In this document: piece after piece, positions 1 to 64,000 of the stretch
How positions within the stretch are numbered: position 1 is the stretch's first letter
Layout: every line of letters starts with the position of its first letter
DNA from: Geobacter sp. AOG2
Lineage (GTDB): Bacteria > Desulfobacterota > Desulfuromonadia > Geobacterales > Pseudopelobacteraceae
Assembly: GCF_019972295.1 (NCBI RefSeq)
Contig: NZ_BLJA01000001.1
Span: 156,049 to 220,048, forward strand
Direction of reading: 5' to 3'
Length of the DNA stretch: 64,000 nt
Made by a program: the position numbers and the translations under genes
The notes under the pieces: model-generated
The model's input: only the letters and a program-made list of their open reading frames with translations
Told to the model about the DNA's origin: nothing
Database searches by the model: none

Positions 1-929
1 GGCACGGCGTCACCACCGGCATCTCGGCCGGCGACCGCGCCCGCACCATCCAGGTCGCCGTGGCCGAAAACAGCACCGCCGCCGACCTGTGCCGTCCCGG
101 TCACATCTTTCCCCTGCGTGCCCGTGACGGCGGTGTCCTGGTACGCACCGGCCAGACCGAAGGCTCGGTGGACCTGGCCCGCCTGGCGGGGTTGAAGCCG
201 GCCGGCGTGATCTGCGAGATCATGAACGAAGACGGCACCATGGCCCGCATGCCCCAGCTCAAGAAATTCGCCCTGGAGCACGGCATCAAGATCTGCACCG
301 TGGCCGACCTGGTGGCCTACCGCCTCAGGCACGAAACCCTGGTGCGCGGGATTGCCCAGGCCACTCTGCCGACCCGCTTCGGCGAATTCCGCATCATCGC
401 CTTCGGGAACGACGTGGACGGCCAGGAGCACCTGGCCCTGGTCAAGGGCGAGATCCGGGAGGACCAGCCGGTCCTGGTGCGGGTCCATTCCGAATGCCTG
501 ACCGGTGACGTCTTCGGCAGCCTTCGCTGCGACTGCGGCAGCCAACTGGACCGGGCCATGGAGATGATCGGCGCCCAGGGGAGCGGCATCATCCTCTACC
601 TGCGCCAGGAAGGCCGCGGCATCGGCCTGGTCAACAAACTCAAGGCCTATGCCCTCCAGGAATGCGGCAAGGACACGGTTGAGGCCAACGAAGCACTCGG
701 TTTCAAGGCCGATCTGCGGGACTACGGCATCGGCGCCCAGATATTACGGGAACTCGGCGCCCGCAAGATCAGGCTTATGACCAACAACCCCAAAAAAATG
801 GTCGGCCTTCAGGGCCACGGCCTGGAGATCGTCGAACGTGTCCCTCTGGAGATTACGGCCACCGGGTCCAACATCCGCTACCTGAAGACCAAGCAGGAGA
901 AGCTCGGCCATCTCCTGGCAAACCTGTAA
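1..929 (+). CDS. ribBA: RibBA C-terminal part: DHBP synthase / GTP cyclohydrolase II (5'-truncated by window)
   Basis: Riboflavin biosynthesis: RibB converts ribulose 5-phosphate to 3,4-dihydroxy-2-butanone 4-phosphate, and RibA opens the imidazole ring of GTP. The reading frame is open from base 3 and begins inside the RibB domain at [12 protein letters not shown], so the GTG at 60 is internal and not the start. The GTP cyclohydrolase II half carries the zinc cysteines in [19 protein letters not shown] and the [17 protein letters not shown] segment with its catalytic Arg. The protein ends in the usual RibA C-terminus ([12 protein letters not shown]). Haemerythrin follows 14 bp later. The rest of a rib operon probably lies to the left. 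The identification is firm; only the N-terminus is missing. Confidence 0.95.
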
Positions 930-943
930 AGCGAGAAAGTGGT

Positions 944-1375
944 ATGGAAACTCAAAACCACCGTCAATTCAATAGACAGTTTAAGACCATGAACAATGAT
1001 TTACGCATGCTGAGCAGCGAAGACATACCCGCCAGCGACAGCCGCTACCGGAACATCGTTAGCCGGCTGAATGCCCTATTCGAAAAAATCCTGCGTCAGC
1101 CGGACAGAGATATTGGGGCAGACTTTGACCGGTTGCTCGGGACCATGATGGAGCACATAGATAACGAAAATGGTTACATGAGGATGGTGGGCTTTCCCCA
1201 CGCGGTGCAACACCACCTCCACCACCAGTTCATCTGCACGAGAACGGCCGAGTTACGTCATCGTATCAGCAAGGGCGAGGTGGTGTTGCCTGAAGATTTG
1301 GGCTATGTACGCGTGCTGTGGTTAGTGCATTTCCAGATGTATGACCAGGCCTTCGAAAAGTTCCTGGCTTGCTAA
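944..1375 (+). CDS. Bacteriohaemerythrin-like O2-binding protein
   Basis: A 143-residue single-domain haemerythrin, the family that binds O2 at a non-haem di-iron centre in a four-helix bundle. The ligand pattern is readable: HIDNENGYM (His and Glu), then H-x3-H in AVQHHLHHQF, then WLVHFQMYDQ (His and Asp). The N-terminal first histidine helix is less clear. No signal peptide is seen, so it is probably cytoplasmic, with a likely role in oxygen sensing, scavenging or delivery in a microaerophile or anaerobe. It starts 14 bp after ribBA, but co-transcription is only possible, not shown. Confidence 0.85.
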   Translation: METQNHRQFNRQFKTMNNDLRMLSSEDIPASDSRYRNIVSRLNALFEKILRQPDRDIGADFDRLLGTMMEHIDNENGYMRMVGFPHAVQHHLHHQFICTRTAELRHRISKGEVVLPEDLGYVRVLWLVHFQMYDQAFEKFLAC

Positions 1376-1398
1376 CTGCGAATGGCGGGTTCACAGCG

Positions 1399-1608
1399 AT
1401 GAAAACTGATACCAGTTGTATAACCAATAATGAGAGCAGCGATTTGATCCGGTCGGATATGTGCCGGTTCGTGATGAAGCCCTTTCCCGAATGCCACTGT
1501 TCAAAGTTATCGAGTAAAAATATTCCCAACATAATTACTTTTTGTGGCGATGATTTCGAATCGTGCCCGATATATCGTCAAAGGGCCATAAAGAGCCGAA
1601 TCGAGTAA
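1399..1608 (+). CDS. Small cysteine-rich hypothetical protein
   Basis: A 69-residue protein starting at ATG 1399. The frame is open from 1369 but overlaps the haemerythrin stop, so the later start is preferred. It has seven cysteines, arranged as one near the N-terminus, CRF, ECHCSK, FCGDD and SCPIYR. The spacing with the final CP(I/V)Y resembles small Cys-rich proteins that I associate with Geobacter-type genomes, possibly metal or Fe-S binding, but I cannot name a family. It overlaps nothing real; the next gene starts at 1623. It may be a genuine gene because the codons and the Cys spacing look selected. Confidence 0.55.
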   Translation: MKTDTSCITNNESSDLIRSDMCRFVMKPFPECHCSKLSSKNIPNIITFCGDDFESCPIYRQRAIKSRIE

Positions 1609-1622
1609 AAGGAACGAATACT

Positions 1623-2816
1623 ATGGGAACCCGCAACCTCTTCCGGGGTCTGTTCCTCATCAACTTCGCCATTACCCTGGGCTTCGGCATCGCTGATGCC
1701 TTCTTCTCCATGTATGTCTTCAGCCTGGGGGCCAGGGGGCTGCTTCTGGGCCTGCCCCTGGTCTTCTACTCCCTCTCCAAGATCATCCTCAGCCCCTTCA
1801 TGGGCGCCTGGGCCGACCGGATCGGCCGCCGGAGGGTCGCCGCCATCAGTCTCGGCCTCTACCTGTTCGTGTCGGTCTGCTACTGCTTCACCACCAGTCT
1901 GCCCCTGATCACCATCCTGCGCCTGCTCCAGGGGATCGGCTGCGCCATGTTCCGGCCGGTGGTGGTTTCCCTGGTGAGCGACTGCACCTCCGACAAGAAG
2001 CGGGCCACCGTCATGGGGACCTTCGACATCTCCTTCTACGGTGCCCTGAGCATGGGGCCCATAGTCGGCGGCATCCTCAAGGACCAGTGGGGCTTCCAAG
2101 GCATCTTCGCCACCCTCACACTCCTGTGCATCCTGGCCCTGGCCCTGGCCCTGATCTGTATCCCTTCCCAAAGGACCACCTCCCGGCGAACGGGACACGG
2201 TGGCACGGAACATTTCAGAAACATTCTGAGCGTGACCCGCCACAGCACCCTGCGAGGCCTTCTGGCCTTCATCTTCGGCCGGGCCTGCGGCATCTCCCTC
2301 TTAAGCGCCTTTCTGCCGATCATGCTCACCACCAAACTGGGGCTGAGCGGCACCCAGACCGGCCTGGTCATGGCTTCTTCCACCCTGGTGATGACCCTCT
2401 TCCTACGTCCGGTGGGCATGCTCTCCGACCGGGCGCCGCGCAAATCCCTGGTGGTTGCCGGCGGCACCATCGTCTCTTTGCTCTACTTCCTGATCCCGGT
2501 GGCCGTCGGTTTCTCCCAGATACTCATCCTGGGGGTGGGGATCGGCCTGTTCAGCGTCCTGTCGCAGCCCGCCAGTACGGCGCTGTTGGTGGAGGAGGGA
2601 AGCCGTCACGGCATGGGGTTGACGGTGGGAACCTTCAACGCGGTGCTCAACCTGGGGTTTGTCTCGGGCCCGCTCCTGGGGGCCGGACTGCAAAATACCC
2701 TGGGGCTGACGGCGGTCTTCTATACCGCGGGGATCATGGGGTTGGGCGCCGTGGCGCTCTTTATGGTCAATGCCAAAACCTGGTCCGGCAGGACAATGAA
2801 CTCTATTGCCGGATGA
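1623..2816 (+). CDS. Major facilitator superfamily transporter
   Basis: A 397-residue MFS permease with about 12 membrane segments. The signature loop between TM2 and TM3 is seen as MGAWADRIGRRR, and the equivalent C-terminal loop as RPVGMLSDRAPRKS. The start at ATG 1623 is chosen because an AAAGGAACG ribosome site precedes it; the frame continues upstream to 1563 but that part is unlike a transporter. It most resembles multidrug or sugar-efflux MFS proteins, and the substrate is unknown. A strong hairpin terminator follows at 2873. Confidence 0.85.
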   Translation: MGTRNLFRGLFLINFAITLGFGIADAFFSMYVFSLGARGLLLGLPLVFYSLSKIILSPFMGAWADRIGRRRVAAISLGLYLFVSVCYCFTTSLPLITILRLLQGIGCAMFRPVVVSLVSDCTSDKKRATVMGTFDISFYGALSMGPIVGGILKDQWGFQGIFATLTLLCILALALALICIPSQRTTSRRTGHGGTEHFRNILSVTRHSTLRGLLAFIFGRACGISLLSAFLPIMLTTKLGLSGTQTGLVMASSTLVMTLFLRPVGMLSDRAPRKSLVVAGGTIVSLLYFLIPVAVGFSQILILGVGIGLFSVLSQPASTALLVEEGSRHGMGLTVGTFNAVLNLGFVSGPLLGAGLQNTLGLTAVFYTAGIMGLGAVALFMVNAKTWSGRTMNSIAG

Positions 2817-2872
2817 CAAACCAGATGTTCACGGTAAAAGGCAGGATGGGCTTGCGTAGTATACAAACGACC

Positions 2873-2903
2873 GAAGGCCGGGCGCAATCGCTGCCCGGCC
2901 TTC
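2873..2903. terminator. Bidirectional hairpin terminator between convergent genes
   Basis: Perfect 11-bp stem GAAGGCCGGGC / GCCCGGCCTTC with a 9-nt loop, between the MFS gene (+) and the giant cytochrome (-). The core 'cgaccgaaggccgggcgcaa' recurs in the terminators at 13733 and 16180. Confidence 0.8.
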
Positions 2904-2931
2904 GCTGTTTCAGGGGCTACGGGTCATTCAA

Positions 2932-5900
2932 CTACCACGTCTGTGATCCGGACCCCGTGTGGCAGTTACCCGCGGTGATGCTGCCGTGGGTACAGTTGGC
3001 GCCGGTGCCGCGCGGCGTCTTCGGCACGATGCCGGCGGCGGTGTTGACCACATTCGTCTGGCTGGTGCCGCTCGTCATGGTCTTGTTGGGACCGTGGTTC
3101 ACCCCGGCGCCCGAACCTGCCGCCACGGTGCCAGCAGCGGTGGTGCCGGTGTACCTGCCGGTGGTGTCCACATTGGGATGGCAGTAGCCGCAGCTTGAGC
3201 CCTGGTGGCTCGGGTGGCGGGCACTGGTGTTGTTGCCCCGGATGTTGGGCCAGGTGGTGCCGGTCGGGGCGGCGGCAGTGCCGGTTCCGCCGGTGCCGTG
3301 GCACGATTTGCAGTTGCCCAGGCCGTTGCCGGTGCTCAGGGGGTCGGCCAGGGTGTGGCACGCCATGCAGTCCGGCGGTACGCCGGTGGCGGCCGGATAG
3401 GGGGAGGCGGCCGTGCCGGTGCTGTGGCAACCGCCGTTGGCCGAGAGGCAGGAGGCCGCAGCCACGGCGTTATGGGTCAGGTAGGGCACGCTGTGGGTGC
3501 CGGTGACATCGACCACGCCGTTGATGTGCTTGGTGGCGTCGGTGAAGCCGGTGCCGCTGCTGTTGACGTGGGTGTGGCAGTTGATGCACTGGGTCGCCGT
3601 AATCGCACCGTGAGAGGTGGGCGGATAACCGTGGCACTTGATGCAGTCGCTGGCCGCGCTGCCGGTGAGGAAGGGTGAGGTCCACGACGGCGAGAGGATG
3701 GCGGACGCCGGTTTATCCAGGGTGTTGCCGTGGCAGTAGGTATTGGCGCAGGTCTGGGTTGCGTCCGTGTAGGTCGGCGTCAGGCTGCCGGTTTTGGCCA
3801 GGGCGCCGAAGACGACCGGGCTGGCCTGGACCGCCGTGGTGCGCGCCCGGGCCCGGTTGAGGTGGTCGAGGGTGCCCAGCCCCAGCCCGCTGTGGCACTG
3901 GTCGCATACGGCCGTCAGGGTGGCGTTCTCGGTGACGTTCAGAACCGCATGGGAGGCATGCACCCCGGCGGTGTTTGGATAGGCCGATGAGGCCGGCGGC
4001 TTGGCGTGGCAGGAGGTGCAGCCGGTTGGTGTCGCCACCGGGCTGGTCAGGTGGCAGTTCTGGCATCCCGGCGGTTTCGAGCCGGCGGCGTTGGCCGCGA
4101 CCTGATGGCACCCCAGGCAGTAGTTGAAGTTGGTGCGCGCCGTGGCGTTGTGGTTGGGATAGGGCACGCTGTGCGGCGCAGCCCCCGGACCGTTGGCGTG
4201 GCAGGTGCCGGTTTGGGCGAGGCCGTTGGTAAAGGTGGCACTGAAGCAACTGGGTGCCGCTGGCAGCGGTGCGGTGCGCCCCTGGGTGACGTCGTGGCAC
4301 AGCGAGCAGGCGCCGGCGATGTTACCGGCGGTGCGGTGCGAGTAGATGACCGTTTCCCCCGGGTTGGTGGTGCTCCCCTGCCAGGCGGTGGGGTGGGCCT
4401 TGGCATAGGTATGGCAACTGGAGCAGGCGACGGTCGTGACGCCGCCGGTGATGGTCAGGCCGTCGAAGGCGGGCGTCCCTTTGATGCCGTGGCAGTTCTG
4501 GCAGACGGTCAGATCCTGCTTGGCCAGTCCCCCGTGGACCGACGGGTCCACCGTGGGCGGGGCGAACGGTATCTGATGGAAGTGGCAGAGGGTATTGTTG
4601 TAGCAACCGGCGGTCCCGCTGGCCGGGTTGGGGGGTACGACGTCGGAGTTGGCGCCGGCCGTGTGGCATGCCGCGCAGGTGGCCGCGTTACCCGGATCGG
4701 TGCTGGTGTGGGTCGATGCGCCGGCGACCGTGGATGTCCAGGGCTTGGCCGGATGGGGGGCGGCTACGGTCAGGCCGTGGCACCCGAGGGTGTTGGTGCA
4801 CGACGGCGCCGACCCGTTGCTGAACGTCGATCCGTGGCACAACTGGCAGGACGAGAAGCCGGTCGATGCGCCGGGAGCGCTCTTGGCCGCGGCCCCGTGC
4901 TGGGCCGCGGCGTTCCAGCCGGTGGGATGCCCTTCCGCCCCATGGCAGAGCGTGTTGTTGAAGCAGCCGCTCGAACCGGTGGCGTCGCCGGCCCGGGGCA
5001 CCCTGGTCGAGTTGGCGCCGCCCGTGTGGCAGACGGCGCATTGCCCGGCATTACTGGTATCGGTGGTGGTGTGGGTCACGCCGCCGGTCGAGGAGAGCCA
5101 CGGTCTGGCCGGGTGCGGCGAAGCCACATTGGCGCCGTGGCATCCGGCGGTCCTCAGGCAGGTCTGCTGGGCGGTCCCGCCCGCATAATCCGTCCCGTGG
5201 CAGGCCACGCAGTTGACAAACGAGCTGACCGGGCTGTACTGGCCGTTGACGGTGATGCCGCCCCCCGCCGCCTTGGCTGCGGCGCCGTGGAACGAGGCCG
5301 AAGTCCAGCTGGCAAAGGGATGCCCCTCGACGCCGTGGCAGAGGGTGTTGTTGAAGCAGCCCGGCGCGGTCCCCGCCGCTGCGGGGGGCGAGGGTGTGCG
5401 GGACGAATTGGCCCCGCCCGTGTGGCAGACGGCGCAGGCGGCGGCGTTGGAAGGATCGGCTGAGCTATGGGTGCGCCCGCCGATGCGGGACAGCCACGGT
5501 TTGGGGGAATGGGCCGACATGATGCCGGCGCCGTGACAGCCGGAGGTGTTCAGGCAGGAGACCTTGGCGATGCCGCCCGAGAAATCCGCGCCGTGACAGA
5601 TCTGGCAATGGGCCATGCCGTTCTGCCCCGACAGAAGGGCTTTGGCGGCGGCTCCGTGAACGTTGGGCGAGGCCCAGCCGGAGGGATGTCCCGACGGTCC
5701 GCCCGCATGGCAGGTCATGCCGCTGCGCGAGGCGGTGAAGCAGCTCACGCCGCTGATGCCCCCCTTCAGGTCCTTGCCGTGGCATTCATAGCAGGAACTG
5801 GGCACGCTGAGAAAGGCCGCGAGGTGAGCGCCGCCGGTATCGGCCACCGCCCAGCCGGCGGGATGCTTGCCGGTGCTCGGATCGATGTTGGAGGCCTTGT

Positions 5901-5973
5901 CGTTGCCCTTGGAACAGGCGAAGAGGGTCACGGCGACGAGTACACACAGGGCCGGCTTGAACAGGTATTTCAT
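2932..5973 (-). CDS. Giant multihaem c-type cytochrome lipoprotein
   Basis: A 1013-residue outer-surface cytochrome with a lipoprotein signal (lipobox LFAC, Cys20). I count 19 canonical CxxCH haem sites and about 11 expanded motifs ending in CH (Cx4CH, several Cx5CH such as CFNNTLCH and CLNTSGCH, plus longer spacings), the CxxxxCH/CxxCH class known from Geobacter. Residues about 120-460 contain three tandem copies of a roughly 110-125-residue unit (CxxCH, CLxTxGCH, CAxCH, C(F/Y)NNTLCH). ATG 5973 follows a GGAGG site. It lies 13 bp after the pentahaem gene and is the last of three co-directional genes, presumably the extracellular partner of a conduit for electrons to metals. Whether all expanded motifs carry haem is unknown. 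Confidence 0.9.
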   Translation of the reverse strand: MKYLFKPALCVLVAVTLFACSKGNDKASNIDPSTGKHPAGWAVADTGGAHLAAFLSVPSSCYECHGKDLKGGISGVSCFTASRSGMTCHAGGPSGHPSGWASPNVHGAAAKALLSGQNGMAHCQICHGADFSGGIAKVSCLNTSGCHGAGIMSAHSPKPWLSRIGGRTHSSADPSNAAACAVCHTGGANSSRTPSPPAAAGTAPGCFNNTLCHGVEGHPFASWTSASFHGAAAKAAGGGITVNGQYSPVSSFVNCVACHGTDYAGGTAQQTCLRTAGCHGANVASPHPARPWLSSTGGVTHTTTDTSNAGQCAVCHTGGANSTRVPRAGDATGSSGCFNNTLCHGAEGHPTGWNAAAQHGAAAKSAPGASTGFSSCQLCHGSTFSNGSAPSCTNTLGCHGLTVAAPHPAKPWTSTVAGASTHTSTDPGNAATCAACHTAGANSDVVPPNPASGTAGCYNNTLCHFHQIPFAPPTVDPSVHGGLAKQDLTVCQNCHGIKGTPAFDGLTITGGVTTVACSSCHTYAKAHPTAWQGSTTNPGETVIYSHRTAGNIAGACSLCHDVTQGRTAPLPAAPSCFSATFTNGLAQTGTCHANGPGAAPHSVPYPNHNATARTNFNYCLGCHQVAANAAGSKPPGCQNCHLTSPVATPTGCTSCHAKPPASSAYPNTAGVHASHAVLNVTENATLTAVCDQCHSGLGLGTLDHLNRARARTTAVQASPVVFGALAKTGSLTPTYTDATQTCANTYCHGNTLDKPASAILSPSWTSPFLTGSAASDCIKCHGYPPTSHGAITATQCINCHTHVNSSGTGFTDATKHINGVVDVTGTHSVPYLTHNAVAAASCLSANGGCHSTGTAASPYPAATGVPPDCMACHTLADPLSTGNGLGNCKSCHGTGGTGTAAAPTGTTWPNIRGNNTSARHPSHQGSSCGYCHPNVDTTGRYTGTTAAGTVAAGSGAGVNHGPNKTMTSGTSQTNVVNTAAGIVPKTPRGTGANCTHGSITAGNCHTGSGSQTW

Positions 5974-5986
5974 GGATTAACCTCCG

Positions 5987-6463
5987 TCAGCGGTGGCAGG
6001 CCACGCAGCGTTCGTTGTTGGTCCTGCCGTGGCAGCGGTAGCAACTGGCCGGGTCGAGTTTGCCTTCGATCTTGTGCAGGGTCAGGAAATCGCCCCGGTG
6101 GGGCATCTCCCGGTCGGGGCGATAGCCGAATTTGTAGGACGGCTTCATCTCCACCTTGTTGGTGTGGCAATCGTTGCAGAAGGAGCTCTTGTGGCAGACG
6201 GAGCAGAGGCGGTCGTCCGAGGCGGCGTAGAAACGGTGGTCCTTGACGAAGGTCGGGGTATGGCTGAAGGCGGTGAGGGGCTTCATGGTCCCCTTGGCCT
6301 GATCGTCATGGCACTCGGAACAGTCCGTCTGCTGCCCCACGGTCAGCGTTTCGGGGTGCCAGGCGGGCAGGCTGGGAAGCCCCTTCATCTGGGCGCAGGC
6401 CGCCACGAGCATGATCAGCCCCGCCGCGAGCGCCACGGGAAGCATCGGTCGCACGAATCTCAT
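5987..6463 (-). CDS. Pentahaem c-type cytochrome lipoprotein
   Basis: A 158-residue lipoprotein (lipobox LVAAC, Cys23) with five CxxCH motifs: CSECH, CSVCH, CNDCH, CYRCH and CVACH, the last two residues from the C-terminus. Small pentahaem lipoproteins of this kind sit beside barrel proteins in Geobacter porin-cytochrome and Ext-type electron conduits. ATG 6463 follows GGGAGGTAAGAA and overlaps the barrel gene's stop as ATGA, so translation is coupled. A likely role is to pass electrons between periplasm and the surface cytochrome; the partner assignment is inferred from gene order. Confidence 0.88.
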   Translation of the reverse strand: MRFVRPMLPVALAAGLIMLVAACAQMKGLPSLPAWHPETLTVGQQTDCSECHDDQAKGTMKPLTAFSHTPTFVKDHRFYAASDDRLCSVCHKSSFCNDCHTNKVEMKPSYKFGYRPDREMPHRGDFLTLHKIEGKLDPASCYRCHGRTNNERCVACHR

Positions 6464-7800
6464 TTCTTACCTCCCTTGAGGTCAAAGGTCATATTGTAGG
6501 TCAGGCGGACGAGCCCTTTTATCTCTTCGGTGAACTGGGGGTCCCTGCCGTAGCTGAAATCGCCGGAAAGGGCCAGGGCGGGGGTGATGTGATACCCCAG
6601 GGACGCGGTCCCCTCCCAGGCGCTCTTCTCGTTGTAGATCTTGTCCTTGAAGATGTAATCCACACCGTCGATGGCGGCGAAGTAGGTCTTGGAGTCGTGC
6701 AGGGCATAGGCGTGCAGTTCGTGATAGGAGGCGCTGGGATTGGTGCCGATGGCAAAGCCGGAACCGGCGCGCAGGTAGTGGTAGCCGAACCCGGCGCGCA
6801 CGGTGTTGTCCAGGAAGCCCACCCGGGCGTTTATGCCGTAACGGTCGGCGTTGCCCAGCTCGCGGGTATAGTGCTTGTAATCAGCGGCCAGCTCGATGGC
6901 CTTGGCAAGGTCGTAGGAGGCCCTCGCCCCCACGGAGCGGGACTTGTCGCCCGGATTGAAGGTATTGGAGAACATGGCCCAGGAGGCCAGGTAGCCCTGG
7001 TCGCGGTACTCGTTGAACTCGCCGGAAACGACCAGGCCGCGGATCGGCTTGACGTTGAGCAGGTAGCTGTGCTCGGCCACGGTCCGGGTCTCGGTGTTAT
7101 AGCTCGAATGCCCGATCAACTCCACCATGCGGAAGGGGCTCAGCCAGATGTCGCCGCCGATCAGGCGGTGGGTGACGTTGCTGTAGCGCAGGGTCACGCC
7201 GTCGTCCAGCGTGCTGGTCAGTTTGGGGGCGTTATCCTCGTACACCGCCGAGAACCCCAGGTCCAGCATCCCCTTGTAGCGGTAGCCCGCCCGGCCGCCG
7301 ATGATCGAATCCCCCTTGCCGTCGGTCTTCTCGCCGTACAGGTGTTTGGTATGCACCGTGGCCCCGCCGAAGGCCGACAGGCTGAAGCCCAGCGGCAGGT
7401 CGGTGCGGGCGCTCACGCCGTCCACCTGCTCGTTGGCGATCCCCTCGTGCACAAAGAGGCGGCCCAGGCGGACATCGGCATTGGCCTCCTTGAAACGGTA
7501 CTGGAGATACCCATAGGTGAAGCTGCCGTCCACCTTGTCGTTGTTGTAGCTCTTGTCGGCCAGGTCGGCGCGGCCCCATCCGTAGAGATGCAGGGAGAGA
7601 TTGCCGTCGGCCAGCTTGTCCACATCCAGGCCCAAAAACTGGGTGGCTGGCATCAGGTCCTGCTTGGGCGACCCCGAAATGTCGCGCTGCTCGAAACGGA
7701 AGATGGTGGTGGCGTCGACGGCGGTTTCGGCCGCCAGGGCGGCGGCGGGGAGGGTCAGGAGAGAAGCGGCAGATAGCAGGCGGCAGATGGTCTGTTTCAT
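6460..7800 (-). CDS. Outer-membrane beta-barrel protein of the cytochrome locus
   Basis: A 446-residue protein with a signal peptide (cut after AAALA) followed by alternating hydrophobic and polar beta-strand sequence to the end, as in porin-like barrels. ATG 7800 is preferred over ATG 7806, because AGGAG sits only one base before the first and seven bases before the second. It is first of three genes (barrel, pentahaem, giant cytochrome), overlapping the next by 4 bp. Known Geobacter conduits (OmbB-OmaB-OmcB, Ext clusters) combine a barrel with multihaem cytochromes, and this set has the same parts. I could not match the barrel to a named Ext protein. Confidence 0.75.
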   Translation of the reverse strand: MKQTICRLLSAASLLTLPAAALAAETAVDATTIFRFEQRDISGSPKQDLMPATQFLGLDVDKLADGNLSLHLYGWGRADLADKSYNNDKVDGSFTYGYLQYRFKEANADVRLGRLFVHEGIANEQVDGVSARTDLPLGFSLSAFGGATVHTKHLYGEKTDGKGDSIIGGRAGYRYKGMLDLGFSAVYEDNAPKLTSTLDDGVTLRYSNVTHRLIGGDIWLSPFRMVELIGHSSYNTETRTVAEHSYLLNVKPIRGLVVSGEFNEYRDQGYLASWAMFSNTFNPGDKSRSVGARASYDLAKAIELAADYKHYTRELGNADRYGINARVGFLDNTVRAGFGYHYLRAGSGFAIGTNPSASYHELHAYALHDSKTYFAAIDGVDYIFKDKIYNEKSAWEGTASLGYHITPALALSGDFSYGRDPQFTEEIKGLVRLTYNMTFDLKGGKK

Positions 7801-7924
7801 GGGCATGCTCCTGTACGGAAAATAAGAACGCCGTTATGGGAAATCGAAGGAACTATACCACAGGTTTTAAATTTGGCAAATAAAAAGGATGGTTTTAGTC
7901 TTATTTAACGGTATTGTGTACGGA

Positions 7925-7954
7925 AAAAGGCCGGACAGAAAAGTCCGGCCTTTT
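7925..7954. terminator. Hairpin terminator, left copy of leuA-type terminator
   Basis: Perfect 12-bp stem AAAAGGCCGGAC / GTCCGGCCTTTT with a 6-nt loop, followed by TTTTGGGTGAAAA as at the leuA terminator (16180-16222). It belongs to the duplicated leuA 3' region at 7925-8092. Confidence 0.7.
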
Positions 7955-7974
7955 GGGTGAAAATAGGGCGGCGA

Positions 7975-8092
7975 TTACGGGCCAGGCGGTCTCGCTGGGG
8001 CGTTTCCGTTTGTAGTCCAGCCGGTTGAGGGGATGGACGCAGGCCTTGGCCGAGGCCTCGATGATATCGGTGGAGGAGTTCTTGTCCGCCAC
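7975..8092 (-). pseudogene. Decayed duplicate of the leuA 3' end
   Basis: Translated on the minus strand, this stretch reads SSTDIIEASAKACVHPLNRL, then DYKRKRPSETA, against SSTDIIEASAKAYVHALNRL, then NYKQKRLNET, at the end of the intact leuA (16238-17803). DNA similarity (about 80 percent by eye) continues through the stop region into the same GC-rich terminator. It is only about 40 codons long, has no leuA sequence upstream of it and ends abruptly near 8092. This looks like a fragment left by duplication or by insertion of foreign DNA at a leuA 3' end. It is not expected to make a protein. Confidence 0.8.
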
Positions 8093-8164
8093 GGGGGCTA
8101 CGGGATCAGGTTCGACATATAAGTATTCTCGACGGCCCCCTCCCGTGAAACCGTTTTTGGGTTT

Positions 8165-8370
8165 GTGGACAGATGTGTGTTGTGGGTGCGGCGCTTGCGC
8201 GGGAGGGTGTGGGTCAATATGATACAAATCAGAGCTTCCGAAGAGGATTCGGGGGCTTTTTTTGTGTGATGTCGGGGGGTTGAGGATAAGACGGCTGAAA
8301 TGGTCTTTTTATGTTAATTTTTTTAACATTTCGGGGAGAGTGTTAATTATTTTAACATATTGATTTTGCG
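8165..8370 (+). repeat. About 205-bp inverted repeat, left copy
   Basis: Nearly the same sequence (roughly 88 percent by eye) occurs inverted at 33974-34178. It contains a terminator-like hairpin (cttccgaagaggattcggg then a T-run), the run 'tgtgatgtcggggggttg', and two 17-bp palindromes. Both copies end just upstream of AT-rich defence-type genes, so it is probably a mobile or duplicated promoter module. Confidence 0.85.
8312..8357. promoter_or_regulatory. Paired palindromic operators TGTTAA-N5-TTAACA
   Basis: Two palindromes, TGTTAATTTTTTTAACA (8312-8328) and TGTTAATTATTTTAACA (8341-8357), start 29 bp apart, just under three helical turns. Both have identical TGTTAA/TTAACA arms. They sit 90-135 bp before the DUF2726 gene and are matched exactly by the pair at 33987-34032. 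A dimeric helix-turn-helix repressor is the likely reader; no candidate regulator gene is adjacent. Confidence 0.65.
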
Positions 8371-8447
8371 ATTGAATTTTATGGGAGCGGAGAGTAGAAG
8401 GGTATGAGTTTCTTAATGTAATGCATTTCCTTCAACAGGATCATGGA

Positions 8448-9341
8448 ATGGCGAAAAAGGAGAGCTTTCTTGAAACGCTGATCAAAGCGCCCTGGTGGGT
8501 AAGCGCAATCCTGTTGGTGGCGGGAAACGTCATAATCCGTATTGCCGTTCCCGCATGGTACTCGGGAGCGAGAACGCCGGGGCTCTTAGGCCCGGCGATT
8601 CAAAGTGCGGCGCCCACTGTCGCCAACCTGTTTTCGCTGGCGATGGTTGCCATATTGCTCTTCTCGTTAATCAGAGAAAAATTCCCCCAGAGAGAAACAA
8701 CCCCAAAAAACGAATTACCCTATAAAAGCAGAGAAGTCCTTTTTACCCCCGCCGAATTGAATTTCCTGAATACCCTGGAACCATCACTCAAAGAAGATTT
8801 CAAAGTCTACGGCATGGTGCGCTTGTGCGACATCATTGAGACAAAGAACAATCTGGACAAAAGCACGCAACAGAGAGCTTTCAACAAGATCAGAGCCAAG
8901 CATGTGGACTTCGTGATCTGCAATGCGCGGAGCCTTGCCATTGAGATGGTGATAGAGCTTGACGACCGTAGCCACGAGCGAAGGGATCGGATCGACCGGG
9001 ATGATTTTCTGGATGCAGCGCTGGAGGCCGCACATGTTCCGTTCGTCAGGTTTGCGGCCAAGCGGGCGTATACCCTGCGAGAGCTTCAAGCCAAGTTGGG
9101 CGGTTTTGTCGTAGCGGCGCAAGAGCCGGTTGCGGGTAAGGCTATGGAGGTTGCAGAGCCTGAGCCGGTGATAGCCAAACCGGCACCGGCGAATGATGGT
9201 GAGAGTTGCGCTACGTGTGGCAGCGACATGAAGCTAAGAGAGAAGAAATCCGGTGAGGAAGCGGGGAAGAAGTTTTGGGTGTGTACCCGGTACCCTGAAT
9301 GTCGGGGTGTGGTGCCGTATGTTGAGGCGAAGTGGTTTTAG
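8448..9341 (+). CDS. Membrane-anchored DUF2726 protein with C4 zinc finger
   Basis: A 297-residue protein. Two N-terminal membrane segments (about residues 13-36 and 55-72) are followed by a DUF2726 domain (about 90-215), a restriction-endonuclease-like fold. The conserved acidic VIELDDRSHERRD and RDDFLDAAL blocks are visible. After an Ala/Pro linker comes a topoisomerase-type zinc finger (CATCGS ... CTRYPECRG). ATG 8448 is chosen over ATG 8421 because AGGA lies seven bases before it. DUF2726 proteins often sit in defence or mobile regions, and the nuclease role is inferred. The paired operators lie just upstream. Confidence 0.7.
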   Translation: MAKKESFLETLIKAPWWVSAILLVAGNVIIRIAVPAWYSGARTPGLLGPAIQSAAPTVANLFSLAMVAILLFSLIREKFPQRETTPKNELPYKSREVLFTPAELNFLNTLEPSLKEDFKVYGMVRLCDIIETKNNLDKSTQQRAFNKIRAKHVDFVICNARSLAIEMVIELDDRSHERRDRIDRDDFLDAALEAAHVPFVRFAAKRAYTLRELQAKLGGFVVAAQEPVAGKAMEVAEPEPVIAKPAPANDGESCATCGSDMKLREKKSGEEAGKKFWVCTRYPECRGVVPYVEAKWF

Positions 9342-9492
9342 GGGTGTTTGGGGCTGGTGAGTCGATTAGTAATTAAATAAATGAATAGGTAAGCGGCCTG
9401 GCCCTTTATTGTTTCCAAGATGGCTCGCCGGAGGCATGGATAATGAATATGCGGCCTCTATATGATTCTTTTGAATTGGAGAAGATATCGCT

Positions 9493-10185
9493 ATGAAAAA
9501 AGATCAAGTTTTAGAAATTCTTCAATCTAATGGGTTTATTCTCGATGAAGAGAAGCCCCTTCAATATGGTGCCCAGCTGAAATTCTCAAATGGCTCGGTC
9601 GTGAATGTATTTGATAAAGGCACAATTACTCCTCAAGGCAAAGATATTGAACTTGTAAAGAAGCTCTTGGGCCTGGCACCTGGAGGTAATAATGTGGTGG
9701 CGCCGGTTGCGGTAATAAAGCCCGCGAGTAAAAACAAGGTATTTGTTGTTTACGGACATGACGAACAAGCGAGAACAAGGCTTGATGCAATGTTGCGCCG
9801 ATGGGGGCTTGAACCGCTAATTCTCGATCAATTGCCATCTGAAGGTCAGACTATCATTGAGAAGCTTGTGAAGTATGCTGGTGAGGCAAGCTTTGGCGTG
9901 GTTCTGGCTACTCCAGACGATGTAGGCTATCGTGCGAGTCATCCCGACGAAAAGGCGTACCGTGCTCGTCAAAATGTCGTGCTTGAATTGGGCATGCTGC
10001 TTTCCCGGCTCGGCCGTTCACATGTTGCCATTCTTTTAGGGCAGCAAGAAAATATGGAGCGACCTTCGGATATTCAGGGTCTTATCTACATACCTTTTAA
10101 AGATAACCTTGAGAAAGACGCCGGACTACTCCTAGCAAAGGAAATGGCGGCGGCAGGATATCAAATTGATGTTGCTAAAGTGTAG
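9493..10185 (+). CDS. TIR-like (CAP12/Pycsar-type, PF10137) nucleotide-binding protein
   Basis: A 230-residue protein. The C-terminal domain (about 80-225) matches the 'predicted nucleotide-binding, TIR-like' family later recognised as the TIR effector of CBASS and Pycsar systems. Visible blocks are KVFVVYGHDEQAR, then SFGVVLATPDD, then ARQNVVLELGML with the expected catalytic Glu165 of an NAD glycohydrolase. The first 65 residues form a small separate domain containing KPLQYGAQLKFSNG, which I cannot name. No cyclase gene is next to it, so it may be a solitary effector that senses by its own N-terminal domain. About 150 bp separates it from the NACHT gene. Confidence 0.8.
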   Translation: MKKDQVLEILQSNGFILDEEKPLQYGAQLKFSNGSVVNVFDKGTITPQGKDIELVKKLLGLAPGGNNVVAPVAVIKPASKNKVFVVYGHDEQARTRLDAMLRRWGLEPLILDQLPSEGQTIIEKLVKYAGEASFGVVLATPDDVGYRASHPDEKAYRARQNVVLELGMLLSRLGRSHVAILLGQQENMERPSDIQGLIYIPFKDNLEKDAGLLLAKEMAAAGYQIDVAKV

Positions 10186-10339
10186 AAGCACAGCTATGGG
10201 GCAAAGCTGTTTTTGTTGAAGACCGTCTAAAAATCGTCTGCTCTCTTTTCACTTCGCAAACCATCAAAATTTGGCCAAGTTAATGATATGTATATAAGCG
10301 GGGATACCCCAGTATATATATTTAATTTTTGGAGAAACT

Positions 10340-12991
10340 ATGACAGTAACCGAAACAGAACAAAAGCTATTGGTAAAAATACAATCTCTAAATGAAAATG
10401 ATTTTACAAGAGATGTTTTAATGCCGCTGTATAGAAGTTCCGGATATGAAAAAGTTGATTTCTATGGCGGACCTTATGAAAACGGTAAAGATTTAATATG
10501 CTGGAGGAGAGATTCATGGGAGGATGTAGAATTAGTTGTTGTACAGGCAAAGTGCTACGAGCCATCTGGAAGGGCATCGGACGACAAAAGTTTTATTGAA
10601 ATTGTTAGGCAAATATTACAGGCTGCAGAAACCCCGATCCCACACCTAGACGGCAATCAATACAAGCCAATATCTATTGAAATAGTTACACCATTTGTGG
10701 TTGATACTAGGGCTCTTGAAACTGCTTTTTACACTCAAACTGCTATTAGGAATTATAAAATAAAAGTGGTCGACGGAATATACGTTATAAAAAATTTAAG
10801 GAAACATATTCCAAAACTTGTCATGAAATTAATAGGTAGTGGACCGATGGTCAACGACATAATGACAAGGTCCTTAAATAATATTGATTTAAGGAATGCG
10901 TTAAACGTGTACCAGTTAAAAGAGTTGGATGATGTCTATTGCGACCTTGATTTTACGGTTGGGAATATTACTACTAAACTTTTGTTATCTTTTAAATTGA
11001 AGCCAAGTAATATTGTAGTAACCTACACAGAAGAAAGATGGCAACATTTTAAATGTTTTTGTGAAGAACTAAAACACGAAATGGGTATTGATATTTTAGT
11101 TGAAAAAATTAAAGATATTGAAAAAAGATATAACAGAGATATTTTGGCTATAAATAAAGCTGTAACAAAAGTTAATAAACTTAAAAATGCTTTAGATGAA
11201 ATAGGTGTTAGTAATGTGATAAATTCAATTACAGATCTAGTTGCTGACGAAGAAAATGATTGCATACAATCAATAGCATATAGAATGAAGGAGATAACAT
11301 CTAATTATTATCGAATTGGTTCAAAAAATCTTGATGATTATATAGAGTATACTAATCAAATAGATGATGAAATATATGAACTAAAAAAAATAACAAAAAA
11401 GATAGTGGGCACCAAGCTTTTAAATTATCTTGCTTTCTACGATAAAACTTTGAAAAAATCAAAAAAAATAGAGAATGAATTATCTGATATGCAAAGAAAA
11501 GTAAATGATGTTAGGTATATTGCGACTATTAATGGACCAAGCCTATGCAGTGCCATTGCAGACAACCAGAAACACCTGAAAGAAGAAGTATCGAATTTAT
11601 TGAAAAATGAGAGAACGCCATCCAAGGTATTAGAATTTATTACAAAATGCGAATTAATATTAAAAAATACTGAAAAGTTATTAAATTACGAATATTTATC
11701 AGAAGCCGCGGGATTATCGTCTGATATGCGGTTCGTAAGTATTGACAAACTAGATAGGATAAATTTTTCTGTTCATGAAATTTTTGACTCAGGACAGGAT
11801 TTTGTCATATTTGGAGAAGCTGGTGCGGGTAAGACTACGACACTACAGTCCTATGCCAGAAAAACAATTGAAACCAGTAGGAAAGAAGTGGTTTTTTATA
11901 TACCATTAGCAAGGTCATTCTATAGATTAGAGATCATAAATCCCACTGAATTTAATTATGTTGAATTTCTATATAAAGCAATTATTAAACATTTAATGTC
12001 ACAAGAAATAGTAATTGATATCACTACTATTAGAGATATAGCAGACAATAAATCTACTTTATTTATTTTTGACGGAATAGATGAAATAATTGATAAAATA
12101 CCTTGGATAATTAATGCAATTATATCATTCAAACAACAAAATCCTAAAATACAAATATTAACATCATCAAGATTAAGTGGAAATTATATAAATAATATCC
12201 CATTTGTTGGGCTAACCTTGTTGCCATTTGATGATGAGCAACGTGAGGCATTTTTTCGATCATGGTTTAATGATCCTCAAAAACTACAGGCTGTAGTAAA
12301 TCACTTACATAATACACCTGATTTGAACGATATCGTTAGAAACCCACTTCTTGCTACTATTTTATGTGTTATAGCAGAATATGATATACCTTTACCTGAA
12401 TCAGAAATTAGACTGTATGAAGAGAGAATGAGTTTATTGCTTGGTTCATACGATAAAGAAAAGCTCAGCAACCGATTGAAGTCACATTATCGAGACCTTA
12501 TTAAAGTTGCGTCAAAAATTGCCTTTATATTGCACCGCAAAGAGGCACGATATTCAGGCAAAGATGAAATAGTTGAAAAAATGTGCGATTTCTACCAATC
12601 TTCAATTGCACCAGATAAGATTGCGCTTGCTGTAAATGAGCTGATTGATCCTTGTAATATCCTGATGCCTATGACGGATGATGGCCAATATGGCTTTGGC
12701 CATCTGAGATTTCAAGAGTATTTAGTCGCATGTGAATTGAAAGAGAACAGATCTATAAAATTGCTGGATTATTTGGATAAAACTTTTTGGAGAGGAGCAT
12801 TTATTTTGTTGTCGAAAATGAGTGATGACATACATCATTTAGTTGATGAGCTTGTGAATAGGGGGGCGCTTGCTCGTTATACTGAGACCATTGAATTAAT
12901 GCTGAAAGCCAGACCACAAAGTGAACAGGCATCTTTAATGGAGCTTGTACAAATGAACACAGGGTTGGATCATCGTGGATCAAGCCTGTAA
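10340..12991 (+). CDS. Mrr-like nuclease fused to NACHT NTPase (bNACHT-type defence protein)
   Basis: An 883-residue STAND protein. Residues 1-170 form a PD-(D/E)xK Mrr-like domain with GPYENGKDL (Asp51) and VVVQAKCY (QxK at 69-71). Residues about 240-470 are a long, helical, coiled-coil-rich linker. NACHT follows, with Walker A GEAGAGKTT near 492-500 and Walker B LFIFDGIDEI near 573-582. The C-terminal winged-helix region contains GHLRFQEYLVACEL. Short bacterial NACHT proteins with nuclease effectors are anti-phage sensors that cut DNA on activation. It lacks the long repeat sensor of Avs proteins. It is strongly AT-rich compared with neighbours, which indicates transfer. GGAG lies before ATG 10340 and a terminator follows at 13136. 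Confidence 0.88.
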   Translation: MTVTETEQKLLVKIQSLNENDFTRDVLMPLYRSSGYEKVDFYGGPYENGKDLICWRRDSWEDVELVVVQAKCYEPSGRASDDKSFIEIVRQILQAAETPIPHLDGNQYKPISIEIVTPFVVDTRALETAFYTQTAIRNYKIKVVDGIYVIKNLRKHIPKLVMKLIGSGPMVNDIMTRSLNNIDLRNALNVYQLKELDDVYCDLDFTVGNITTKLLLSFKLKPSNIVVTYTEERWQHFKCFCEELKHEMGIDILVEKIKDIEKRYNRDILAINKAVTKVNKLKNALDEIGVSNVINSITDLVADEENDCIQSIAYRMKEITSNYYRIGSKNLDDYIEYTNQIDDEIYELKKITKKIVGTKLLNYLAFYDKTLKKSKKIENELSDMQRKVNDVRYIATINGPSLCSAIADNQKHLKEEVSNLLKNERTPSKVLEFITKCELILKNTEKLLNYEYLSEAAGLSSDMRFVSIDKLDRINFSVHEIFDSGQDFVIFGEAGAGKTTTLQSYARKTIETSRKEVVFYIPLARSFYRLEIINPTEFNYVEFLYKAIIKHLMSQEIVIDITTIRDIADNKSTLFIFDGIDEIIDKIPWIINAIISFKQQNPKIQILTSSRLSGNYINNIPFVGLTLLPFDDEQREAFFRSWFNDPQKLQAVVNHLHNTPDLNDIVRNPLLATILCVIAEYDIPLPESEIRLYEERMSLLLGSYDKEKLSNRLKSHYRDLIKVASKIAFILHRKEARYSGKDEIVEKMCDFYQSSIAPDKIALAVNELIDPCNILMPMTDDGQYGFGHLRFQEYLVACELKENRSIKLLDYLDKTFWRGAFILLSKMSDDIHHLVDELVNRGALARYTETIELMLKARPQSEQASLMELVQMNTGLDHRGSSL

Positions 12992-13135
12992 AGGAGAACC
13001 CATAAGGGTCAATTTTGACATTTAAACATTTGAAGATACTATTGCTTTGATCGCCTAAATTCGGCTAGGAAGTCCATCGGAGTCAGACCTCAAGCCGGTA
13101 CAAGAGAACATAAATATCTTATAAGCCATACTTAT

Positions 13136-13161
13136 AGCCATACAATAGTATGGCTTTTTTA
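13136..13161 (+). terminator. Rho-independent terminator after the NACHT gene
   Basis: Perfect stem AGCCATAC / GTATGGCT with loop AATA followed by TTTTTTA, about 145 bp after the NACHT stop codon. Confidence 0.8.
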
Positions 13162-13182
13162 TTTCATTCCCTGCTATGGTAA

Positions 13183-13425
13183 AACAATGACCAAGGCGTC
13201 TCTTTCGTTGAGGCGCAGTATGCCTTTGCCGACCTTCACCGTGTGATCGCCGAAGACGTGAACCATAGCGAAGACGAAAAGCGTTATTACTGCTTCGGCA
13301 AGGTCGGAGAGGGAATTATGACGGTACGTTTTACGTACCGGGAAAATGTCATTCGGATATTTGGAGCCGGGTACTGGCGGAAAGGCAAGGCACTGTATGA
13401 GCGCGAAAATAAAATACACGGATGA
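13183..13425 (+). pseudogene. brnT: BrnT-family toxin, N-terminally truncated
   Basis: The frame reads NNDQGVSFVEAQYAF ... HSEDEKRYYCFG ... MTVRFTYRENVIRIFGAGYW ... ALYER, the BrnT RNase toxin core. A normal BrnT begins about 20 residues earlier with a WDxxKxxxNxxKHGVSF segment. Here a TAA at 13180-13182 precedes the homology, and the only in-frame starts (GTG 13243 and later) lie well inside the domain. The gene therefore seems broken or severely shortened at its 5' end. Its 3' end overlaps brnA by 29 bp as in intact brnTA operons. Expression from an unusual start cannot be excluded. Confidence 0.65.
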
Positions 13426-13669
13426 ACCGATGGACGATGTGCGGGTGGTTGCCGATTTCCTCCCCTCCCCTGAAGAGCTGGCGTTTCGCGAGGAATCGGT
13501 AAAGGTGACGATCTCCCTGAGCAGGAAGAGTGTCGAGTTCTTCAAGAACGAGGCGGCAAAGCATCATACCCAGTATCAACGCATGATCCGCCAGTTGCTG
13601 GACAGCTATGCCGATGTGCAGTCGCAACAGCGCCCGTCCGGGCGCTCAAAAAAACTGCGCGCCGGTTAA
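13397..13669 (+). CDS. brnA: BrnA-family antitoxin
   Basis: A 90-residue ribbon-helix-helix antitoxin. It has an acidic N-terminus (TDEPMDDVRVVADFLPSPEEL) followed by the DNA-binding domain VKVTISLSRKSVEFFKNEAA and a helix with YQRMIRQLLDSYA. BrnA binds and neutralises BrnT and represses the operon. ATG 13397 is chosen because the frame upstream overlaps brnT. With a truncated toxin this may be an orphan antitoxin or anti-addiction remnant. Confidence 0.8.
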   Translation: MSAKIKYTDEPMDDVRVVADFLPSPEELAFREESVKVTISLSRKSVEFFKNEAAKHHTQYQRMIRQLLDSYADVQSQQRPSGRSKKLRAG

Positions 13670-13689
13670 GGCTGAAAATCCCCCCTGGT

Positions 13690-13790
13690 ATCCCCAACCC
13701 CTCCGCCCCACAACCGGACCCTTAAACGACCGAAGGCCGGGCGCAACTGCCGCCCGGCCTTTTGGGTGAAAACAGGCTGGCGATTATGGT
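13690..13790. repeat. About 100-bp direct repeat of the leuA downstream region (copy 2)
   Basis: Bases from 'tccccaacccctccgcccca' to 'ggctggcgattatgg' match 16136-16236 almost perfectly, including the hairpin AAGGCCGGGCG / CGCCCGGCCTT (13733-13762). In copy 16136 this abuts the leuA stop codon; here it is followed by unrelated sequence. It lies directly behind brnA and bounds the island that starts at the leuA fragment near 8 kb. Confidence 0.85.
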
Positions 13791-13928
13791 TCAACCGGGG
13801 GACTAATAAGGGGACAAATACTAAATCAGTTATTAGGGGATAAATAAGTAGCCTGTTTATTACTCCCGTCCTTGGTAGTGAAGCCTGGCCCGCCCCCCAT
13901 CATTGGCGGATCAGGCTTCGATACCCTC

Positions 13929-15551
13929 TCAGGCCAGTTGGAAACGGCCGACCAGGCTCTGCAGGTCCTGGGCCTGTTTCGCCAGTTGCGAGGCGGCAGA
14001 GGCCGTCTCCTCCGCTCCGCGGGCGCTTTGGTTCACTACTTCGCTGATCTGCTGGATGTTGCCGGTTACCTCGCCGGTGGTGGCCGTCTGCTCCTCGGCG
14101 GCCGTGGCTATCTGGTTCACCTGCATGGTCACTTCGTTGATCCGCTCCAGTATCTCCTCCAGGGCCTCGCCCGACTTCCGGGACGATGCCGCCCCTTTCT
14201 CTACCTCGCGGACACCCTCTTCCATGGCCTTCACCGCAGCCTTGGTTTCGGTCTGGATCGCCTTGATCATCTCGCCGATCTCGCGGGTCGCCTTGGTGGT
14301 CCGCTCGGCGAGCGCCCTGACCTCGTCGGCGACTACCGCGAAGCCGCGACCCTGATCGCCGGCCCTGGCCGCCTCGATGGCCGCATTCAGGGCCAGCAGG
14401 TTGGTCTGGTCTGCAATGTCCTCTATGGTCCCGACGATCTGCCCGATCTGGTCGGAGCGATTGCCCAGAGCCTCGACGGTCAGTGACGTCTGACGTACCC
14501 GGTCGGCAATGACACTCATGCCGGTAATGGTCTCGTTGACCACCTCCGCACCGGCAGTGGCCGACTCGGTGGTCTTGCGGGATGCTTCGGCGGCCATGGA
14601 GCAGTTGCGGGCAATGTCGGTCGATGTGGCGGATAACTCTTCACTGGCGGTGGCGACGGTGTTGGTCTGGAAAGCCACCTCTTCCGCCCCCGTGGCAATC
14701 TGGGCGGACGTCGAATGCAATTGGCTGGAAGCCGAGGCAATACCGGTGGAAATGTTGGACGTCTGCGAGAGCGTATCCCTGAGTTTGAGCACCATGGTAT
14801 TCATGGCGGCCATCAACTGGCCGGTTTCGTCCCTGGATCGGACAACGGCGGAAACCGTAAGATTGCCTTCGGCGATCTCTCCAGCGATGTCAACCGTCTC
14901 TTTCAATGGTTTCGTGATGCTCCGGGTGATTATCAGCGACATGATGAATGCGAACAGGAAGGTAAACAAGCCGACCGACAGCAGGGTCAGTCTCATGGAG
15001 CCGATGGACGCGACCATGCTGCTCGTCGAGTCGTTTGCCTCGGTTATCTGCGCTTCCTTGAAGACTCTGGTCTGTTCCGTGAGGGATTTGGATACCTTGT
15101 CGAATTCCTCCATCATCTTGTTGCCGCTTTCAATGCCCTGGCTGACATAGGCACTTGCCATCTTTTTACCCAGCCCATGGAACGCGAGGAAGGTCTTTTT
15201 AAGCTCTTCGATCTGATTCAAGGACTTTGCATCATTTTCCCTGCGAAACATCTCCTCAAATATGGCCGTATCTGCAAGAAATTTCTTCGCCGCTTCTTCG
15301 GCATCCTTATAGCCGCCCGGATCGTGGGTGGCGCTGACATCCGTCAGGAACTGCTGCACCTGGACGACGTTGAAGGCCATGTCTGCGGCAACAAGAGCAG
15401 AGGGAACGCTTTCGTTCTTGATTTGGAGCGACCTGGATTTCATCCGCGAAAGCGACATCGTGGAGATGATCACAAATATGGCGATAACCGCCAGAATAAC
15501 CCCAAACGTCAGACCTAATCGTACCCCAATCTTCAGATCGGAAAACTTCAT
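13929..15551 (-). CDS. Methyl-accepting chemotaxis protein
   Basis: A 540-residue chemoreceptor. Order: short cytoplasmic N-terminus, TM1 (about residues 10-32), four-helix periplasmic sensor of about 150 residues, TM2 (about 190-210), HAMP ([19 protein letters not shown]), and a long coiled-coil signalling domain with the hairpin tip [20 protein letters not shown]. It signals ligand binding to CheA/CheW. ATG 15551 is preferred over 15587 because an AAGGAG site precedes it. No CheB/CheR pentapeptide tail is seen. No other chemotaxis genes are nearby, so it is an orphan receptor of unknown ligand. Confidence 0.93.
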
Positions 15552-15909
15552 GGTCACGGCTCCTTGTCTGTTTATAACCGGGCGCACATTAACAGCGCGC
15601 CCGTCGGATTTTTTCTCATTAAAATACGTAACCCTGCCATAGTCAACGAAAAATTTTCATGTAACAGGTCTGTAACATACGGATATTTTTCTGAAATCCC
15701 GATGAGCCGGCCCGATGGGAAAGGTCTGTAAACACGCTAACCTGTTGCTTCGAGGGCAGTTAACGAACATGAAACACTTTTTTAGGTTTTTGCCGGCCGT
15801 AACGCCGAACAGGCGGCGAACCCCGCCAATCACAAATAAATATTTTACATCATCGCAACATTTGAGATGCGCTAACAATACGTCACGTTTTTGCGACAGC
15901 CGCAGACAG

Positions 15910-16062
15910 AAAAAAGGCCCCCGTATGGTGTCAGGATGCGGGGGCTAATGGGAGGTCGGGACTACTAGGGGGCCAGGCCTACAAATTTCAAATTTTCAGC
16001 GAGAGCCAGCGAACGTTTTTGAAATCTGTAGGCCTGATAATCATCTGAAAGGCACCTCCCGG
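15910..16062 (-). ncRNA. Candidate structured RNA with terminator
   Basis: On the minus strand, a 7-bp closing stem (16060-16054 with 15956-15950, GGGAGGT/ACCTCCC) encloses two unpaired strands of about 17 nt and a long apical hairpin (16035-16016 with 15992-15975; 17 of 18 pairs, AGGCCTACA outer half). It is followed at 15945-15911 by a GCCCCCG/CGGGGGC hairpin and a run of Ts. A stem-bubble-hairpin followed by an intrinsic terminator looks like an independent small RNA, with a 6S-like topology, or a leader element. It lies 350 bp before the chemoreceptor start. I could not match it to a known family. Confidence 0.4.
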
Positions 16063-16135
16063 ATTATCGAGGGGGCACAAACTTGCTGATATGCTTTTAA
16101 GGTGGCTCGCTCGGAGGCATGTTCGACATTTAAAC

Positions 16136-16236
16136 ATCCCCAACCCCTCCACCCCACAACCGGACCCTTCAAACGACCGAAGGCCGGGCGCAACTGCCGC
16201 CCGGCCTTTTGGGTGAAAACAGGCTGGCGATTATGG
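16136..16236. repeat. leuA downstream region, reference copy of the direct repeat
   Basis: Contains the leuA terminator hairpin AAGGCCGGGCG-N7-CGCCCGGCCTT (16180-16208). Nearly identical to 13690-13790 and, from the hairpin rightward, similar to 7925-7970. Confidence 0.85.
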
Positions 16237-16237
16237 G

Positions 16238-17803
16238 TCAGACGGTTTCGTTGAGACGTTTCTGTTTGTAGTTCAGCCGGTTGAGGGCGTGGACGTAGGC
16301 CTTGGCCGAGGCCTCGATGATGTCGGTGGAGGAGCCCTTGCCCACCACGATATTGTTCCCTTCGGCCACGCGGACCGTGACCTCGCCCTGGGCGTCGGTG
16401 CCGCCGGTGATGGAGCCCACATTGTATTGCACCAGCTTGGCCTTGGTCTTGGTCAGCTTCTTGATGGCCTTGAGGGCGGCGTCCACCGGTCCGTCGCCCA
16501 GCTCGGCGGTGCGCACCGGCTCGCCGTCGATCTCCAGCTGCACCGTGGCGGTGGCCACGGCGAAGGAACCGCAGGTGACGGTGATGTGGCCCAGCTTGTA
16601 CTTCACGTCGTCGCGGGATTCGTCCACCACGATGGCGTCCAGGTCTTCGTCGAAGACCTCCTTCTTCAGGTCGGCCAGGGTCTTGAAGCGCTCAAAGGCG
16701 CGGTTCAGCTTGTCGTCGTCCAGGTCGTGGCCCAACTGCTCCAGGCGCTGCTTGAAGGCGTGGCGGCCGGAGTGTTTGCCCAGCACCAGGGCGCTGGCGG
16801 ACAGCCCCACCGATTCCGGGGTCATGATCTCGTAGGTGGATTTGTCCATCATCATGCCGTGCTGGTGGATGCCCGCCTCGTGGGCAAAGGCGTTGGCCCC
16901 CACGATCGCCTTGTTGGGCTGGACCGCGATGCCGGTGATGTTGGTCAGCAGGCGGCTGGCCGGGGTGAGCTGGTCGGTGGCCACATTGGTGGTGAAGGGG
17001 AGGATGTCGTGGCGCGTGCGCAGGGCCATGACGAATTCCTCCAGGGAACAGTTGCCCGCCCGCTCGCCGATGCCGTTGATGGTGCACTCCACCTGGCGCG
17101 CCCCGGCCTGCACGGCGGCGATGGAGTTAGCCACCGACAGCCCCAGGTCGTTGTGGCAGTGGACCGAGATGATGGCCTTTTCGATGTTCCGCACATTCTC
17201 CTTCAGATAGGAGATGATGTTGAAATACTCGAAGGGGATGGTGTAGCCCACCGTATCCGGGATATTCACCGTGGTGGCCCCGGCGTCGATCACCGCCTCC
17301 ACCACTTCGGCCAGGAACGGCAGCCGGGTCCGCACCGCGTCCTCGCAGGAGAACTCCACGTTGGGGGTATAGGAGGCCGCGCGCTTCACCGCCTTGACGG
17401 CCGACGCCAGCACCTTGGCCGGCTCCATCTTCAGCTTGTACTGCATGTGGATGTCGGAGGTGGCGATGAAGGTATGGATGCGTCCTTTCTCCCCGGCGTA
17501 TTTCAGCGCGTCCCAGGCCCGGTCGATATCCTTTTCGCTGGAGCGGCACAGACCGGCGATCTGGGGTCCCTTGATCTGCTGGGCCACCAGCCTGACCGCC
17601 TCGAAATCGCCGTCGGAAGCAATGGGGAAGCCGGCTTCGATCACGTCCACGTTCATCTTCTGGAGCTGTTTGGCCACCCGCAGTTTTTCTTCGATATTCA
17701 TGCTGTTGCCGGGGGCCTGTTCGCCGTCCCGCAGCGTGGTGTCAAAAATCCTGATGAGTTGCCGGTCGTCCTGCTTCTGTTTTTTCGTCGGTGCCTTTGC
17801 CAT
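16238..17803 (-). CDS. leuA: 2-isopropylmalate synthase
   Basis: A 521-residue enzyme of leucine synthesis: condenses acetyl-CoA with 2-oxoisovalerate. The N-terminal HMGL-like TIM barrel has the DTTLRDGEQAPG motif (residues about 21-32), the metal and substrate histidines in SVHCHNDLG, and NGIGERAGN. The C-terminal LeuA regulatory dimer domain (about 380-515) gives leucine feedback inhibition and ends in the GKGSSTDIIEASAKAYVHALNRL block. It is preceded by a leucine-type T-box leader. Length and motifs fit LeuA better than citramalate synthase. Confidence 0.95.
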   Translation of the reverse strand: MAKAPTKKQKQDDRQLIRIFDTTLRDGEQAPGNSMNIEEKLRVAKQLQKMNVDVIEAGFPIASDGDFEAVRLVAQQIKGPQIAGLCRSSEKDIDRAWDALKYAGEKGRIHTFIATSDIHMQYKLKMEPAKVLASAVKAVKRAASYTPNVEFSCEDAVRTRLPFLAEVVEAVIDAGATTVNIPDTVGYTIPFEYFNIISYLKENVRNIEKAIISVHCHNDLGLSVANSIAAVQAGARQVECTINGIGERAGNCSLEEFVMALRTRHDILPFTTNVATDQLTPASRLLTNITGIAVQPNKAIVGANAFAHEAGIHQHGMMMDKSTYEIMTPESVGLSASALVLGKHSGRHAFKQRLEQLGHDLDDDKLNRAFERFKTLADLKKEVFDEDLDAIVVDESRDDVKYKLGHITVTCGSFAVATATVQLEIDGEPVRTAELGDGPVDAALKAIKKLTKTKAKLVQYNVGSITGGTDAQGEVTVRVAEGNNIVVGKGSSTDIIEASAKAYVHALNRLNYKQKRLNETV

Positions 17804-17930
17804 GTCTCGCTACGCTCCTTTCCTGGTTGTACACAACGCCGTCCGTCCCGGTGAAAGTATATCCCTTTTCGGGCCTCGCGCTTTGCCGGGACGATAATTC
17901 CGGCGTCGTGGTATGGTGATCGAAAATAAA

Positions 17931-18180
17931 AAAAGCCTCCGCCCCAAACAGGGGCGAAGGCTTTATAAGCGCATTCGCGGTACCACCCTTTTCACCCGGC
18001 GCACATCAGCCTGCCGGGCCTCGATTCACCCTTGACGCGGGAGTACGGCTTCGGCTAGCCAGCGGTTCACCGGAGCGGCTCTGAGGCGAGTTCATCATTC
18101 GCGCTTACCGGTTCGCACCAACCACCGGCTCTCTGGGAAGCCCGAAACGACTACTACTCCTCTTCGTTGCCTTTCAAATG
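17931..18180 (-). promoter_or_regulatory. T-box riboswitch (leucine) of leuA
   Basis: The minus strand carries the T-box core AAGGGTGGTACCGCG (17990-17976), a stem I opening with AACGAAGAGGAGTAGTAG, the AGAGA...GCGAACCGGT distal part, and a specifier region GAATGATGAACTCGCC where CUC (complement of 18088-18090) reads leucine. The terminator is a strong GC hairpin with a T-run (17963-17928). Uncharged tRNA-Leu would stabilise the antiterminator and turn on leuA, whose start lies about 125 bp downstream. Confidence 0.92.
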
Positions 18181-18336
18181 TTCTTCATCATAAAAGGAAT
18201 AATTCGGCAAAGTCAAGCTGTTTTATTTTCAGCAGGGTGCATTTGATAATGACAAACAAAAAAGGGGCTGTAACGTTGGTCGCACACATGCGGCTAACAC
18301 CACACGTGGTGCCACAGTCGCCCCGGATTCCTCTAT

Positions 18337-18753
18337 TTATAAAGGCTCGGGCTCATATTTGGGACGGTAGTGCCCGTATTCCGACGTCGGGTTGCGCCTG
18401 GCCGCCCAGTCGAGCAGGGCGTCCAGAGCGGGACAGAGCCCCTTTCCCTGCTCGGTCAGTCCGTAATCAACCTTGGGCGGGACCTGGGGATATATCGTTC
18501 GCTGAACGATTCCATCGGCTTCCAAAGCACGCAGCTGCTGGATGAGCATCTTTTGCGTAACACCGGGGATGGCCCGTTCCAATTCCGAAAAGCGCATGAT
18601 GCCGTTCGAGAACAGGTTCATGATGATCAGCAGCTTCCATCTGCCCTCAAGGACCCTGAGCGCGTCTTCCAGCCCCACGGCCGCGGCGGTCGGCGTTATG
18701 TTTTCCTGCTTACTTTCCGGTGAGTACCCGACTTTTTTGTGTGTACTTGACAT
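18337..18753 (-). CDS. HxlR-family transcriptional regulator
   Basis: A 138-residue winged-helix regulator. The HxlR domain spans about residues 25-115: LRVLEGRWKLLIIMNLFSNGIMRFSEL, then GVTQKMLIQQLRALEADGIVQR, then YGLTEQGKGL. Members sense oxidative, electrophile or redox cues and usually control a divergent neighbour. The SDR gene begins 78 bp away in the opposite direction and is the probable target. Confidence 0.9.
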   Translation of the reverse strand: MSSTHKKVGYSPESKQENITPTAAAVGLEDALRVLEGRWKLLIIMNLFSNGIMRFSELERAIPGVTQKMLIQQLRALEADGIVQRTIYPQVPPKVDYGLTEQGKGLCPALDALLDWAARRNPTSEYGHYRPKYEPEPL

Positions 18754-18831
18754 ATTCGCACCCTAATATGAAACTTGAATAAAGTCAAAGCGTAGGTTCG
18801 GAGTGGGGAGCGAATCCAAGGAGGTAAGACC

Positions 18832-19602
18832 ATGAAAGGCGAATTTTCCGGGAAAAAAGCGTTGGTTACCGGGGGCACAAAGGGCATGGGACGGGCTATC
18901 GCGCTACGCCTTGCCGAGGGCGGGGCGGATGTGATCGCCGCCGCGCGGGAGATCCCGCCGGACTTCCCCCTGAACAGCATTGCGGCGGACGTGTCCTCCG
19001 CCGAAGGGACGGACAGGATCATCGAGTATGTCAAAGGCGTGCACGGCGATCTGGACATACTGGTCAACAATGTCGGCGGCTCAAAGTCCCCCACGGGTGG
19101 GTACATCAACCACACCGACGACGAATGGCACCAGATGTTTGAGTTGAACCTGTTCGGTGCGGTGCGGCTGGACAGGGGTTTTCTGCCGGCTATGACCAGG
19201 AGGGGGAGCGGGAGCATCATCCACATCTCCTCCATCCAGAGCCATAAACCCATCTACGAATCGACCCTTGCCTATGCGGCTGCCAAGGCGGCGTTGAACA
19301 ACTACAGCAAGGCCCTGTCACTTGAGGTCGGAAGGCACGGCGTGCGCGTGAACGTCATTTCTCCCGGGTTCATCGAAACCGAGGCGGCCGGCGCATACAT
19401 CCGGCAGATCGCAGAGGATAAAGGCATATCCCTCGACGCGGCGCGCCAGGGGATAATCGACTTCATCGGCGGCATTCCCCTCGGAAGGACCGGGCGTCCC
19501 GAAGAGGTGGCGGAGCTTGCGGCCTTTCTGGCATCGGACCGGGCGGCCTGGATAACGGGCGTCGAGTACAGAATAGACGGCGGAACCATCCAAACCCTCT
19601 AG
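18832..19602 (+). CDS. Short-chain dehydrogenase/reductase
   Basis: A 256-residue classical SDR. It has the NAD(P)-binding TGGTKGMGRAIALRL glycine motif (from about residue 13), the NNVGG motif, catalytic Ser in IIHISSIQS, the YAAAKAALNNYSKAL motif (Tyr and Lys), and NVISPGFIET. The substrate is unknown. The AAGGAGG ribosome site is near perfect. It is divergent from the HxlR gene, and the DUF1330 gene follows 8 bp later, so an SDR-DUF1330 operon under HxlR control is likely. Confidence 0.92.
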   Translation: MKGEFSGKKALVTGGTKGMGRAIALRLAEGGADVIAAAREIPPDFPLNSIAADVSSAEGTDRIIEYVKGVHGDLDILVNNVGGSKSPTGGYINHTDDEWHQMFELNLFGAVRLDRGFLPAMTRRGSGSIIHISSIQSHKPIYESTLAYAAAKAALNNYSKALSLEVGRHGVRVNVISPGFIETEAAGAYIRQIAEDKGISLDAARQGIIDFIGGIPLGRTGRPEEVAELAAFLASDRAAWITGVEYRIDGGTIQTL

Positions 19603-19610
19603 GAGGCATC

Positions 19611-19898
19611 ATGCCGGCATACGTATTGTTTATCAGGGAACGGGTCAAGGATCGGAACGAGATCGAGGCATACAACAAGCTGGTTCCCCCCGCAATGGCC
19701 GGGCGGGATGTGAAGCTCCTGGCGGTCTACGGGAAGTCTGAGACGCTGGAGGGGCCGGAGTCCCAGGGGGTCGTGCTGCTGGAGTTCCCGTCCTATGAGG
19801 AGGCCATGGCCTGGTATGACAGCGCGGAATACCGGGAAGCGAGGGCGCATCGCTTTCTTGGCGCGGATTACCGGGTGATCGTTACCGAAGGAGCGTAG
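19611..19898 (+). CDS. DUF1330 family protein
   Basis: A 95-residue protein of the dimeric alpha-beta-barrel superfamily. The DUF1330 pattern is clear: YVLFIRERVKDRNEIEAY, then GVVLLEFPSYEEAMAWYDSAEYREARAHR. The function of the family is unknown. An AGGAGG site lies between the SDR stop and this start, showing one operon with the SDR. Confidence 0.85.
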   Translation: MPAYVLFIRERVKDRNEIEAYNKLVPPAMAGRDVKLLAVYGKSETLEGPESQGVVLLEFPSYEEAMAWYDSAEYREARAHRFLGADYRVIVTEGA

Positions 19899-20159
19899 CA
19901 GCGGTCCTTCCCCTGGGGAAAAGGGGGGGCGTCCCTGCCGCGCGTTGCAGGAGGCGTTCGGGGAATTCAGGTTTTCCCTCCCGTTCACCGCCGGCCGTGG
20001 GGTGCGGGATACCAAGAGCAACCATGCATTTCGCGCAGGGGAGTCGCCCGGTTGACAGACAGGCTGTCCCCGTGGTTGCAGGGGCTTGAATCATTCAAGG
20101 ACCTCCCTTGACAATTACCCGGTTGGTTAAATAATTGGTAATAAACAGGGAGGTGCACC

Positions 20160-20582
20160 ATGAAGCGGATCAGCGGAATTCTTGCCTTGCTTGCACTTGC
20201 CGGCCTGACCGGCTGCGCAACCAAGGGGTATGTCCAGACCCAGGTCGATCCCCTGGCCGAGCGCATCGGCAAGCTCGAAGCGGCCGTTTCCCGGCTCAAC
20301 GGGGTGACGGACAACGATGCGGCGGCCATCAAGGCGGCGAACGACAAGGCGCAGCAGGCCCTCGATCTTTCCAACAAGGCGGTGGTCGATGTGGTGAAGG
20401 CGGACGGCGATGTCAGGAACGCCGAGGCTGCGGCCATGAGGGCCGAGACAGCGGCCTTGAGAGCCGAGAAGGCCGCCGGTGACGCGGAAAAAGCCGCCGG
20501 CGACGCGGAGAAGGCTGCCGGCGAAGCCCGGCAGGGGGCGCAGAAATCGGAAAAGATCTTTGAACTTGAGCAGAAGAAATAG
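20160..20582 (+). CDS. Alanine-rich coiled-coil lipoprotein (Lpp-like)
   Basis: A 140-residue lipoprotein (lipobox LTGC, Cys19). After a short VDPLAERIGKLEAAVSRLNG segment it is almost entirely alpha-helical with Ala/Glu/Lys heptads and a repeated AEKAAGDAEKAAGDAEKAAGEA. It resembles alanine-zipper Lpp-type proteins that tie the outer membrane to peptidoglycan. The L,D-transpeptidase gene immediately downstream could make such a tether. GGAGG lies before ATG 20160. The C-terminal KK fits an Lpp-like attachment residue, but this is inference. Confidence 0.75.
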   Translation: MKRISGILALLALAGLTGCATKGYVQTQVDPLAERIGKLEAAVSRLNGVTDNDAAAIKAANDKAQQALDLSNKAVVDVVKADGDVRNAEAAAMRAETAALRAEKAAGDAEKAAGDAEKAAGEARQGAQKSEKIFELEQKK

Positions 20583-20667
20583 CCTGGTTCCCGACGGGCG
20601 CACCTCCCCCCGTCCGGGGCCGCCGTCCGGTCGCTGCGGGGTTCATGCCCTGTTCCGGCCGGGTCTT

Positions 20668-21537
20668 GTGCGCACCCTGGCGGTTCTTTTCATTGTCGGC
20701 GGGGCGGGTCACGGGCAAACCCACGCGAGCGGTGCGGAAGTTGTCTTCAGCCAGGGCGCGGGCGGGGCGGTCGCGGTCCACACCGTCGCCCCCGGCGAAT
20801 CCCTGGTCGAGCTGGCGCGGCGCTATGATGTGGGCTTCAACGAGATCACCGCCGCCAATCCCCGGATCGATCCCTTTATCCCCGCGGTGGGGACCCCGGT
20901 CACGATACCGGGGAGCGCGCTTCTGCCGGACGTCCCCGTGCACAGCGGGATTGTGGTCAACCTGGCGGAGATGCGCCTCTACTCCTTCCCCCCCCGTGCC
21001 GGAGATGCGGTGGATACCTTCCCCGTCGGCATCGGCGACGAGGGGTGGGATACCCCCACCGGGACGTACACGATCATCCAGAAGATCGCCGACCCGGCCT
21101 GGCACGTGCCCCCCTCCATCCGCAGGCAGCGCCCCGAGCTTCCCCCGGTCGTACCCCCCGGTCCCGACAACCCCCTCGGCGCCCGCGCCCTGCGTCTTTC
21201 CCTCGGCACCGTGCTCATCCACGGCACCAACCACCCCTACGGCATCGGTAGAAAGGTCAGCCACGGCTGCATCCACCTGTATCCCGAAGATATCGACCGG
21301 CTGTTCCGCAAGGTGTCCGTCGGGACCCGCGTCACCATCGTCCGGCAGCCGGTCAAGGCCGCCGTGGTGAACGGGCGGCTCCTGGTGGAGGTCCATGATG
21401 AGGCGGGGTGCGACCTGGAGCAGGAGGTCATCGATCTGCTTGCGGAGAAAGCCCTGCTGGCGCGGGCCGACCTGGCGAAGCTGGCGGCGGCGGCGAAGGC
21501 CAGGTCGGGGATGCCGACGGATATAACGAGGACCTGA
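20668..21537 (+). CDS. L,D-transpeptidase with LysM domain
   Basis: An ErfK/YbiS/YcfS-type enzyme. A signal peptide (LAVLFIVGGAGHGQTHAS) is followed by a LysM domain (about residues 31-75, HTVAPGESLVELARRYDVG) and a YkuD domain with HGTNHPYGIGRKVSHGCIHL, where the catalytic Cys lies in SHGC. It makes 3-3 peptidoglycan cross-links or attaches lipoproteins to the wall. The start is uncertain: GTG 20668 gives a clean signal peptide, TTG 20566 and ATG 20479 are in frame but overlap the lipoprotein gene. It is probably co-transcribed with the preceding Lpp-like gene. Confidence 0.85.
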   Translation: MRTLAVLFIVGGAGHGQTHASGAEVVFSQGAGGAVAVHTVAPGESLVELARRYDVGFNEITAANPRIDPFIPAVGTPVTIPGSALLPDVPVHSGIVVNLAEMRLYSFPPRAGDAVDTFPVGIGDEGWDTPTGTYTIIQKIADPAWHVPPSIRRQRPELPPVVPPGPDNPLGARALRLSLGTVLIHGTNHPYGIGRKVSHGCIHLYPEDIDRLFRKVSVGTRVTIVRQPVKAAVVNGRLLVEVHDEAGCDLEQEVIDLLAEKALLARADLAKLAAAAKARSGMPTDITRT

Positions 21538-21674
21538 AGGATTACGGTTTGACGACGGCGGTTCCGCCGGCCGCCAGCCGCGCGGTGCGCACCGTGGGGA
21601 GGAGGGTTGCAGGCAAAACGCGGCCGCCGGTCAGGGCCGGCCGTCTCCGGGATTCATCCCGTCCCGCTCCACGC

Positions 21675-22097
21675 TCACGCCGCCCGTGCCTCGCAGGCGG
21701 CCAAACGTTCCCTCGTCTCCTTCTCTTTCTTCCACCGCTCCGTCACATCCCGCATGATGGAGGCGCACCCCTCCATGCGCCCGGCGGCGTCGCGCAGCAG
21801 GACCATGCTGAACTCCAGGGAAACGCGGGCGCCGTCCTTGCGCACGCCCGGCGACGAGAGCAGCCCGGTCTTGTACTTCGTCTCGCCGGAGGCGATCACC
21901 CGCCGGTAGCCGTCCCAGTGCCGGGCGCGCAGGTTTTCCGGGATGATCAGGTCGAGCGATTGCCCCACGGCCTCGGCGGAAGAATAGCCGAAGATCTGCT
22001 CCGCCCCGCGGTTCCAGAAACGGATAACCCCCTCCCGGTCCGCGACCAGGATCGCGTCCGGCGCATCGTTCACCACCTGGTGCAGTAGCCTGTCCAT
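21675..22097 (-). CDS. Stand-alone PAS domain protein
   Basis: A 140-residue protein that is nearly all PAS: VVNDAPDAILVADREGVIRFWNRGAEQIFGYSSAEAVGQ, then the PAC-like end ASIMRDVTERWKKEKE. No output domain follows the short coiled tail. It is probably a cytoplasmic sensor that works through partner proteins, or the remnant of a longer sensor kinase. The ligand is unknown. Confidence 0.85.
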   Translation of the reverse strand: MDRLLHQVVNDAPDAILVADREGVIRFWNRGAEQIFGYSSAEAVGQSLDLIIPENLRARHWDGYRRVIASGETKYKTGLLSSPGVRKDGARVSLEFSMVLLRDAAGRMEGCASIMRDVTERWKKEKETRERLAACEARAA

Positions 22098-22131
22098 ATC
22101 CCCTCCCCCGCCCCTCGTGCCGTACGGTCGC

Positions 22132-22536
22132 TTATTTCAGATCCGCAAGCGGGTCTTCCCCGGTCTGCCAGCTCGCAAGGTATTTCTCGAAAAGGTGGAA
22201 GTCCTCGCCCTTGTGTTCCGTGAGGGTGACGTACATGTTCGTCACCGGGATGTTGAACGACCTGTTGATGAGTTCCATGAATCCCAGGGTAAGGGCCCTG
22301 CGTTTCTCCATGGTCCGCCCTTCGCGGATATCCGCATTCACGACGGCAACGCCCTTTTCAGGCTCCTTGACCCGGCCGATGGACAGATTGTAGGTGCCGA
22401 ATTCCCGGATGGAGATGCTGATATGGTCGGTTCCCGTATCCATGACCTGGGAGAAAAGGGTGCGGACCTGCTGGGCGAAAGCGCCTTTTTGCGCGTCCGT
22501 CAGACTCCGGTTGAATTCGAATTGTAGATGCGGCAT
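22132..22536 (-). CDS. Tautomerase/MIF-superfamily protein
   Basis: A 134-residue protein. ATG 22536 follows GGAGG and gives MPHLQFEF, so Met removal would expose the catalytic Pro1 of the tautomerase superfamily. The rest (YVTLTEHKGEDFHLFEKYL) fits a tautomerase enzyme of unknown substrate. The longer frame to 22569 is unlikely. It lies 34 bp upstream of the PAS gene in the same direction, so they may share a transcript. Confidence 0.7.
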   Translation of the reverse strand: MPHLQFEFNRSLTDAQKGAFAQQVRTLFSQVMDTGTDHISISIREFGTYNLSIGRVKEPEKGVAVVNADIREGRTMEKRRALTLGFMELINRSFNIPVTNMYVTLTEHKGEDFHLFEKYLASWQTGEDPLADLK

Positions 22537-23009
22537 ACGACCTCCATAGCATCGGTGAGAGGGTGACAATTATCCAGGCTCGGGCGCTTCGCGGCATAAG
22601 AAAATCTACAGCGCGCCAGGGAATAGTCAAGATGCCGGGCGCGGTTTCCGCTCTTTTTCCGGCGGTTTGAAGCGTCCGGTCGTGGAGGGTGGCGGAGATG
22701 CCGGGGGGAGGCGGGTCGGGCGGCGCCCCGGCGCGGCAGTTTTCCGGTGCGTTTTTGAATGGTAATATTTTATTAACATATTGAAATTTTTTTTGAAATT
22801 ATTGCGTGTCGAGGTAAACTTAAATAGACATCAGTCTCAACGAACGGGCACATACGGGGATATGCCCGCAAAGGGAGCCGGGAAAAGTTTTATTCAGAGG
22901 AGCGATCGCTGTCCGATTTTCAGCTTTCGGGATGTTTCACTCTTTCGGCCCTGGGCCGGAAGCTGCCCCGGTTGAACGGTACAGGTGCCGACTTTGGGGG
23001 GATAAACCG
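22537..23009. other. Intergenic region, about 470 bp
   Basis: Divergent spacer between the tautomerase gene (-) and the FG-GAP lipoprotein (+). It holds an AT-rich stretch (22760-22830) likely to contain the lipoprotein promoter, and a GGGCA...TGCCC hairpin with GCAAAG after it (22847-22875). No gene or firm riboswitch match was found. Confidence 0.5.
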
Positions 23010-24842
23010 ATGAAACGAATACAAAATTGTCTGGCAATCGGAGCGCTTATCGCTGTTGTCGCAACTCTGGCCGCATGCGGCGGCGGCGGCGGCGGTGGCG
23101 GCGGCGGGGGAACCGGGGGCACCGGAAGCACCACGTTGACCGCGCCGACCCTGACGCTGACCCCGCAAAGCGTCAAGACCTTTCACTTCACCTGGACCGG
23201 CGGCAGCGGCGCGACCGAGTACCGGCTGCTGGAAAACCCCGACGGCAGCTCCGGCTATACCCAGGTGGGCGCCCCCGCCGTCACCGCCACCAGCTACGAC
23301 CTGGCGGCCTCCCTGCCCGGCCGCATCAACGCCAGCTATATCCTGCGGGCGTGCAACAGCGACGCGTGCACCGACTCCGCGCCGGTTGCCGTCAGCGGCA
23401 CCCTGGCCGCCGCGGTCGGTTATGTGAAGGCCTCCAACACCAGGGCCCAAAGTTTCTTCGGTTACAGCATCGCCCTTTCCGCCGACGGCGGCACCATGGC
23501 GGTCGGGGCGATAGGTGAGTCCAGCGGCGCCACCGGTATCGGCGGCGACCAGAGCGATACCTCGGCCGTCGGCAGCGGCGCGGTGTATGTCTTCACCCGC
23601 AGCGGCCTCGCCTGGAGCCAGCAGGCCTATGTGAAGGCCTCCAACACCGGGGTGAGCGACAACTTCGGCAGCAGCATCGCCCTGTCCGCCGACGGCGGCA
23701 CCATGGCGGTGGGGGCGGTAGGCGAGTCCAGCAGCGCCACCGGTATCGACGGCAACCAGGCCGACAATTCGGCCGTCGGCAGCGGCGCGGTGTATGTCTT
23801 TACCCGCAGCGGCGCCGCCTGGAGCCAGCAGGCCTATGTAAAGGCCTCCAACACCGGGGCGGGCGACGGGTTCGGCATCGGCGTCGCCCTGTCCGGCGAC
23901 GGCGGCACCCTGGCGGTCGGGGCCGCCTATGAGGGCAGCAGCGCCACCGGCATCGACGGCAACCAGGCCGACAACTCGGCCAGTCAAAGCGGCGCGGTGT
24001 ATGTCTTTACCCGCAGCGGCGCCGCCTGGAGCCAGCAGGCCTATGTGAAGGCCTCCAACACCGAGGCGGGCGACTGGTTCGGCACCAGCGTCGCCCTGTC
24101 CGGCGACGGCGCCACCCTGGCGGTCGGGGCGGTCGGCGAGTCCAGCAGCGCCACCGGCAGCGACGGCAACCAGGCCGACAATTCGGCCGTCGGCAGCGGT
24201 GCGGTGTATGTCTTTACCCGCAGCGGCGCCGCCTGGAGCCAGCAGGCCTATGTGAAGGCCTCCAACACCGGGGCGGACGACCGGTTCGGTTACAGCGCCG
24301 CCCTGTCCGGCGACGGTGCCACCCTGGCGGTCGGGGCGGCCTATGAGGACAGCAGCGCCACCGGCATCGGCGGCAACCAGGCCGACAACTCGGCCGGTCA
24401 AAGCGGCGCGGCCTACGTCTTCACCCGCAGCGGCGCCGCCTGGAGCCAACAGGCCTATGTCAAGGCCTCCAACACCGGGACGGGCGACCTGTTCGGCTAC
24501 AGCATCGCCCTGTCCAGCGACGGCGCCACCCTGGCCGTGGGGGCGATAGGGGAGTCCAGCAGCGCCACCGGCATAGGCGGCACCCAGACCGACAATTCTA
24601 ACTACATTAATAGCGGCGCGGCCTACGTCTTCACCCGCAACGGCACCGCCTGGAGCCAGCAGGCCTATGTGAAAGCCTCCAACACCGGGAAAGACGACTG
24701 GTTCGGCGGCAGCATCGCCCTTTCCGGCGACGGCGGCACCCTGGCGGCCGGGGCCATCCATGAGCACGGCGGCGCCACCGGCATCGGCGGCAACCAGGCC
24801 GACATCTCGGCCAGCAACGGCGGAGCGGCGTACCTCTACTAA
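23010..24842 (+). CDS. Lipoprotein with seven FG-GAP (beta-propeller) repeats
   Basis: A 610-residue lipoprotein (lipobox LAAC, then a Gly run). Residues about 35-130 resemble a fibronectin type III domain. Then seven tandem repeats of about 68 residues follow, each beginning YVKASNT, continuing DxFGxSIALSGDG, LAVGA, ESSSATGI, and ending VYVFTRSGAAWSQQ. These are FG-GAP/integrin-alpha-type blades, and seven is the number that closes a propeller. Repeat DNA is very similar between copies, pointing to recent amplification or gene conversion. It is probably surface-exposed and adhesive or ligand-binding. ATG 23010 follows GGGGGGATAAACCG. Confidence 0.88.
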   Translation: MKRIQNCLAIGALIAVVATLAACGGGGGGGGGGGTGGTGSTTLTAPTLTLTPQSVKTFHFTWTGGSGATEYRLLENPDGSSGYTQVGAPAVTATSYDLAASLPGRINASYILRACNSDACTDSAPVAVSGTLAAAVGYVKASNTRAQSFFGYSIALSADGGTMAVGAIGESSGATGIGGDQSDTSAVGSGAVYVFTRSGLAWSQQAYVKASNTGVSDNFGSSIALSADGGTMAVGAVGESSSATGIDGNQADNSAVGSGAVYVFTRSGAAWSQQAYVKASNTGAGDGFGIGVALSGDGGTLAVGAAYEGSSATGIDGNQADNSASQSGAVYVFTRSGAAWSQQAYVKASNTEAGDWFGTSVALSGDGATLAVGAVGESSSATGSDGNQADNSAVGSGAVYVFTRSGAAWSQQAYVKASNTGADDRFGYSAALSGDGATLAVGAAYEDSSATGIGGNQADNSAGQSGAAYVFTRSGAAWSQQAYVKASNTGTGDLFGYSIALSSDGATLAVGAIGESSSATGIGGTQTDNSNYINSGAAYVFTRNGTAWSQQAYVKASNTGKDDWFGGSIALSGDGGTLAAGAIHEHGGATGIGGNQADISASNGGAAYLY

Positions 24843-24917
24843 CGGGCTGCCGACTTTCCACCGGCTGTGTGTGCCTGCCCGGCAGCCCGGCCCCGGCATT
24901 ACCCCGGATTACCCGGC

Positions 24918-24944
24918 AAAGCCCCTCTGCATCGGAGGGGCTTT
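24918..24944 (+). terminator. Hairpin terminator after the FG-GAP gene
   Basis: AAAGCCCCTC / GAGGGGCTTT stem with 7-nt loop TGCATCG, followed by TGTCCGTTT. Confidence 0.75.
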
Positions 24945-25027
24945 GTCCGTTTGCAGAGTCCGGTTGGTGGGTGTGGAGGCGCGCGTTGCCACAGGCGGGC
25001 GGCGATCCTGTTACCTTACGGAGGCGT

Positions 25028-25453
25028 ATGATGGAATTCGACATCAGATTTGATTGCAATGGGGTGGATTGGCCGCTGGTCGCGGAAACCCTCGAAAAAG
25101 TCGGCATGGCGCACTTCGAGCCGGACGCCCACCGAAGGGCGTTCGAGGCAAGCCATACGGTCGTGTTTGCCTACCACGGGGGCCGGTTGGTCGGTTTTGG
25201 CCGGGCCATCTCCGATGGGGTCTACCAGGCGGCCGTCTATGATGTGGCCATACTGCCGGAATTCCAGGGCAAGGGCCTGGGCCGCGCCATAATGACCAAC
25301 ATCCTTTCCCGCGTCTCCCACTGCAATGTCATCCTGTACGCCTCCATCGGCAAAGAGGCGTTCTACCGCACCCTCGGCATGCGCACGATGAAGACCGGCA
25401 TGGCGTTGTTCAAGAATAGCGAGGCAATGGCTGTGAAAGGATTTACCGATTGA
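25028..25453 (+). CDS. GNAT-family N-acetyltransferase
   Basis: A 141-residue acetyltransferase. The acetyl-CoA binding motif A is YDVAILPEFQGKGLGRAIM, followed by VILYASIGKEAFYRTLGMRTMKTGMALF. ATG 25028 is preferred, with CGGAGG just upstream. The substrate is unknown. It is monocistronic between two terminator or repeat regions. Confidence 0.88.
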   Translation: MMEFDIRFDCNGVDWPLVAETLEKVGMAHFEPDAHRRAFEASHTVVFAYHGGRLVGFGRAISDGVYQAAVYDVAILPEFQGKGLGRAIMTNILSRVSHCNVILYASIGKEAFYRTLGMRTMKTGMALFKNSEAMAVKGFTD

Positions 25454-25512
25454 GTGGTGGAAATATGGGGAGTGTCCCTAGTTTCTCCCATAAGGGGACA
25501 TGATCGATTCGC

Positions 25513-25528
25513 GACGTATTTGGCGCCT
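25513..25528 (+). repeat. 16-bp direct repeat, left of MarR-GNAT gene
   Basis: GACGTATTTGGCGCCT; the same sequence with one mismatch occurs at 26623-26638, so the pair brackets the MarR-GNAT gene. Confidence 0.5.
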
Positions 25529-25555
25529 TGGTTCCAAATGTCGGAACTGATCCTT

Positions 25556-26458
25556 TCAGGTACCCCCTGTGTTGGCGGCGGCCCGGTAAAAGTCGGATTT
25601 ATCGAGTGTTACCGGTGTGACCGGCATCCCGTAGAAATCGGAGGCTTGGGCACGTATCTTTGCGCCCAGATTCGTTAAGATCGCGACCGTGGTATCGCGG
25701 GCGTCACTGACAAGCGAATCGCCGGTATGACAGAAGAAATCGTCGAGCGAGTAACGGGCGAGCTGCTTTCCGACCCCCAGGCCGCGGAATTTTGGTTCGA
25801 CCGCAAACCTCCCCCAGTGCCATTGCCCCTGTTCGTTCCAGCACGCGACGACACCGACAACATACTCGCCGGCGCGAGCACACCACCATTGCACGGGATA
25901 TTCACGGGGAATAGGTATGAGATCTTCGGGAATACCCTGTTCCTTCGAGAAAACATCGGCCATAAACGCAATAGCTTCATCGCGATATGTCGGTTGCATC
26001 CTCTCAAGCGTCAGGCGCATTCCGCTTTCGACAAAATTTCGCCTGAACGCCTTCATGCGCAGCAGGCGCAACCCGTCCAGAATGATCCCAATCTCGTGCC
26101 CGTCGAGTCCATCCAATAGTGCCGAAACCTCACGGTCGGCGGCATGATTTGCCTTCGCAAGCATGTCTCTGCCGTGCGGAAGAAGAGAAAGCTGTTTTTG
26201 CCGTTTGTCGGCAGGGCTTTTGATCATGGCGAGATACTCTTTTGCCTCCAGAGCGTTAAGCGCCCTGCTTAACGACGCCTTTTCGATATTCAGCTGTTTG
26301 CACAATTCGAAAAAAGATGTGGCGCCGTTGCGCTCCAGGTAGGTCAATATATGCGCCTGCAACAAGGACAGGTTCGACTGCCAGCAATTTTTGCCAAGCA
26401 AACCCAACTCCCTGACTAAAAAACGCAATTCGCTTCTGATGTTGGATATCTGGGACAT
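25556..26458 (-). CDS. MarR-GNAT fusion protein
   Basis: A 300-residue bifunctional protein. The N-terminal MarR winged helix (about 5-135: LLQAHILTYLERNG, then KQLNIEKASLSRALNALEAKEYLA, then DKRQKQLSLLPHG) is joined to a GNAT acetyltransferase (about 150-290, with VEPKFRGLGVGKQLARYSL). Such fusions are known as self-contained regulators, and the acetyl target is unknown. ATG 26458 or 26476 could be the start. A perfect 19-bp palindrome lies 20 bp upstream and is the likely autoregulatory operator. Confidence 0.88.
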   Translation of the reverse strand: MSQISNIRSELRFLVRELGLLGKNCWQSNLSLLQAHILTYLERNGATSFFELCKQLNIEKASLSRALNALEAKEYLAMIKSPADKRQKQLSLLPHGRDMLAKANHAADREVSALLDGLDGHEIGIILDGLRLLRMKAFRRNFVESGMRLTLERMQPTYRDEAIAFMADVFSKEQGIPEDLIPIPREYPVQWWCARAGEYVVGVVACWNEQGQWHWGRFAVEPKFRGLGVGKQLARYSLDDFFCHTGDSLVSDARDTTVAILTNLGAKIRAQASDFYGMPVTPVTLDKSDFYRAAANTGGT

Positions 26459-26477
26459 TTCGTTACCCCGCCGCATA

Positions 26478-26496
26478 TTGTTGATAGTATCAACAA
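26478..26496. promoter_or_regulatory. Palindromic operator, probable MarR binding site
   Basis: TTGTTGATAGTATCAACAA, a perfect 9-bp inverted repeat around one central base, immediately upstream of the MarR-GNAT start. Size and AT-rich arms are typical of MarR dimer sites. Confidence 0.7.
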
Positions 26497-26622
26497 AATA
26501 ATTTGAGGGTAGCTATTTGTCAACAGAATTGTGGGTTCCATGTATCTCTGCATGGTGGTTGCCGCGTCAGGTGACGCGGCGGTGGGGGCGGGGTGGAGAG
26601 GCCGCAGTGGGGAGGCAGGTTG

Positions 26623-26638
26623 GACGTATTTGGTGCCT
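26623..26638 (+). repeat. 16-bp direct repeat, right of MarR-GNAT gene
   Basis: GACGTATTTGGTGCCT, partner of 25513-25528. Confidence 0.5.
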
Positions 26639-26710
26639 GACCCCTGATTGGCCCTCATGGATTTTTTGTACGCGATTCACTATAATGTAAGAAGGAAAGA
26701 GGTGAAACAT

Positions 26711-26929
26711 ATGAGGTGCGAATATAAAGACGGCTTCAAGGTCGATTACGGTGGATCGCTGCACATCACCAAAGGAAGCGGGGTTGACGTTGTAATAGGG
26801 AGAGGTCAAATACCTGCCAACGTCAAGAGCTGCCTGGATTCAGCGGTTACTCACAACAGTTGCCATGAATTGAGGGCGGCTTCGAGGGCAGCGACCAAAA
26901 ACATACAGACGAAACTTGAGATGGAATAA
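26711..26929 (+). CDS. Small hypothetical protein
   Basis: A 72-residue protein with good expression signals: TATAAT at 26681-26686, a GAGGTG ribosome site before ATG 26711 and a hairpin terminator at 26967. It starts MRCEYKDGFKVDYGGSLHI and contains a VDVVIGRGQIP segment and a helical C-terminus. There is no signal peptide and no family that I recognise. Confidence 0.5.
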   Translation: MRCEYKDGFKVDYGGSLHITKGSGVDVVIGRGQIPANVKSCLDSAVTHNSCHELRAASRAATKNIQTKLEME

Positions 26930-26966
26930 CAACGTCCCAAGATCATGTAACTATGCAGTTATGTGC

Positions 26967-26997
26967 AAAGCCGGTCTCATCATTGAGAGCGGCTTTT
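26967..26997 (+). terminator. Hairpin terminator after the 72-residue gene
   Basis: AAAGCCGGTCTCA / TGAGAGCGGCTTTT imperfect stem with a 4-nt loop, 38 bp after the stop codon. The 180 bp beyond it to the thymidylate-synthase-like gene shows no gene. Confidence 0.6.
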
Positions 26998-27174
26998 GAT
27001 GTATCATCGTTTGAAGAAGGCTGTATGCCCGACACCCCCGCAACCACGTTACACCCTGTATGCCCGCATCCGTCTCGTCATCCCTGGTGCAGACGAATTC
27101 AGTTAAATGGGGAGTGTGCCTGTTTTAGTTCCCTCATGTTTTTTTCGGGTAAGGAAAAAGAGGCGGGCCTGCCC

Positions 27175-28227
27175 CTAGATTTTCTCTTTTTGTGTAGGAT
27201 GTAGACTTGACCCTCGCTTATTTCCTTTCTTAAATCTCTCAATCCATGAATTAGATAATAAAAAAAGCATTGGATTTGTAAACTGATCCAATAATAGATT
27301 CATTTCTGGAAAATAACCTCTTCTACGCGCGCTATCAACAGCAACAGTCAACAATAAATTTCTATAAGAATCTGGAATATTGTTTGTTTCTACCACTTGT
27401 TTGAACTCAGAAATACTTAAATATTTTTTTGATAAAATAATAAATTTATCCAGCAATATTTTAAAAATAATATCGAATTCATTTTTACTAATTGATAAAT
27501 TATCAGAGTTTTCAATATTTGATTTTTTAATTGAAGCTTTTAATTCAATACAATCCTTTTCATATATGTGGAGACTATCACTAATTTGATAATAACCGCC
27601 TAATTTTAAATCAAGCCACCCTGCAAGTATTTCCTGTAGCATCGTAAATTGAACGATATTGTATGGGGTTCCTCTGTAAAGATCGTTGCTGCGCATCACC
27701 TGCGTCCATTCCAACTTACCCTCTCTGATCTTCAACATTGAAAACAAGTTACACGGTATATCTAACGAAACAGGAACACCGTCTTCATTTGGCAAATCTG
27801 ATTTGGCATCCCAAATCTGGATCACGACTTGCCTGCTGGTAGGATTCTTTTTTAAGGCATGATAAGCACGTTCAAGCTGGTTAACGCCAAAGTGGTTTAT
27901 TATTCTATATCCGTATGCTCCGTGGTATTTTTCGAAGTTTCCCACAAATTTGGGCAACGCAGGATTCCAAAAATTTATAAAGCTAGCATCGTTGCTGCCT
28001 GACAATATCCAAAACACTTCAGCAATTGCAAAGGCGGGGTTCATCGCAGGCAATCTTGAGGTAACCCATCGTTGTCTTGGATTCTCTATGTACAAGTTTG
28101 CATGAAGAATTTCACGCATTGCTCCCAAACGGCTTTGCTCAAAAGAACTCAGTTCGTCACTTTGCAATGTGCTGATTGCCTGACGCCAAACGTCATCAGC
28201 AGTTTTTCCAGAAAAGGCCCTTATCAT
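27175..28227 (-). CDS. Thymidylate-synthase-like protein (nucleotide modification type)
   Basis: A 350-residue ThyA-superfamily protein. The catalytic Cys is present in LDIPCNLFS (Cys159), followed by the phosphate/dUMP block QVMRSNDLYRGTPYNIVQF and a SLHIYEKD segment. The N-terminal Arg/loop region is divergent and a 100-residue AT-rich C-terminal extension follows, unlike housekeeping ThyA. Relatives in phages and modification operons methylate or hydroxymethylate pyrimidine nucleotides. ATGA overlap with the upstream helical-protein gene indicates translational coupling. It is last in the seven-gene operon. Exact product unknown. Confidence 0.82.
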   Translation of the reverse strand: MIRAFSGKTADDVWRQAISTLQSDELSSFEQSRLGAMREILHANLYIENPRQRWVTSRLPAMNPAFAIAEVFWILSGSNDASFINFWNPALPKFVGNFEKYHGAYGYRIINHFGVNQLERAYHALKKNPTSRQVVIQIWDAKSDLPNEDGVPVSLDIPCNLFSMLKIREGKLEWTQVMRSNDLYRGTPYNIVQFTMLQEILAGWLDLKLGGYYQISDSLHIYEKDCIELKASIKKSNIENSDNLSISKNEFDIIFKILLDKFIILSKKYLSISEFKQVVETNNIPDSYRNLLLTVAVDSARRRGYFPEMNLLLDQFTNPMLFLLSNSWIERFKKGNKRGSSLHPTQKEKI

Positions 28228-29312
28228 GGGGTTGTGCCTAGTCCTATCTTATGGTTTAAGCCCCACTTCGGTGGATACCAATAGTCAATAGATTTTGCTA
28301 TCGGAGTGAATTTTTGCTTAATCCTCAAGCGACCCGTTATTCCTGCAATTTCTGGGTGCTTTACTCGCGCATACTTGTCAACCTCGCAAAATATATTCTG
28401 GCAGTCAATCAACTGCAAGGGTCGCCCCCAAAGCGATTTGAATGATAGCCCAAGTTGTTCAAATTCGATATCCTGCCTTTCCGTCACCATCCTAATAATA
28501 TCTGACTCATCAAGCCCTCCCAGATCGCTGAAACACTTGCGAATGCCGTCACGCGCGCCAGGCCCTGGCATGACAAACTCCATCTCGCTAAAATTCAGTA
28601 AAGGACTGTAATTTAAATCAGTAACGAACTGATAGGCAAGGAAATCTCCAATAGAAGGATAAGAACGCAACAATGCGAACGCTTTTGCCATAGACTGTAC
28701 ATCCGACAACTTGGCATAAAGTATGTCTGCCATCATTTGCTCGAGCAACTTGAGATGCATTCGATGCTTTTTTGAGTATGGTGATTTGGGGCCGCCTGAT
28801 GGCATGATGTAAGCTGCCGAATATATTCTTGAGCCACTTTCGATGATTTTTGTCAGGACAGCGTCATAACGATCAAAAGAATACTCAGCAAAGGATACAG
28901 CCCCAAACGCATGAGTAAGCCGCTCCCACGTTTCAATTTTGTTAAAGAACTTGAAAAGCATGGTCCGAAAGAAAACTTCGGGAGCACTTTGATCGCCTGA
29001 GTATATGACGTTTTTTATAAGATACTGGCTTACGCGATCAGAAGCGCGGTAACAATTGGTAAATTTGTGTACCCGCAAAATTGGGTCAGAGGTCCAAGGA
29101 GGAAGTGAGTTTTTCATTCGTGCAAAAAAAATTTCCTGCCTCTCAGCGGCAAAGCGCCAATAACTTTCGTAGACGACAGTTGCCCTTGCTGGCAATAACT
29201 TACTGATGATTTCAATTTTTGGTGGCGGGATGGCTACATGCGGGTCAAGGCTCAGTTGATATTGTTCAGGTGAACGTTTCCTAATCACGGTTTTCCTTTG
29301 CGAAGTTTTCAT
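28224..29312 (-). CDS. aGPT-PPlase / 5-hmdU DNA kinase-associated helical domain protein
   Basis: A 362-residue all-helical protein, distantly like DNA glycosylases. It matches the family described with hypermodified thymine systems (alpha-glutamyl/putrescinyl-thymine pyrophosphorylase clades, HMUDK helical domain). Recognised blocks: FTNCYRASDRVSQYLIKNVI, PEVFFRTMLFKFFNKIETWE, SYPSIGDFLAYQFVTDLNYS, FVMPGPGARDGI and LIDCQNIFCEVDKYAR. In phages such proteins act on modified thymine in DNA. The start may instead be GTG 29288, which has AAAGGA before it; ATG 29312 overlaps the kinase gene by 32 bp. It is coupled to the downstream ThyA-like gene. Confidence 0.78.
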   Translation of the reverse strand: MKTSQRKTVIRKRSPEQYQLSLDPHVAIPPPKIEIISKLLPARATVVYESYWRFAAERQEIFFARMKNSLPPWTSDPILRVHKFTNCYRASDRVSQYLIKNVIYSGDQSAPEVFFRTMLFKFFNKIETWERLTHAFGAVSFAEYSFDRYDAVLTKIIESGSRIYSAAYIMPSGGPKSPYSKKHRMHLKLLEQMMADILYAKLSDVQSMAKAFALLRSYPSIGDFLAYQFVTDLNYSPLLNFSEMEFVMPGPGARDGIRKCFSDLGGLDESDIIRMVTERQDIEFEQLGLSFKSLWGRPLQLIDCQNIFCEVDKYARVKHPEIAGITGRLRIKQKFTPIAKSIDYWYPPKWGLNHKIGLGTTP

Positions 29313-29901
29313 ATACTTCGATTATTTGTGCTAATGTGTCCTGAGGTAATAATTCGTTTGTTATGATCTCAACTTTTGAGTGGTTACGCTCATGCGCAAC
29401 AACCTTTTCGTATGCGTCTAATAATTGGTCCCAGTGTTTGACCTCTGAGGGCTTCAAGCTATTTTGACGCTTTAAATAAAAAATACATACTGGCTGAAAT
29501 TCGGCCCAGTGCAATTTTTCGATTTCGATTAGTTTTTTGAGTGAGTCGAAATTAGCTCCAAATAGACTACCATAAACAATCGTTGACCACCAGAACCTAT
29601 CCAGTACAATTGAATTGCCGGCACGTAATGAGGGTAAAATCTCTGACTCAATTGCATCTATATGGGCTGCAACATGGAGCATCTGCAAACTTGTTGCATT
29701 TATGGTGTTGATATCACCATCATAAATTTTGTGATGAATTTCATTGACGTGCTTGCCGAGTGTGCCTGACCTGCTGCCAGGGAAAGAAAAGTAGCTGCAT
29801 TTTTTACCTGTTGAATTTAGATGGGCAGAAAACTGCTTGGAAAAAGTTGTTTTTCCCGTGCCATCCGGCCCTTCAAAAACAAATAAATCGCCACTGAGCA
29901 T
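29281..29901 (-). CDS. Thymidylate-kinase-like P-loop kinase
   Basis: A 206-residue P-loop kinase. Walker A is GPDGTGKTTFSKQF near the N-terminus. A DRFWWSTIVYG block replaces the DRY/FxxS substrate region of TMP kinase, and no classical LID arginine cluster is obvious. It presumably phosphorylates a modified pyrimidine monophosphate or DNA base. ATG 29901 gives the usual TMPK N-terminus, while a GTG at 29916 is possible. It overlaps the start of the next gene. Confidence 0.8.
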   Translation of the reverse strand: MLSGDLFVFEGPDGTGKTTFSKQFSAHLNSTGKKCSYFSFPGSRSGTLGKHVNEIHHKIYDGDINTINATSLQMLHVAAHIDAIESEILPSLRAGNSIVLDRFWWSTIVYGSLFGANFDSLKKLIEIEKLHWAEFQPVCIFYLKRQNSLKPSEVKHWDQLLDAYEKVVAHERNHSKVEIITNELLPQDTLAQIIEVYENFAKENRD

Positions 29902-29919
29902 GTCCAAAATGTTCACCTA

Positions 29920-30594
29920 CTATTTAATTTTAGCAAATAGAAACTTTAAAATAATGGCACTCAATATTGCTAACAGAGAACCACCCACACTGTATATTAT
30001 AGTAATATAATGTTCTAATTTTATGTATTTTTTTTCGTATTCATGCCGGAGATCATCGATTTCTTTTTTAAGTGCATTGGGTGAAGCAATTTGGCCTCGT
30101 AACATATTTACATCGTCTGCTGTAATGTGACGTTGGTCCTTATGGACTCCATTGTATTCATCAGAATTACCATTATCCATATCTGCGAACCAAATTGGGA
30201 AAGCGGCTTGACCTCTTTCTAGAACAATTGGTTTCGGGCCTGCGTTGTACACAGCAAATTTTAGCCGTCCCGTAAAGCCAGGATCCACATGGAATCCTGA
30301 AACATTAACTAATCCGCGAAATTTAATGGCAGCACGAATTGATATAAATCCTATCGAATTTTTAGGAATTGTTACGGTCTCTTCAGTCAATATTATTGCG
30401 AATTGACCAGGCTCGATACTAATTTGACCGTAATTACTGTTCATAACAGTTTTTACTTCATTTACTGTTATAAATGACTCAGGGCCAACACTCAATAGGT
30501 ATTGGCCATTACTTATTCTGGTATTATCAAATGGCAGTACTAAATAGTCTGAAACTTGTCTGATTCTTATAGTATCAGTACCCCAAAAAGCCAT
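29920..30594 (-). CDS. dCTP deaminase/dUTPase-fold protein with C-terminal membrane anchor
   Basis: A 224-residue protein. Residues about 10-140 follow the trimeric dCTP deaminase/dUTPase fold: IGFISIRAAIKFRGLVNVSG, then the hallmark HVDPGFTG (102-109). The Glu that follows in deaminases (a LE(F/L) motif) is replaced here by LKFAVYN, so deaminase activity is doubtful. A helix (about 170-195, KKEIDDLRHEYEKKY) leads to one membrane segment (about 196-220) and a basic tail. A soluble nucleotide enzyme fold hung from the membrane is unusual. It may sense or hydrolyse a modified nucleotide. It sits between Nmad2 and the kinase. Confidence 0.78.
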   Translation of the reverse strand: MAFWGTDTIRIRQVSDYLVLPFDNTRISNGQYLLSVGPESFITVNEVKTVMNSNYGQISIEPGQFAIILTEETVTIPKNSIGFISIRAAIKFRGLVNVSGFHVDPGFTGRLKFAVYNAGPKPIVLERGQAAFPIWFADMDNGNSDEYNGVHKDQRHITADDVNMLRGQIASPNALKKEIDDLRHEYEKKYIKLEHYITIIYSVGGSLLAILSAIILKFLFAKIK

Positions 30595-30619
30595 ATATCA
30601 GAACACTCCATTAGTTTTA

Positions 30620-31267
30620 TCAAATGATTTTACTGGTTGATTGATCAACTCTTTTTGCTGCTTTTAAAAAGTTAAACGGGAAAGCGATAACCCGATTCCT
30701 ATCTTTGGAATAGCGCTGCTCTATATCATCGATAAAGGCAACTATGTTATTATCACTAAGTTGCATTTTTTGGTAATTTCTTCCGTTTTGGTATTCTATC
30801 AATTCTAATTTTACCGTCGGGGCATCCTCACCAAAGTAATAAAAAAAATCTGAAATCAATACATTATCCGAGAAGGTGTCGATTCTAACATTGTCATGAT
30901 TTAGTGAGCCGTCAGGATTGCTATGCTGTGAATCCTCTTGTTTCCAAGATTCATCTCCTTCTTCTTTATGATATATATTGTCACCAACCATCATCACTAA
31001 GCTGCCGTTTCTCTGAGGCTTTTTCCTTTGAAAACGTGAGTCAAACCAATAATCATTAAAGCTCAGTATTTCAGTAACCTTCATAAGATAAATGCATCTA
31101 CCAACTGCGTTCAGTCGGTCGCCACCAACTCCAACGATCCAATCTCCAAGTTGTGCGCTTTTCCTTATCCTGGCTTTACAAGTTGCAAGAGTGCAATACC
31201 CGTGAAATGGATTTGGAGCAAACCCAAAATCTCTATCAACAACATAGATGTATAAATAATTCATCAT
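30620..31267 (-). CDS. Nmad2 (nucleotide modification associated domain 2) protein
   Basis: About 215 residues. The N-terminus YVVDRDFGFAPNPFHGYCTL, then ATCKARIRKSAQLGDWIVGVGG, matches the Nmad2 domain defined by comparative genomics in predicted base-modification operons. Its biochemical role is unknown and it may bind or process modified nucleotides. ATG 31267 is preferred over GTG 31279, whose ribosome site would touch the codon. The gene sits directly after the ThsB-like gene's stop (31270). Confidence 0.82.
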   Translation of the reverse strand: MMNYLYIYVVDRDFGFAPNPFHGYCTLATCKARIRKSAQLGDWIVGVGGDRLNAVGRCIYLMKVTEILSFNDYWFDSRFQRKKPQRNGSLVMMVGDNIYHKEEGDESWKQEDSQHSNPDGSLNHDNVRIDTFSDNVLISDFFYYFGEDAPTVKLELIEYQNGRNYQKMQLSDNNIVAFIDDIEQRYSKDRNRVIAFPFNFLKAAKRVDQSTSKII

Positions 31268-31269
31268 GT

Positions 31270-31758
31270 TTATGCGCACCTCACGTGAGCGCCGTCCTTT
31301 CTCGGGCTTGGGCTGCCGTCTGGGTTTTGAAAAGAAGTAATACCATTAATTGCATCAATAATTGACTTGGGGTTCCATTCAACTATTGATGTCCCAAGGG
31401 CAGACAATGCTTCGGGAATATCAGGTTTGTCTTTAAGTCCTTGTTCATAAACTCCAACTATGTTTTTGCCCTGCTTAACGGCTTCAGTAATCTCCCAATT
31501 GACCCATTTTCTTTCATGAGTCTCCTTTCCAATGAGAACTATCACTGTGCCCGCCCACGACATTTTCATCCTGAGTAGTCTCCTGATGGTTGAATCTTCT
31601 ACAAGCCCCTTATCTAATCGTTCTTGATTTGCTGGTTTAGCACGAATGGAGCTATTTCGAATGTTGCATCCATTATTAGCAAGCAAATCAGTTAAACTAT
31701 CAACATGCTTATCGTCTTTGTGATGATGGCTAATAAATACATTTCTTGTCTGATTCAT
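31270..31758 (-). CDS. ThsB-like TIR domain protein
   Basis: A 162-residue protein formed almost wholly of a TIR-like domain (DUF1863/ThsB class): NVFISHHHKDDKHVDSLTDLL, then TVIVLIGKETHERKWVNWEI with candidate catalytic Glu89, then NIVGVYEQG. In Thoeris, ThsB proteins detect phage and make an NAD-derived cyclic nucleotide that activates ThsA through its SLOG domain. A SLOG-bearing protein is encoded 46 bp upstream. This supports a Thoeris-like pair. Confidence 0.82.
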   Translation of the reverse strand: MNQTRNVFISHHHKDDKHVDSLTDLLANNGCNIRNSSIRAKPANQERLDKGLVEDSTIRRLLRMKMSWAGTVIVLIGKETHERKWVNWEITEAVKQGKNIVGVYEQGLKDKPDIPEALSALGTSIVEWNPKSIIDAINGITSFQNPDGSPSPRKDGAHVRCA

Positions 31759-31804
31759 TTTTATTTCTCCATTTATGAAATCAGATGCATTTCACCCATA
31801 ACTT

Positions 31805-33826
31805 TTAAAGAGATAAGTTTTTTAGACCCTGCATAATCAAATGAATACATTCATCGACAAAGGGTGTTTCCATCAATCGCAAATAGGTTAATTCATCAAG
31901 CCCAGAATTTTTCGATAGAGTGGGGATGGCGATTCCCTCAAGGGCCGTCTTCACCTGTCTGTAATCCGCGTGCATACCATATTTTGATGCGATTGTTTGG
32001 ACATCAACGTATCCGGCGTTGTGGCTGTTCTGCCATGCTTCTGTAAGTGAGTCTGGATATGGCGCTTTGCGTAGCACTTTGCAAACATCGCCCACGACAC
32101 CACCAAAAGCGCCCAGCAGGTAAATGGGCTTGCTCTTGTCAATAGCGATAAGGATTTCTTCTAAAACCCCCGGCATTTTCCCGCTGTATCCCGAAAGCTT
32201 TCCACCTGCACAAATACGAGCATGGGAGGAGTCTATAGATAACACTCTCATCTCTGTGAGACATCGCGACCAGATATATTTATTTTGAGGCGTGGACGGT
32301 GGCAGGAAATTATCCTTATCGATATCGTTGGCAATATCATCCGGAATGTCGTATTCAACAGTATCCATGACTGCCTTATAATTTGCGCGCCACGCGGTCA
32401 TTTCTTTGTCAGCTTTGTGGATTGGCCACGACAAGTGGTTCTCTACATGGATGACGTCGGTGTTTAGGCGGTTTTTTAATGCAATAGCTTCGTCAAGGAT
32501 AAACTCTGTAAAACCGTTCTTACGCAAGTCTCCTCCATAAATCAAAGTTGCTGATCTGGCAAGCAGGTGCCGAGCAAGGTCTTGAGCAAGTCTTATAGAT
32601 TGATTTAATGGAAGATGATTTTCCTGGAATCCATCACTTGGAACTTCTGATATGGAAATGCCTACTCTCAAACCATTTAAAGAGTGATCTTCAGAGCTAC
32701 TCCATAGAGGAGTAAACGTGTCAATTTCAAGCTGGTGATGCCAATCTGCCTCCTCAGAGTAAATAGGAGGTTCTGGATAGCAGATTTTCGTAAACGTACC
32801 TTCTGCTTTCAACGCAAGGATTTGACGAATTTCCGGAGGGCGAGAAAAGATTGCACAATCGTCACCAATCCACCCACGTACTTGATAGTGCTCAAGCGAT
32901 TTCAGAGCATGGCAATGACGAATAGTTTCCAAAATTGCAGTGGTAAGAACCTTTAGAGTTTCTGGTTCACTAAGCGGCGGCTTAGGCGATATATGTACGC
33001 ATGGCACATTTGAACCTGCTGGAAAGATTCTGTCTTCATAATTTTCCAAACAGTTAACAGCAATCATTGGCCGGTGATACTTTTTTGCACACAAAATTTC
33101 CCGTTGGCACCAATATCGTGAAGAGTAGTCATCGCTACAAATTGCCACCATTGTTGAGTCTTCAATGTGTTTGATTATCTCTTCATTGAACTTAAATCCA
33201 GGGGAAATTGTTGTTGCATCAAAGAAGTGCGACATGTTTGTGTTTTCAATAAACCGCTTGATCGTCTCCGCATGAAGGCGGCCAGTGTTCCCACTTTTGG
33301 CGTGGCTAAGAAATATATTTATGGAAGACGATTTGCCCTTGTCACCTTCTCCAATTTCAACAAACCCGTGACGGTAAATTTCATGTGCCATGGTAAGTAT
33401 CGTATTTTGAACCACAGACTCGTAATGCCATTCGTATGCGCGAATGAAATTAATATCCTTAAGGCATCCCTCTCCGCCGTGCCCGAGCCCTTCGCGAGTT
33501 AACGCTACGGGAACAACTCGCATTGTCTCATTACATGGAAGATTGCTTATATAGCTGTCCCACGAAGCACGTCCTCTCGTGTTTACGCTTGTAAATACAA
33601 ATAATATATTCCGTGTTGCGAGTTCCTGTGGGTTGTTGTTTGGTACAATAATCGGATTATTGGAGCTATAAAAAAAGATGGGGATATTCAAGTTACGGGA
33701 AAATGGTCGATTAATATCTCTAGAAAGGTATTTTGAGACTGCTTTGAGGATTGGATCAATAACATCGTTGTCCGACGGGTGCCAAATGAAGTGAATCGCA
33801 AGGGGAGGACTATATTGTGAAGGCAT
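31805..33826 (-). CDS. TIR-TIR-SLOG protein, ThsA-like effector candidate
   Basis: A 673-residue protein. Domain order: a divergent TIR-like domain (about 8-150), a typical TIR (about 166-290: INIFLSHAKSGNTGRLHAETI, then TMVAICSDDYSSRYWCQREI with Glu243), a linker, and a SLOG domain (about 385-620: LRVGISISEVPSDGF, then LIYGGDLRKNGFTEF, then GGVVGDVCKVL). In Thoeris ThsA the SLOG domain binds the ThsB-made signal and switches on an NADase. Here TIR would replace SIR2 as the NADase. ATG 33826 is chosen for its GGAGAGG site; the frame continues to 33886. It is first gene of the operon. Confidence 0.78.
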   Translation of the reverse strand: MPSQYSPPLAIHFIWHPSDNDVIDPILKAVSKYLSRDINRPFSRNLNIPIFFYSSNNPIIVPNNNPQELATRNILFVFTSVNTRGRASWDSYISNLPCNETMRVVPVALTREGLGHGGEGCLKDINFIRAYEWHYESVVQNTILTMAHEIYRHGFVEIGEGDKGKSSSINIFLSHAKSGNTGRLHAETIKRFIENTNMSHFFDATTISPGFKFNEEIIKHIEDSTMVAICSDDYSSRYWCQREILCAKKYHRPMIAVNCLENYEDRIFPAGSNVPCVHISPKPPLSEPETLKVLTTAILETIRHCHALKSLEHYQVRGWIGDDCAIFSRPPEIRQILALKAEGTFTKICYPEPPIYSEEADWHHQLEIDTFTPLWSSSEDHSLNGLRVGISISEVPSDGFQENHLPLNQSIRLAQDLARHLLARSATLIYGGDLRKNGFTEFILDEAIALKNRLNTDVIHVENHLSWPIHKADKEMTAWRANYKAVMDTVEYDIPDDIANDIDKDNFLPPSTPQNKYIWSRCLTEMRVLSIDSSHARICAGGKLSGYSGKMPGVLEEILIAIDKSKPIYLLGAFGGVVGDVCKVLRKAPYPDSLTEAWQNSHNAGYVDVQTIASKYGMHADYRQVKTALEGIAIPTLSKNSGLDELTYLRLMETPFVDECIHLIMQGLKNLSL

Positions 33827-33973
33827 TATAGCCACCTCTCCATCATGAGAGCGGCTTCCGAGGGCATGCCTAATGGAATGAAACATCGCAGGTCTGCCAT
33901 TTGCAACCTCGCTCTTATAAAGACACCTTAATAAAATCGATTCAATTGTACACCCACAAGCACAGGTTTCAAC

Positions 33974-34178
33974 AACAAAATCAATATGTTAAAATAATTA
34001 ACACTCCCCCGAAAATGTTAAAAAAATTAACATAAAAAGACCATTTCAGCCCTCTTGCCCCCAACCCCCCGACATCACACAAAAAAAGCCCCCGAATCCC
34101 ATTCGGAAGCCCGCCTTTGTATCATATTGACCCACACCCTCCCACACAAGCGCCGCACCCAAAACACCATCTGTCCAC
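33974..34178 (-). repeat. About 205-bp inverted repeat, right copy
   Basis: Reverse complement of 8165-8370 with a few substitutions. It holds the same hairpin (cccgaatcccattcgg) and both palindromes, and lies directly upstream of the TIR-TIR-SLOG gene. Confidence 0.85.
33987..34032. promoter_or_regulatory. Paired palindromic operators before the seven-gene operon
   Basis: TGTTAAAATAATTAACA (33987-34003) and TGTTAAAAAAATTAACA (34016-34032), the same two 17-bp palindromes and 29-bp spacing as at 8312-8357. They lie 160-205 bp before the TIR-TIR-SLOG start and are likely to control the whole operon. Confidence 0.65.
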
Positions 34179-34310
34179 GAAAGACACGAAAAACACGAAC
34201 GCGAACGAACCACGAGGATGAACGAAAAAATCGACCGTTCACACGAAAAGGTTAGCCGCTTTTGTCCATAATCGTCAGGCCTTGTTCGTGTCTTTCGTGC
34301 TTTTCGTGGA
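34174..34310. repeat. Inverted 'cacgaaa' repeat
   Basis: Left arm TCCACGAAAGACACGAA (from 34174) and right arm TTCGTGTCTTTCGTG to TCGTGGA (34285-34310) are inverted copies. A related copy lies at 35114-35145. Dispersed intergenic repeat with no coding content. Confidence 0.7.
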
Positions 34311-34346
34311 CCGGCCTTGGTTTTAAGGCTGGCTACCACCCCAAAA

Positions 34347-34382
34347 ACAAAAACGCCCCGCCGGTATCCCGGCAGGGCGTTG
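34347..34382 (-). terminator. Terminator, higBA side copy
   Basis: ACGCCCTGCCGGGATACCGG... hairpin (CGCCCCGCCGG / CCCGGCAGGGCG on the plus strand), followed on the minus strand by a TTTTTG run. It ends higBA and is almost identical to 35346-35382, which ends the liv operon. Confidence 0.7.
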
Positions 34383-34402
34383 GTACGCAGGGCAGGAAGG
34401 TT

Positions 34403-34780
34403 TTACGCTGCCATTCTCTGATTTTTTGCAGCGGGGCTTTGAACAAGCCGGGGGATGGCGTCAAGCAGCTCCAGAATAGCGGGGCGGACACGTTCCATGT
34501 CGTAGGACGCCTGCAACGATGTCCAGAAATCCGGCGTCGTGCCGAAGAACCGCGCCAGACGCAAGGCGGTATCCGCCGTTATGCCCCGTTTGTGGTGCAC
34601 GATTTCGTTGATCCTGCGGGGAGGCACCCCGATAGTCACCGCCAGCCGGTGCTGGGTCACCCCCAACGGCTCCATGAAGTCATGCTGCAACACCTCTCCC
34701 GGATGAACAGGGGCGAGTTTCGTCCCGTCCGATACATCCGAATAATCCATTTTTTCCAAATCTTCGCGCTTGATTGTCAT
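34403..34780 (-). CDS. higA: HigA-type antitoxin (XRE family)
   Basis: A 125-residue antitoxin with the HigA pattern VHPGEVLQHDFMEPLGVTQ, RRINEIVHHKRGITADTALR and FFGTTPDFWTSLQ. The HTH binds the operon promoter and the protein neutralises HigB. ATG 34780 follows AGGAG; the upstream frame to 34858 is not needed. It lies 11 bp after higB, the usual toxin-first order of higBA. Confidence 0.9.
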   Translation of the reverse strand: MTIKREDLEKMDYSDVSDGTKLAPVHPGEVLQHDFMEPLGVTQHRLAVTIGVPPRRINEIVHHKRGITADTALRLARFFGTTPDFWTSLQASYDMERVRPAILELLDAIPRLVQSPAAKNQRMAA

Positions 34781-34791
34781 TACGGCTGCTC

Positions 34792-35073
34792 CTAGTGATA
34801 ATCCACGATTTCCACGTCTTCGGCGCTCCCATCCTCCCAGCGAAAGCAGATACGCCATTGGTCATTGATCCTGATGCTCCATAATCCTTTTCTGTCGCCC
34901 TTCAACGTCTCCAGCCGATTGCCGGGAGGGATGCGCAGGTCGTCGACCATCCGGGCGGCGTCCAACTGCTTGAGCTTGCGACGCGCCGTTTGCTGCATGT
35001 CGAGCGGCAAGCGACGAACGGCAAGGCCGGTAAATATGGCGGCTGTCTCTTTGGATGCGAAACTGCGGATCAT
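34792..35073 (-). CDS. higB: HigB/RelE-family toxin
   Basis: A 93-residue mRNA interferase of the RelE/HigB plasmid-killer type: MQQTARRKLKQLDAA, then LRIPPGNRLETLKGDRKGLW, then SIRINDQWRICFRW. It appears intact, with the basic and aromatic residues of the family. It pairs with higA just downstream. Confidence 0.9.
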   Translation of the reverse strand: MIRSFASKETAAIFTGLAVRRLPLDMQQTARRKLKQLDAARMVDDLRIPPGNRLETLKGDRKGLWSIRINDQWRICFRWEDGSAEDVEIVDYH

Positions 35074-35113
35074 GGGAAAAGCATAACTCTATCCGTTATT
35101 AACGTCAAGCGTT

Positions 35114-35345
35114 ATGGTTGTTCGTGGTTTTCGTGCTTCTCGTGGACAATCGCGGTATTGAGGGTTGTTTGAGGACGGCGACCACCCCCGGCCCCTCCTG
35201 AACCAGGAGGGGAGGAAAGCACCGCCCAACGCTTCCCCCTCCTGGTTCAGGAGGACCCTCTGGGGCCTAAAGGGGGCAGGGGGTGGTAGATAGCCCCTCT
35301 TCCCCCTCCCTAACCCTCCCCCGCTGGGGGAGGGGATACGTAACA
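35114..35345. repeat. Intergenic repeats between higBA and liv
   Basis: Holds a third 'cacgaaa' copy (35114-35145, ttcgtggttttcgtgcttct) and an inverted pair CCCCTCCTGAACCAGGAGG / CCTCCTGGTTCAGGAGG (about 35197-35255). A low-complexity C-rich tract follows. No gene is seen. Confidence 0.6.
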
Positions 35346-35382
35346 AACAAAAAACGCCCGCCGGTGTCCCGGCAGGGCGTCA
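35346..35382 (-). terminator. Terminator of the liv operon
   Basis: Hairpin CGCCCGCCGG / CCGGCAGGGCG with a minus-strand T-run (TTTTTTG), 22 bp after livF. Duplicate of 34347-34382. Confidence 0.75.
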
Positions 35383-35403
35383 ATATCGATATGCAAAGGG
35401 CGG

Positions 35404-36107
<704 letters not shown>

Positions 36108-36108
<1 letters not shown>

Positions 36109-36878
36109 CAGTGGCTGGCTCCTTTTCCCAGGTAGGCTTCGATCACGGCCGGGTTGGCCCGGACCTCCTCGGGCTTGCCTTCGGCGATCTTGACGCCGTA
36201 ATCCAGGACGGCGATGCGGTCCGAGAGACCCATGACGAATTTCATGTCGTGCTCCACCAGGAAGACGGTGACGCCGGTGGCCCGGATCTTGCGCACCATC
36301 TCCAGGAGGGTCTGCTTTTCCTGGGGGTTCATGCCGGCGGCCGGTTCGTCCAGGAGGAGCAGGGCCGGTTCGATGGCCAGGGCGCGGGCGATCTCCAGGC
36401 GGCGCTGTTCGCCGTAGGGGAGGTTGCAGGCTTGCTCGTAGGCCTTGTGGGCCAGGTCCACCTGGGTCAGGCAGCGGATGGCCAGTTCCAGAAGGCGTCC
36501 CTCTTCCCTGCGCACCGGGGGGAGCAGCTTGAGCAGCGCGCCGGTCAGGTTCCAGGTGCCCCTGGTGTGGGCGCCGATGAGGACGTTCTCCAGGACGGAC
36601 AGCTCGTTGAAGAGGCGGATGTTCTGGAAGGTGCGGCCGACGCCGCCGCCCGCGATGACGTGGGGGGGCAGCCCGGCGATGCTTTTGCCCTTGAAGCTGA
36701 TGCCGCCTTCGGTGGGGGGGTAGATGCCGGTGATGAGGTTGAAGATGGTGCTTTTGCCGGCCCCGTTGGGACCGATCAGGGCCATGATCTCGCCCTCTTC
36801 CACATCCAGGTTGACGCCGTTCACCGCGACCAGGCCGCCGAAACGGATGGTGGCGTTATCGAGTTTGAGCAGTGCCAT
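36108..36878 (-). CDS. livG: Branched-chain amino acid ABC transporter ATPase LivG
   Basis: A 256-residue second ATPase: Walker A GPNGAGKST, signature NLPYGEQRRLEIARAL, Walker B LLLLDEPAAGMNP, switch VFLVEHDMKFVMGLSDRI, and the LivG C-terminus NPAVIEAYLG. Pairs with LivF. It begins with a TGATG overlap on livM. Confidence 0.95.
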
Positions 36879-37792
36879 CAGTGTTTCTCCTCCCGGACGC
36901 GGACCGCGCCGCGCGGCTTGATCCCCAGCTTGCGCAGCGCCAGGTCGGTGAAGTTGACGCCGCCCAGGAGGCCGTTGGGCCGGAAGACCATGAGGAAGAC
37001 CATGAGGGCGCCGTAGACCAGCATGCGGTACTGGGACATGAAGCGGAGGAATTCGGGCGCGGCGGAGAGGATGGAGGCGCCGAAGACCGCGCCGGGGATG
37101 CTCCCCAGGCCGCCCAGGACGATCATGCTGAGCATGTCCACGGATTTGAGAAAGCCGAAGTCCGACGGGTTGATGTAGCCCAGGAAGTGGGCGTAGAGGC
37201 AGCCGCCGACCCCGGCCATGAAGGCGCTGATGGCGAAGGACTGGACCTTGTAGCGGGCGATGTTGATGCCCATGGATTCCGCCGCGATCTCGTCGTCCCG
37301 GATCGCCTTGAACGCGCGGCCGAGCCGGGAGTTCTGGATGAAGGTGGAGGCGATGATCATGAGGACGGCGACGATGAACACGATTACGGGCATGGGCAGC
37401 GACGTCTGCGGGGTGGGGACGGTGAGTCCCAATGCCTTGTTGGTGATCTCCAGGTTGAGGAAGACGACCTTGACGATCTCGGCGAAGCCCAGGGTGCAGA
37501 TGGCCAGGTAGTCGCCGGTCAGCCTGAGGATCGGCCAGCCGATGACGGCGGCCACGAGGGCGGTGAAGAGGCCGCTCGCAAGCAGGTTGAGGTAGAAGGG
37601 GGTGCCGGTCTTGAGGGTGAGCAGCGCCCCGGTGAAGGCGCCGACGCTCATGAAGGCGGCATGTCCCAGGGAGAGCTGGCCGGTGAGGCCGGTGATGATG
37701 TTGAGACCCAGGGCCAGGGTGATGCCGATGCCGATGTTGACCAGGATCTGGAGGAAATAGGGGTCTATGGAGTTGACGAGGCCGTGCAGCAT
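36878..37792 (-). CDS. livM: Branched-chain amino acid ABC transporter permease LivM
   Basis: A 304-residue inner-membrane permease with about nine hydrophobic segments and LivM hallmarks GLTGQLSLGHAAFMSVGAF, AIRDDEIAAESMGI and SMIVLGGLGSIPG. It partners LivH. The charged C-terminal tail (GAVRVREEKH) is cytoplasmic. Confidence 0.94.
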   Translation of the reverse strand: MLHGLVNSIDPYFLQILVNIGIGITLALGLNIITGLTGQLSLGHAAFMSVGAFTGALLTLKTGTPFYLNLLASGLFTALVAAVIGWPILRLTGDYLAICTLGFAEIVKVVFLNLEITNKALGLTVPTPQTSLPMPVIVFIVAVLMIIASTFIQNSRLGRAFKAIRDDEIAAESMGINIARYKVQSFAISAFMAGVGGCLYAHFLGYINPSDFGFLKSVDMLSMIVLGGLGSIPGAVFGASILSAAPEFLRFMSQYRMLVYGALMVFLMVFRPNGLLGGVNFTDLALRKLGIKPRGAVRVREEKH

Positions 37793-37794
37793 GT

Positions 37795-38670
<876 letters not shown>

Positions 38671-38863
38671 GCAGGTCATCCCGTCAAGGAGTAAAGTATC
38701 TGATTAAATGAATCTTTTACAACGAAGGGCACTGCTTTTTATCACAGTAAACACTATGTCTGCAAGCGAATTGTTTGACCAATTCGATTTTGTTTGATTT
38801 GAGCAAAGCGTTCCGTGCTATACAGAACCCAAAACGGAAGGTTACCGTAATATAAAACGTAAC

Positions 38864-39775
38864 ATGAAACGTAATATGAAACCTATGCCTTCGAACGACC
38901 GTCAAGCCCTCCGCGGATGCTGCGCACTGGCCGCCGCAGCCTCGATCTGGGGCGGTATGTACGTGGTCAGCAAGTACACCCTGGACTACATTCCTCCCTT
39001 CACTCTCCTGTGGTTACGGTATGTTACAGCATTTGCCACCCTCTACCCGCTGGCCCGGCGCCAGCAGGCCGCACCGCTGAATCGTAGCGACCATCGGGCC
39101 TTCATCGCCATCGGATTTGTGGGCTACTTCGTCTCGGTTGGCCTGCAATTCATCGGAACGCGTCTTTCCTCAGCACATAACGGCGCCATCCTCACCTCCG
39201 CCAGCCCGGCCTTTATCCTGCTGTTCGCGTGGTTCATGCTGGGGGAGCGCCTGACCCCCCGCAAGCTGCTCTCCGTCCTTCTGGCGAGCATTGGGGTTCT
39301 CATCGTCGTCGGCTGGGACTCCACCGCGACCGGCGGCCGGGTGCTGGCCGGCAATCTGGCCCTGATCGGCGCCGCCGTCACTTGGGCGCTTCTATCGGTC
39401 CTGGCCCGAAAATTCTCGGCAGGCCTGTCTCCTCTGGTCATCACTACGTGGGCCATCTTCTGGGCTACCCTGATGACGACCCCGGCCATGATCATCGAAT
39501 GGCGCTTCTTGCCGGTCAGCGGCCTGGGCAATCCTCTGCTCTGGGGGGCGGTGCTCTACCTCGGGGTCGTCTCAACCGCAGGGGCCTTCTATCTCTGGAA
39601 CAAGGGGATGAGCCTGGTGGAAGCCGGTACCGGTTCGATCTTTTTCTTCCTGCAGCCGGTGGTGGGGGCGCTCTTGGGGTGGCTGGTGCTGGGAGAACAT
39701 CTGTCGTTGTCGTTCTTTGCCGGGGGCGGGGTGATTCTATTGGCGGTGCTGATCGTTTCCTACCGCCGAGCCTGA
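38864..39775 (+). CDS. EamA/DMT-family transporter
   Basis: A 303-residue permease with ten membrane segments and two EamA halves: SIWGGMYVVSKYTLDYIPPF in the first and LGVVSTAGAFYLWNKGMSLVEAG in the second. It probably exports an amino acid or metabolite. The start is uncertain because ATGs at 38864, 38876 and 38885 lie in a short repeated stretch (aaacgtaacatgaaacgtaa) without a clear ribosome site. Confidence 0.88.
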   Translation: MKRNMKPMPSNDRQALRGCCALAAAASIWGGMYVVSKYTLDYIPPFTLLWLRYVTAFATLYPLARRQQAAPLNRSDHRAFIAIGFVGYFVSVGLQFIGTRLSSAHNGAILTSASPAFILLFAWFMLGERLTPRKLLSVLLASIGVLIVVGWDSTATGGRVLAGNLALIGAAVTWALLSVLARKFSAGLSPLVITTWAIFWATLMTTPAMIIEWRFLPVSGLGNPLLWGAVLYLGVVSTAGAFYLWNKGMSLVEAGTGSIFFFLQPVVGALLGWLVLGEHLSLSFFAGGGVILLAVLIVSYRRA

Positions 39776-39786
39776 AAAAAGTATTT

Positions 39787-39914
39787 GCCACAGAGCCGCA
39801 GAGTCACAGGGGTAATAAAAGAAAAATGTAACGCCACAATCCCTGAAGTCTCTCTATTCCGGTGATTATGGCGTTACGAGGAAAATCCTGTGATTTCCTC
39901 TGCGTCTCCGTGGC
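39787..39914. repeat. Inverted 'ccacagag' repeat
   Basis: GCCACAGAGCCGCAGAG (39787-39803) and CCTCTGCGTCTCCGTGGC (39897-39914) are inverted copies of a dispersed element also seen at 43464-43580 and 47239-47279. It fills the gap between convergent genes. Confidence 0.7.
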
Positions 39915-39924
39915 CTAAGCCGTG

Positions 39925-40146
39925 CTATACCTGCACCACTTCCTTGATGCCGGGGACCTGTTCCTTCACGGCCCGCTCGATACCCATTTTGAGGGTCATG
40001 GTGGACATGGGGCAACTGCCGCAGGCCCCTTTCAGGCGGACTTTGACGACGCCGTCGTCGGTCACCTCCACCAGTTCCACATCGCCGCCGTCGGCCTGCA
40101 GGCCGGGCCGCACCATTTCAAGTACCTTTTCGACTTCTGCTTTCAT
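39925..40146 (-). CDS. Nfu-type iron-sulfur scaffold (NifU C-terminal domain)
   Basis: A 73-residue protein consisting of the NifU C-terminal domain: [17 protein letters not shown], then [20 protein letters not shown] with the cluster-binding CxxC. It delivers or assembles Fe-S clusters, consistent with an Fe-S- and cytochrome-rich cell. ATG 40146 follows AAGGAG. Confidence 0.92.
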
Positions 40147-40299
40147 CGTTGCTCTCCTTTTTGGTATGTGTAATGCCACAAAATCATGAAAACCGAACCA
40201 CCAGGACAGGATGGGGCAAGGTTGTACCGCCTCACGCCTCTCATCCCGTGTATCCTTGCAAAACTGTTTTCACCCCTGTGTTTCCTCGCTTAGGCCCTT

Positions 40300-41697
40300 T
40301 CAGCGCAATGGCAGCCCCGGCTCGGTCAGATGTTCCGGCTTCATGACTGCTTCCAGTTCCGCCTCCGGCATCAGGCCGCGTTCCAAGACGATCTGCCGAA
40401 TGGATCTGCCGGTCGCCACCGATTCCTTGGCCACGTCGGCCGCCGCGTTGTAGCCGATGTAGGGCGCCAGCACCGTGACCAGCCCCAGTGAATCTTCCAG
40501 ATAGCGACGGCAACGCTCCTCGTTGGCCCGTATCCCCAGTATGCACGATTCGGTGAGTTTGCGCACGCCGTTTGTAAGCAGTTCCATGGCGAACAGCACG
40601 TTGTAGGCAATCAGCGGCATCATCACGTTCAACTCCAGCTGTCCGGCCTGGGCCGCCAGCATTACCGCCTGGTCGCAGCCGATCACCTGAAAGCAGACCA
40701 TGTTGACCATCTCGGCCATGGATGGGTTGATCTTGCCCGGCATGATCGAGGAACCGGGCTGGACTGGCGGCAGACGAATCTCGTCCAGACCGGTGCGCGG
40801 GCCGGATGAGAGCAGGCGCAGGTCGTTGGCGATGCGGCCGATGGCGACCGCTGTTCCCCGCAAGGCCGAAGAGAGGGCCAGGAAGGGTTCCATGTTCTGC
40901 ATTGCCTCGAACAGGTTCCCACTGGCAGTGACCGGAAGGCCGGTATCAGCAGCCAACTCCTCTATGACGCGCTTGATGTAATCCGGCTCGGCGTTCAGGC
41001 CGGTGCCTACGGCGGTGCCGCCGATACCCAGTTCCAGAAGCGCCGGAAGGCACCCCTCCAATCCCTCGCGGCTCCGGCGCACGGCCTCCGCATAGGCGCC
41101 GAACTCCTGGCCCAGGCGGATCGGTACCGCATCCTGCAAATGGGTGCGCCCGGATTTGAGGATCGGATCAAACTCCCGCGCCTTGCCGGCCAGGGCTTTT
41201 TCCAACCCTTCCAGCACCTCCAGCAGCGGGTCGAGCATTCTGAGCGAGGCCAGGCGGATGGCGGTGGGGATCACGTCGTTGGTGGACTGGGCCATGTTGA
41301 CGTGGTCGTTGGGGTGCAGGATGGAAAAGTCTCCCCGCGTGCGCCCCAGAAGCTCCAGAGCCCGGTTGGCCAGGACCTCGTTGATGTTCATGTTGTGGGA
41401 GGTGCCGGCCCCTGCCTGGAAAGGATCGACCACGAACTGTTCGTCGAATCTCCCCGCCAACGCCTCGTCGGCCGCCGCCACGATGGCGCCGCCGATCTCG
41501 GCGGAAAGCCTGCCGCCGGCCATGTTGGCCTTGGCAGCGGCCTTCTTAATGGCAACCGTGGCCCACACAAAGGCGGGGTGGGGTTTCAGGCCGGAGATGG
41601 GAAAGTTACGCACTGCCCGTGCCGTCTGGGCGCCGTAATACGCTTCGGCCGGGACTTCCATCTCACCGAAGGTGTCTTTTTCGATACGCGTGGTCAT
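40300..41697 (-). CDS. aspA: Aspartate ammonia-lyase
   Basis: A 465-residue fumarase/aspartase-superfamily enzyme. It has the signature GSSIMPGKINPSMAEMVN and the active-site blocks SGRTHLQDAVPIRLGQEF and HPNDHVNMAQSTND. After the signature, AAQAGQLELNVMMPLIAYNV and CILGIRANEERCRRYLEDSLGLVT resemble aspartase rather than class II fumarase. It interconverts aspartate with fumarate and ammonia, feeding the TCA cycle or fumarate respiration. Fumarase is the main alternative. Confidence 0.88.
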   Translation of the reverse strand: MTTRIEKDTFGEMEVPAEAYYGAQTARAVRNFPISGLKPHPAFVWATVAIKKAAAKANMAGGRLSAEIGGAIVAAADEALAGRFDEQFVVDPFQAGAGTSHNMNINEVLANRALELLGRTRGDFSILHPNDHVNMAQSTNDVIPTAIRLASLRMLDPLLEVLEGLEKALAGKAREFDPILKSGRTHLQDAVPIRLGQEFGAYAEAVRRSREGLEGCLPALLELGIGGTAVGTGLNAEPDYIKRVIEELAADTGLPVTASGNLFEAMQNMEPFLALSSALRGTAVAIGRIANDLRLLSSGPRTGLDEIRLPPVQPGSSIMPGKINPSMAEMVNMVCFQVIGCDQAVMLAAQAGQLELNVMMPLIAYNVLFAMELLTNGVRKLTESCILGIRANEERCRRYLEDSLGLVTVLAPYIGYNAAADVAKESVATGRSIRQIVLERGLMPEAELEAVMKPEHLTEPGLPLR

Positions 41698-41802
41698 ACA
41701 TGTCCCCCCTTTCTCACGTTCTACGGCTACTCATCATTTTACCACGGAGGAGCAAGGGGAGAGCATGAAACTTCCCGTGAAAGGGCACCGGGATCCTGGG
41801 CA

Positions 41803-42171
41803 TCAAGGTTTCTTCTCGAATTTGATAGCTGTGCCTCTGACATTGGTACAGGTATAGGAAAAGATGTTGTAGATTGGTATGAAGCCATAAAGACTACTGG
41901 AAACAGTGACATTCAACAAGGCATCACCCTTGCTGTCCTCCAATGCTTCTTCCACGGCGGCGGAAAACGAAGAGTTGCCAAAGGGAACTACGTTCAATAA
42001 AAAGAAACGGCATGCTTCACCTTCGGCGGTGCCGATCTCTGTGTACGGCTGGCCGTTCCTCAGCAAGGCGCCGGGGTCGCCCATGTTTTTGGTCACCATG
42101 CCCACACTGCCTACCGAGGTGCACCCGGCACAGAGCATTACCGTCGCCAGTGCAGTCCACAACCTTTTCAT
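41803..42171 (-). CDS. Small lipoprotein, TRL-like family
   Basis: A 122-residue lipoprotein (lipobox LCAGC, Cys17). The body has GEACRFFLLNVVPFGNSSFSAAVEEAL and DALLNVTVSSSLYGFIPIYNI, then a TCTNVRGTAIKFEK end, resembling the TRL-like family. Two further Cys could form a disulfide. Function unknown; probably periplasm-facing in the outer membrane. Confidence 0.7.
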   Translation of the reverse strand: MKRLWTALATVMLCAGCTSVGSVGMVTKNMGDPGALLRNGQPYTEIGTAEGEACRFFLLNVVPFGNSSFSAAVEEALEDSKGDALLNVTVSSSLYGFIPIYNIFSYTCTNVRGTAIKFEKKP

Positions 42172-42215
42172 CGGTCCTCCCCTGTCGTCATGACATTCAT
42201 GTATGTCGTAGTCGT

Positions 42216-43427
42216 CTAACCGACCAGAATCCTTGCAAACCTTCTCTTGCCGATCTGGACGATATACTCGCCGTTGGCGGTTAACTCCAGATTCGTGTCG
42301 CTGGCCTTCTCGCCGTTTATTTTGACGCCTCCCTGGTCGATGGAACGCCTTCCCTCGCCATTGGATTTGGTCAGGCCCGCCTCGGTCATGGCCTTAACCA
42401 AAAGCACCGGGCCGTCGGCCAGGGAGTAGCTTACCTGGGGCATCTCTTCTGGAATCTCATTCTCCTTGAAGCGTTTGACGAAATGTTCTTCCGCCGCCTC
42501 GCCGGCCCCGGCGCCGTGGAAGCGGGAGACGATCTCACGGCCTAAGGCCTTTTTGGCCGCCATGGGATGGATGGAATGGTCCTTCAGCCCCGCCTTCAGC
42601 TGTTCCAGTTCAGCCAGCGGCATGTCGGAGAGCAGTTCGTAGTAGCGCAGCATCAGGTCGTCGGAGATGGACATGACCTTACCAAAAATTTCGTCGGGAG
42701 TCTCGCTGATACCGATGTAGTTGCCCAAGGACTTGGACATCTTGTTAACCCCGTCCAGTCCTTCCAGAAGCGGCATGGTCAGGATGCACTGGGGCGGCTG
42801 GCCCCATTCCCGCTGCAACTCGCGTCCCATGAGCAGGTTGAATTTCTGGTCGGTGCCCCCCAACTCCACGTCCGATTGGAGCGCCACCGAATCGTAGCCT
42901 TGGATCAGGGGATAGAGGAATTCGTGGATGCTGATCGGCTGCTGGGTGGTGAAGCGCTTGTGGAAGTCGTCGCGTTCCAGCATGCGGGCCACGGTATACT
43001 TGGAGGCCAGGCCGATCATGCCGCCGGCGTCCAGTTTGTTAAGCCATTCGGAGTTGAAGACCACCTTGGTCCTGGCCGGGTCGAGGATCTTGAAGACCTG
43101 TTCCTTGTAGGTCTCGGCGTTCCTGAGCACATCCTCGCGGGTCAACACCTTGCGGGTTTCGGATTTGCCGGTGGGGTCGCCGATCATGCCGGTGAAGTCG
43201 CCGATCAGGAAGTTTACTTCGTGCCCCAACTGCTGGAACTGGCGTAGCTTGTGGATCAGTACGGTATGGCCCAGGTGGAGGTCCGGGGCGGTCGGGTCGA
43301 AGCCTGCCTTGATCTTCAGGGGAACGCCGGTCTTGAGGGACTTTTCGAGCTTTTCCTCCAGCTCCTTCTCGATCAGGATCTCAACGGCGCCGCGCTTGAT
43401 GACGGCCATCTGTTCTGCTACGGACAT
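42216..43427 (-). CDS. tyrS: Tyrosyl-tRNA synthetase
   Basis: A 403-residue class I aminoacyl-tRNA synthetase. The HIGH motif is [14 protein letters not shown], the KMSKS motif is [11 protein letters not shown], and the tyrosine site includes [17 protein letters not shown]-terminal S4 RNA-binding domain ([14 protein letters not shown]) is present. It is of the TyrZ-like long type rather than E. coli TyrS. ATG 43427 follows GGGAG. Confidence 0.95.
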
Positions 43428-43463
43428 GTCACTAACTCCCAAGAAAGATTAAATTTGAAAATC

Positions 43464-43580
43464 TGCCACAGAGATACTGAGGAACACAGAGAAAACCGAA
43501 ACGCAAGGCAGGGATTCTGGGTTAAAGGCCCTGAGTATTACTCTCTCTGATTTTCTCTGCGCCTCTGTGGCTCCGTGGCA
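43464..43580. repeat. Inverted 'ccacagag' repeat
   Basis: Arms GCCACAGAGATACTGAGGAA... (43464-43494) and ...CTCTGCGCCTCTGTGGC (43547-43580). Same family as 39787-39914. Confidence 0.7.
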
Positions 43581-43585
43581 TTATA

Positions 43586-44362
43586 TCAATACAACTCGGG
43601 CCTGCGATCGCTGAAGCAGGGTATCTGGGCACGCCAGTCGGCCATGGCCTGCATGTCCAGGTCGGCTGCGATTTCACCCTCCCCATCGCCCGCTTCGGCC
43701 AGAACCTCGCCTTTGGGATCGATGATCATGCTCATGCCGAAGAAGTCCAGCTTGCCGATGGGGCCGCAGGCGTTGCAGGCAATCACGAAGAGCTGGTTTT
43801 CGATGGCGCGGGCGCGGACCAGGGTGCGCCAATGTTCCTCACGCGGTTTGGGCCACTGGGCCGGGATGCAGATCACCTGTGCCCCTTCCACGGCTAGCCG
43901 CCGGGAGAGTTCGGGAAAACGCAGGTCGTAGCAAATGATTACACCGATCTTGCCGATGGATGTCTCGGCCAAAAGCCAGCGGTCGCCGCCGGAAAAGGCG
44001 CGGTCCTCGCCCAAAAGGGAGAAGAGATGAATCTTGCGGTAGACTCCGGCCAAGGTGCCGTTGTCGGCCAGGAATACGGTGTTGAAAACCTTGTCGCCGT
44101 TGGGTTCGGGCATGCTGCCGACAATCACCAACTTAAGCTCCCGCGACAGGGCCAGAAGTTCTTCCACGATTCCGGCGGTGCGCAGGGCCAGTTCGTTGAG
44201 GGTCTTGTAGGCAAAGCCGCTGGACCACATCTCCGGCAGCACGGCCAGGTTGGCGCCTTGCGCCGCGGCACGCTGTAACGCCCTGCGGACGTGAGCCAAG
44301 TTGGCCTCAACGTCCCCCTGCTTGACGTTGAACTGGATGGCAGTTGCCCGTATTGAACTCAT
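43586..44362 (-). CDS. Carbon-nitrogen hydrolase (nitrilase family)
   Basis: A 258-residue nitrilase-superfamily amidase. The catalytic triad is visible: Glu in AVLPEMWSSGF, Lys in GVYRKIHLFS and Cys in IICYDLRFPEL. It resembles omega-amidase/Nit2-type enzymes that clean up damaged or side-product amides. Co-directional with ftsK, whose stop lies just upstream. Confidence 0.9.
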   Translation of the reverse strand: MSSIRATAIQFNVKQGDVEANLAHVRRALQRAAAQGANLAVLPEMWSSGFAYKTLNELALRTAGIVEELLALSRELKLVIVGSMPEPNGDKVFNTVFLADNGTLAGVYRKIHLFSLLGEDRAFSGGDRWLLAETSIGKIGVIICYDLRFPELSRRLAVEGAQVICIPAQWPKPREEHWRTLVRARAIENQLFVIACNACGPIGKLDFFGMSMIIDPKGEVLAEAGDGEGEIAADLDMQAMADWRAQIPCFSDRRPELY

Positions 44363-44369
44363 TTTCGTT

Positions 44370-46712
44370 TCACCTCGTCAGTTGGGAGCTCAGATAGGCA
44401 TTGATGATGTCAGTGTAGATCTCGCGGGGCTTGCTGGTGCCGTCGCTGGGGGCGACCATACCCTCACGTTCCATCATCTCGATGATGCGCGCGGCACGGT
44501 TGTAGCCGATGCGTAGACGGCGCTGGACCATTGAGATGCTGGCCTGTCTGGTGTCGGCCACCAGCCGCAGGGCGTCTTCCCATCGTTCATCCTGTTCCTC
44601 TTCCTCTCCGTCACCGGCCTTGTCGTCTGTGTCCTTCATTTCCAGGATCGATTTTTCGTAGACTGGCTTGCCCTGTTTCTTGAGGAAATCCACCACCCGC
44701 TGGACCTCGGCGTCGGAGACGAAGGCGCCGTGGATGCGTTGCAGTTTGGAGGTGCCGGGTGGCATGTAGAGCATGTCACCGGCACCCAGCAGGCTCTCGG
44801 CGCCGTTGCAGTCCAGGATGGTGCGCGAATCGACCTTGGATGATACCTGGAAGGAGATGCGCGACGGCAGGTTGGCCTTGATCAGGCCGGTGATCACGTC
44901 CACAGACGGGCGCTGGGTCGCCAGGATCAGGTGGATGCCCGAGGCACGGGCCTTCTGGGCCAGGCGGGCGATATGCTCTTCCACCTCGCGTCCGGCCACC
45001 ATCATGAGGTCGGCCAACTCATCCACGATGACCACGATGTAGGGGAGGTGGCTGTGTTCCAACTCCTCTCCAGCGTCCATGACAAAGGGGATCGGGTCCA
45101 CAATAGCTTCCCCGTCCTCGACGATCTCCTCCAACTCTTCGATGATCTCGGCCTCGGGAATGGCACCTAGGTCTTCCAGTTCCTGAGCCTCGCCGGCCAG
45201 CTTCTTGTTGTAGGACTCGATATTGCGCACACCCTTGTCGGCCATCAGCTTGTAGCGGCGTTCCATCTCGTTGACCGCCCACTTCAGGGCCAGGGATGCC
45301 TTTTTGGGTTCGGTCACCACCGGCAGCAGCAGGTGGGGAATGCCCTCGTACATGGAAAATTCCAGCATTTTGGGGTCGACCATGATCATACGCACGTCAT
45401 GGGGTGTGGCGGTGTAGAGCAAGGACAGGATCATGGTGTTGATGGAAACCGATTTGCCCGATCCGGTGGAACCGGCCACCAACAGATGCGGCGCCTTGCC
45501 CAGATCGGTGACCACCGGCGTACCGGCGATATCCTTGCCCAGGGCCAGCGGGAGCTTCATCTTGTGGTGATGGAACTCCTCACAGTTGAAAATCTCCCGG
45601 AGGAAGACCATGTCGCGGTCGCGATTGGGAACCTCGATCCCCACCACCCCCTTGCCGGGAATGGGAGCCACAATGCGGATCGACATGGCCTGCAACGCCA
45701 TGGTAAGATCGTCAGACAGCCCGGCGATCCGGCTGATTTTGATGCCCGGTGCCGGGGAAAACTCGTACATGGTGATGACCGGGCCGGGGCAAATCTCCAC
45801 CACCTCGCCGTCAATACCGTAATCCTTGAGTTTTTTCTCCAATAGGCGGGCGTTCATGGTCAGGGCGTCCCGGTCCAGTTGCTTTTCGGTGGCCGGTGGG
45901 ACGTCCAGCAGGGAGAAAGGGGGGGTAAGGAAGTCGCCGTCGGCCTTGATAAACTCGAAGGATTCCTGGACCGAGGCGTTCTTTTCGGCTTCCTTTTTCC
46001 GGGCCTTCTCCTTTTTAAAGGTATTGGCCCGGGCCGGGGGCGGTGCGCCCGGTTTGATGACCGGTCCGGCAGAGGCGGCCACCACCGGTATTCCCTCCTG
46101 TTTGGCCTTTTCTCGGTGGCGCTCCTCGCGCCCGTGGGCGCGACGCTCCTGCCAGGCAAGCCATTTGTGCTTGAGGGTTTCCAGCCACCATCCGGCAAAG
46201 AGGATAAAGGAAAAACGTGACAGGATCATGATCGAAGCCGCCAGCATCGGCAGCAGCACGAGCATGGAGCCGGTTATGCCGACCGTCCCCCTGAGTAGGC
46301 GTGCGGTGATCACCCCCACGGCGCCGCCAGTGGGTACCTGTTGGCCGAGGAACAGGGTCTTGTCTCGGAAGAAGGCGAACAAGGCCGCAAGGGTGAATAT
46401 CAGTCCGAAAAACGCCAAAAGCTTGTAAGAGCGCAGGCGGATTTCCTTAAACCGGAACAGGGTGTAGGCCATGTACAGGAGTGCCAGGGGGACCAGATAG
46501 GAGGCCAGGCCGAAGCAGATGAAGAATAGGTCGGCCACTTGGGCTCCCAAGCGTCCCCCCAGATTGTGGATGGCGCCCTCGCTGGAGTAGTTGTTGAAGG
46601 ATACGTCGCCGGCGTTGAACGTCGTGAATGCCAGCAGAATAAAGACGCCAACCGTGGCGAGCGCCATTCCCTGCAATTCTTTGGTGAGTTTTTCTTTTTT
46701 TTGCTCTGCCAT
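44370..46712 (-). CDS. ftsK: DNA translocase FtsK
   Basis: A 780-residue septal DNA pump. Four or more N-terminal membrane segments (residues about 15-185) are followed by a charged linker, the alpha/beta motor (VAGSTGSGKSVSINTMI Walker A; YIVVIVDELADLMM Walker B) and a gamma winged helix (DTRQASISMVQRRLRIGYNRAARIIEMME) that reads KOPS. Length and the shorter linker resemble SpoIIIE/short FtsK. An acidic insertion with many Glu residues (EAEIIEELEEIVEDGEA) lies in the motor. The start could be ATG 46712 or GTG 46736. Confidence 0.95.
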   Translation of the reverse strand: MAEQKKEKLTKELQGMALATVGVFILLAFTTFNAGDVSFNNYSSEGAIHNLGGRLGAQVADLFFICFGLASYLVPLALLYMAYTLFRFKEIRLRSYKLLAFFGLIFTLAALFAFFRDKTLFLGQQVPTGGAVGVITARLLRGTVGITGSMLVLLPMLAASIMILSRFSFILFAGWWLETLKHKWLAWQERRAHGREERHREKAKQEGIPVVAASAGPVIKPGAPPPARANTFKKEKARKKEAEKNASVQESFEFIKADGDFLTPPFSLLDVPPATEKQLDRDALTMNARLLEKKLKDYGIDGEVVEICPGPVITMYEFSPAPGIKISRIAGLSDDLTMALQAMSIRIVAPIPGKGVVGIEVPNRDRDMVFLREIFNCEEFHHHKMKLPLALGKDIAGTPVVTDLGKAPHLLVAGSTGSGKSVSINTMILSLLYTATPHDVRMIMVDPKMLEFSMYEGIPHLLLPVVTEPKKASLALKWAVNEMERRYKLMADKGVRNIESYNKKLAGEAQELEDLGAIPEAEIIEELEEIVEDGEAIVDPIPFVMDAGEELEHSHLPYIVVIVDELADLMMVAGREVEEHIARLAQKARASGIHLILATQRPSVDVITGLIKANLPSRISFQVSSKVDSRTILDCNGAESLLGAGDMLYMPPGTSKLQRIHGAFVSDAEVQRVVDFLKKQGKPVYEKSILEMKDTDDKAGDGEEEEQDERWEDALRLVADTRQASISMVQRRLRIGYNRAARIIEMMEREGMVAPSDGTSKPREIYTDIINAYLSSQLTR

Positions 46713-46867
46713 TGGGTTTATAAGGCTCGAATTCACAATCCGTGTAGTGATGAAATCAGGTCATATTACCTGCAATTCGGGGGGAGAGGCAAAGGAAAAA
46801 TTGGACGGCGCCGCAAAAGGAATTTATTTGACCTTTGTCATGTAATGATCAGAAATAAAGAGTCAAG

Positions 46868-47221
46868 ATGACAACCATGGAAACGCTTACAAAGCTTCAG
46901 AAAAAGGATATCAGGCTGATCGGCAAGTTCGTCGAGGTCTACTGCGCCGGCAAACACGGTGCCGGCGAACATTCGACGTTTTGCCTTCCGGCTGGGTTGG
47001 GGGAGCGCCGGATGTGCGCCGAGTGCGCCGAATTTATGGCGTATGCAGTCGCCAGGCGGATAAAGTGCCCGCTAGAGGCCGAAAAGCCGACCTGCAAGCA
47101 CTGTCGGGTCCATTGCTACAACAAAACGAACTTGGCAAAGGTGAAGGAGATCATGGCCTACTCCGGTAAAAAATTGATGCTGAGGGGGAGGCTCGATTAC
47201 ATCTGGCACTATTTTTTCTGA
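46868..47221 (+). CDS. YgbA_NO-family (nitrous-oxide-stimulated promoter) protein
   Basis: A 117-residue Cys-rich protein. The family signature runs VEVYCAGKHG, CAECAEFMAYAVARRIKCP, KPTCKHCRVHCYNKTNLAKVKEIMAYSGKKLML. The clustered cysteines suggest a metal or Fe-S site. In enterobacteria ygbA is induced by nitric oxide through NsrR, so a nitrosative stress role is likely. ATG 46868 or 46877 can be the start. Confidence 0.82.
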   Translation: MTTMETLTKLQKKDIRLIGKFVEVYCAGKHGAGEHSTFCLPAGLGERRMCAECAEFMAYAVARRIKCPLEAEKPTCKHCRVHCYNKTNLAKVKEIMAYSGKKLMLRGRLDYIWHYFF

Positions 47222-47238
47222 AATCGAGATCAGAACCT

Positions 47239-47279
47239 GCCGCAGAGACTCTGAGATACAGAGGAACACAGAGATAAAG
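47239..47279 (+). repeat. Single 'ccgcagag' repeat copy
   Basis: GCCGCAGAGACTCTGAGATA... similar to the left arms at 39787 and 43464, without a paired right arm. Confidence 0.6.
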
Positions 47280-47330
47280 CTTGAATCTAAAATAACCACA
47301 CGGAAATTCTGAAAAAAGGGGAGAACAATC

Positions 47331-48083
47331 ATGTTGAGAAAGATCGTGAAGATAGACCAGAACAAATGCGACGGCTGCGGATTATGCGTCCCCTCCTGTG
47401 CGGAAGGCGCCATCAGGATCGTTGACGGCAAGGCGCAGCTTTCGGCGGAAAACCTGTGCGACGGCCTGGGCGCCTGCCTGGGAGAGTGCCCGCGGGACGC
47501 CATCACCGTCGAGGAGCGGGAGGCCGACGGATTTGATGAAGCGGCCGTTGCGCACCACCTGGCAGCCCAGGGCCGACCCGCGCCGACCCATAACCATACA
47601 GCCTCGGCCCCTGCGGCCGGCCATCACCACCACGGGGGCGGGTGTCCCGGCTCCCGCGCCATGAGCTTTGCCCGCACGCAGGAGGCCGCCGTTTCGGAAC
47701 CCTCCGGCAGTCGCCAGAGCCAGTTGGCCCAATGGCCTGTGCAACTGCACCTGGTGTCCACCAGTGCCTCCTATTTCCAGGGTGCCGACCTGCTGATCAC
47801 GGCTGACTGTGTGCCGGTGGCCTATGCCGGCTACCACGAGGATTTCCTCAAGGGGCGCGCCGTTGTCATGGGGTGCCCCAAACTGGACGACAACCAGTTC
47901 TACCAGCAGAAACTGACCGAGCTGTTCACCCGTTCCGATATCAAGAGTGTCACGGTGCTGAAGATGGAGGTGCCCTGCTGCGGAGGGATCGCCGTGGCTG
48001 CCCGGCAGGCCATCGTCGCCAGCGGCAAGCAGATACCCTACAACGAGGTTACCATCGGCATCCAGGGTCAGATCAAGGGATAG
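47331..48083 (+). CDS. 4Fe-4S ferredoxin-like protein with C-terminal Cys domain
   Basis: A 250-residue protein. Two 4Fe-4S motifs are at the N-terminus (CDGCGLCVPSC near residue 13 and CDGLGACLGECP near 43). A His-rich spacer with GHHHHGGGCPG follows, then a C-terminal domain with TADCVPVAYAGYHEDFL, MGCPKLDD and MEVPCCGG. This resembles ATP-binding/ferredoxin-type proteins of strict anaerobes near redox enzymes. Partner unknown. A ribosome site GGGGAG precedes ATG 47331. Confidence 0.85.
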   Translation: MLRKIVKIDQNKCDGCGLCVPSCAEGAIRIVDGKAQLSAENLCDGLGACLGECPRDAITVEEREADGFDEAAVAHHLAAQGRPAPTHNHTASAPAAGHHHHGGGCPGSRAMSFARTQEAAVSEPSGSRQSQLAQWPVQLHLVSTSASYFQGADLLITADCVPVAYAGYHEDFLKGRAVVMGCPKLDDNQFYQQKLTELFTRSDIKSVTVLKMEVPCCGGIAVAARQAIVASGKQIPYNEVTIGIQGQIKG

Positions 48084-48252
48084 TTTTTTGATGGTGTTTT
48101 TCGGAGCGGACCGGCCAAGGGTGGGAGTGAAATAATTCCTGCCCGGAAAAAGAGGCTGGCCCGATGGCGGGGAAAGCCTTCGGGTCGTTTCTGTTCCCTG
48201 TTTATGGTATACTTGCCCGTAAAGCATATATCCAGCTACCGGGGGCAAGGCC

Positions 48253-48780
48253 ATGAACCCACGAATCGAGATTATACGGGGAGACATCACGCAAATGGCG
48301 GTGGACGCCATCGTTAATGCCGCCAACAACACCCTGCTGGGGGGCGGCGGGGTAGACGGCGCCATTCATCGGGCGGCGGGGCCGGAACTGGTGGCGGAAT
48401 GCGCCGGCCTAGGGGGGTGCGAGACCGGCGACGCCAAGATAACGGGGGGTTACCGGTTGGCGGCGCGTCATGTCATTCATACCGTTGGTCCTGTCTGGCG
48501 CGGCGGAGACCAGGGAGAGCCGAAACTTCTGAGGAGCGCCTACCAGCGCTGTTTTGAGGTCGCCGCGGAAAATGGCCTGCACAGTATCGCATTCCCTGCC
48601 ATCAGTTGCGGCGTTTACGGTTATCCAATGCAGGCAGGAGCACTGATAGCGCTGTCTGTGGCCCAGGAGGCCGCCGGGCATAACCCGGCGCTGGAACGGA
48701 TAGTCTTCGTTGTGTATAATGAACAAGCGTTTCAAGTCTATCAGCGTGCCGCGGTCTCTTTGAAGATGGAGTTGGATTGA
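48253..48780 (+). CDS. Macro-domain O-acetyl-ADP-ribose deacetylase
   Basis: A 175-residue macro-domain protein of the YmdB type: [54 protein letters not shown] and [15 protein letters not shown]. It removes ADP-ribose or O-acetyl-ADP-ribose from substrates. It stands alone, with no partner toxin or sirtuin next to it. Confidence 0.92.
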
Positions 48781-48798
48781 AGGGGGCGGGCTGGTCTC

Positions 48799-50037
48799 CT
48801 ATTCGCTTTTTGAGATGCTGGTTCGCCAGTTGAAGGCGTCCATTTGTGCGGTCAGCAGGGTGGAGATGGGGATGCCACAGGTTTCGGTCAAGTGATGAAC
48901 CTCACCGAAATTGGTTTGTTCAAGCGTTTCGGCCAGTGCCAGGAGGGCTCCCAGAGTTCCCTCGCGGTTGACCAGAGCAGCGGCGATCTCGTCGTTAAGC
49001 CGTAATTCCCGTACAACTCCTTCGACGGACGTTTCGAAGAGCACATCAACCAGTGACAGGATGCCGAGCATGAAGGCCGACTCCACCTGTTCGCAGCCAC
49101 GAGGCAGGTTGTAACGTTCCATGACCAGGTACTCCAGAAGACGTCCACGAACGGCAGCCATCTCCAGCAGGGGGTTGTTGATTCCCCGGCTGTCGGCACT
49201 GGCGAAGATGGCCAGTTGAACCCAGTGTCGCAGCTTGTCGAGCCCGAGCAGCATGATGGCGTGCCGCAGGCTGTTGATCTTCTCCCGCAGACCCATATGC
49301 ACCGAGTTGACCAGTTTCAGCATGTTGTACGATAATTCCGGATGATCCCTGAATATCTCCTCGATTTTGCCGAAATCCGTCTCAGTTTGAAGATAGCCGA
49401 GCAACCGCAGCATTGCCAGTCTGGATGGCTCAAGCCCTTTTCGTTTGAGCACCGCCGGCCGGGCGAAGAAGTATCCTTGGAACAGTTCGAAGCCTAGTTC
49501 GAGACAATCCTGAAACTGCTCCTGCGTTTCTATACGTTCCGCCAGAAGGGTGACCGGGAAATGGTGAAGCGCGGCCACGACCTCGGGCAGGCTGGCGGGG
49601 TCTGTCTCCAGGAGGTCGATCTTCACAATGTCCACGAAGCGGTACAGGTCGTGATGCTCCGGTGAATAAACGTGATCGTCGAGGGCCAGGCGATAGTTTT
49701 TTGCCTTGAGTTCGATGCAGCGCCCTTTAACCACGTCGGTCAACTCCACTGATTCCAGCAGTTCCAGGATGGTCTGTCTGGGCGGCAGGACTTCGACCAT
49801 GTCCGAGAAGAGTACGTCGTGGGTGACGTTGATGAAGCCATCCTTGTCTCCCAGCACGCTATTGAGGCCAAAGTTGGCCAAGGCGCTGGAGATTACGCTC
49901 ATGCTGGCCTGGTCCTGGTTTTTGTATTCGCTGTAATTTTTCTCGGTCGAGCGGAAGAGAAGTTCGTAGCCTACGATCTCCTGGTTGATGTTCAGGATTG
50001 GCTGGCGTCCCAGGAAAAATTTTGTGAGCGATGGCAT
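48799..50037 (-). CDS. EAL-HDOD domain protein (YuxH-type)
   Basis: A 412-residue signalling protein. The N-terminal degenerate EAL domain (about 5-200) begins FLGRQPILNINQEIVGYELLFR, so the EAL metal motif is replaced and c-di-GMP hydrolysis is unlikely. The HDOD domain (about 205-400) includes LSYNMLKLVNSVHMGLREKINSLRHAIMLLGLDKLRHWVQL. Such proteins link c-di-GMP or stress signals to other regulators, including motility. ATG 50037 or 50043. Confidence 0.88.
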   Translation of the reverse strand: MPSLTKFFLGRQPILNINQEIVGYELLFRSTEKNYSEYKNQDQASMSVISSALANFGLNSVLGDKDGFINVTHDVLFSDMVEVLPPRQTILELLESVELTDVVKGRCIELKAKNYRLALDDHVYSPEHHDLYRFVDIVKIDLLETDPASLPEVVAALHHFPVTLLAERIETQEQFQDCLELGFELFQGYFFARPAVLKRKGLEPSRLAMLRLLGYLQTETDFGKIEEIFRDHPELSYNMLKLVNSVHMGLREKINSLRHAIMLLGLDKLRHWVQLAIFASADSRGINNPLLEMAAVRGRLLEYLVMERYNLPRGCEQVESAFMLGILSLVDVLFETSVEGVVRELRLNDEIAAALVNREGTLGALLALAETLEQTNFGEVHHLTETCGIPISTLLTAQMDAFNWRTSISKSE

Positions 50038-50252
50038 GTTCATGGCTGGTTTCGTCCGCGTCCGAAGCGTAACTCGTCGAGTGGACGCCTGTTGGTCGGC
50101 TTGTCGGAATAGTGCATAGATCTCTAAACTTTATCATCGTATCGCCAAGAATGCGAATGCAAAATAACGCTGCAAGACCACCAAGGCTGATCTGTCCCCC
50201 GGACCACGCGCGTCACTTGCCGATGATGCCTTTGCTGTGTTACAACAGTGCC

Positions 50253-52202
50253 ATGCTCCAACTCATAGATATCTCCAAAGACTTTGCTGGCACCCCGCTC
50301 TTTACGGCCATCTCCTGGCACCTGAAAAAGGGTGAACGGGTTGCGCTGGTAGGCGAGAACGGCGCGGGCAAATCCACCCTCATGAAGATCATTGCAGGGC
50401 TCAATGAAGCCTCCTCGGGCGAGATTCAGTTTGCCAGGGGTGCCAAGGCTGCGTATCTGCCCCAAGACGGCATCGTCACGAGCGGACACACCTTGTTCCA
50501 TGAGGCGCGGGCGGCGCTTTCGGAACTGCTGGCTATGGAAGAGGAGTTGCACCGCTTGGGGCAGGAATTGGAGAGGCTCCCACATGATTCTGGTGAACAT
50601 GCGACTGCCCTCCAGCGTTACGGGGAACTTCAAGAGCAGTTCCGCCACCAGGGCGGCTACACGATGGAGGCCGAGATCGGGACGGTGCTGAAGGGACTGG
50701 GATTTTCCCAAGCTGATTGGCAGCGGGATTGCGGCGAGTTCTCGGGCGGCTGGCAAATGCGCATCGCCTTGGCCAGGTTACTTTTGCAGAAGCCAGACGT
50801 ACTGCTTCTGGACGAACCGACCAACCACCTGGATATCGAAGCCCGCAACTGGTTGGAGGAATACCTCTGTTCCTACCCCGGCTCGGTGGTCCTGGTCTCC
50901 CACGACCGTTTCTTCATGGACCGGGTCTGCAGCCGGATCAGCGAGGTCTGGAACCATGCCATCACCGACTACCATTGCAGTTACTCCAACTACCTCGTCC
51001 AGCGGGAGGAGCGGGTCACGGCCCAGCGGGAGGCAAAGCGTCGCCAGGACGAAGAAATCGAGAAGTCCGAGGATTTTATCCGCCGTTTCCGCTACCAGGC
51101 CAACAAGGCCTCGCTGGTGCAGTCACGTATCAAGCAACTGGAAAAGGTTGAACGGATCGTCCTCCCTCCGGAACGGAAAAAGATACGTTTCTACTTCCCC
51201 TCTGCCCCTAAAAGCGGCAAGATCGTCATGGAACTGAGAGGGCTGACCAAGGCCTACGGCGACCATGCAGTCCTCGACCGAGTGGATCTGGTTATCGAAA
51301 AGGGTGAGCGTGTTGCTCTGGTGGGCCATAACGGGGCTGGCAAGTCTACTCTCATGTCGGTCCTGGCCGGCGCCAAATTCCAGGGCGGTGAACGGGTCGA
51401 AGGGCACAATGCGATCATGGATTACTTTGCCCAGGACCAAGCTAGTGTCTTGGATGTCACGCGCACGGCCTACGATGAGCTCTATGCCGGTGCCCCCTAT
51501 GAGATGGTTCCCAGGTTGCGGGACATTCTGGGCGCCTTTCTCTTTTCGGGGGACGACATCCATAAGAAGGTCGGCGTTCTCTCCGGCGGCGAGCGCAATC
51601 GTTTGGCCTTGGCCAAGATGCTGCTGCGGCCCTCTAACCTCCTGTTGATGGACGAACCGACCAACCACCTGGACCTGTTCAGCAAGGAGGTGCTCCTTGA
51701 CGCTTTGCGTTCTTTTGACGGCACGGTGGTGTTCGTCTCCCACGACCGTTATTTTGTCAACGGCCTGGCAACCCGTATCGTAGAGGTTGAGGGAGGGACT
51801 CTGACCAGCTATTATGGCAATTACGAATATTACTTGGAAAAAAAGGAAAAAGGGGTACAGGCCAGAACCCTGGACGCGGCACGCGCCGGTGCTACCCATC
51901 GGCTGTCCGTTCCCGTCGAGGCTGCTCCGCTACCGCCCCCCGAGGTGACCAGAGAAGAGCGGAAGAAGGGACGCGAGGAGGAGAAGCAGCGCAAGCGGGA
52001 GGAACAGGGGCGCCAGAAACAGTTGGCCGCTGTGGAGGGCGAAATTTCCCGTACTGAGGCTGAACTTTCCCGTCTGGAGGTGGAAATGAATGCCCCCGGA
52101 TTCTTCGACGACCCACAGCGGGGCGTCGAGGCTGGAGAGCGTCACGCGGCCCTGAATAGCCGATTGGAGGAGTTGTACGGGGAATGGGAAGACTTGTCGT
52201 AG
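50253..52202 (+). CDS. ABC-F family ATPase
   Basis: A 649-residue soluble protein with two ABC domains, no membrane segments, an interdomain linker (RRFRYQANKASLVQSRIKQL) and a C-terminal coiled coil (EERKKGREEEKQRKREEQ). Walker A sites are GENGAGKSTLM and GHNGAGKSTLM; signatures are FSGGWQMRIALAR and LSGGERNRLALAK. The class includes Uup, EttA and ribosome-protection factors. ATG 50253 gives the standard MLQLIDISKDF start; the longer frame from 50112 overlaps the divergent promoter region. Confidence 0.92.
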   Translation: MLQLIDISKDFAGTPLFTAISWHLKKGERVALVGENGAGKSTLMKIIAGLNEASSGEIQFARGAKAAYLPQDGIVTSGHTLFHEARAALSELLAMEEELHRLGQELERLPHDSGEHATALQRYGELQEQFRHQGGYTMEAEIGTVLKGLGFSQADWQRDCGEFSGGWQMRIALARLLLQKPDVLLLDEPTNHLDIEARNWLEEYLCSYPGSVVLVSHDRFFMDRVCSRISEVWNHAITDYHCSYSNYLVQREERVTAQREAKRRQDEEIEKSEDFIRRFRYQANKASLVQSRIKQLEKVERIVLPPERKKIRFYFPSAPKSGKIVMELRGLTKAYGDHAVLDRVDLVIEKGERVALVGHNGAGKSTLMSVLAGAKFQGGERVEGHNAIMDYFAQDQASVLDVTRTAYDELYAGAPYEMVPRLRDILGAFLFSGDDIHKKVGVLSGGERNRLALAKMLLRPSNLLLMDEPTNHLDLFSKEVLLDALRSFDGTVVFVSHDRYFVNGLATRIVEVEGGTLTSYYGNYEYYLEKKEKGVQARTLDAARAGATHRLSVPVEAAPLPPPEVTREERKKGREEEKQRKREEQGRQKQLAAVEGEISRTEAELSRLEVEMNAPGFFDDPQRGVEAGERHAALNSRLEELYGEWEDLS

Positions 52203-52659
52203 TATGTCCGTTCCCTTTATTTTGCCTAAAACCGGTCGGCGACTATTCTGACAGCAGTTTGGACCTCCGCAAAAGGATTCCACGGCTTAAATCTGTCGGG
52301 ACCGGATGAGTTCTTTACGCTATTTATTTAGTAAAACGCTTTTGCATTTTCGGAATCCCTGTGGTATTTATTACCGATAAATTTTTTGATGTTGTTTTAT
52401 GGGGAGCAGGACAGCAAAATTCAACGGTGTTTACCTGTGGTCGCGAGGTCGCGCAGACCTGTAACTGGTTTTCATCTGGAACCCCGGTCAATTGCCCTGA
52501 CAAGTTTGAGCATGACTGTTTTTGTCCGCCCTTCTTCCTGGTGCCGTTCCCACCGCACATGCACTGCTAAACGTCAGTACGATCAGTTCATACTGCCTAT
52601 CGTGACCAAGATTTTTTCGGTTTTAGGTATGAAACTTAACGACATGAGGAGGAAGTGGT
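52203..52659. other. Intergenic region, about 450 bp
   Basis: Between the ABC-F gene and pckG. It is lower in GC than the genes around it and presumably contains the pckG promoter. Short open frames here (52361-52570 and others) lack any gene-like composition or homology that I can see. Confidence 0.5.
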
Positions 52660-54513
52660 ATGAGTTACGAAGTTCCGAAGAACGAAAGGCTGCTGAAATG
52701 GGTTGAAGAGGTCGCCGCCCTCTGCGAGCCGGAACGGATACACTGGTGCGATGGTTCCCAAGAGGAGTACGACGAACTTTGCGGTCTTCTGGTCAAATCC
52801 GGCACCTTCAAAAAGCTGAATGATCAGAAACGCCCCAACAGCTATCTCGCTTGGTCGGACCCAATCGACGTGGCCCGTGTGGAGGATCGTACCTTTATCT
52901 GCAGCCTTTCCAAGCAGGATGCAGGCCCCACTAATAACTGGACGCCTCCCAAGGAGATGAAGGAAACCCTGCAGAAGCTCTTCAAGGGGTGCATGAAGGG
53001 GCGCACCATGTACATCATCCCGTTCAGCATGGGACCGTTGGGTTCCAATATAGCCAAGATCGGGGTTGAGATATCCGACTCCCCCTACGTTGCCGTCAAT
53101 ATGCGGATCATGACCCGCATGGGTAAAGCCGTCCTGGACGTGCTTGGCGACGGCGAGTTCGTCCCTTGCCTCCATTCCGTGGGTGCCCCGCTTGAACCGG
53201 GCCAAAAGGATGTCGTCTGGCCTTGCAACAAGGAAAAATATATCGTCCATTTCCCGGAAGAACGGTCGATCTGGTCGTTCGGCAGCGGCTACGGCGGCAA
53301 CGCCCTCTTGGGCAAGAAGTGCCTCGCCTTGCGCATCGCTTCCAAGCAGGGCAAGGATGAAGGGTGGCTGGCCGAACACATGCTGATCCTTGGCGTGGAG
53401 TCGCCGAAAGGCGAGAAGACTTACGTCGGAGCCGCTTTCCCTAGCGCCTGCGGCAAGACCAACTTTGCTATGCTCATTCCACCCAAACCGTTCCAGGAAA
53501 AAGGATGGAAGATCACTACCATCGGTGATGATATAGCCTGGATTAAACCGGCTGCCGATGGGCAGGTGTACGCCATCAATCCAGAATATGGCTATTTTGG
53601 CGTGGCCCCCGGCACCAACTACAAGACCAACCCTAATGCCATGATCTCCTGTGAGAAGAACACTATCTTCACCAACGTTGCCTTGACCGAGGACGGCGAC
53701 GTGTGGTGGGAAGGGATGACCGACGAGGCTCCTGCAAAGCTTACCGATTGGCAGGGGAACGAGTGGACGCCCGGCTGCGGCCGTCCGGCTGCCCACCCCA
53801 ATGCACGCTTCACCTCGCCGGCCTCCCAGTGCCCCTGTATCGACCCGGATTGGGAAAACCCCAAAGGGGTTCCGATGAGCGCCTTTATCTTCGGCGGACG
53901 CCGCAAGGATACAGTGCCGCTGGTCTACCAGGCCTTCAACTGGAATTACGGCGTTTACCTTGCCGCCACCCTGGGTTCCGAGACCACGGCGGCAGCAGTC
54001 GGCGCTACCGGCAATGTCCGTCGCGATCCCTTCGCCATGCTCCCCTTCTGCGGCTACCACATGGCCGACTATTTTGCTCACTGGCTACAGTTTGGCCGTA
54101 CAGTGCCCCGTCCGCCGCGTATTTTCAGCGTCAACTGGTTTCGCAAGGATGCCAACGGCAAGTTCATCTGGCCCGGCTACGGCGACAACATGCGGGTCCT
54201 GAAGTGGATTGTCGAGCGGGTTCAGGGCCAGGGGGGCGCCGTTGAATCCCCACTGGGCTGGATGCCGCGTTACGAGGATATGGATTGGGAGGGGCTGGAC
54301 ATGTCCCGCGAGAAGTTCAATGAGTTGATGTCGGTTGACCGGGATGTGTGGCAGAATGAGGTCATCTCCCACGAGGAGCTGTTTGTCAAGATGTACGACC
54401 GACTACCAAAGGAGTTCCTCCATATCCGCGAGTTGATCCTCTCCAGCCTGTGGCGTTCCCCGGAGCATTGGGAGCAGATTGGTGAAGTCAATCCCGAAGG
54501 GTGGAATGAATAG
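52660..54513 (+). CDS. pckG: GTP-dependent phosphoenolpyruvate carboxykinase
   Basis: A 617-residue PEPCK of the GTP class: the kinase P-loop with its hyper-reactive Cys is [11 protein letters not shown], the PEP/oxaloacetate loop is [15 protein letters not shown], and the GTP pocket includes FNWNYGVYL. It converts oxaloacetate + GTP to PEP + CO2 for gluconeogenesis, or the reverse. AGGAGG precedes ATG 52660. Immediately followed by the ATP-dependent isozyme. Confidence 0.95.
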
Positions 54514-54577
54514 GGATAAGAGCCTCTATGGCTGCTGAATCCTGGTCTTGAGGTAACGATGGACTAAGGCCTTTAAT

Positions 54578-54629
54578 GGAAAAGCCGGACAAGAAACCAT
54601 GCTCCTATGGTTTCTTGTCCGGCTTTTCC
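54578..54629 (+). terminator. Very strong hairpin between pckG and pckA
   Basis: A perfect 23-bp stem (54578-54600 with 54607-54629) around loop GCTCCT, 64 bp after pckG. It lacks a long T-run, so it may be a terminator, a processing site or an mRNA-stability element that uncouples the two isozymes. Confidence 0.7.
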
Positions 54630-54675
54630 GTTCCCGCACGAAATGGTCGCCATTTGCCATACCGGAGGTGGAACG

Positions 54676-56268
54676 ATGAAATTCAACGATGTCACCCGCG
54701 GCAGCGGGCTGGAGGAACACGGCATCACCAATGCGAACCTGATCTTCTGGACCCCGCCCACGGCGGTCCTCTACGAACAGATCATCAAGCGGGGAGAAGG
54801 GCTTGTCTCCCACTTGGGGGCCATTGCCGTCAAAACCGGCCACTACACCGGCCGTGCCGCCAATGAAAAATTCATCGTCGATGAACCCGCATCCCACGAC
54901 AATATTGCCTGGGGCAAGGTCAACAAGCCGTTTGCCCCGGCTAGGTTCGACGCTCTCTACAACCGCATGCTGGCCTACATGCACGGAAAGGACCTGTTCG
55001 TGCAGGACTGCTTTGCCGGCGCCGATTGTGAGCACCGCCTCGCGATCCGGGTTATCACCGAGAAGGCCTGGCACTCCCTGTTCGCCCGCAACATGTTCGT
55101 GCGCGCCACCCCGCAAGAACTCGAAACCATGCGCCCCCAGTTTACCGTCATCAATATGCCGAATTTTCACGCCATACCGACGGTGGACGGCACGAACTCG
55201 GAGACCTTCATCATCGTCAACTTCGCCAGGAAGCTGATTATCATCGGCGGAACCGGCTACGCCGGTGAAAACAAGAAGTCGATATTCACCATCCTTAACT
55301 ATCTCCTCCCCATCGAAAAAAAGATCCTCTCCATGCATTGTTCGGCCAATGTGGGGCTCAAGGGGGATACGGCCATCTTCTTCGGCCTGTCCGGTACCGG
55401 AAAGACCACGCTTTCGGCCGATCCCAACCGTTCGTTGATCGGCGATGATGAGCATGGCTGGGATGACAAGGGGGTTTTCAACTTTGAGGGAGGGTGTTAC
55501 GCGAAGATCATCAGGCTTTCCAAGGAGGCCGAACCGGAGATTTATGAAACAACCCGAAGGTTCGGCACCATTCTGGAGAACGTCGCCATCGACACCCATA
55601 GCCGCAGGATTGACCTGGACGACGACTCGTTTACCGAAAACACCCGGGCGTCCTATCCCCTGACCCACATACCCAACATCGTGCTTTCAGGGACGGCCGG
55701 TCACCCCAGCAATATCATCATGCTGACCTGCGACGCCTACGGTGTGCTGCCGCCCATTGCGCGGCTCTCCAAGGAGCAGGCCATGTACCACTTCCTCTCC
55801 GGCTACACCGCTAAGGTCGCCGGCACCGAGGCCGGAGTCAAGGAACCCTCGGCCACCTTTTCCACCTGCTTCGGCGGTCCATTCATGCCTCTTGATCCGG
55901 CGGTATATGGTGAATTGCTACGGGAAAAAATCGTCCAGCACAACGTTTCCTGTTGGCTGGTCAATACCGGTTGGAGCGGTGGCCCCTATGGCGTCGGCTC
56001 CCGCATAAAGATCGACTACTCTCGCGCCTTGGTTAATGCCGCCCTTGATGGCACCCTTGTCTCCGGAAGCTACGAGAAGGATCCCTTCTTTGGCCTGGAT
56101 ATCCCCACTGCCTGCGCCGGGGTGCCGGCTGAGGTGCTAAATCCGCGTAACACGTGGGCTGACAAGGCTCATTACGATGAAACTGCTGGGAGGCTCGTCG
56201 CTCTATTCAGGGAAAATTTCGAGAAATATAAGGCCTCTGTTCCGAAGGAGGTTGCCGAGGTTCTGTAG
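54676..56268 (+). CDS. pckA: ATP-dependent phosphoenolpyruvate carboxykinase
   Basis: A 530-residue PEPCK of the ATP class, unrelated in detail to pckG: GLSGTGKTTLSADPNR P-loop, GDDEHGWDDKGVFNFEGGCYAK metal and substrate region, and GGPFMPLDPAVYGELL. ATG 54676 follows GGAGGTGGAACG; the longer frame from 54607 runs through the hairpin and is not used. Confidence 0.95.
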   Translation: MKFNDVTRGSGLEEHGITNANLIFWTPPTAVLYEQIIKRGEGLVSHLGAIAVKTGHYTGRAANEKFIVDEPASHDNIAWGKVNKPFAPARFDALYNRMLAYMHGKDLFVQDCFAGADCEHRLAIRVITEKAWHSLFARNMFVRATPQELETMRPQFTVINMPNFHAIPTVDGTNSETFIIVNFARKLIIIGGTGYAGENKKSIFTILNYLLPIEKKILSMHCSANVGLKGDTAIFFGLSGTGKTTLSADPNRSLIGDDEHGWDDKGVFNFEGGCYAKIIRLSKEAEPEIYETTRRFGTILENVAIDTHSRRIDLDDDSFTENTRASYPLTHIPNIVLSGTAGHPSNIIMLTCDAYGVLPPIARLSKEQAMYHFLSGYTAKVAGTEAGVKEPSATFSTCFGGPFMPLDPAVYGELLREKIVQHNVSCWLVNTGWSGGPYGVGSRIKIDYSRALVNAALDGTLVSGSYEKDPFFGLDIPTACAGVPAEVLNPRNTWADKAHYDETAGRLVALFRENFEKYKASVPKEVAEVL

Positions 56269-56287
56269 ACGTTCGGGGAATCATGAC

Positions 56288-56322
56288 AAAAGCGGGCGCT
56301 GCCATCGGCACCGCCCGCTTTT
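56288..56322. terminator. Bidirectional terminator between pckA and hypA
   Basis: AAAGCGGGCG / CGCCCGCTTTT stem with T/A runs on both sides, shared by two convergent genes; it touches the hypA stop. Confidence 0.75.
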
Positions 56323-56656
56323 ATTCATCGACCTCTATTTCCCTAACACGCATTTCTTCGCCCGCCTCTATGGTTACCCGGTAGCCGCCGCAGCGGGCAC
56401 ATGATCCAAAGGCCGCCGTCAGGGGCGTGTCTATCCCGCAATCCAGACAATGCCCCCGGCCCGGAATACGCACGATGTTCAGACGCGCTCCCTCCAGCAG
56501 CGTACCGTGACTGCATGCCTCAAAACAGAACTCCACCGCGTCGGGGGCGACACTGCTCAGTTCACCGATCTCCACATCCAATGAGAGTACCCGCCTGCCG
56601 CTGGCGTGTTGTTCGCAGATCTCGATGATTCCTTGGGTTATGGACATCTCGTGCAT
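56321..56656 (-). CDS. hypA: Hydrogenase nickel incorporation protein HypA
   Basis: A 111-residue nickel metallochaperone. The N-terminal MHEMSI provides the nickel-binding His2, and the zinc ribbon has CLDCG and CARCGG. It delivers Ni to NiFe hydrogenase with HypB. No other hyp or hydrogenase genes are visible in the window. Confidence 0.93.
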   Translation of the reverse strand: MHEMSITQGIIEICEQHASGRRVLSLDVEIGELSSVAPDAVEFCFEACSHGTLLEGARLNIVRIPGRGHCLDCGIDTPLTAAFGSCARCGGYRVTIEAGEEMRVREIEVDE

Positions 56657-56729
56657 GGGGGCTCCTTCGGATGGGTGTGGTTATTCATCCTGAATTTGCT
56701 ACTTTTTTGGAGAAACTGGCTTGGTTATA

Positions 56730-56764
56730 AAAAAAGCCCGCGAGGGAAACCTCGCAGGCTTTTA
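56730..56764 (-). terminator. Terminator of the small lipoprotein gene
   Basis: AAGCCTGCGAGG / CCTCGCGGGCTT stem followed on the minus strand by TTTTTTT, 25 bp after the stop codon. Confidence 0.8.
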
Positions 56765-56788
56765 TGCGATCCACACAGGGAAAGCGAA

Positions 56789-56995
56789 TTACTTCTTCTC
56801 GGGCTCAGCCGGAGCAGCCGGAGCAGTCGGAGCCGGAGCTTCCGGAGCTTTAGCAGAAGACATCGGCTTCTGTTCAGGAGCCGGAGCAGCTGCCGGAGCC
56901 GGGGCCGGAGCCGGGGCTTCTTCTTTTTTCTTGCAGCCGGCAGCAAAAACGGTAGCAAGGGCCAGGACCAGTGTCAGGGAGATCAGTTTTTTCAT
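56789..56995 (-). CDS. Small Ala/Pro-rich lipoprotein
   Basis: A 68-residue lipoprotein (lipobox FAAGC) whose mature part is a KKKEEAPAPAPAPAA-type low-complexity tail ending EPEKK. ATG 56995 follows GAGGTGACACAA. It is probably an abundant outer-membrane-attached spacer or wall-binding peptide; no specific function can be given. Confidence 0.75.
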   Translation of the reverse strand: MKKLISLTLVLALATVFAAGCKKKEEAPAPAPAPAAAPAPEQKPMSSAKAPEAPAPTAPAAPAEPEKK

Positions 56996-57192
56996 TTGTG
57001 TCACCTCTTTCTGTTAGAATTCACCATTTGAACGCTAAGCGCATGGTTTTGAAAATCAAACACGAAATATACTCGCTAAAAATTTTATGTCAATATTTTT
57101 TTGATGCAAATAGGGCTGTTTTTTAGAAAAAATAATTAGAGCACAAACTAAATATGCCCATTGAAAATCATCTCTGAGAATACTCCATTGAG

Positions 57193-57528
57193 TCAATGAT
57201 GAAAACGCCCTTTACGACCCTGGTGTGCCGGCGTCGGCGTTTTGTGGCAATCAAAGCAGGCTAGTTCCTCGACTTTTTTGGCGTCGAGCGGCGATTCCTG
57301 CTTGCCCTTCAGGGCGAGATTGTATTCCGGAGTCTGGAAGTATTGCCGTCCGCGTTCGTCAGACACCATGGCAGGTTGGTAGGTGACCTGCCAATTTGCG
57401 GAGATCGCTACGGTATGGCACTGGTCGCAGCCGCCGGGCGGCGGGATGCTTTTCCAAGCATTGAACATGGTGCAGCCACAGAGGGCCATACCTAGGGCCG
57501 ATGCGGCAAAGGCAACAAACACTCTCAT
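57193..57528 (-). CDS. Dihaem c-type cytochrome lipoprotein
   Basis: A 111-residue lipoprotein (lipobox LCGC near residue 19) with two CxxCH motifs, CDQCH and CFDCH, and a basic HH C-terminus. Probably a small periplasmic electron carrier attached to a membrane. Alone, with divergent spacing to the copper-efflux genes. Confidence 0.85.
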   Translation of the reverse strand: MRVFVAFAASALGMALCGCTMFNAWKSIPPPGGCDQCHTVAISANWQVTYQPAMVSDERGRQYFQTPEYNLALKGKQESPLDAKKVEELACFDCHKTPTPAHQGRKGRFHH

Positions 57529-57816
57529 GATGAAGCTCCTCAGGCACGATAATTATAGAGATTACCTCCTGATCCATGCTTGCGCAAGTCATTTCGGCAA
57601 GATAAAGGAGAAAAGCGCATACTATCCGCACGTACGTCAGACCGTCCACAATTCCCGCCCGGCTTTAATCCCTAAGCAGCACGAATATTGCCCTCAAAGA
57701 GCTTGGTTCTATTGTAATTCGACACCGCTATGATAAGATATCTCTTCATCATCGCCTGGAAGGTGAGGGTCACCTCGTTTCTCCACGGGTATACGCCAGC
57801 AACGGGAGCCGGAACC

Positions 57817-59232
57817 ATGGCCGTCATCACAAAACGAAGACTACTTCTCGTGCTGTCTCTGGTGCTTATCGCCGTTGCTGCCTTCTTTATCCTAATCCGT
57901 AGTGGACATCAAACGACGTTTACGGCGGCGGTAGGGAAAACCTCTGTGGAATACACCTGCCCCATGCACCCCTTCATCATCAAGGACCGACCGGGGGTCT
58001 GCCCGATCTGTAATATGGAACTGGTGCGGAAGGTCCCGGGGAACGCCGACGTCAGGGATCTGAATCTCAAGGAACACGTCTATCTCTCGCCGTCGCAACA
58101 GGTGATGGCAAACCTTGAGGTGGTAACGGTCATATACAAGCCGCTCTTCAAATCAATCGAGGCAGCAGGAATCGTAAACTACGATCAGACCCGCCAGGCA
58201 AGGATTTCCGCATGGGTTGCGGGCCGCATTGAGAAACTTCATGCTGATATGGTTGGAACGCGTGTGGTAAAGGGCAAGCCCGTTGCCGAAATCTTTTCTC
58301 CTGAACTTGCCAGCGCTGAAGAGGAATATCTCAGTCTGTTCATGGAGGCGGATCAGCAGGAGCGCGTAGAACGGCTCAGAAATACTGGATTTCCATTGTA
58401 TTGGGCAAAACTTCGTCTTGTCCAGCTAGGCTTTGGGGATGCCCAGTTCAGAGAGCTTGAAAAGGTATCCAAGCCGGTGGTACGCATTCCGGTCTATCCT
58501 CCCATGGACGGGGTTGTGACGGAAAAAAACGTTCAAGAGGGGCAGTATGTCAAGGTGGGAGACGCCCTGTTCGGTGTTGCCGATCTTTCCCAGGTCTGGG
58601 GTGAGCTTGACGTGTACGAGGATGAATTCCCTTATCTAAAGGTAGGCCAGCAGGTAGCGTTGCTCAGCAGGTCATATCCTTCGCGGGAATTCACTGGCCG
58701 TATCACCTATGTGTATCCTTTCCTCAACCCGAAGACCAGGACGAATCGTGTACGGGTAGCGGTGACCAACAAACAGTTACTGCTTAAGCCGGACATGGTT
58801 ATCAATGCGACGATCCAGGTGCCGCTCGGCACCGGTCTGGCGGTGCCTGCCGAGGCTGTGGTGAATACCGGTGACCGGAATCTCGTTTGGCAGCAGATAA
58901 AGCAGGGAGTCTTCGTTCCCCATGAGGTAACGATAGGTGTGCGTTATCGCAATGATGTCCAGATCTTGGCCGGCCTTAAGAAGGACGATGCCGTGGCCGC
59001 CAACGGGGCCTTTCTGGTTGATTCGGAGGCCCAACTCAGGCCAGGCGGCACTCGCATAGGTGGTAGCCAGGATACCGTCCCGGCAATAGTTTCCTCCCCC
59101 GGTCACGACCCTGTGGTACGGCGCGGCAACCCTTTGTCCGGCACAAAAAACGACATGGATATGGATGACATGGACATGTCTCCGCCCTCCTCCGGAACGT
59201 CGCAGGGCGCAAAAAAAGCAAAGCAGCGCTAA
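57817..59232 (+). CDS. cusB: CusB-like RND efflux periplasmic adaptor
   Basis: A 471-residue membrane-fusion protein. One N-terminal membrane anchor is followed by a heavy-metal-binding domain YTCPMHPFIIKDRPGVCPICNMELV (given here as two blocks: YTCPMHPFI and GVCPICNMEL), a hairpin region, a lipoyl/beta-barrel core (DGVVTEKNVQEGQYVKVGDA) and a Met/Asp-rich tail (MDMDDMDM) that may bind copper. ATG 57817 follows GGGAG; the frame to 57730 is longer than needed. It links CusA to an outer-membrane channel; no cusC is present here. Confidence 0.9.
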   Translation: MAVITKRRLLLVLSLVLIAVAAFFILIRSGHQTTFTAAVGKTSVEYTCPMHPFIIKDRPGVCPICNMELVRKVPGNADVRDLNLKEHVYLSPSQQVMANLEVVTVIYKPLFKSIEAAGIVNYDQTRQARISAWVAGRIEKLHADMVGTRVVKGKPVAEIFSPELASAEEEYLSLFMEADQQERVERLRNTGFPLYWAKLRLVQLGFGDAQFRELEKVSKPVVRIPVYPPMDGVVTEKNVQEGQYVKVGDALFGVADLSQVWGELDVYEDEFPYLKVGQQVALLSRSYPSREFTGRITYVYPFLNPKTRTNRVRVAVTNKQLLLKPDMVINATIQVPLGTGLAVPAEAVVNTGDRNLVWQQIKQGVFVPHEVTIGVRYRNDVQILAGLKKDDAVAANGAFLVDSEAQLRPGGTRIGGSQDTVPAIVSSPGHDPVVRRGNPLSGTKNDMDMDDMDMSPPSSGTSQGAKKAKQR

Positions 59233-59248
59233 CGGGGCATGATGCGGC

Positions 59249-62200
59249 ATGATTGAGCGAATTATAGCGTTTTCGGCCCGGAATAGAATCCTCGTCCTGC
59301 TCGCTTTTGCCGTTGTCATCGGCTGGGGTGTCTGGGCGCTCCGCACGACTCCCATCGATGCAATTCCCGACCTGTCGGACAACCAAGTGATCGTCTACAC
59401 CGCATTTCCCGGGCGTTCTCCTCAAGTCGTTGAGGATCAGGTGACCTACCCACTGGCGACCAACCTTCAGGGGCTTTCCCGGGTCAAAGCGGTCCGGGCC
59501 TCGTCGGCTTTCGGTTTTTCCATGATATATGTCATTTTCGATGATCAGGCCGATATCTATTGGGCCAGGACGCGCGTCATGGAGCGCCTCGCCTACGCCT
59601 CTGCATTTCTTCCCCCCGGCGTTGCCCCCCGGATCGGCCCCGAAGGCACCGGCGTTGGCCATGTGTTCTGGTATACCCTTCGTGCCAGAGGGTACACCTT
59701 GGAGCAGCTACGTACCCTGCAAGATTGGTTTGTGCGCTATCAACTTGGCACGGTCCAGGGGGTGGCGGAGGTGGCTTCCATCGGCGGTTTCGTGCGGGAG
59801 TACCAGGTCGAGTTGGACCCCAAGCGTCTCTTTGCCTACGGTGTGACGACGGCTGATGTGATCAGAGCGCTCAAACGTTCCAACAGCGAAGCTGGCGGCC
59901 GGGTCGTGGAACAGGCTAACGCGGAATTCATTATCGAGGGCAAGGGCGCTGCCGCATCCGTTGAAGATATCGGGAATACCCCTGTTATGATCGGCCAAAA
60001 CGGCGTTGCGGTTCTGGTCCGAAACCTGGGGATCGTGCAGGTGGGAGGGGCGTTCCGTCGCGGCCTGCTCGACTTGAACGGCGAAGGCGAGGCGGTGGGT
60101 GGTATCGTCGTTATGCGCTACGGTGAGAATGCTGCTCAAGTCATCAGGCAGGTGAAGGAAAAGATCGCCTCCCTGCAAAAAGGACTTCCCAAGGGGGTTG
60201 AGATCGTTACGGCCTATGATCGCTCGGAACTGATCAGCCGGGCCATTGCCACTCTGAAGAGGGTGCTGACCGAGGAGTCTGTGGTCGTGGCGCTGGTCGT
60301 GCTAGTATTCCTTCTGCACTTGCGGAGCGCCCTGGTTATTATCCTCACGCTGCCGGTAGCCGTCATCTGCGCCTTTATCCCCATGAAGCTGATGGGCATC
60401 AGCTCCAACATCATGTCTCTGGGTGGTATCGCCATTGCCATCGGCGTACTGGTAGACGCCGGTGTTATCATGGTGGAAAATGGTTATCGCCATCTTGCGG
60501 AACTTCCACCCGAGGAGCGAAAAGAGCGCCGACTGGGGGTCATCATCTCTTCGTCGTGCCAAGTCGGAAGAGCGATATTTTTTTCCTTGGCGATTATTGT
60601 CCTTTCGTTCGTCCCGGTATTTCTCCTGGAAGGCCAGGAGGGGAAGCTCTTTCATCCGCTTGCATTCACGAAGACCTTTACCATGCTGGCATCGGGGGTT
60701 TGCGCCATTACGTTGGTGCCGGTTCTGATGTACGTATTGCTGCGAGGAAAAATGTCTCCGGAAAGTGCCAATCCGGTTTCATCATTTTTTATCCGGCTGT
60801 ACGACCCGGTCATTCGCTGGGCACTATACTGTAAGAAAACGGTCATCTTCCTCAACGTCGCGGCACTACTCGTGGCTATTCCGCTTTTTTTCTCCCTCGG
60901 CAGCGAGTTCATGCCCAACCTGGACGAGGGGTCATTGCTCTACATGCCGGTCACGCTTCCCAATATTGCCATCACCGAGGCGAAGCGCCTGATCCAGGTA
61001 CAGGATGCAATCATCAAAGGGCAGCCTGAGGTCTCTTCGGTACTTGGGAAGGTGGGACGAGCGGAGACCGCCACCGACCCTGCGCCAGTTTCCATGTTTG
61101 AGTCCATCATTAATCTCAAACCTCGGGAACAGTGGCGGCCCGGCGTCACGAAAGATGACATCGTGGCCGAACTGGACGGCAAGCTCCAACAGGCAGGCGT
61201 GCGCAACGGCTGGACCCAACCGATTATCAACCGGATAAACATGCTTTCTACCGGAATCAGGACTGATTTGGGGGTAAAGATATATGGCAATGATCTCAAC
61301 GTTCTGAGGGACCTGGCCACGCAGGCGGAGACGATCCTAAAGCAGATTCCCGGCGCGGCCGATGTGGTGGCCGAGCGGGTCACCGGCGGCGAGTACCTGG
61401 ACATCACCATTGATCGCTTGGCGGCTGCTCGGTATGGTGTTCAGGTACAGGATGTGCAAGATGTCGTTGAAACAGCGCTCGGCGGCGCGATGATTTCCGA
61501 GGCAATGGGTATGGGGGGTGGAAGGGGGCGCTTCCCTATCAGGGTCCGCTACAACCGCGACCAGCGTGACACCATCCAGAAAATTCGGCATGTCCTGGTG
61601 GCGGGGGCGGGTGGTACTCTGGTGCCGCTCTCGCTGGTGAGCCAGATCACCACCCTGTCCGGGCCGCCCGAGATCAACAGCGAGGGGGGTATGCTCCGTT
61701 CGCTGGTATTCCTCAATGTTCGGGGCAGGGACATGGGGGGCTTTGTGGAAGAGGCCAGGCAGGCCCTGAACCGTGGGATCAACCTGCCGTCGGGGTATTC
61801 CATCGCTTGGTCAGGGCAATGGGAAAATCAGGTTCGCGCCCGGGAGCGGTTGCAGGTCATGATCCCGCTCGGCCTGCTGGTCATCTTCGTGCTGCTCTAT
61901 TTCACCTTCTCGTCGGCCCTGGAAGCGGCCATGGTCATGCTCTCAGTGCCGTTTGCGCTGGTGGGGGGGGTATACTTGCTGTACCTCATGCACTACCATC
62001 TCTCGGTGGCAGTATGGGTCGGTTTCATCGCACTGTACGGTATTGCGGTGGAGACTGGCGTGGTCATGGTCATTTATCTGCACGAGGCCCTTGACCGCAA
62101 GTTGCAACAGGGGGCGGTAACCGCTCAGGACATCATCGACGCTACCTGTGAGGGGGCGGTCCTGCGGCTGCGACCCAAGCTGATGACCGTGGCGGTGGCG

Positions 62201-62407
62201 TTGCTCGGCCTGGCTCCGTTGCTGTGGTCCTCCGGCGCCGGCGCCGATGTGATGCGACCCATCGCCGTGCCCATGATCGGCGGGATGGTCACCTCGGCCA
62301 TCCACGTCCTGGTCATGACCCCGGTGATCTTTGTTTTGATGAAGCAGCGCGACCTGCGGCGCGGCAGACTCCGGCCGAGCCGGTCCTCTGCAGGCCCCCG
62401 GGCCTGA
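59249..62407 (+). CDS. cusA: CusA-like heavy-metal efflux RND transporter
   Basis: A 1052-residue HME-RND pump with 12 membrane segments and two large periplasmic loops. It closely follows Cus[57 protein letters not shown]. It exports Cu(I)/Ag(I) or another divalent metal by proton antiport. It starts 16 bp after the adaptor, so the two form an operon. Exact metal not proven; the Met-rich adaptor tail and neighbouring oxidase favour copper. Confidence 0.93.
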
Positions 62408-62504
62408 AAAGACCGGGTGGGAAAGAGTGAGACCACGAAAGCAATGAACGCCGGAAGTTCGTGTCTCCCGTCGCTCATTAGCGATGCTGGCATGGTCTCC
62501 AAGA

Positions 62505-62924
62505 CTATTTTTTGGTCATTTCCAGAGTAACGGAGTCCTGTTTGACCGGGACTTTCGGATCGGAATAGGCGAGGATGGCTTTGCCATTGATCCGGGAACC
62601 GCTCTTCACTGTTCCGGTAAAACTGACAGAAAGGCCTCGTTTGTGTTCGGTTGTAAACTTCAACTCGTCACCGTTTCGCGTCCCGCTCAGCTTCACCTTT
62701 GCGCCGGCCACCTTGGTAAAGTTCATAATCCCGTGAATCTCTCCAGCCTTCTGGGTAAGCTCAAATTCCAAGTCGCTTAGGGATTTGCCGGTTTCCGGCA
62801 GCGTCATCCTGCCCCCCCATTTTCCGCTCAAATCGGCCTTGTTTGAACAACCGCAAAGCCCTGCTAGCAAACACCCCACCATGAATAGCCCAGTTTTCCG
62901 ATACACGAAACCTTCCTTGATCAT
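62505..62924 (-). CDS. Small lipoprotein of the copper locus
   Basis: A 139-residue lipoprotein (lipobox LCGC) with a beta-rich mature part (LSGKWGGRMTLPETGKSLSD, KVKLSGTRNGDELKF, LSVSFTGTVKSGS). It resembles small lipocalin- or META-like secreted proteins; family not certain. ATG 62924 follows GAGGGAATAT. It lies just downstream of the multicopper oxidase in the same direction. Confidence 0.7.
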   Translation of the reverse strand: MIKEGFVYRKTGLFMVGCLLAGLCGCSNKADLSGKWGGRMTLPETGKSLSDLEFELTQKAGEIHGIMNFTKVAGAKVKLSGTRNGDELKFTTEHKRGLSVSFTGTVKSGSRINGKAILAYSDPKVPVKQDSVTLEMTKK

Positions 62925-62997
62925 ATATTCCCTCTTTGCTAACCAGCCGGGCCGAGGTCCACCCGGTCCGGCTGGTGTTGTCATATCAGTACCGCTG

Positions 62998-64000
62998 CTA
63001 TTTGACCGTGAAGGGACGCATCATCTCCATGTCTTCGTGGGAAATAATATGACAATGGTACATGTAGGTTGCAGGGGCCTGGGCGCCAGCCGGGAGGTCA
63101 AATTTGGCCCGGATGCGGACATAGCCCGGATTTACCACTTCGCCGCCGCCATTCGGGTCGTAGGCGACCATCGCCGGCGGTACCTTAACCATATCCTTGT
63201 AACCGATTTCGTTGCCTGAGCGGGCATAGAGCGAGTTGCCCGGCGTATCTGGCGTCAACGTGCCGGTTGGGGTGCCCGACGGATCTTCGCGCGGATCAGT
63301 ATTCGGCATGTAGGCCGTGTAACTGGAAACCGGCTCCGGCAAGGCCCCCACACCGTCTGCTCGAATGTAGTTTGGAGGGGAAGCTGGTGGGTCAGGAGGA
63401 GCCGGTTGCGGCGGCAGCCCCAGAATCGCAAGCTCTGCGTCCGTGAGCGGTGTACCGCCCGGTCCGGCCTTGATGTGCCCCTTCTCGATAATCTGGAACT
63501 TGACCAGATGGAGATGGATCGGGTGCATGTCGGGGGTGGTGTTTATAATCACCCACTCCTCAACCGAATTTTTCGAGACAACCTCCGTGATCGGGTCTGA
63601 AAACTGAAGGCCGTTGATGAGTAGTTCGGTGCGGTAAACAGTGCTGTTCGCTATCGGATCGAAAAAAGCGTAGGCCTCGTCCTTGCGTTCTTGCAGGTCT
63701 ATGTACCTGACCCTGTCGGGAACCACGCTGTTCAGGTCTCCGCCCTGCTGATTGAAGGGGCGCAACGAAGCATCCCATGATTTTATCTGGGTGTCGTAGG
63801 ATGCCGAGGCGGTTCCGGCATCGACCGCGAACATCATGACCTTGCCGGTGGTGTTCGGATCCAGGGTAGACATGTCTTCGTTGGCGGGGCCAAACAGGCC
63901 GCCAAAGGGGGCGGGGGCGTCATTGCGAAGTATAAGTCGGCGCCCGACGCCATTGTTTTTGAATACAGGGTGGGAAAAGTCAATCACAATGTCAGCCCGC
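62998..64000 (-). CDS. Multicopper oxidase, C-terminal part (N-terminus beyond window)
   Basis: The frame is open to base 64000, entering with RADIVIDFSHP, a typical multicopper oxidase middle-domain block, so the N-terminus is off the right edge and GTG 63987 is internal. Copper ligands of the last cupredoxin domain are seen as HPIHLHLVKF and YMYHCHIISHEDMEMM. A Pro-rich insertion (PPQPAPPDPPASPP) lies between them. Likely oxidises Cu(I) or other substrates in the periplasm, fitting the CusBA genes beside it. Confidence 0.92.
   Translation of the reverse strand, partial: RADIVIDFSHPVFKNNGVGRRLILRNDAPAPFGGLFGPANEDMSTLDPNTTGKVMMFAVDAGTASASYDTQIKSWDASLRPFNQQGGDLNSVVPDRVRYIDLQERKDEAYAFFDPIANSTVYRTELLINGLQFSDPITEVVSKNSVEEWVIINTTPDMHPIHLHLVKFQIIEKGHIKAGPGGTPLTDAELAILGLPPQPAPPDPPASPPNYIRADGVGALPEPVSSYTAYMPNTDPREDPSGTPTGTLTPDTPGNSLYARSGNEIGYKDMVKVPPAMVAYDPNGGGEVVNPGYVRIRAKFDLPAGAQAPATYMYHCHIISHEDMEMMRPFTVK

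Follow-up and report, generated by a model that had tools for sequence, protein, structure and literature searches.

A putative insulated promoter module of the genus Oryzomonas and the exchange of genes behind it

It is still an open matter how a host gains control over defence genes that it has newly acquired. In the 64,000-bp stretch of Geobacter sp. AOG2 DNA analyzed here (the window; contig NZ_BLJA01000001.1, positions 156,049 to 220,048), two gene sets with defence-type content are preceded by inverted copies of one sequence of about 215 bp, and one can ask what such a shared upstream sequence does. The two copies, referred to below as modules A and B, are 90-92% identical by blastn (8162-8376 and 33968-34181); over 200 nt, the arm 8177-8376 shows 91% complementarity to the arm 33968-34167. 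The inverted repeat that the sequence-only reading had placed in front of the two loci was therefore confirmed, with slightly longer arms, and so was its description of each copy as a hairpin plus two palindromes with identical spacing. Exact TGTTAA-N5-TTAACA matches begin at four positions (8312, 8341, 33987 and 34016), 29 bp apart within each pair, and the hairpin is terminator-like. With up to two mismatches, the palindrome occurs seven times in the window against 0.99 occurrences expected, a number reached in none of 100 shuffles. The promoter-like sequence of module B falls outside the interval in which the module was first described (-35 at 33972-33967, -10 at 33950-33945). The coordinates of all features are collected in Table 1.

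Table 1. Modules A and B, the genes behind them (cargo) and neighboring repeats, in window positions.
Feature	Position	Strand	Basis
leuA 3' end duplicate, left of module A block	7945..8093		87% to 16201-16349 (149-bp copies)
Module A, architecture as module B, before DUF2726 gene	8162..8406	+	alignment
Module A terminator-like hairpin and T run	8232..8264	+	by eye, from sequence and alignment
Module A distal palindrome	8312..8328		exact match
Module A proximal palindrome	8341..8357		exact match
Module A promoter-like TTGAAT-N17-TAGAAG	8372..8400	+	sequence scan
Cargo A: DUF2726 protein (PF10881)	8448..9341	+	domain scan
Cargo A: CAP12/Pycsar-type TIR protein, PADLOC PDC-S35	9493..10185	+	domain scan, PADLOC
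Cargo A: NACHT protein, weak Mrr-like N terminus, no PADLOC match	10340..12991	+	domain scan, PADLOC
leuA 3' end, right side of module A block	16201..16349		sequence comparison
Cargo B: Nmad2, dCTP-deaminase-like, thymidylate-kinase-like, 5-hmdU kinase, thymidylate-synthase-like genes	27175..31279	-	domain scan
Cargo B: ThsB-type TIR protein	31270..31758	-	domain scan
Cargo B: TIR + SLOG (LD_cluster2) protein	31805..33886	-	domain scan
Module B: terminator, twin palindromes and sigma-70-like promoter, before seven-gene operon	33938..34181	-	alignment, terminator/promoter scan
Module B promoter-like TTGAAA-N16-TACAAT, 10/12	33945..33972	-	sequence scan
Module B proximal palindrome TGTTAA-N5-TTAACA, centre near -58	33987..34003		exact match
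Module B distal palindrome, centre near -87	34016..34032		exact match
Module B terminator-like hairpin, then T run, on operon strand	34086..34112	-	sequence scan
Module B conserved distal motif TGGGTCAATATGATACAAA	34116..34134	-	alignments

We searched the genome of the window (3,921,258 bp) for palindrome pairs 29 bp apart, a search to which the sequence-only reading had pointed. The twin pattern (12-base gap, up to three mismatches) retrieved 12 sites in both orientations, all with no or one mismatch, and the reversed-pattern control retrieved none; this is far beyond chance and indicates a family rather than a pair. With at most one mismatch, the twin pattern was present in 4 of 97 genomes (that of the window included), all of one genus. 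A 99-position sequence-only model matched in all six genomes of this genus and in none of 70 other genomes of the family at E 0.001. In a collection of 84,980 species, which was scanned for exact matches with a gap of 2-32 and may not include genomes closely related to that of the window, the 46-base twin span was found, among 42 stretches, on two contigs of Oryzomonas japonica Red96 only. Viral contigs yielded 10 stretches with spans of 40-63 bases, none of them with the 46-base twin span, and module B as a query had no match in plasmid and phage collections. The module family is thus confined, in the collections searched, to one Geobacteraceae genus, Oryzomonas (e.g., O. japonica Red96).

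Along the operon strand, the members of the family typically consist of a GTCAAWATGATACAA motif, a hairpin with a T run, a short stretch that is conserved and one that varies, the palindromes and the predicted promoter; in the family alignments, the second palindrome is followed by TATTGATTTTGC or similar, TTGAAA or similar, and TAGAAG or a relative. Across 21 aligned copies, 99 core columns are gap-free, the TTG of the -35 element is invariant, and the outer bases, only one of which deviates among 84, extend each palindrome to a 19-bp RTGTTAA-N5-TTAACAY. The best promoter match falls in the same column in 29 of 30 high-scoring copies, 28 of the 30 having a spacer of 16-18 bp, and the palindrome centres lie near -58 and -87, counted from the -10 element. 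The half-sites and their spacing are conserved, as had been claimed. The flanks do not simply vary, as had also been claimed, since the hairpin region, the GTCAAWATGATACAA motif further upstream and the TATTGATTTTGC-like spacer are kept as well in most of the 21 copies.

Chosen score limits divided 62 modules into 45 with twin palindromes, 13 with a single palindrome and 4 unclear ones; matches in L120 and one doubled match were excluded, and the 45 twin modules were drawn from fetched matches (among those unfetched are G002:C25:144692, G005:C2:473545 and G001:C24:75400). Centre-to-centre spacing in the 45 model-found modules is 29 bp in 35, 28 bp in five and 30 bp in three, and a clear distal site is missing in two, figures to be read with the model's own leaning to a spacing of 29 and the leaning of model-found copies towards the model. 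The spacing in the 21 aligned copies results from their selection, since they were found with a fixed-spacing pattern. Among the nine exact pairs of the window genome with sites no more than 60 bp apart, eight are spaced by 29 bp and one by 30 bp. A terminator-like site on the operon strand is present in 34 of the 45 twin modules, versus a mean of 3.3 in 10 base shuffles; 11 modules are without a terminator by the criterion used, and in 14 an opposite-strand terminator was scored. In the second class, the single palindrome lies 1 bp nearer the -35 element behind similar upstream sequence, twice in tandem (L082, L084), so that a proximal site near -57/-58 is present in both classes; a terminator was scored in 9 of these 17 copies, single and unclear ones together. 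When the module was folded as a consensus RNA, a single palindrome emerged, without covariation, and the hairpin was not recovered.

At least one cargo protein was scanned at 30 of the 45 twin modules, gene calls being mechanical ORFs, and eight proteins were scanned by PADLOC. Clear defence families follow 7 of these 30 modules (window 8308 and 33938, L015, L091, L093, L101 and L102:13612). Further cargo in the window genome comprises GmrSD-type, glycosyltransferase, LVIVD, glutaredoxin-like, MCP and hemerythrin proteins, an AAA protein that is OLD-like by reading and a small protein with a weak CarboxypepD_reg match that reads as a lipoprotein; three cargo sets had no domain match. In the relatives, the cargo includes HSDR_N-like, HNH + HATPase, SIR2 with NB-ARC, ORC-CDC6-like, NERD-UvrD and DUF4145 proteins, an AAA and subtilase pair named IetA/IetS by PADLOC and a DUF4011 helicase (PADLOC PDC-S37/Hhe). 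Porin-like, DUF5677, Ig-like, SH3 and PQQ-type proteins, and several without a match, also occur there, and single-palindrome modules are followed by caspase, SIR2, XRE-type and, here too, porin-like proteins. Since chemoreceptor, porin-like and hemerythrin genes follow some modules, the module is not a defence-only switch. Appearance of the element at many unrelated genes, which was to count against a shared promoter, is therefore seen in part; the promoter-like layout is nevertheless kept. We also note that the 5-hmdU DNA kinase family gene of cargo B (28224-29312, minus strand) is present, among the six genomes of the genus, in that of the window only.

Base composition changes at the modules. 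GC content over 1.5 kb is at or below 0.48, a limit set after the GC data had been seen, downstream of 17 of the 45 modules and upstream of none, and it is lower downstream than upstream in 37 of 45 (Wilcoxon p 3e-7, a rough value, the modules being related). In the window genome, such low GC is found downstream of 5 of 14 modules, versus 2.1% of the windows of a hand-picked 400-kb background sample (binomial p 7e-6). This sample consists of 20 stretches chosen by hand at roughly even steps and having no known site, so that missing palindromes there are not independent evidence. It contains four AT-rich segments without a palindrome, from which it follows that foreign genes do not need the module.

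Comparison of loci between species (positions counted from the end of the 99-column core) revealed where the sequences part. At locus B, G003 and G005 are 90.7% identical from -5570 to -25, then carry 5.5 and 2.5 kb of different DNA, and then are alike again; the window genome has the flank in common with them (89%) and carries about 15.7 kb at this place (window 18.26-33.93 kb), with leuA and an ABC operon at the borders. At locus C, identity of 92.7% runs from -916, the start of the fetched G002 stretch, to +24, beyond which the cargo differs. At locus F, identity of 97.5% runs from -2310 to -8, and the module is followed by a DUF2726 gene in G005 and not in G002. Loci B, C and F thus have in common that species match in flank and module but not in the genes behind them, with the break at the promoter-like sequence. 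Loci A and G are weaker cases, with matching flanks and position and only module-level identity across the module. Such exchange is not general, since GC content exceeds 0.48 behind 28 of the 45 modules and the gene behind the module of locus H is alike in three species.

Changes on both sides of the module are seen at E5, where G002 and G005 share only the module (-192 to +3, 92.9%); G002 has about 0.88 kb extra upstream and 3.97 kb with a SIR2-STAND gene downstream, and G005 continues straight to the next gene. At locus D, module and IetAS together fill about 4.4 kb in G002, whereas in G003 only 90 bp separate the same flanks; the left break is about 15 bp outside the module, and module and IetAS are present or absent as a unit. 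G005 has a single leuA 3' end and lacks the block 8094-16200 of the window (module A, its cargo and an MCP gene). In the window genome, the leuA 3' end and downstream sequence is repeated (7945-8093, 13690-13793 and 16136-16349), as if two insertions had taken the same place. Insertion and loss look the same in these comparisons. The data contain both modes, cargo that changes while the module is retained and units that are gained or lost as a whole.

Does the module reside at its loci, or does it move? Modules that share a locus but differ in cargo rank among the most similar pairs (0.94 at F, 0.90 at E5 and 0.87 at C, against a median of 0.61 for all 990 pairs), from which it follows that the module mostly stays with its locus. 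The window pair is an exception, its members being more alike (0.82 over 225 columns) than those of any other non-orthologous pair (at most 0.80). In column identity, module B scores 0.74 against the same locus in both G003 and G005, and module A scores 0.80 and 0.75 against these; the corresponding alignments of module B are 75 and 78% identical versus 90-92% for the window pair, and conversion would leave a similar picture. Either one copy was duplicated or conversion occurred. The mobile promoter cassette that the sequence-only reading had offered as an option is supported in part, in that module A's block is missing in G005 and module and IetAS form a unit at locus D.

We consider it rather unlikely that module and cargo form a small mobile unit with the module as its left end, or that the module is a mobile promoter, spread through conversion or a trans-acting transposase, with palindromes that serve movement besides transcription. 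The unit at locus D, the block absent in G005, the bare module shared at E5 and the closeness of the window pair all speak for such mobility. So does the DUF2726 family, whose homology begins 22-28 bp behind the core at three loci while the upstream flanks are unmatched; of six DUF2726 matches in the genus, four lie within about 1 kb behind a module and two are without one. Genes for IS200-like Y1 transposases were observed in two of the scanned cargo sets, that of a twin module (L117:9156-9887, plus strand) and that of a single-class module (L084:12041-12979, plus strand). The module and flank are, however, kept at B, C and F while the cargo differs, and the highest pairwise identities follow the locus, not the cargo. 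Inspection by eye of the junctions at loci A, B, C, E5, F and G revealed no common right end, such as the attC-type site of integron cassettes would be, and around the window pair neither terminal inverted repeats nor a target duplication were noticed by eye. The sharing of just the module at E5 and the Y1 genes weigh slightly towards mobility and against the promoter reading preferred below. Far less probable is a REP/MITE-like repeat family devoid of a regulatory role. The copies are dispersed, numerous, found in both orientations and restricted to a genus, and two of them have Y1 transposase genes nearby; yet half-sites, spacing and -35 element are kept while spacers vary, as expected for binding sites and a promoter, the first promoter hexamer keeps its column and the 16-18 bp spacer in 28 of 30 high-scoring copies, and an Rfam scan of 7800-8600 returned one sub-threshold match, which lay outside the module.

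A more serious competitor, though one we consider less than even in probability, is an ordinary global regulon, in which a housekeeping regulator would have defence genes merely as some of its targets and the breakpoints at the promoter would reflect selection against insertions in the module or the genes. In keeping with this, there are stable targets such as locus H, and exact palindromes that are arranged differently lie near ilvC and near cyclophilin, alpha-amylase and cas3-like genes. The excess of AT-rich DNA behind twin modules and the different cargo behind the same module at several loci argue against it. On balance, we favor, as moderately probable on the sequence evidence, a genus-specific module that acts as an insulated and regulated promoter and receives imported genes behind it. 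In most copies, the terminator would cut off upstream transcription, and one dimeric transcription factor would bind the two 19-bp palindromes centred near -58 and -87 and control a sigma-70-type promoter whose -35 element lies 14 bp beyond them. Since the sites are upstream of the -35 element, activation or relief of silencing would be expected rather than blocking of the polymerase. At several loci, foreign genes would be exchanged behind a module that stays in place, or would come and go along with it, and by either route new cargo would be placed under the same control; selection may keep cargo in place.

The palindromes are most simply read as sites at which one DNA-binding factor acts on many separate loci. 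Exact single palindromes number 44 in the window genome and 0, 22, 29, 1 and 19 in G001-G005, versus at most one per genome in 19 genomes from other genera in the family. This count and the fixed place relative to the promoter-like sequence are consistent with the single regulator of separate loci proposed from the sequence, but the defence-specific coordination proposed with it does not fit MCP, hemerythrin, glutaredoxin-like, LVIVD and porin-like cargo. Elsewhere in the order, 10 and 8 exact palindromes were counted in two of the three genomes from a genus of another family, sometimes about 64 or 128 bp apart; since exact palindromes occur there, the regulator may predate the module. We found no regulator; genes for an XRE-type protein (L082) and a response-regulator receiver (L145, by reading) adjoin sites. 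In the window, a MarR-GNAT fusion gene (25556-26476, minus strand) is preceded, 3 bp ahead of its start, by TGTTGATAGTATCAACA at 26479-26495, which has the geometry of the module palindromes. Its product is a poor candidate for a genus-wide role, since the gene sits in the variable zone of locus B. The operator consensus of Rex is TTGTTAA-N4-TTAACAA. Rex was discarded, as the spacer here is 5 and the left outer base is A or G in 21 of 21 copies for both palindromes. The GlnR/TnrA box has the consensus TGTNA-N7-TNACA, which the palindrome fits by reading as TGTTA-N7-TAACA, a likeness that is weak on its own.

A bolder version of the preferred promoter-module reading, which we regard as doubtful, is an integron-like plug-in set without an integron, i.e., chromosome-wide insulated, co-regulated landing promoters, with the shared module allowing one-sided recombination of incoming or neighboring DNA. 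If this is true, defence and other foreign genes would be plugged behind a ready-made, jointly controlled promoter. The mobile promoters of Matus-Garcia, Nijveen and van Passel are reportedly similar promoter regions located before unrelated genes in one genome. Homologous predicted promoter regions before non-homologous genes in one genome are what we find; the module copies differ from mobile promoters in being mostly diverged, in carrying a terminator and a twin operator, and in staying at several loci while the cargo differs. Putative mobile promoters and promoter propagation are treated in PMC9208149. As with the BrxR-type WYL regulators of defence islands (PMC9122601), predicted operators in the form of inverted repeats precede defence genes; BrxR is encoded inside the island it controls, whereas the Oryzomonas module places one operator type at loci across the genome. 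No WYL regulator was found among the cargo and locus proteins scanned. The Gac/Rsm pathway of Pseudomonas governs a variable suite of defence genes (PMC11888443), as a regulator of the module would, but the link here is a DNA module at predicted promoters. Defence hotspots of E. coli (PMC10121019) and Pseudomonas (PMC12629846) resemble our loci in having variable cargo between conserved flanks and differ in that one flank here is itself a promoter module common to many loci. The HsdC system differs because HsdC, according to PMC5282649, recognizes direct repeats. A literature search, in which the Oryzomonas literature was judged by titles and abstract openings, found no description of the module.

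One short module thus precedes several unrelated defence-type systems, namely TIR/NACHT, SLOG-TIR with 5-hmdU genes, IetAS, SIR2-STAND, an Hhe-like helicase and the GmrSD type. At some loci, it marks the place of cargo exchange, and it can serve as a starting point for identifying the regulator and as a query with which to look for new accessory systems in the genus.

Several further occurrences were recorded. Intergenic palindrome pairs and triplets 55-78 or about 128 bp apart occur in L121, L122, L123, L129 and L141 and in L130-L132 and L136, another family of the order included. A motif like GTATCATWWTGWC recurs, by eye, near palindromes (L125, L129, L142 and L144) and at the distal end of the module. 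Exact palindromes lie upstream of cas3-like genes in L125 (5119, 5884) and L135 (5520), in two families of the order; these genes have Cas3-like C-terminal and DEAD matches, with Cas3_HD above the cut-off only in L125. A degenerate single-palindrome module in the window (22756-22820, plus strand; model match G000:178806-178859, E 3.2e-4) precedes an FG-GAP repeat gene with 207-bp tandem repeats (22932-24842). Directly upstream of module B lies an HTH + HigB-like toxin-antitoxin pair (34403-35073, minus strand).
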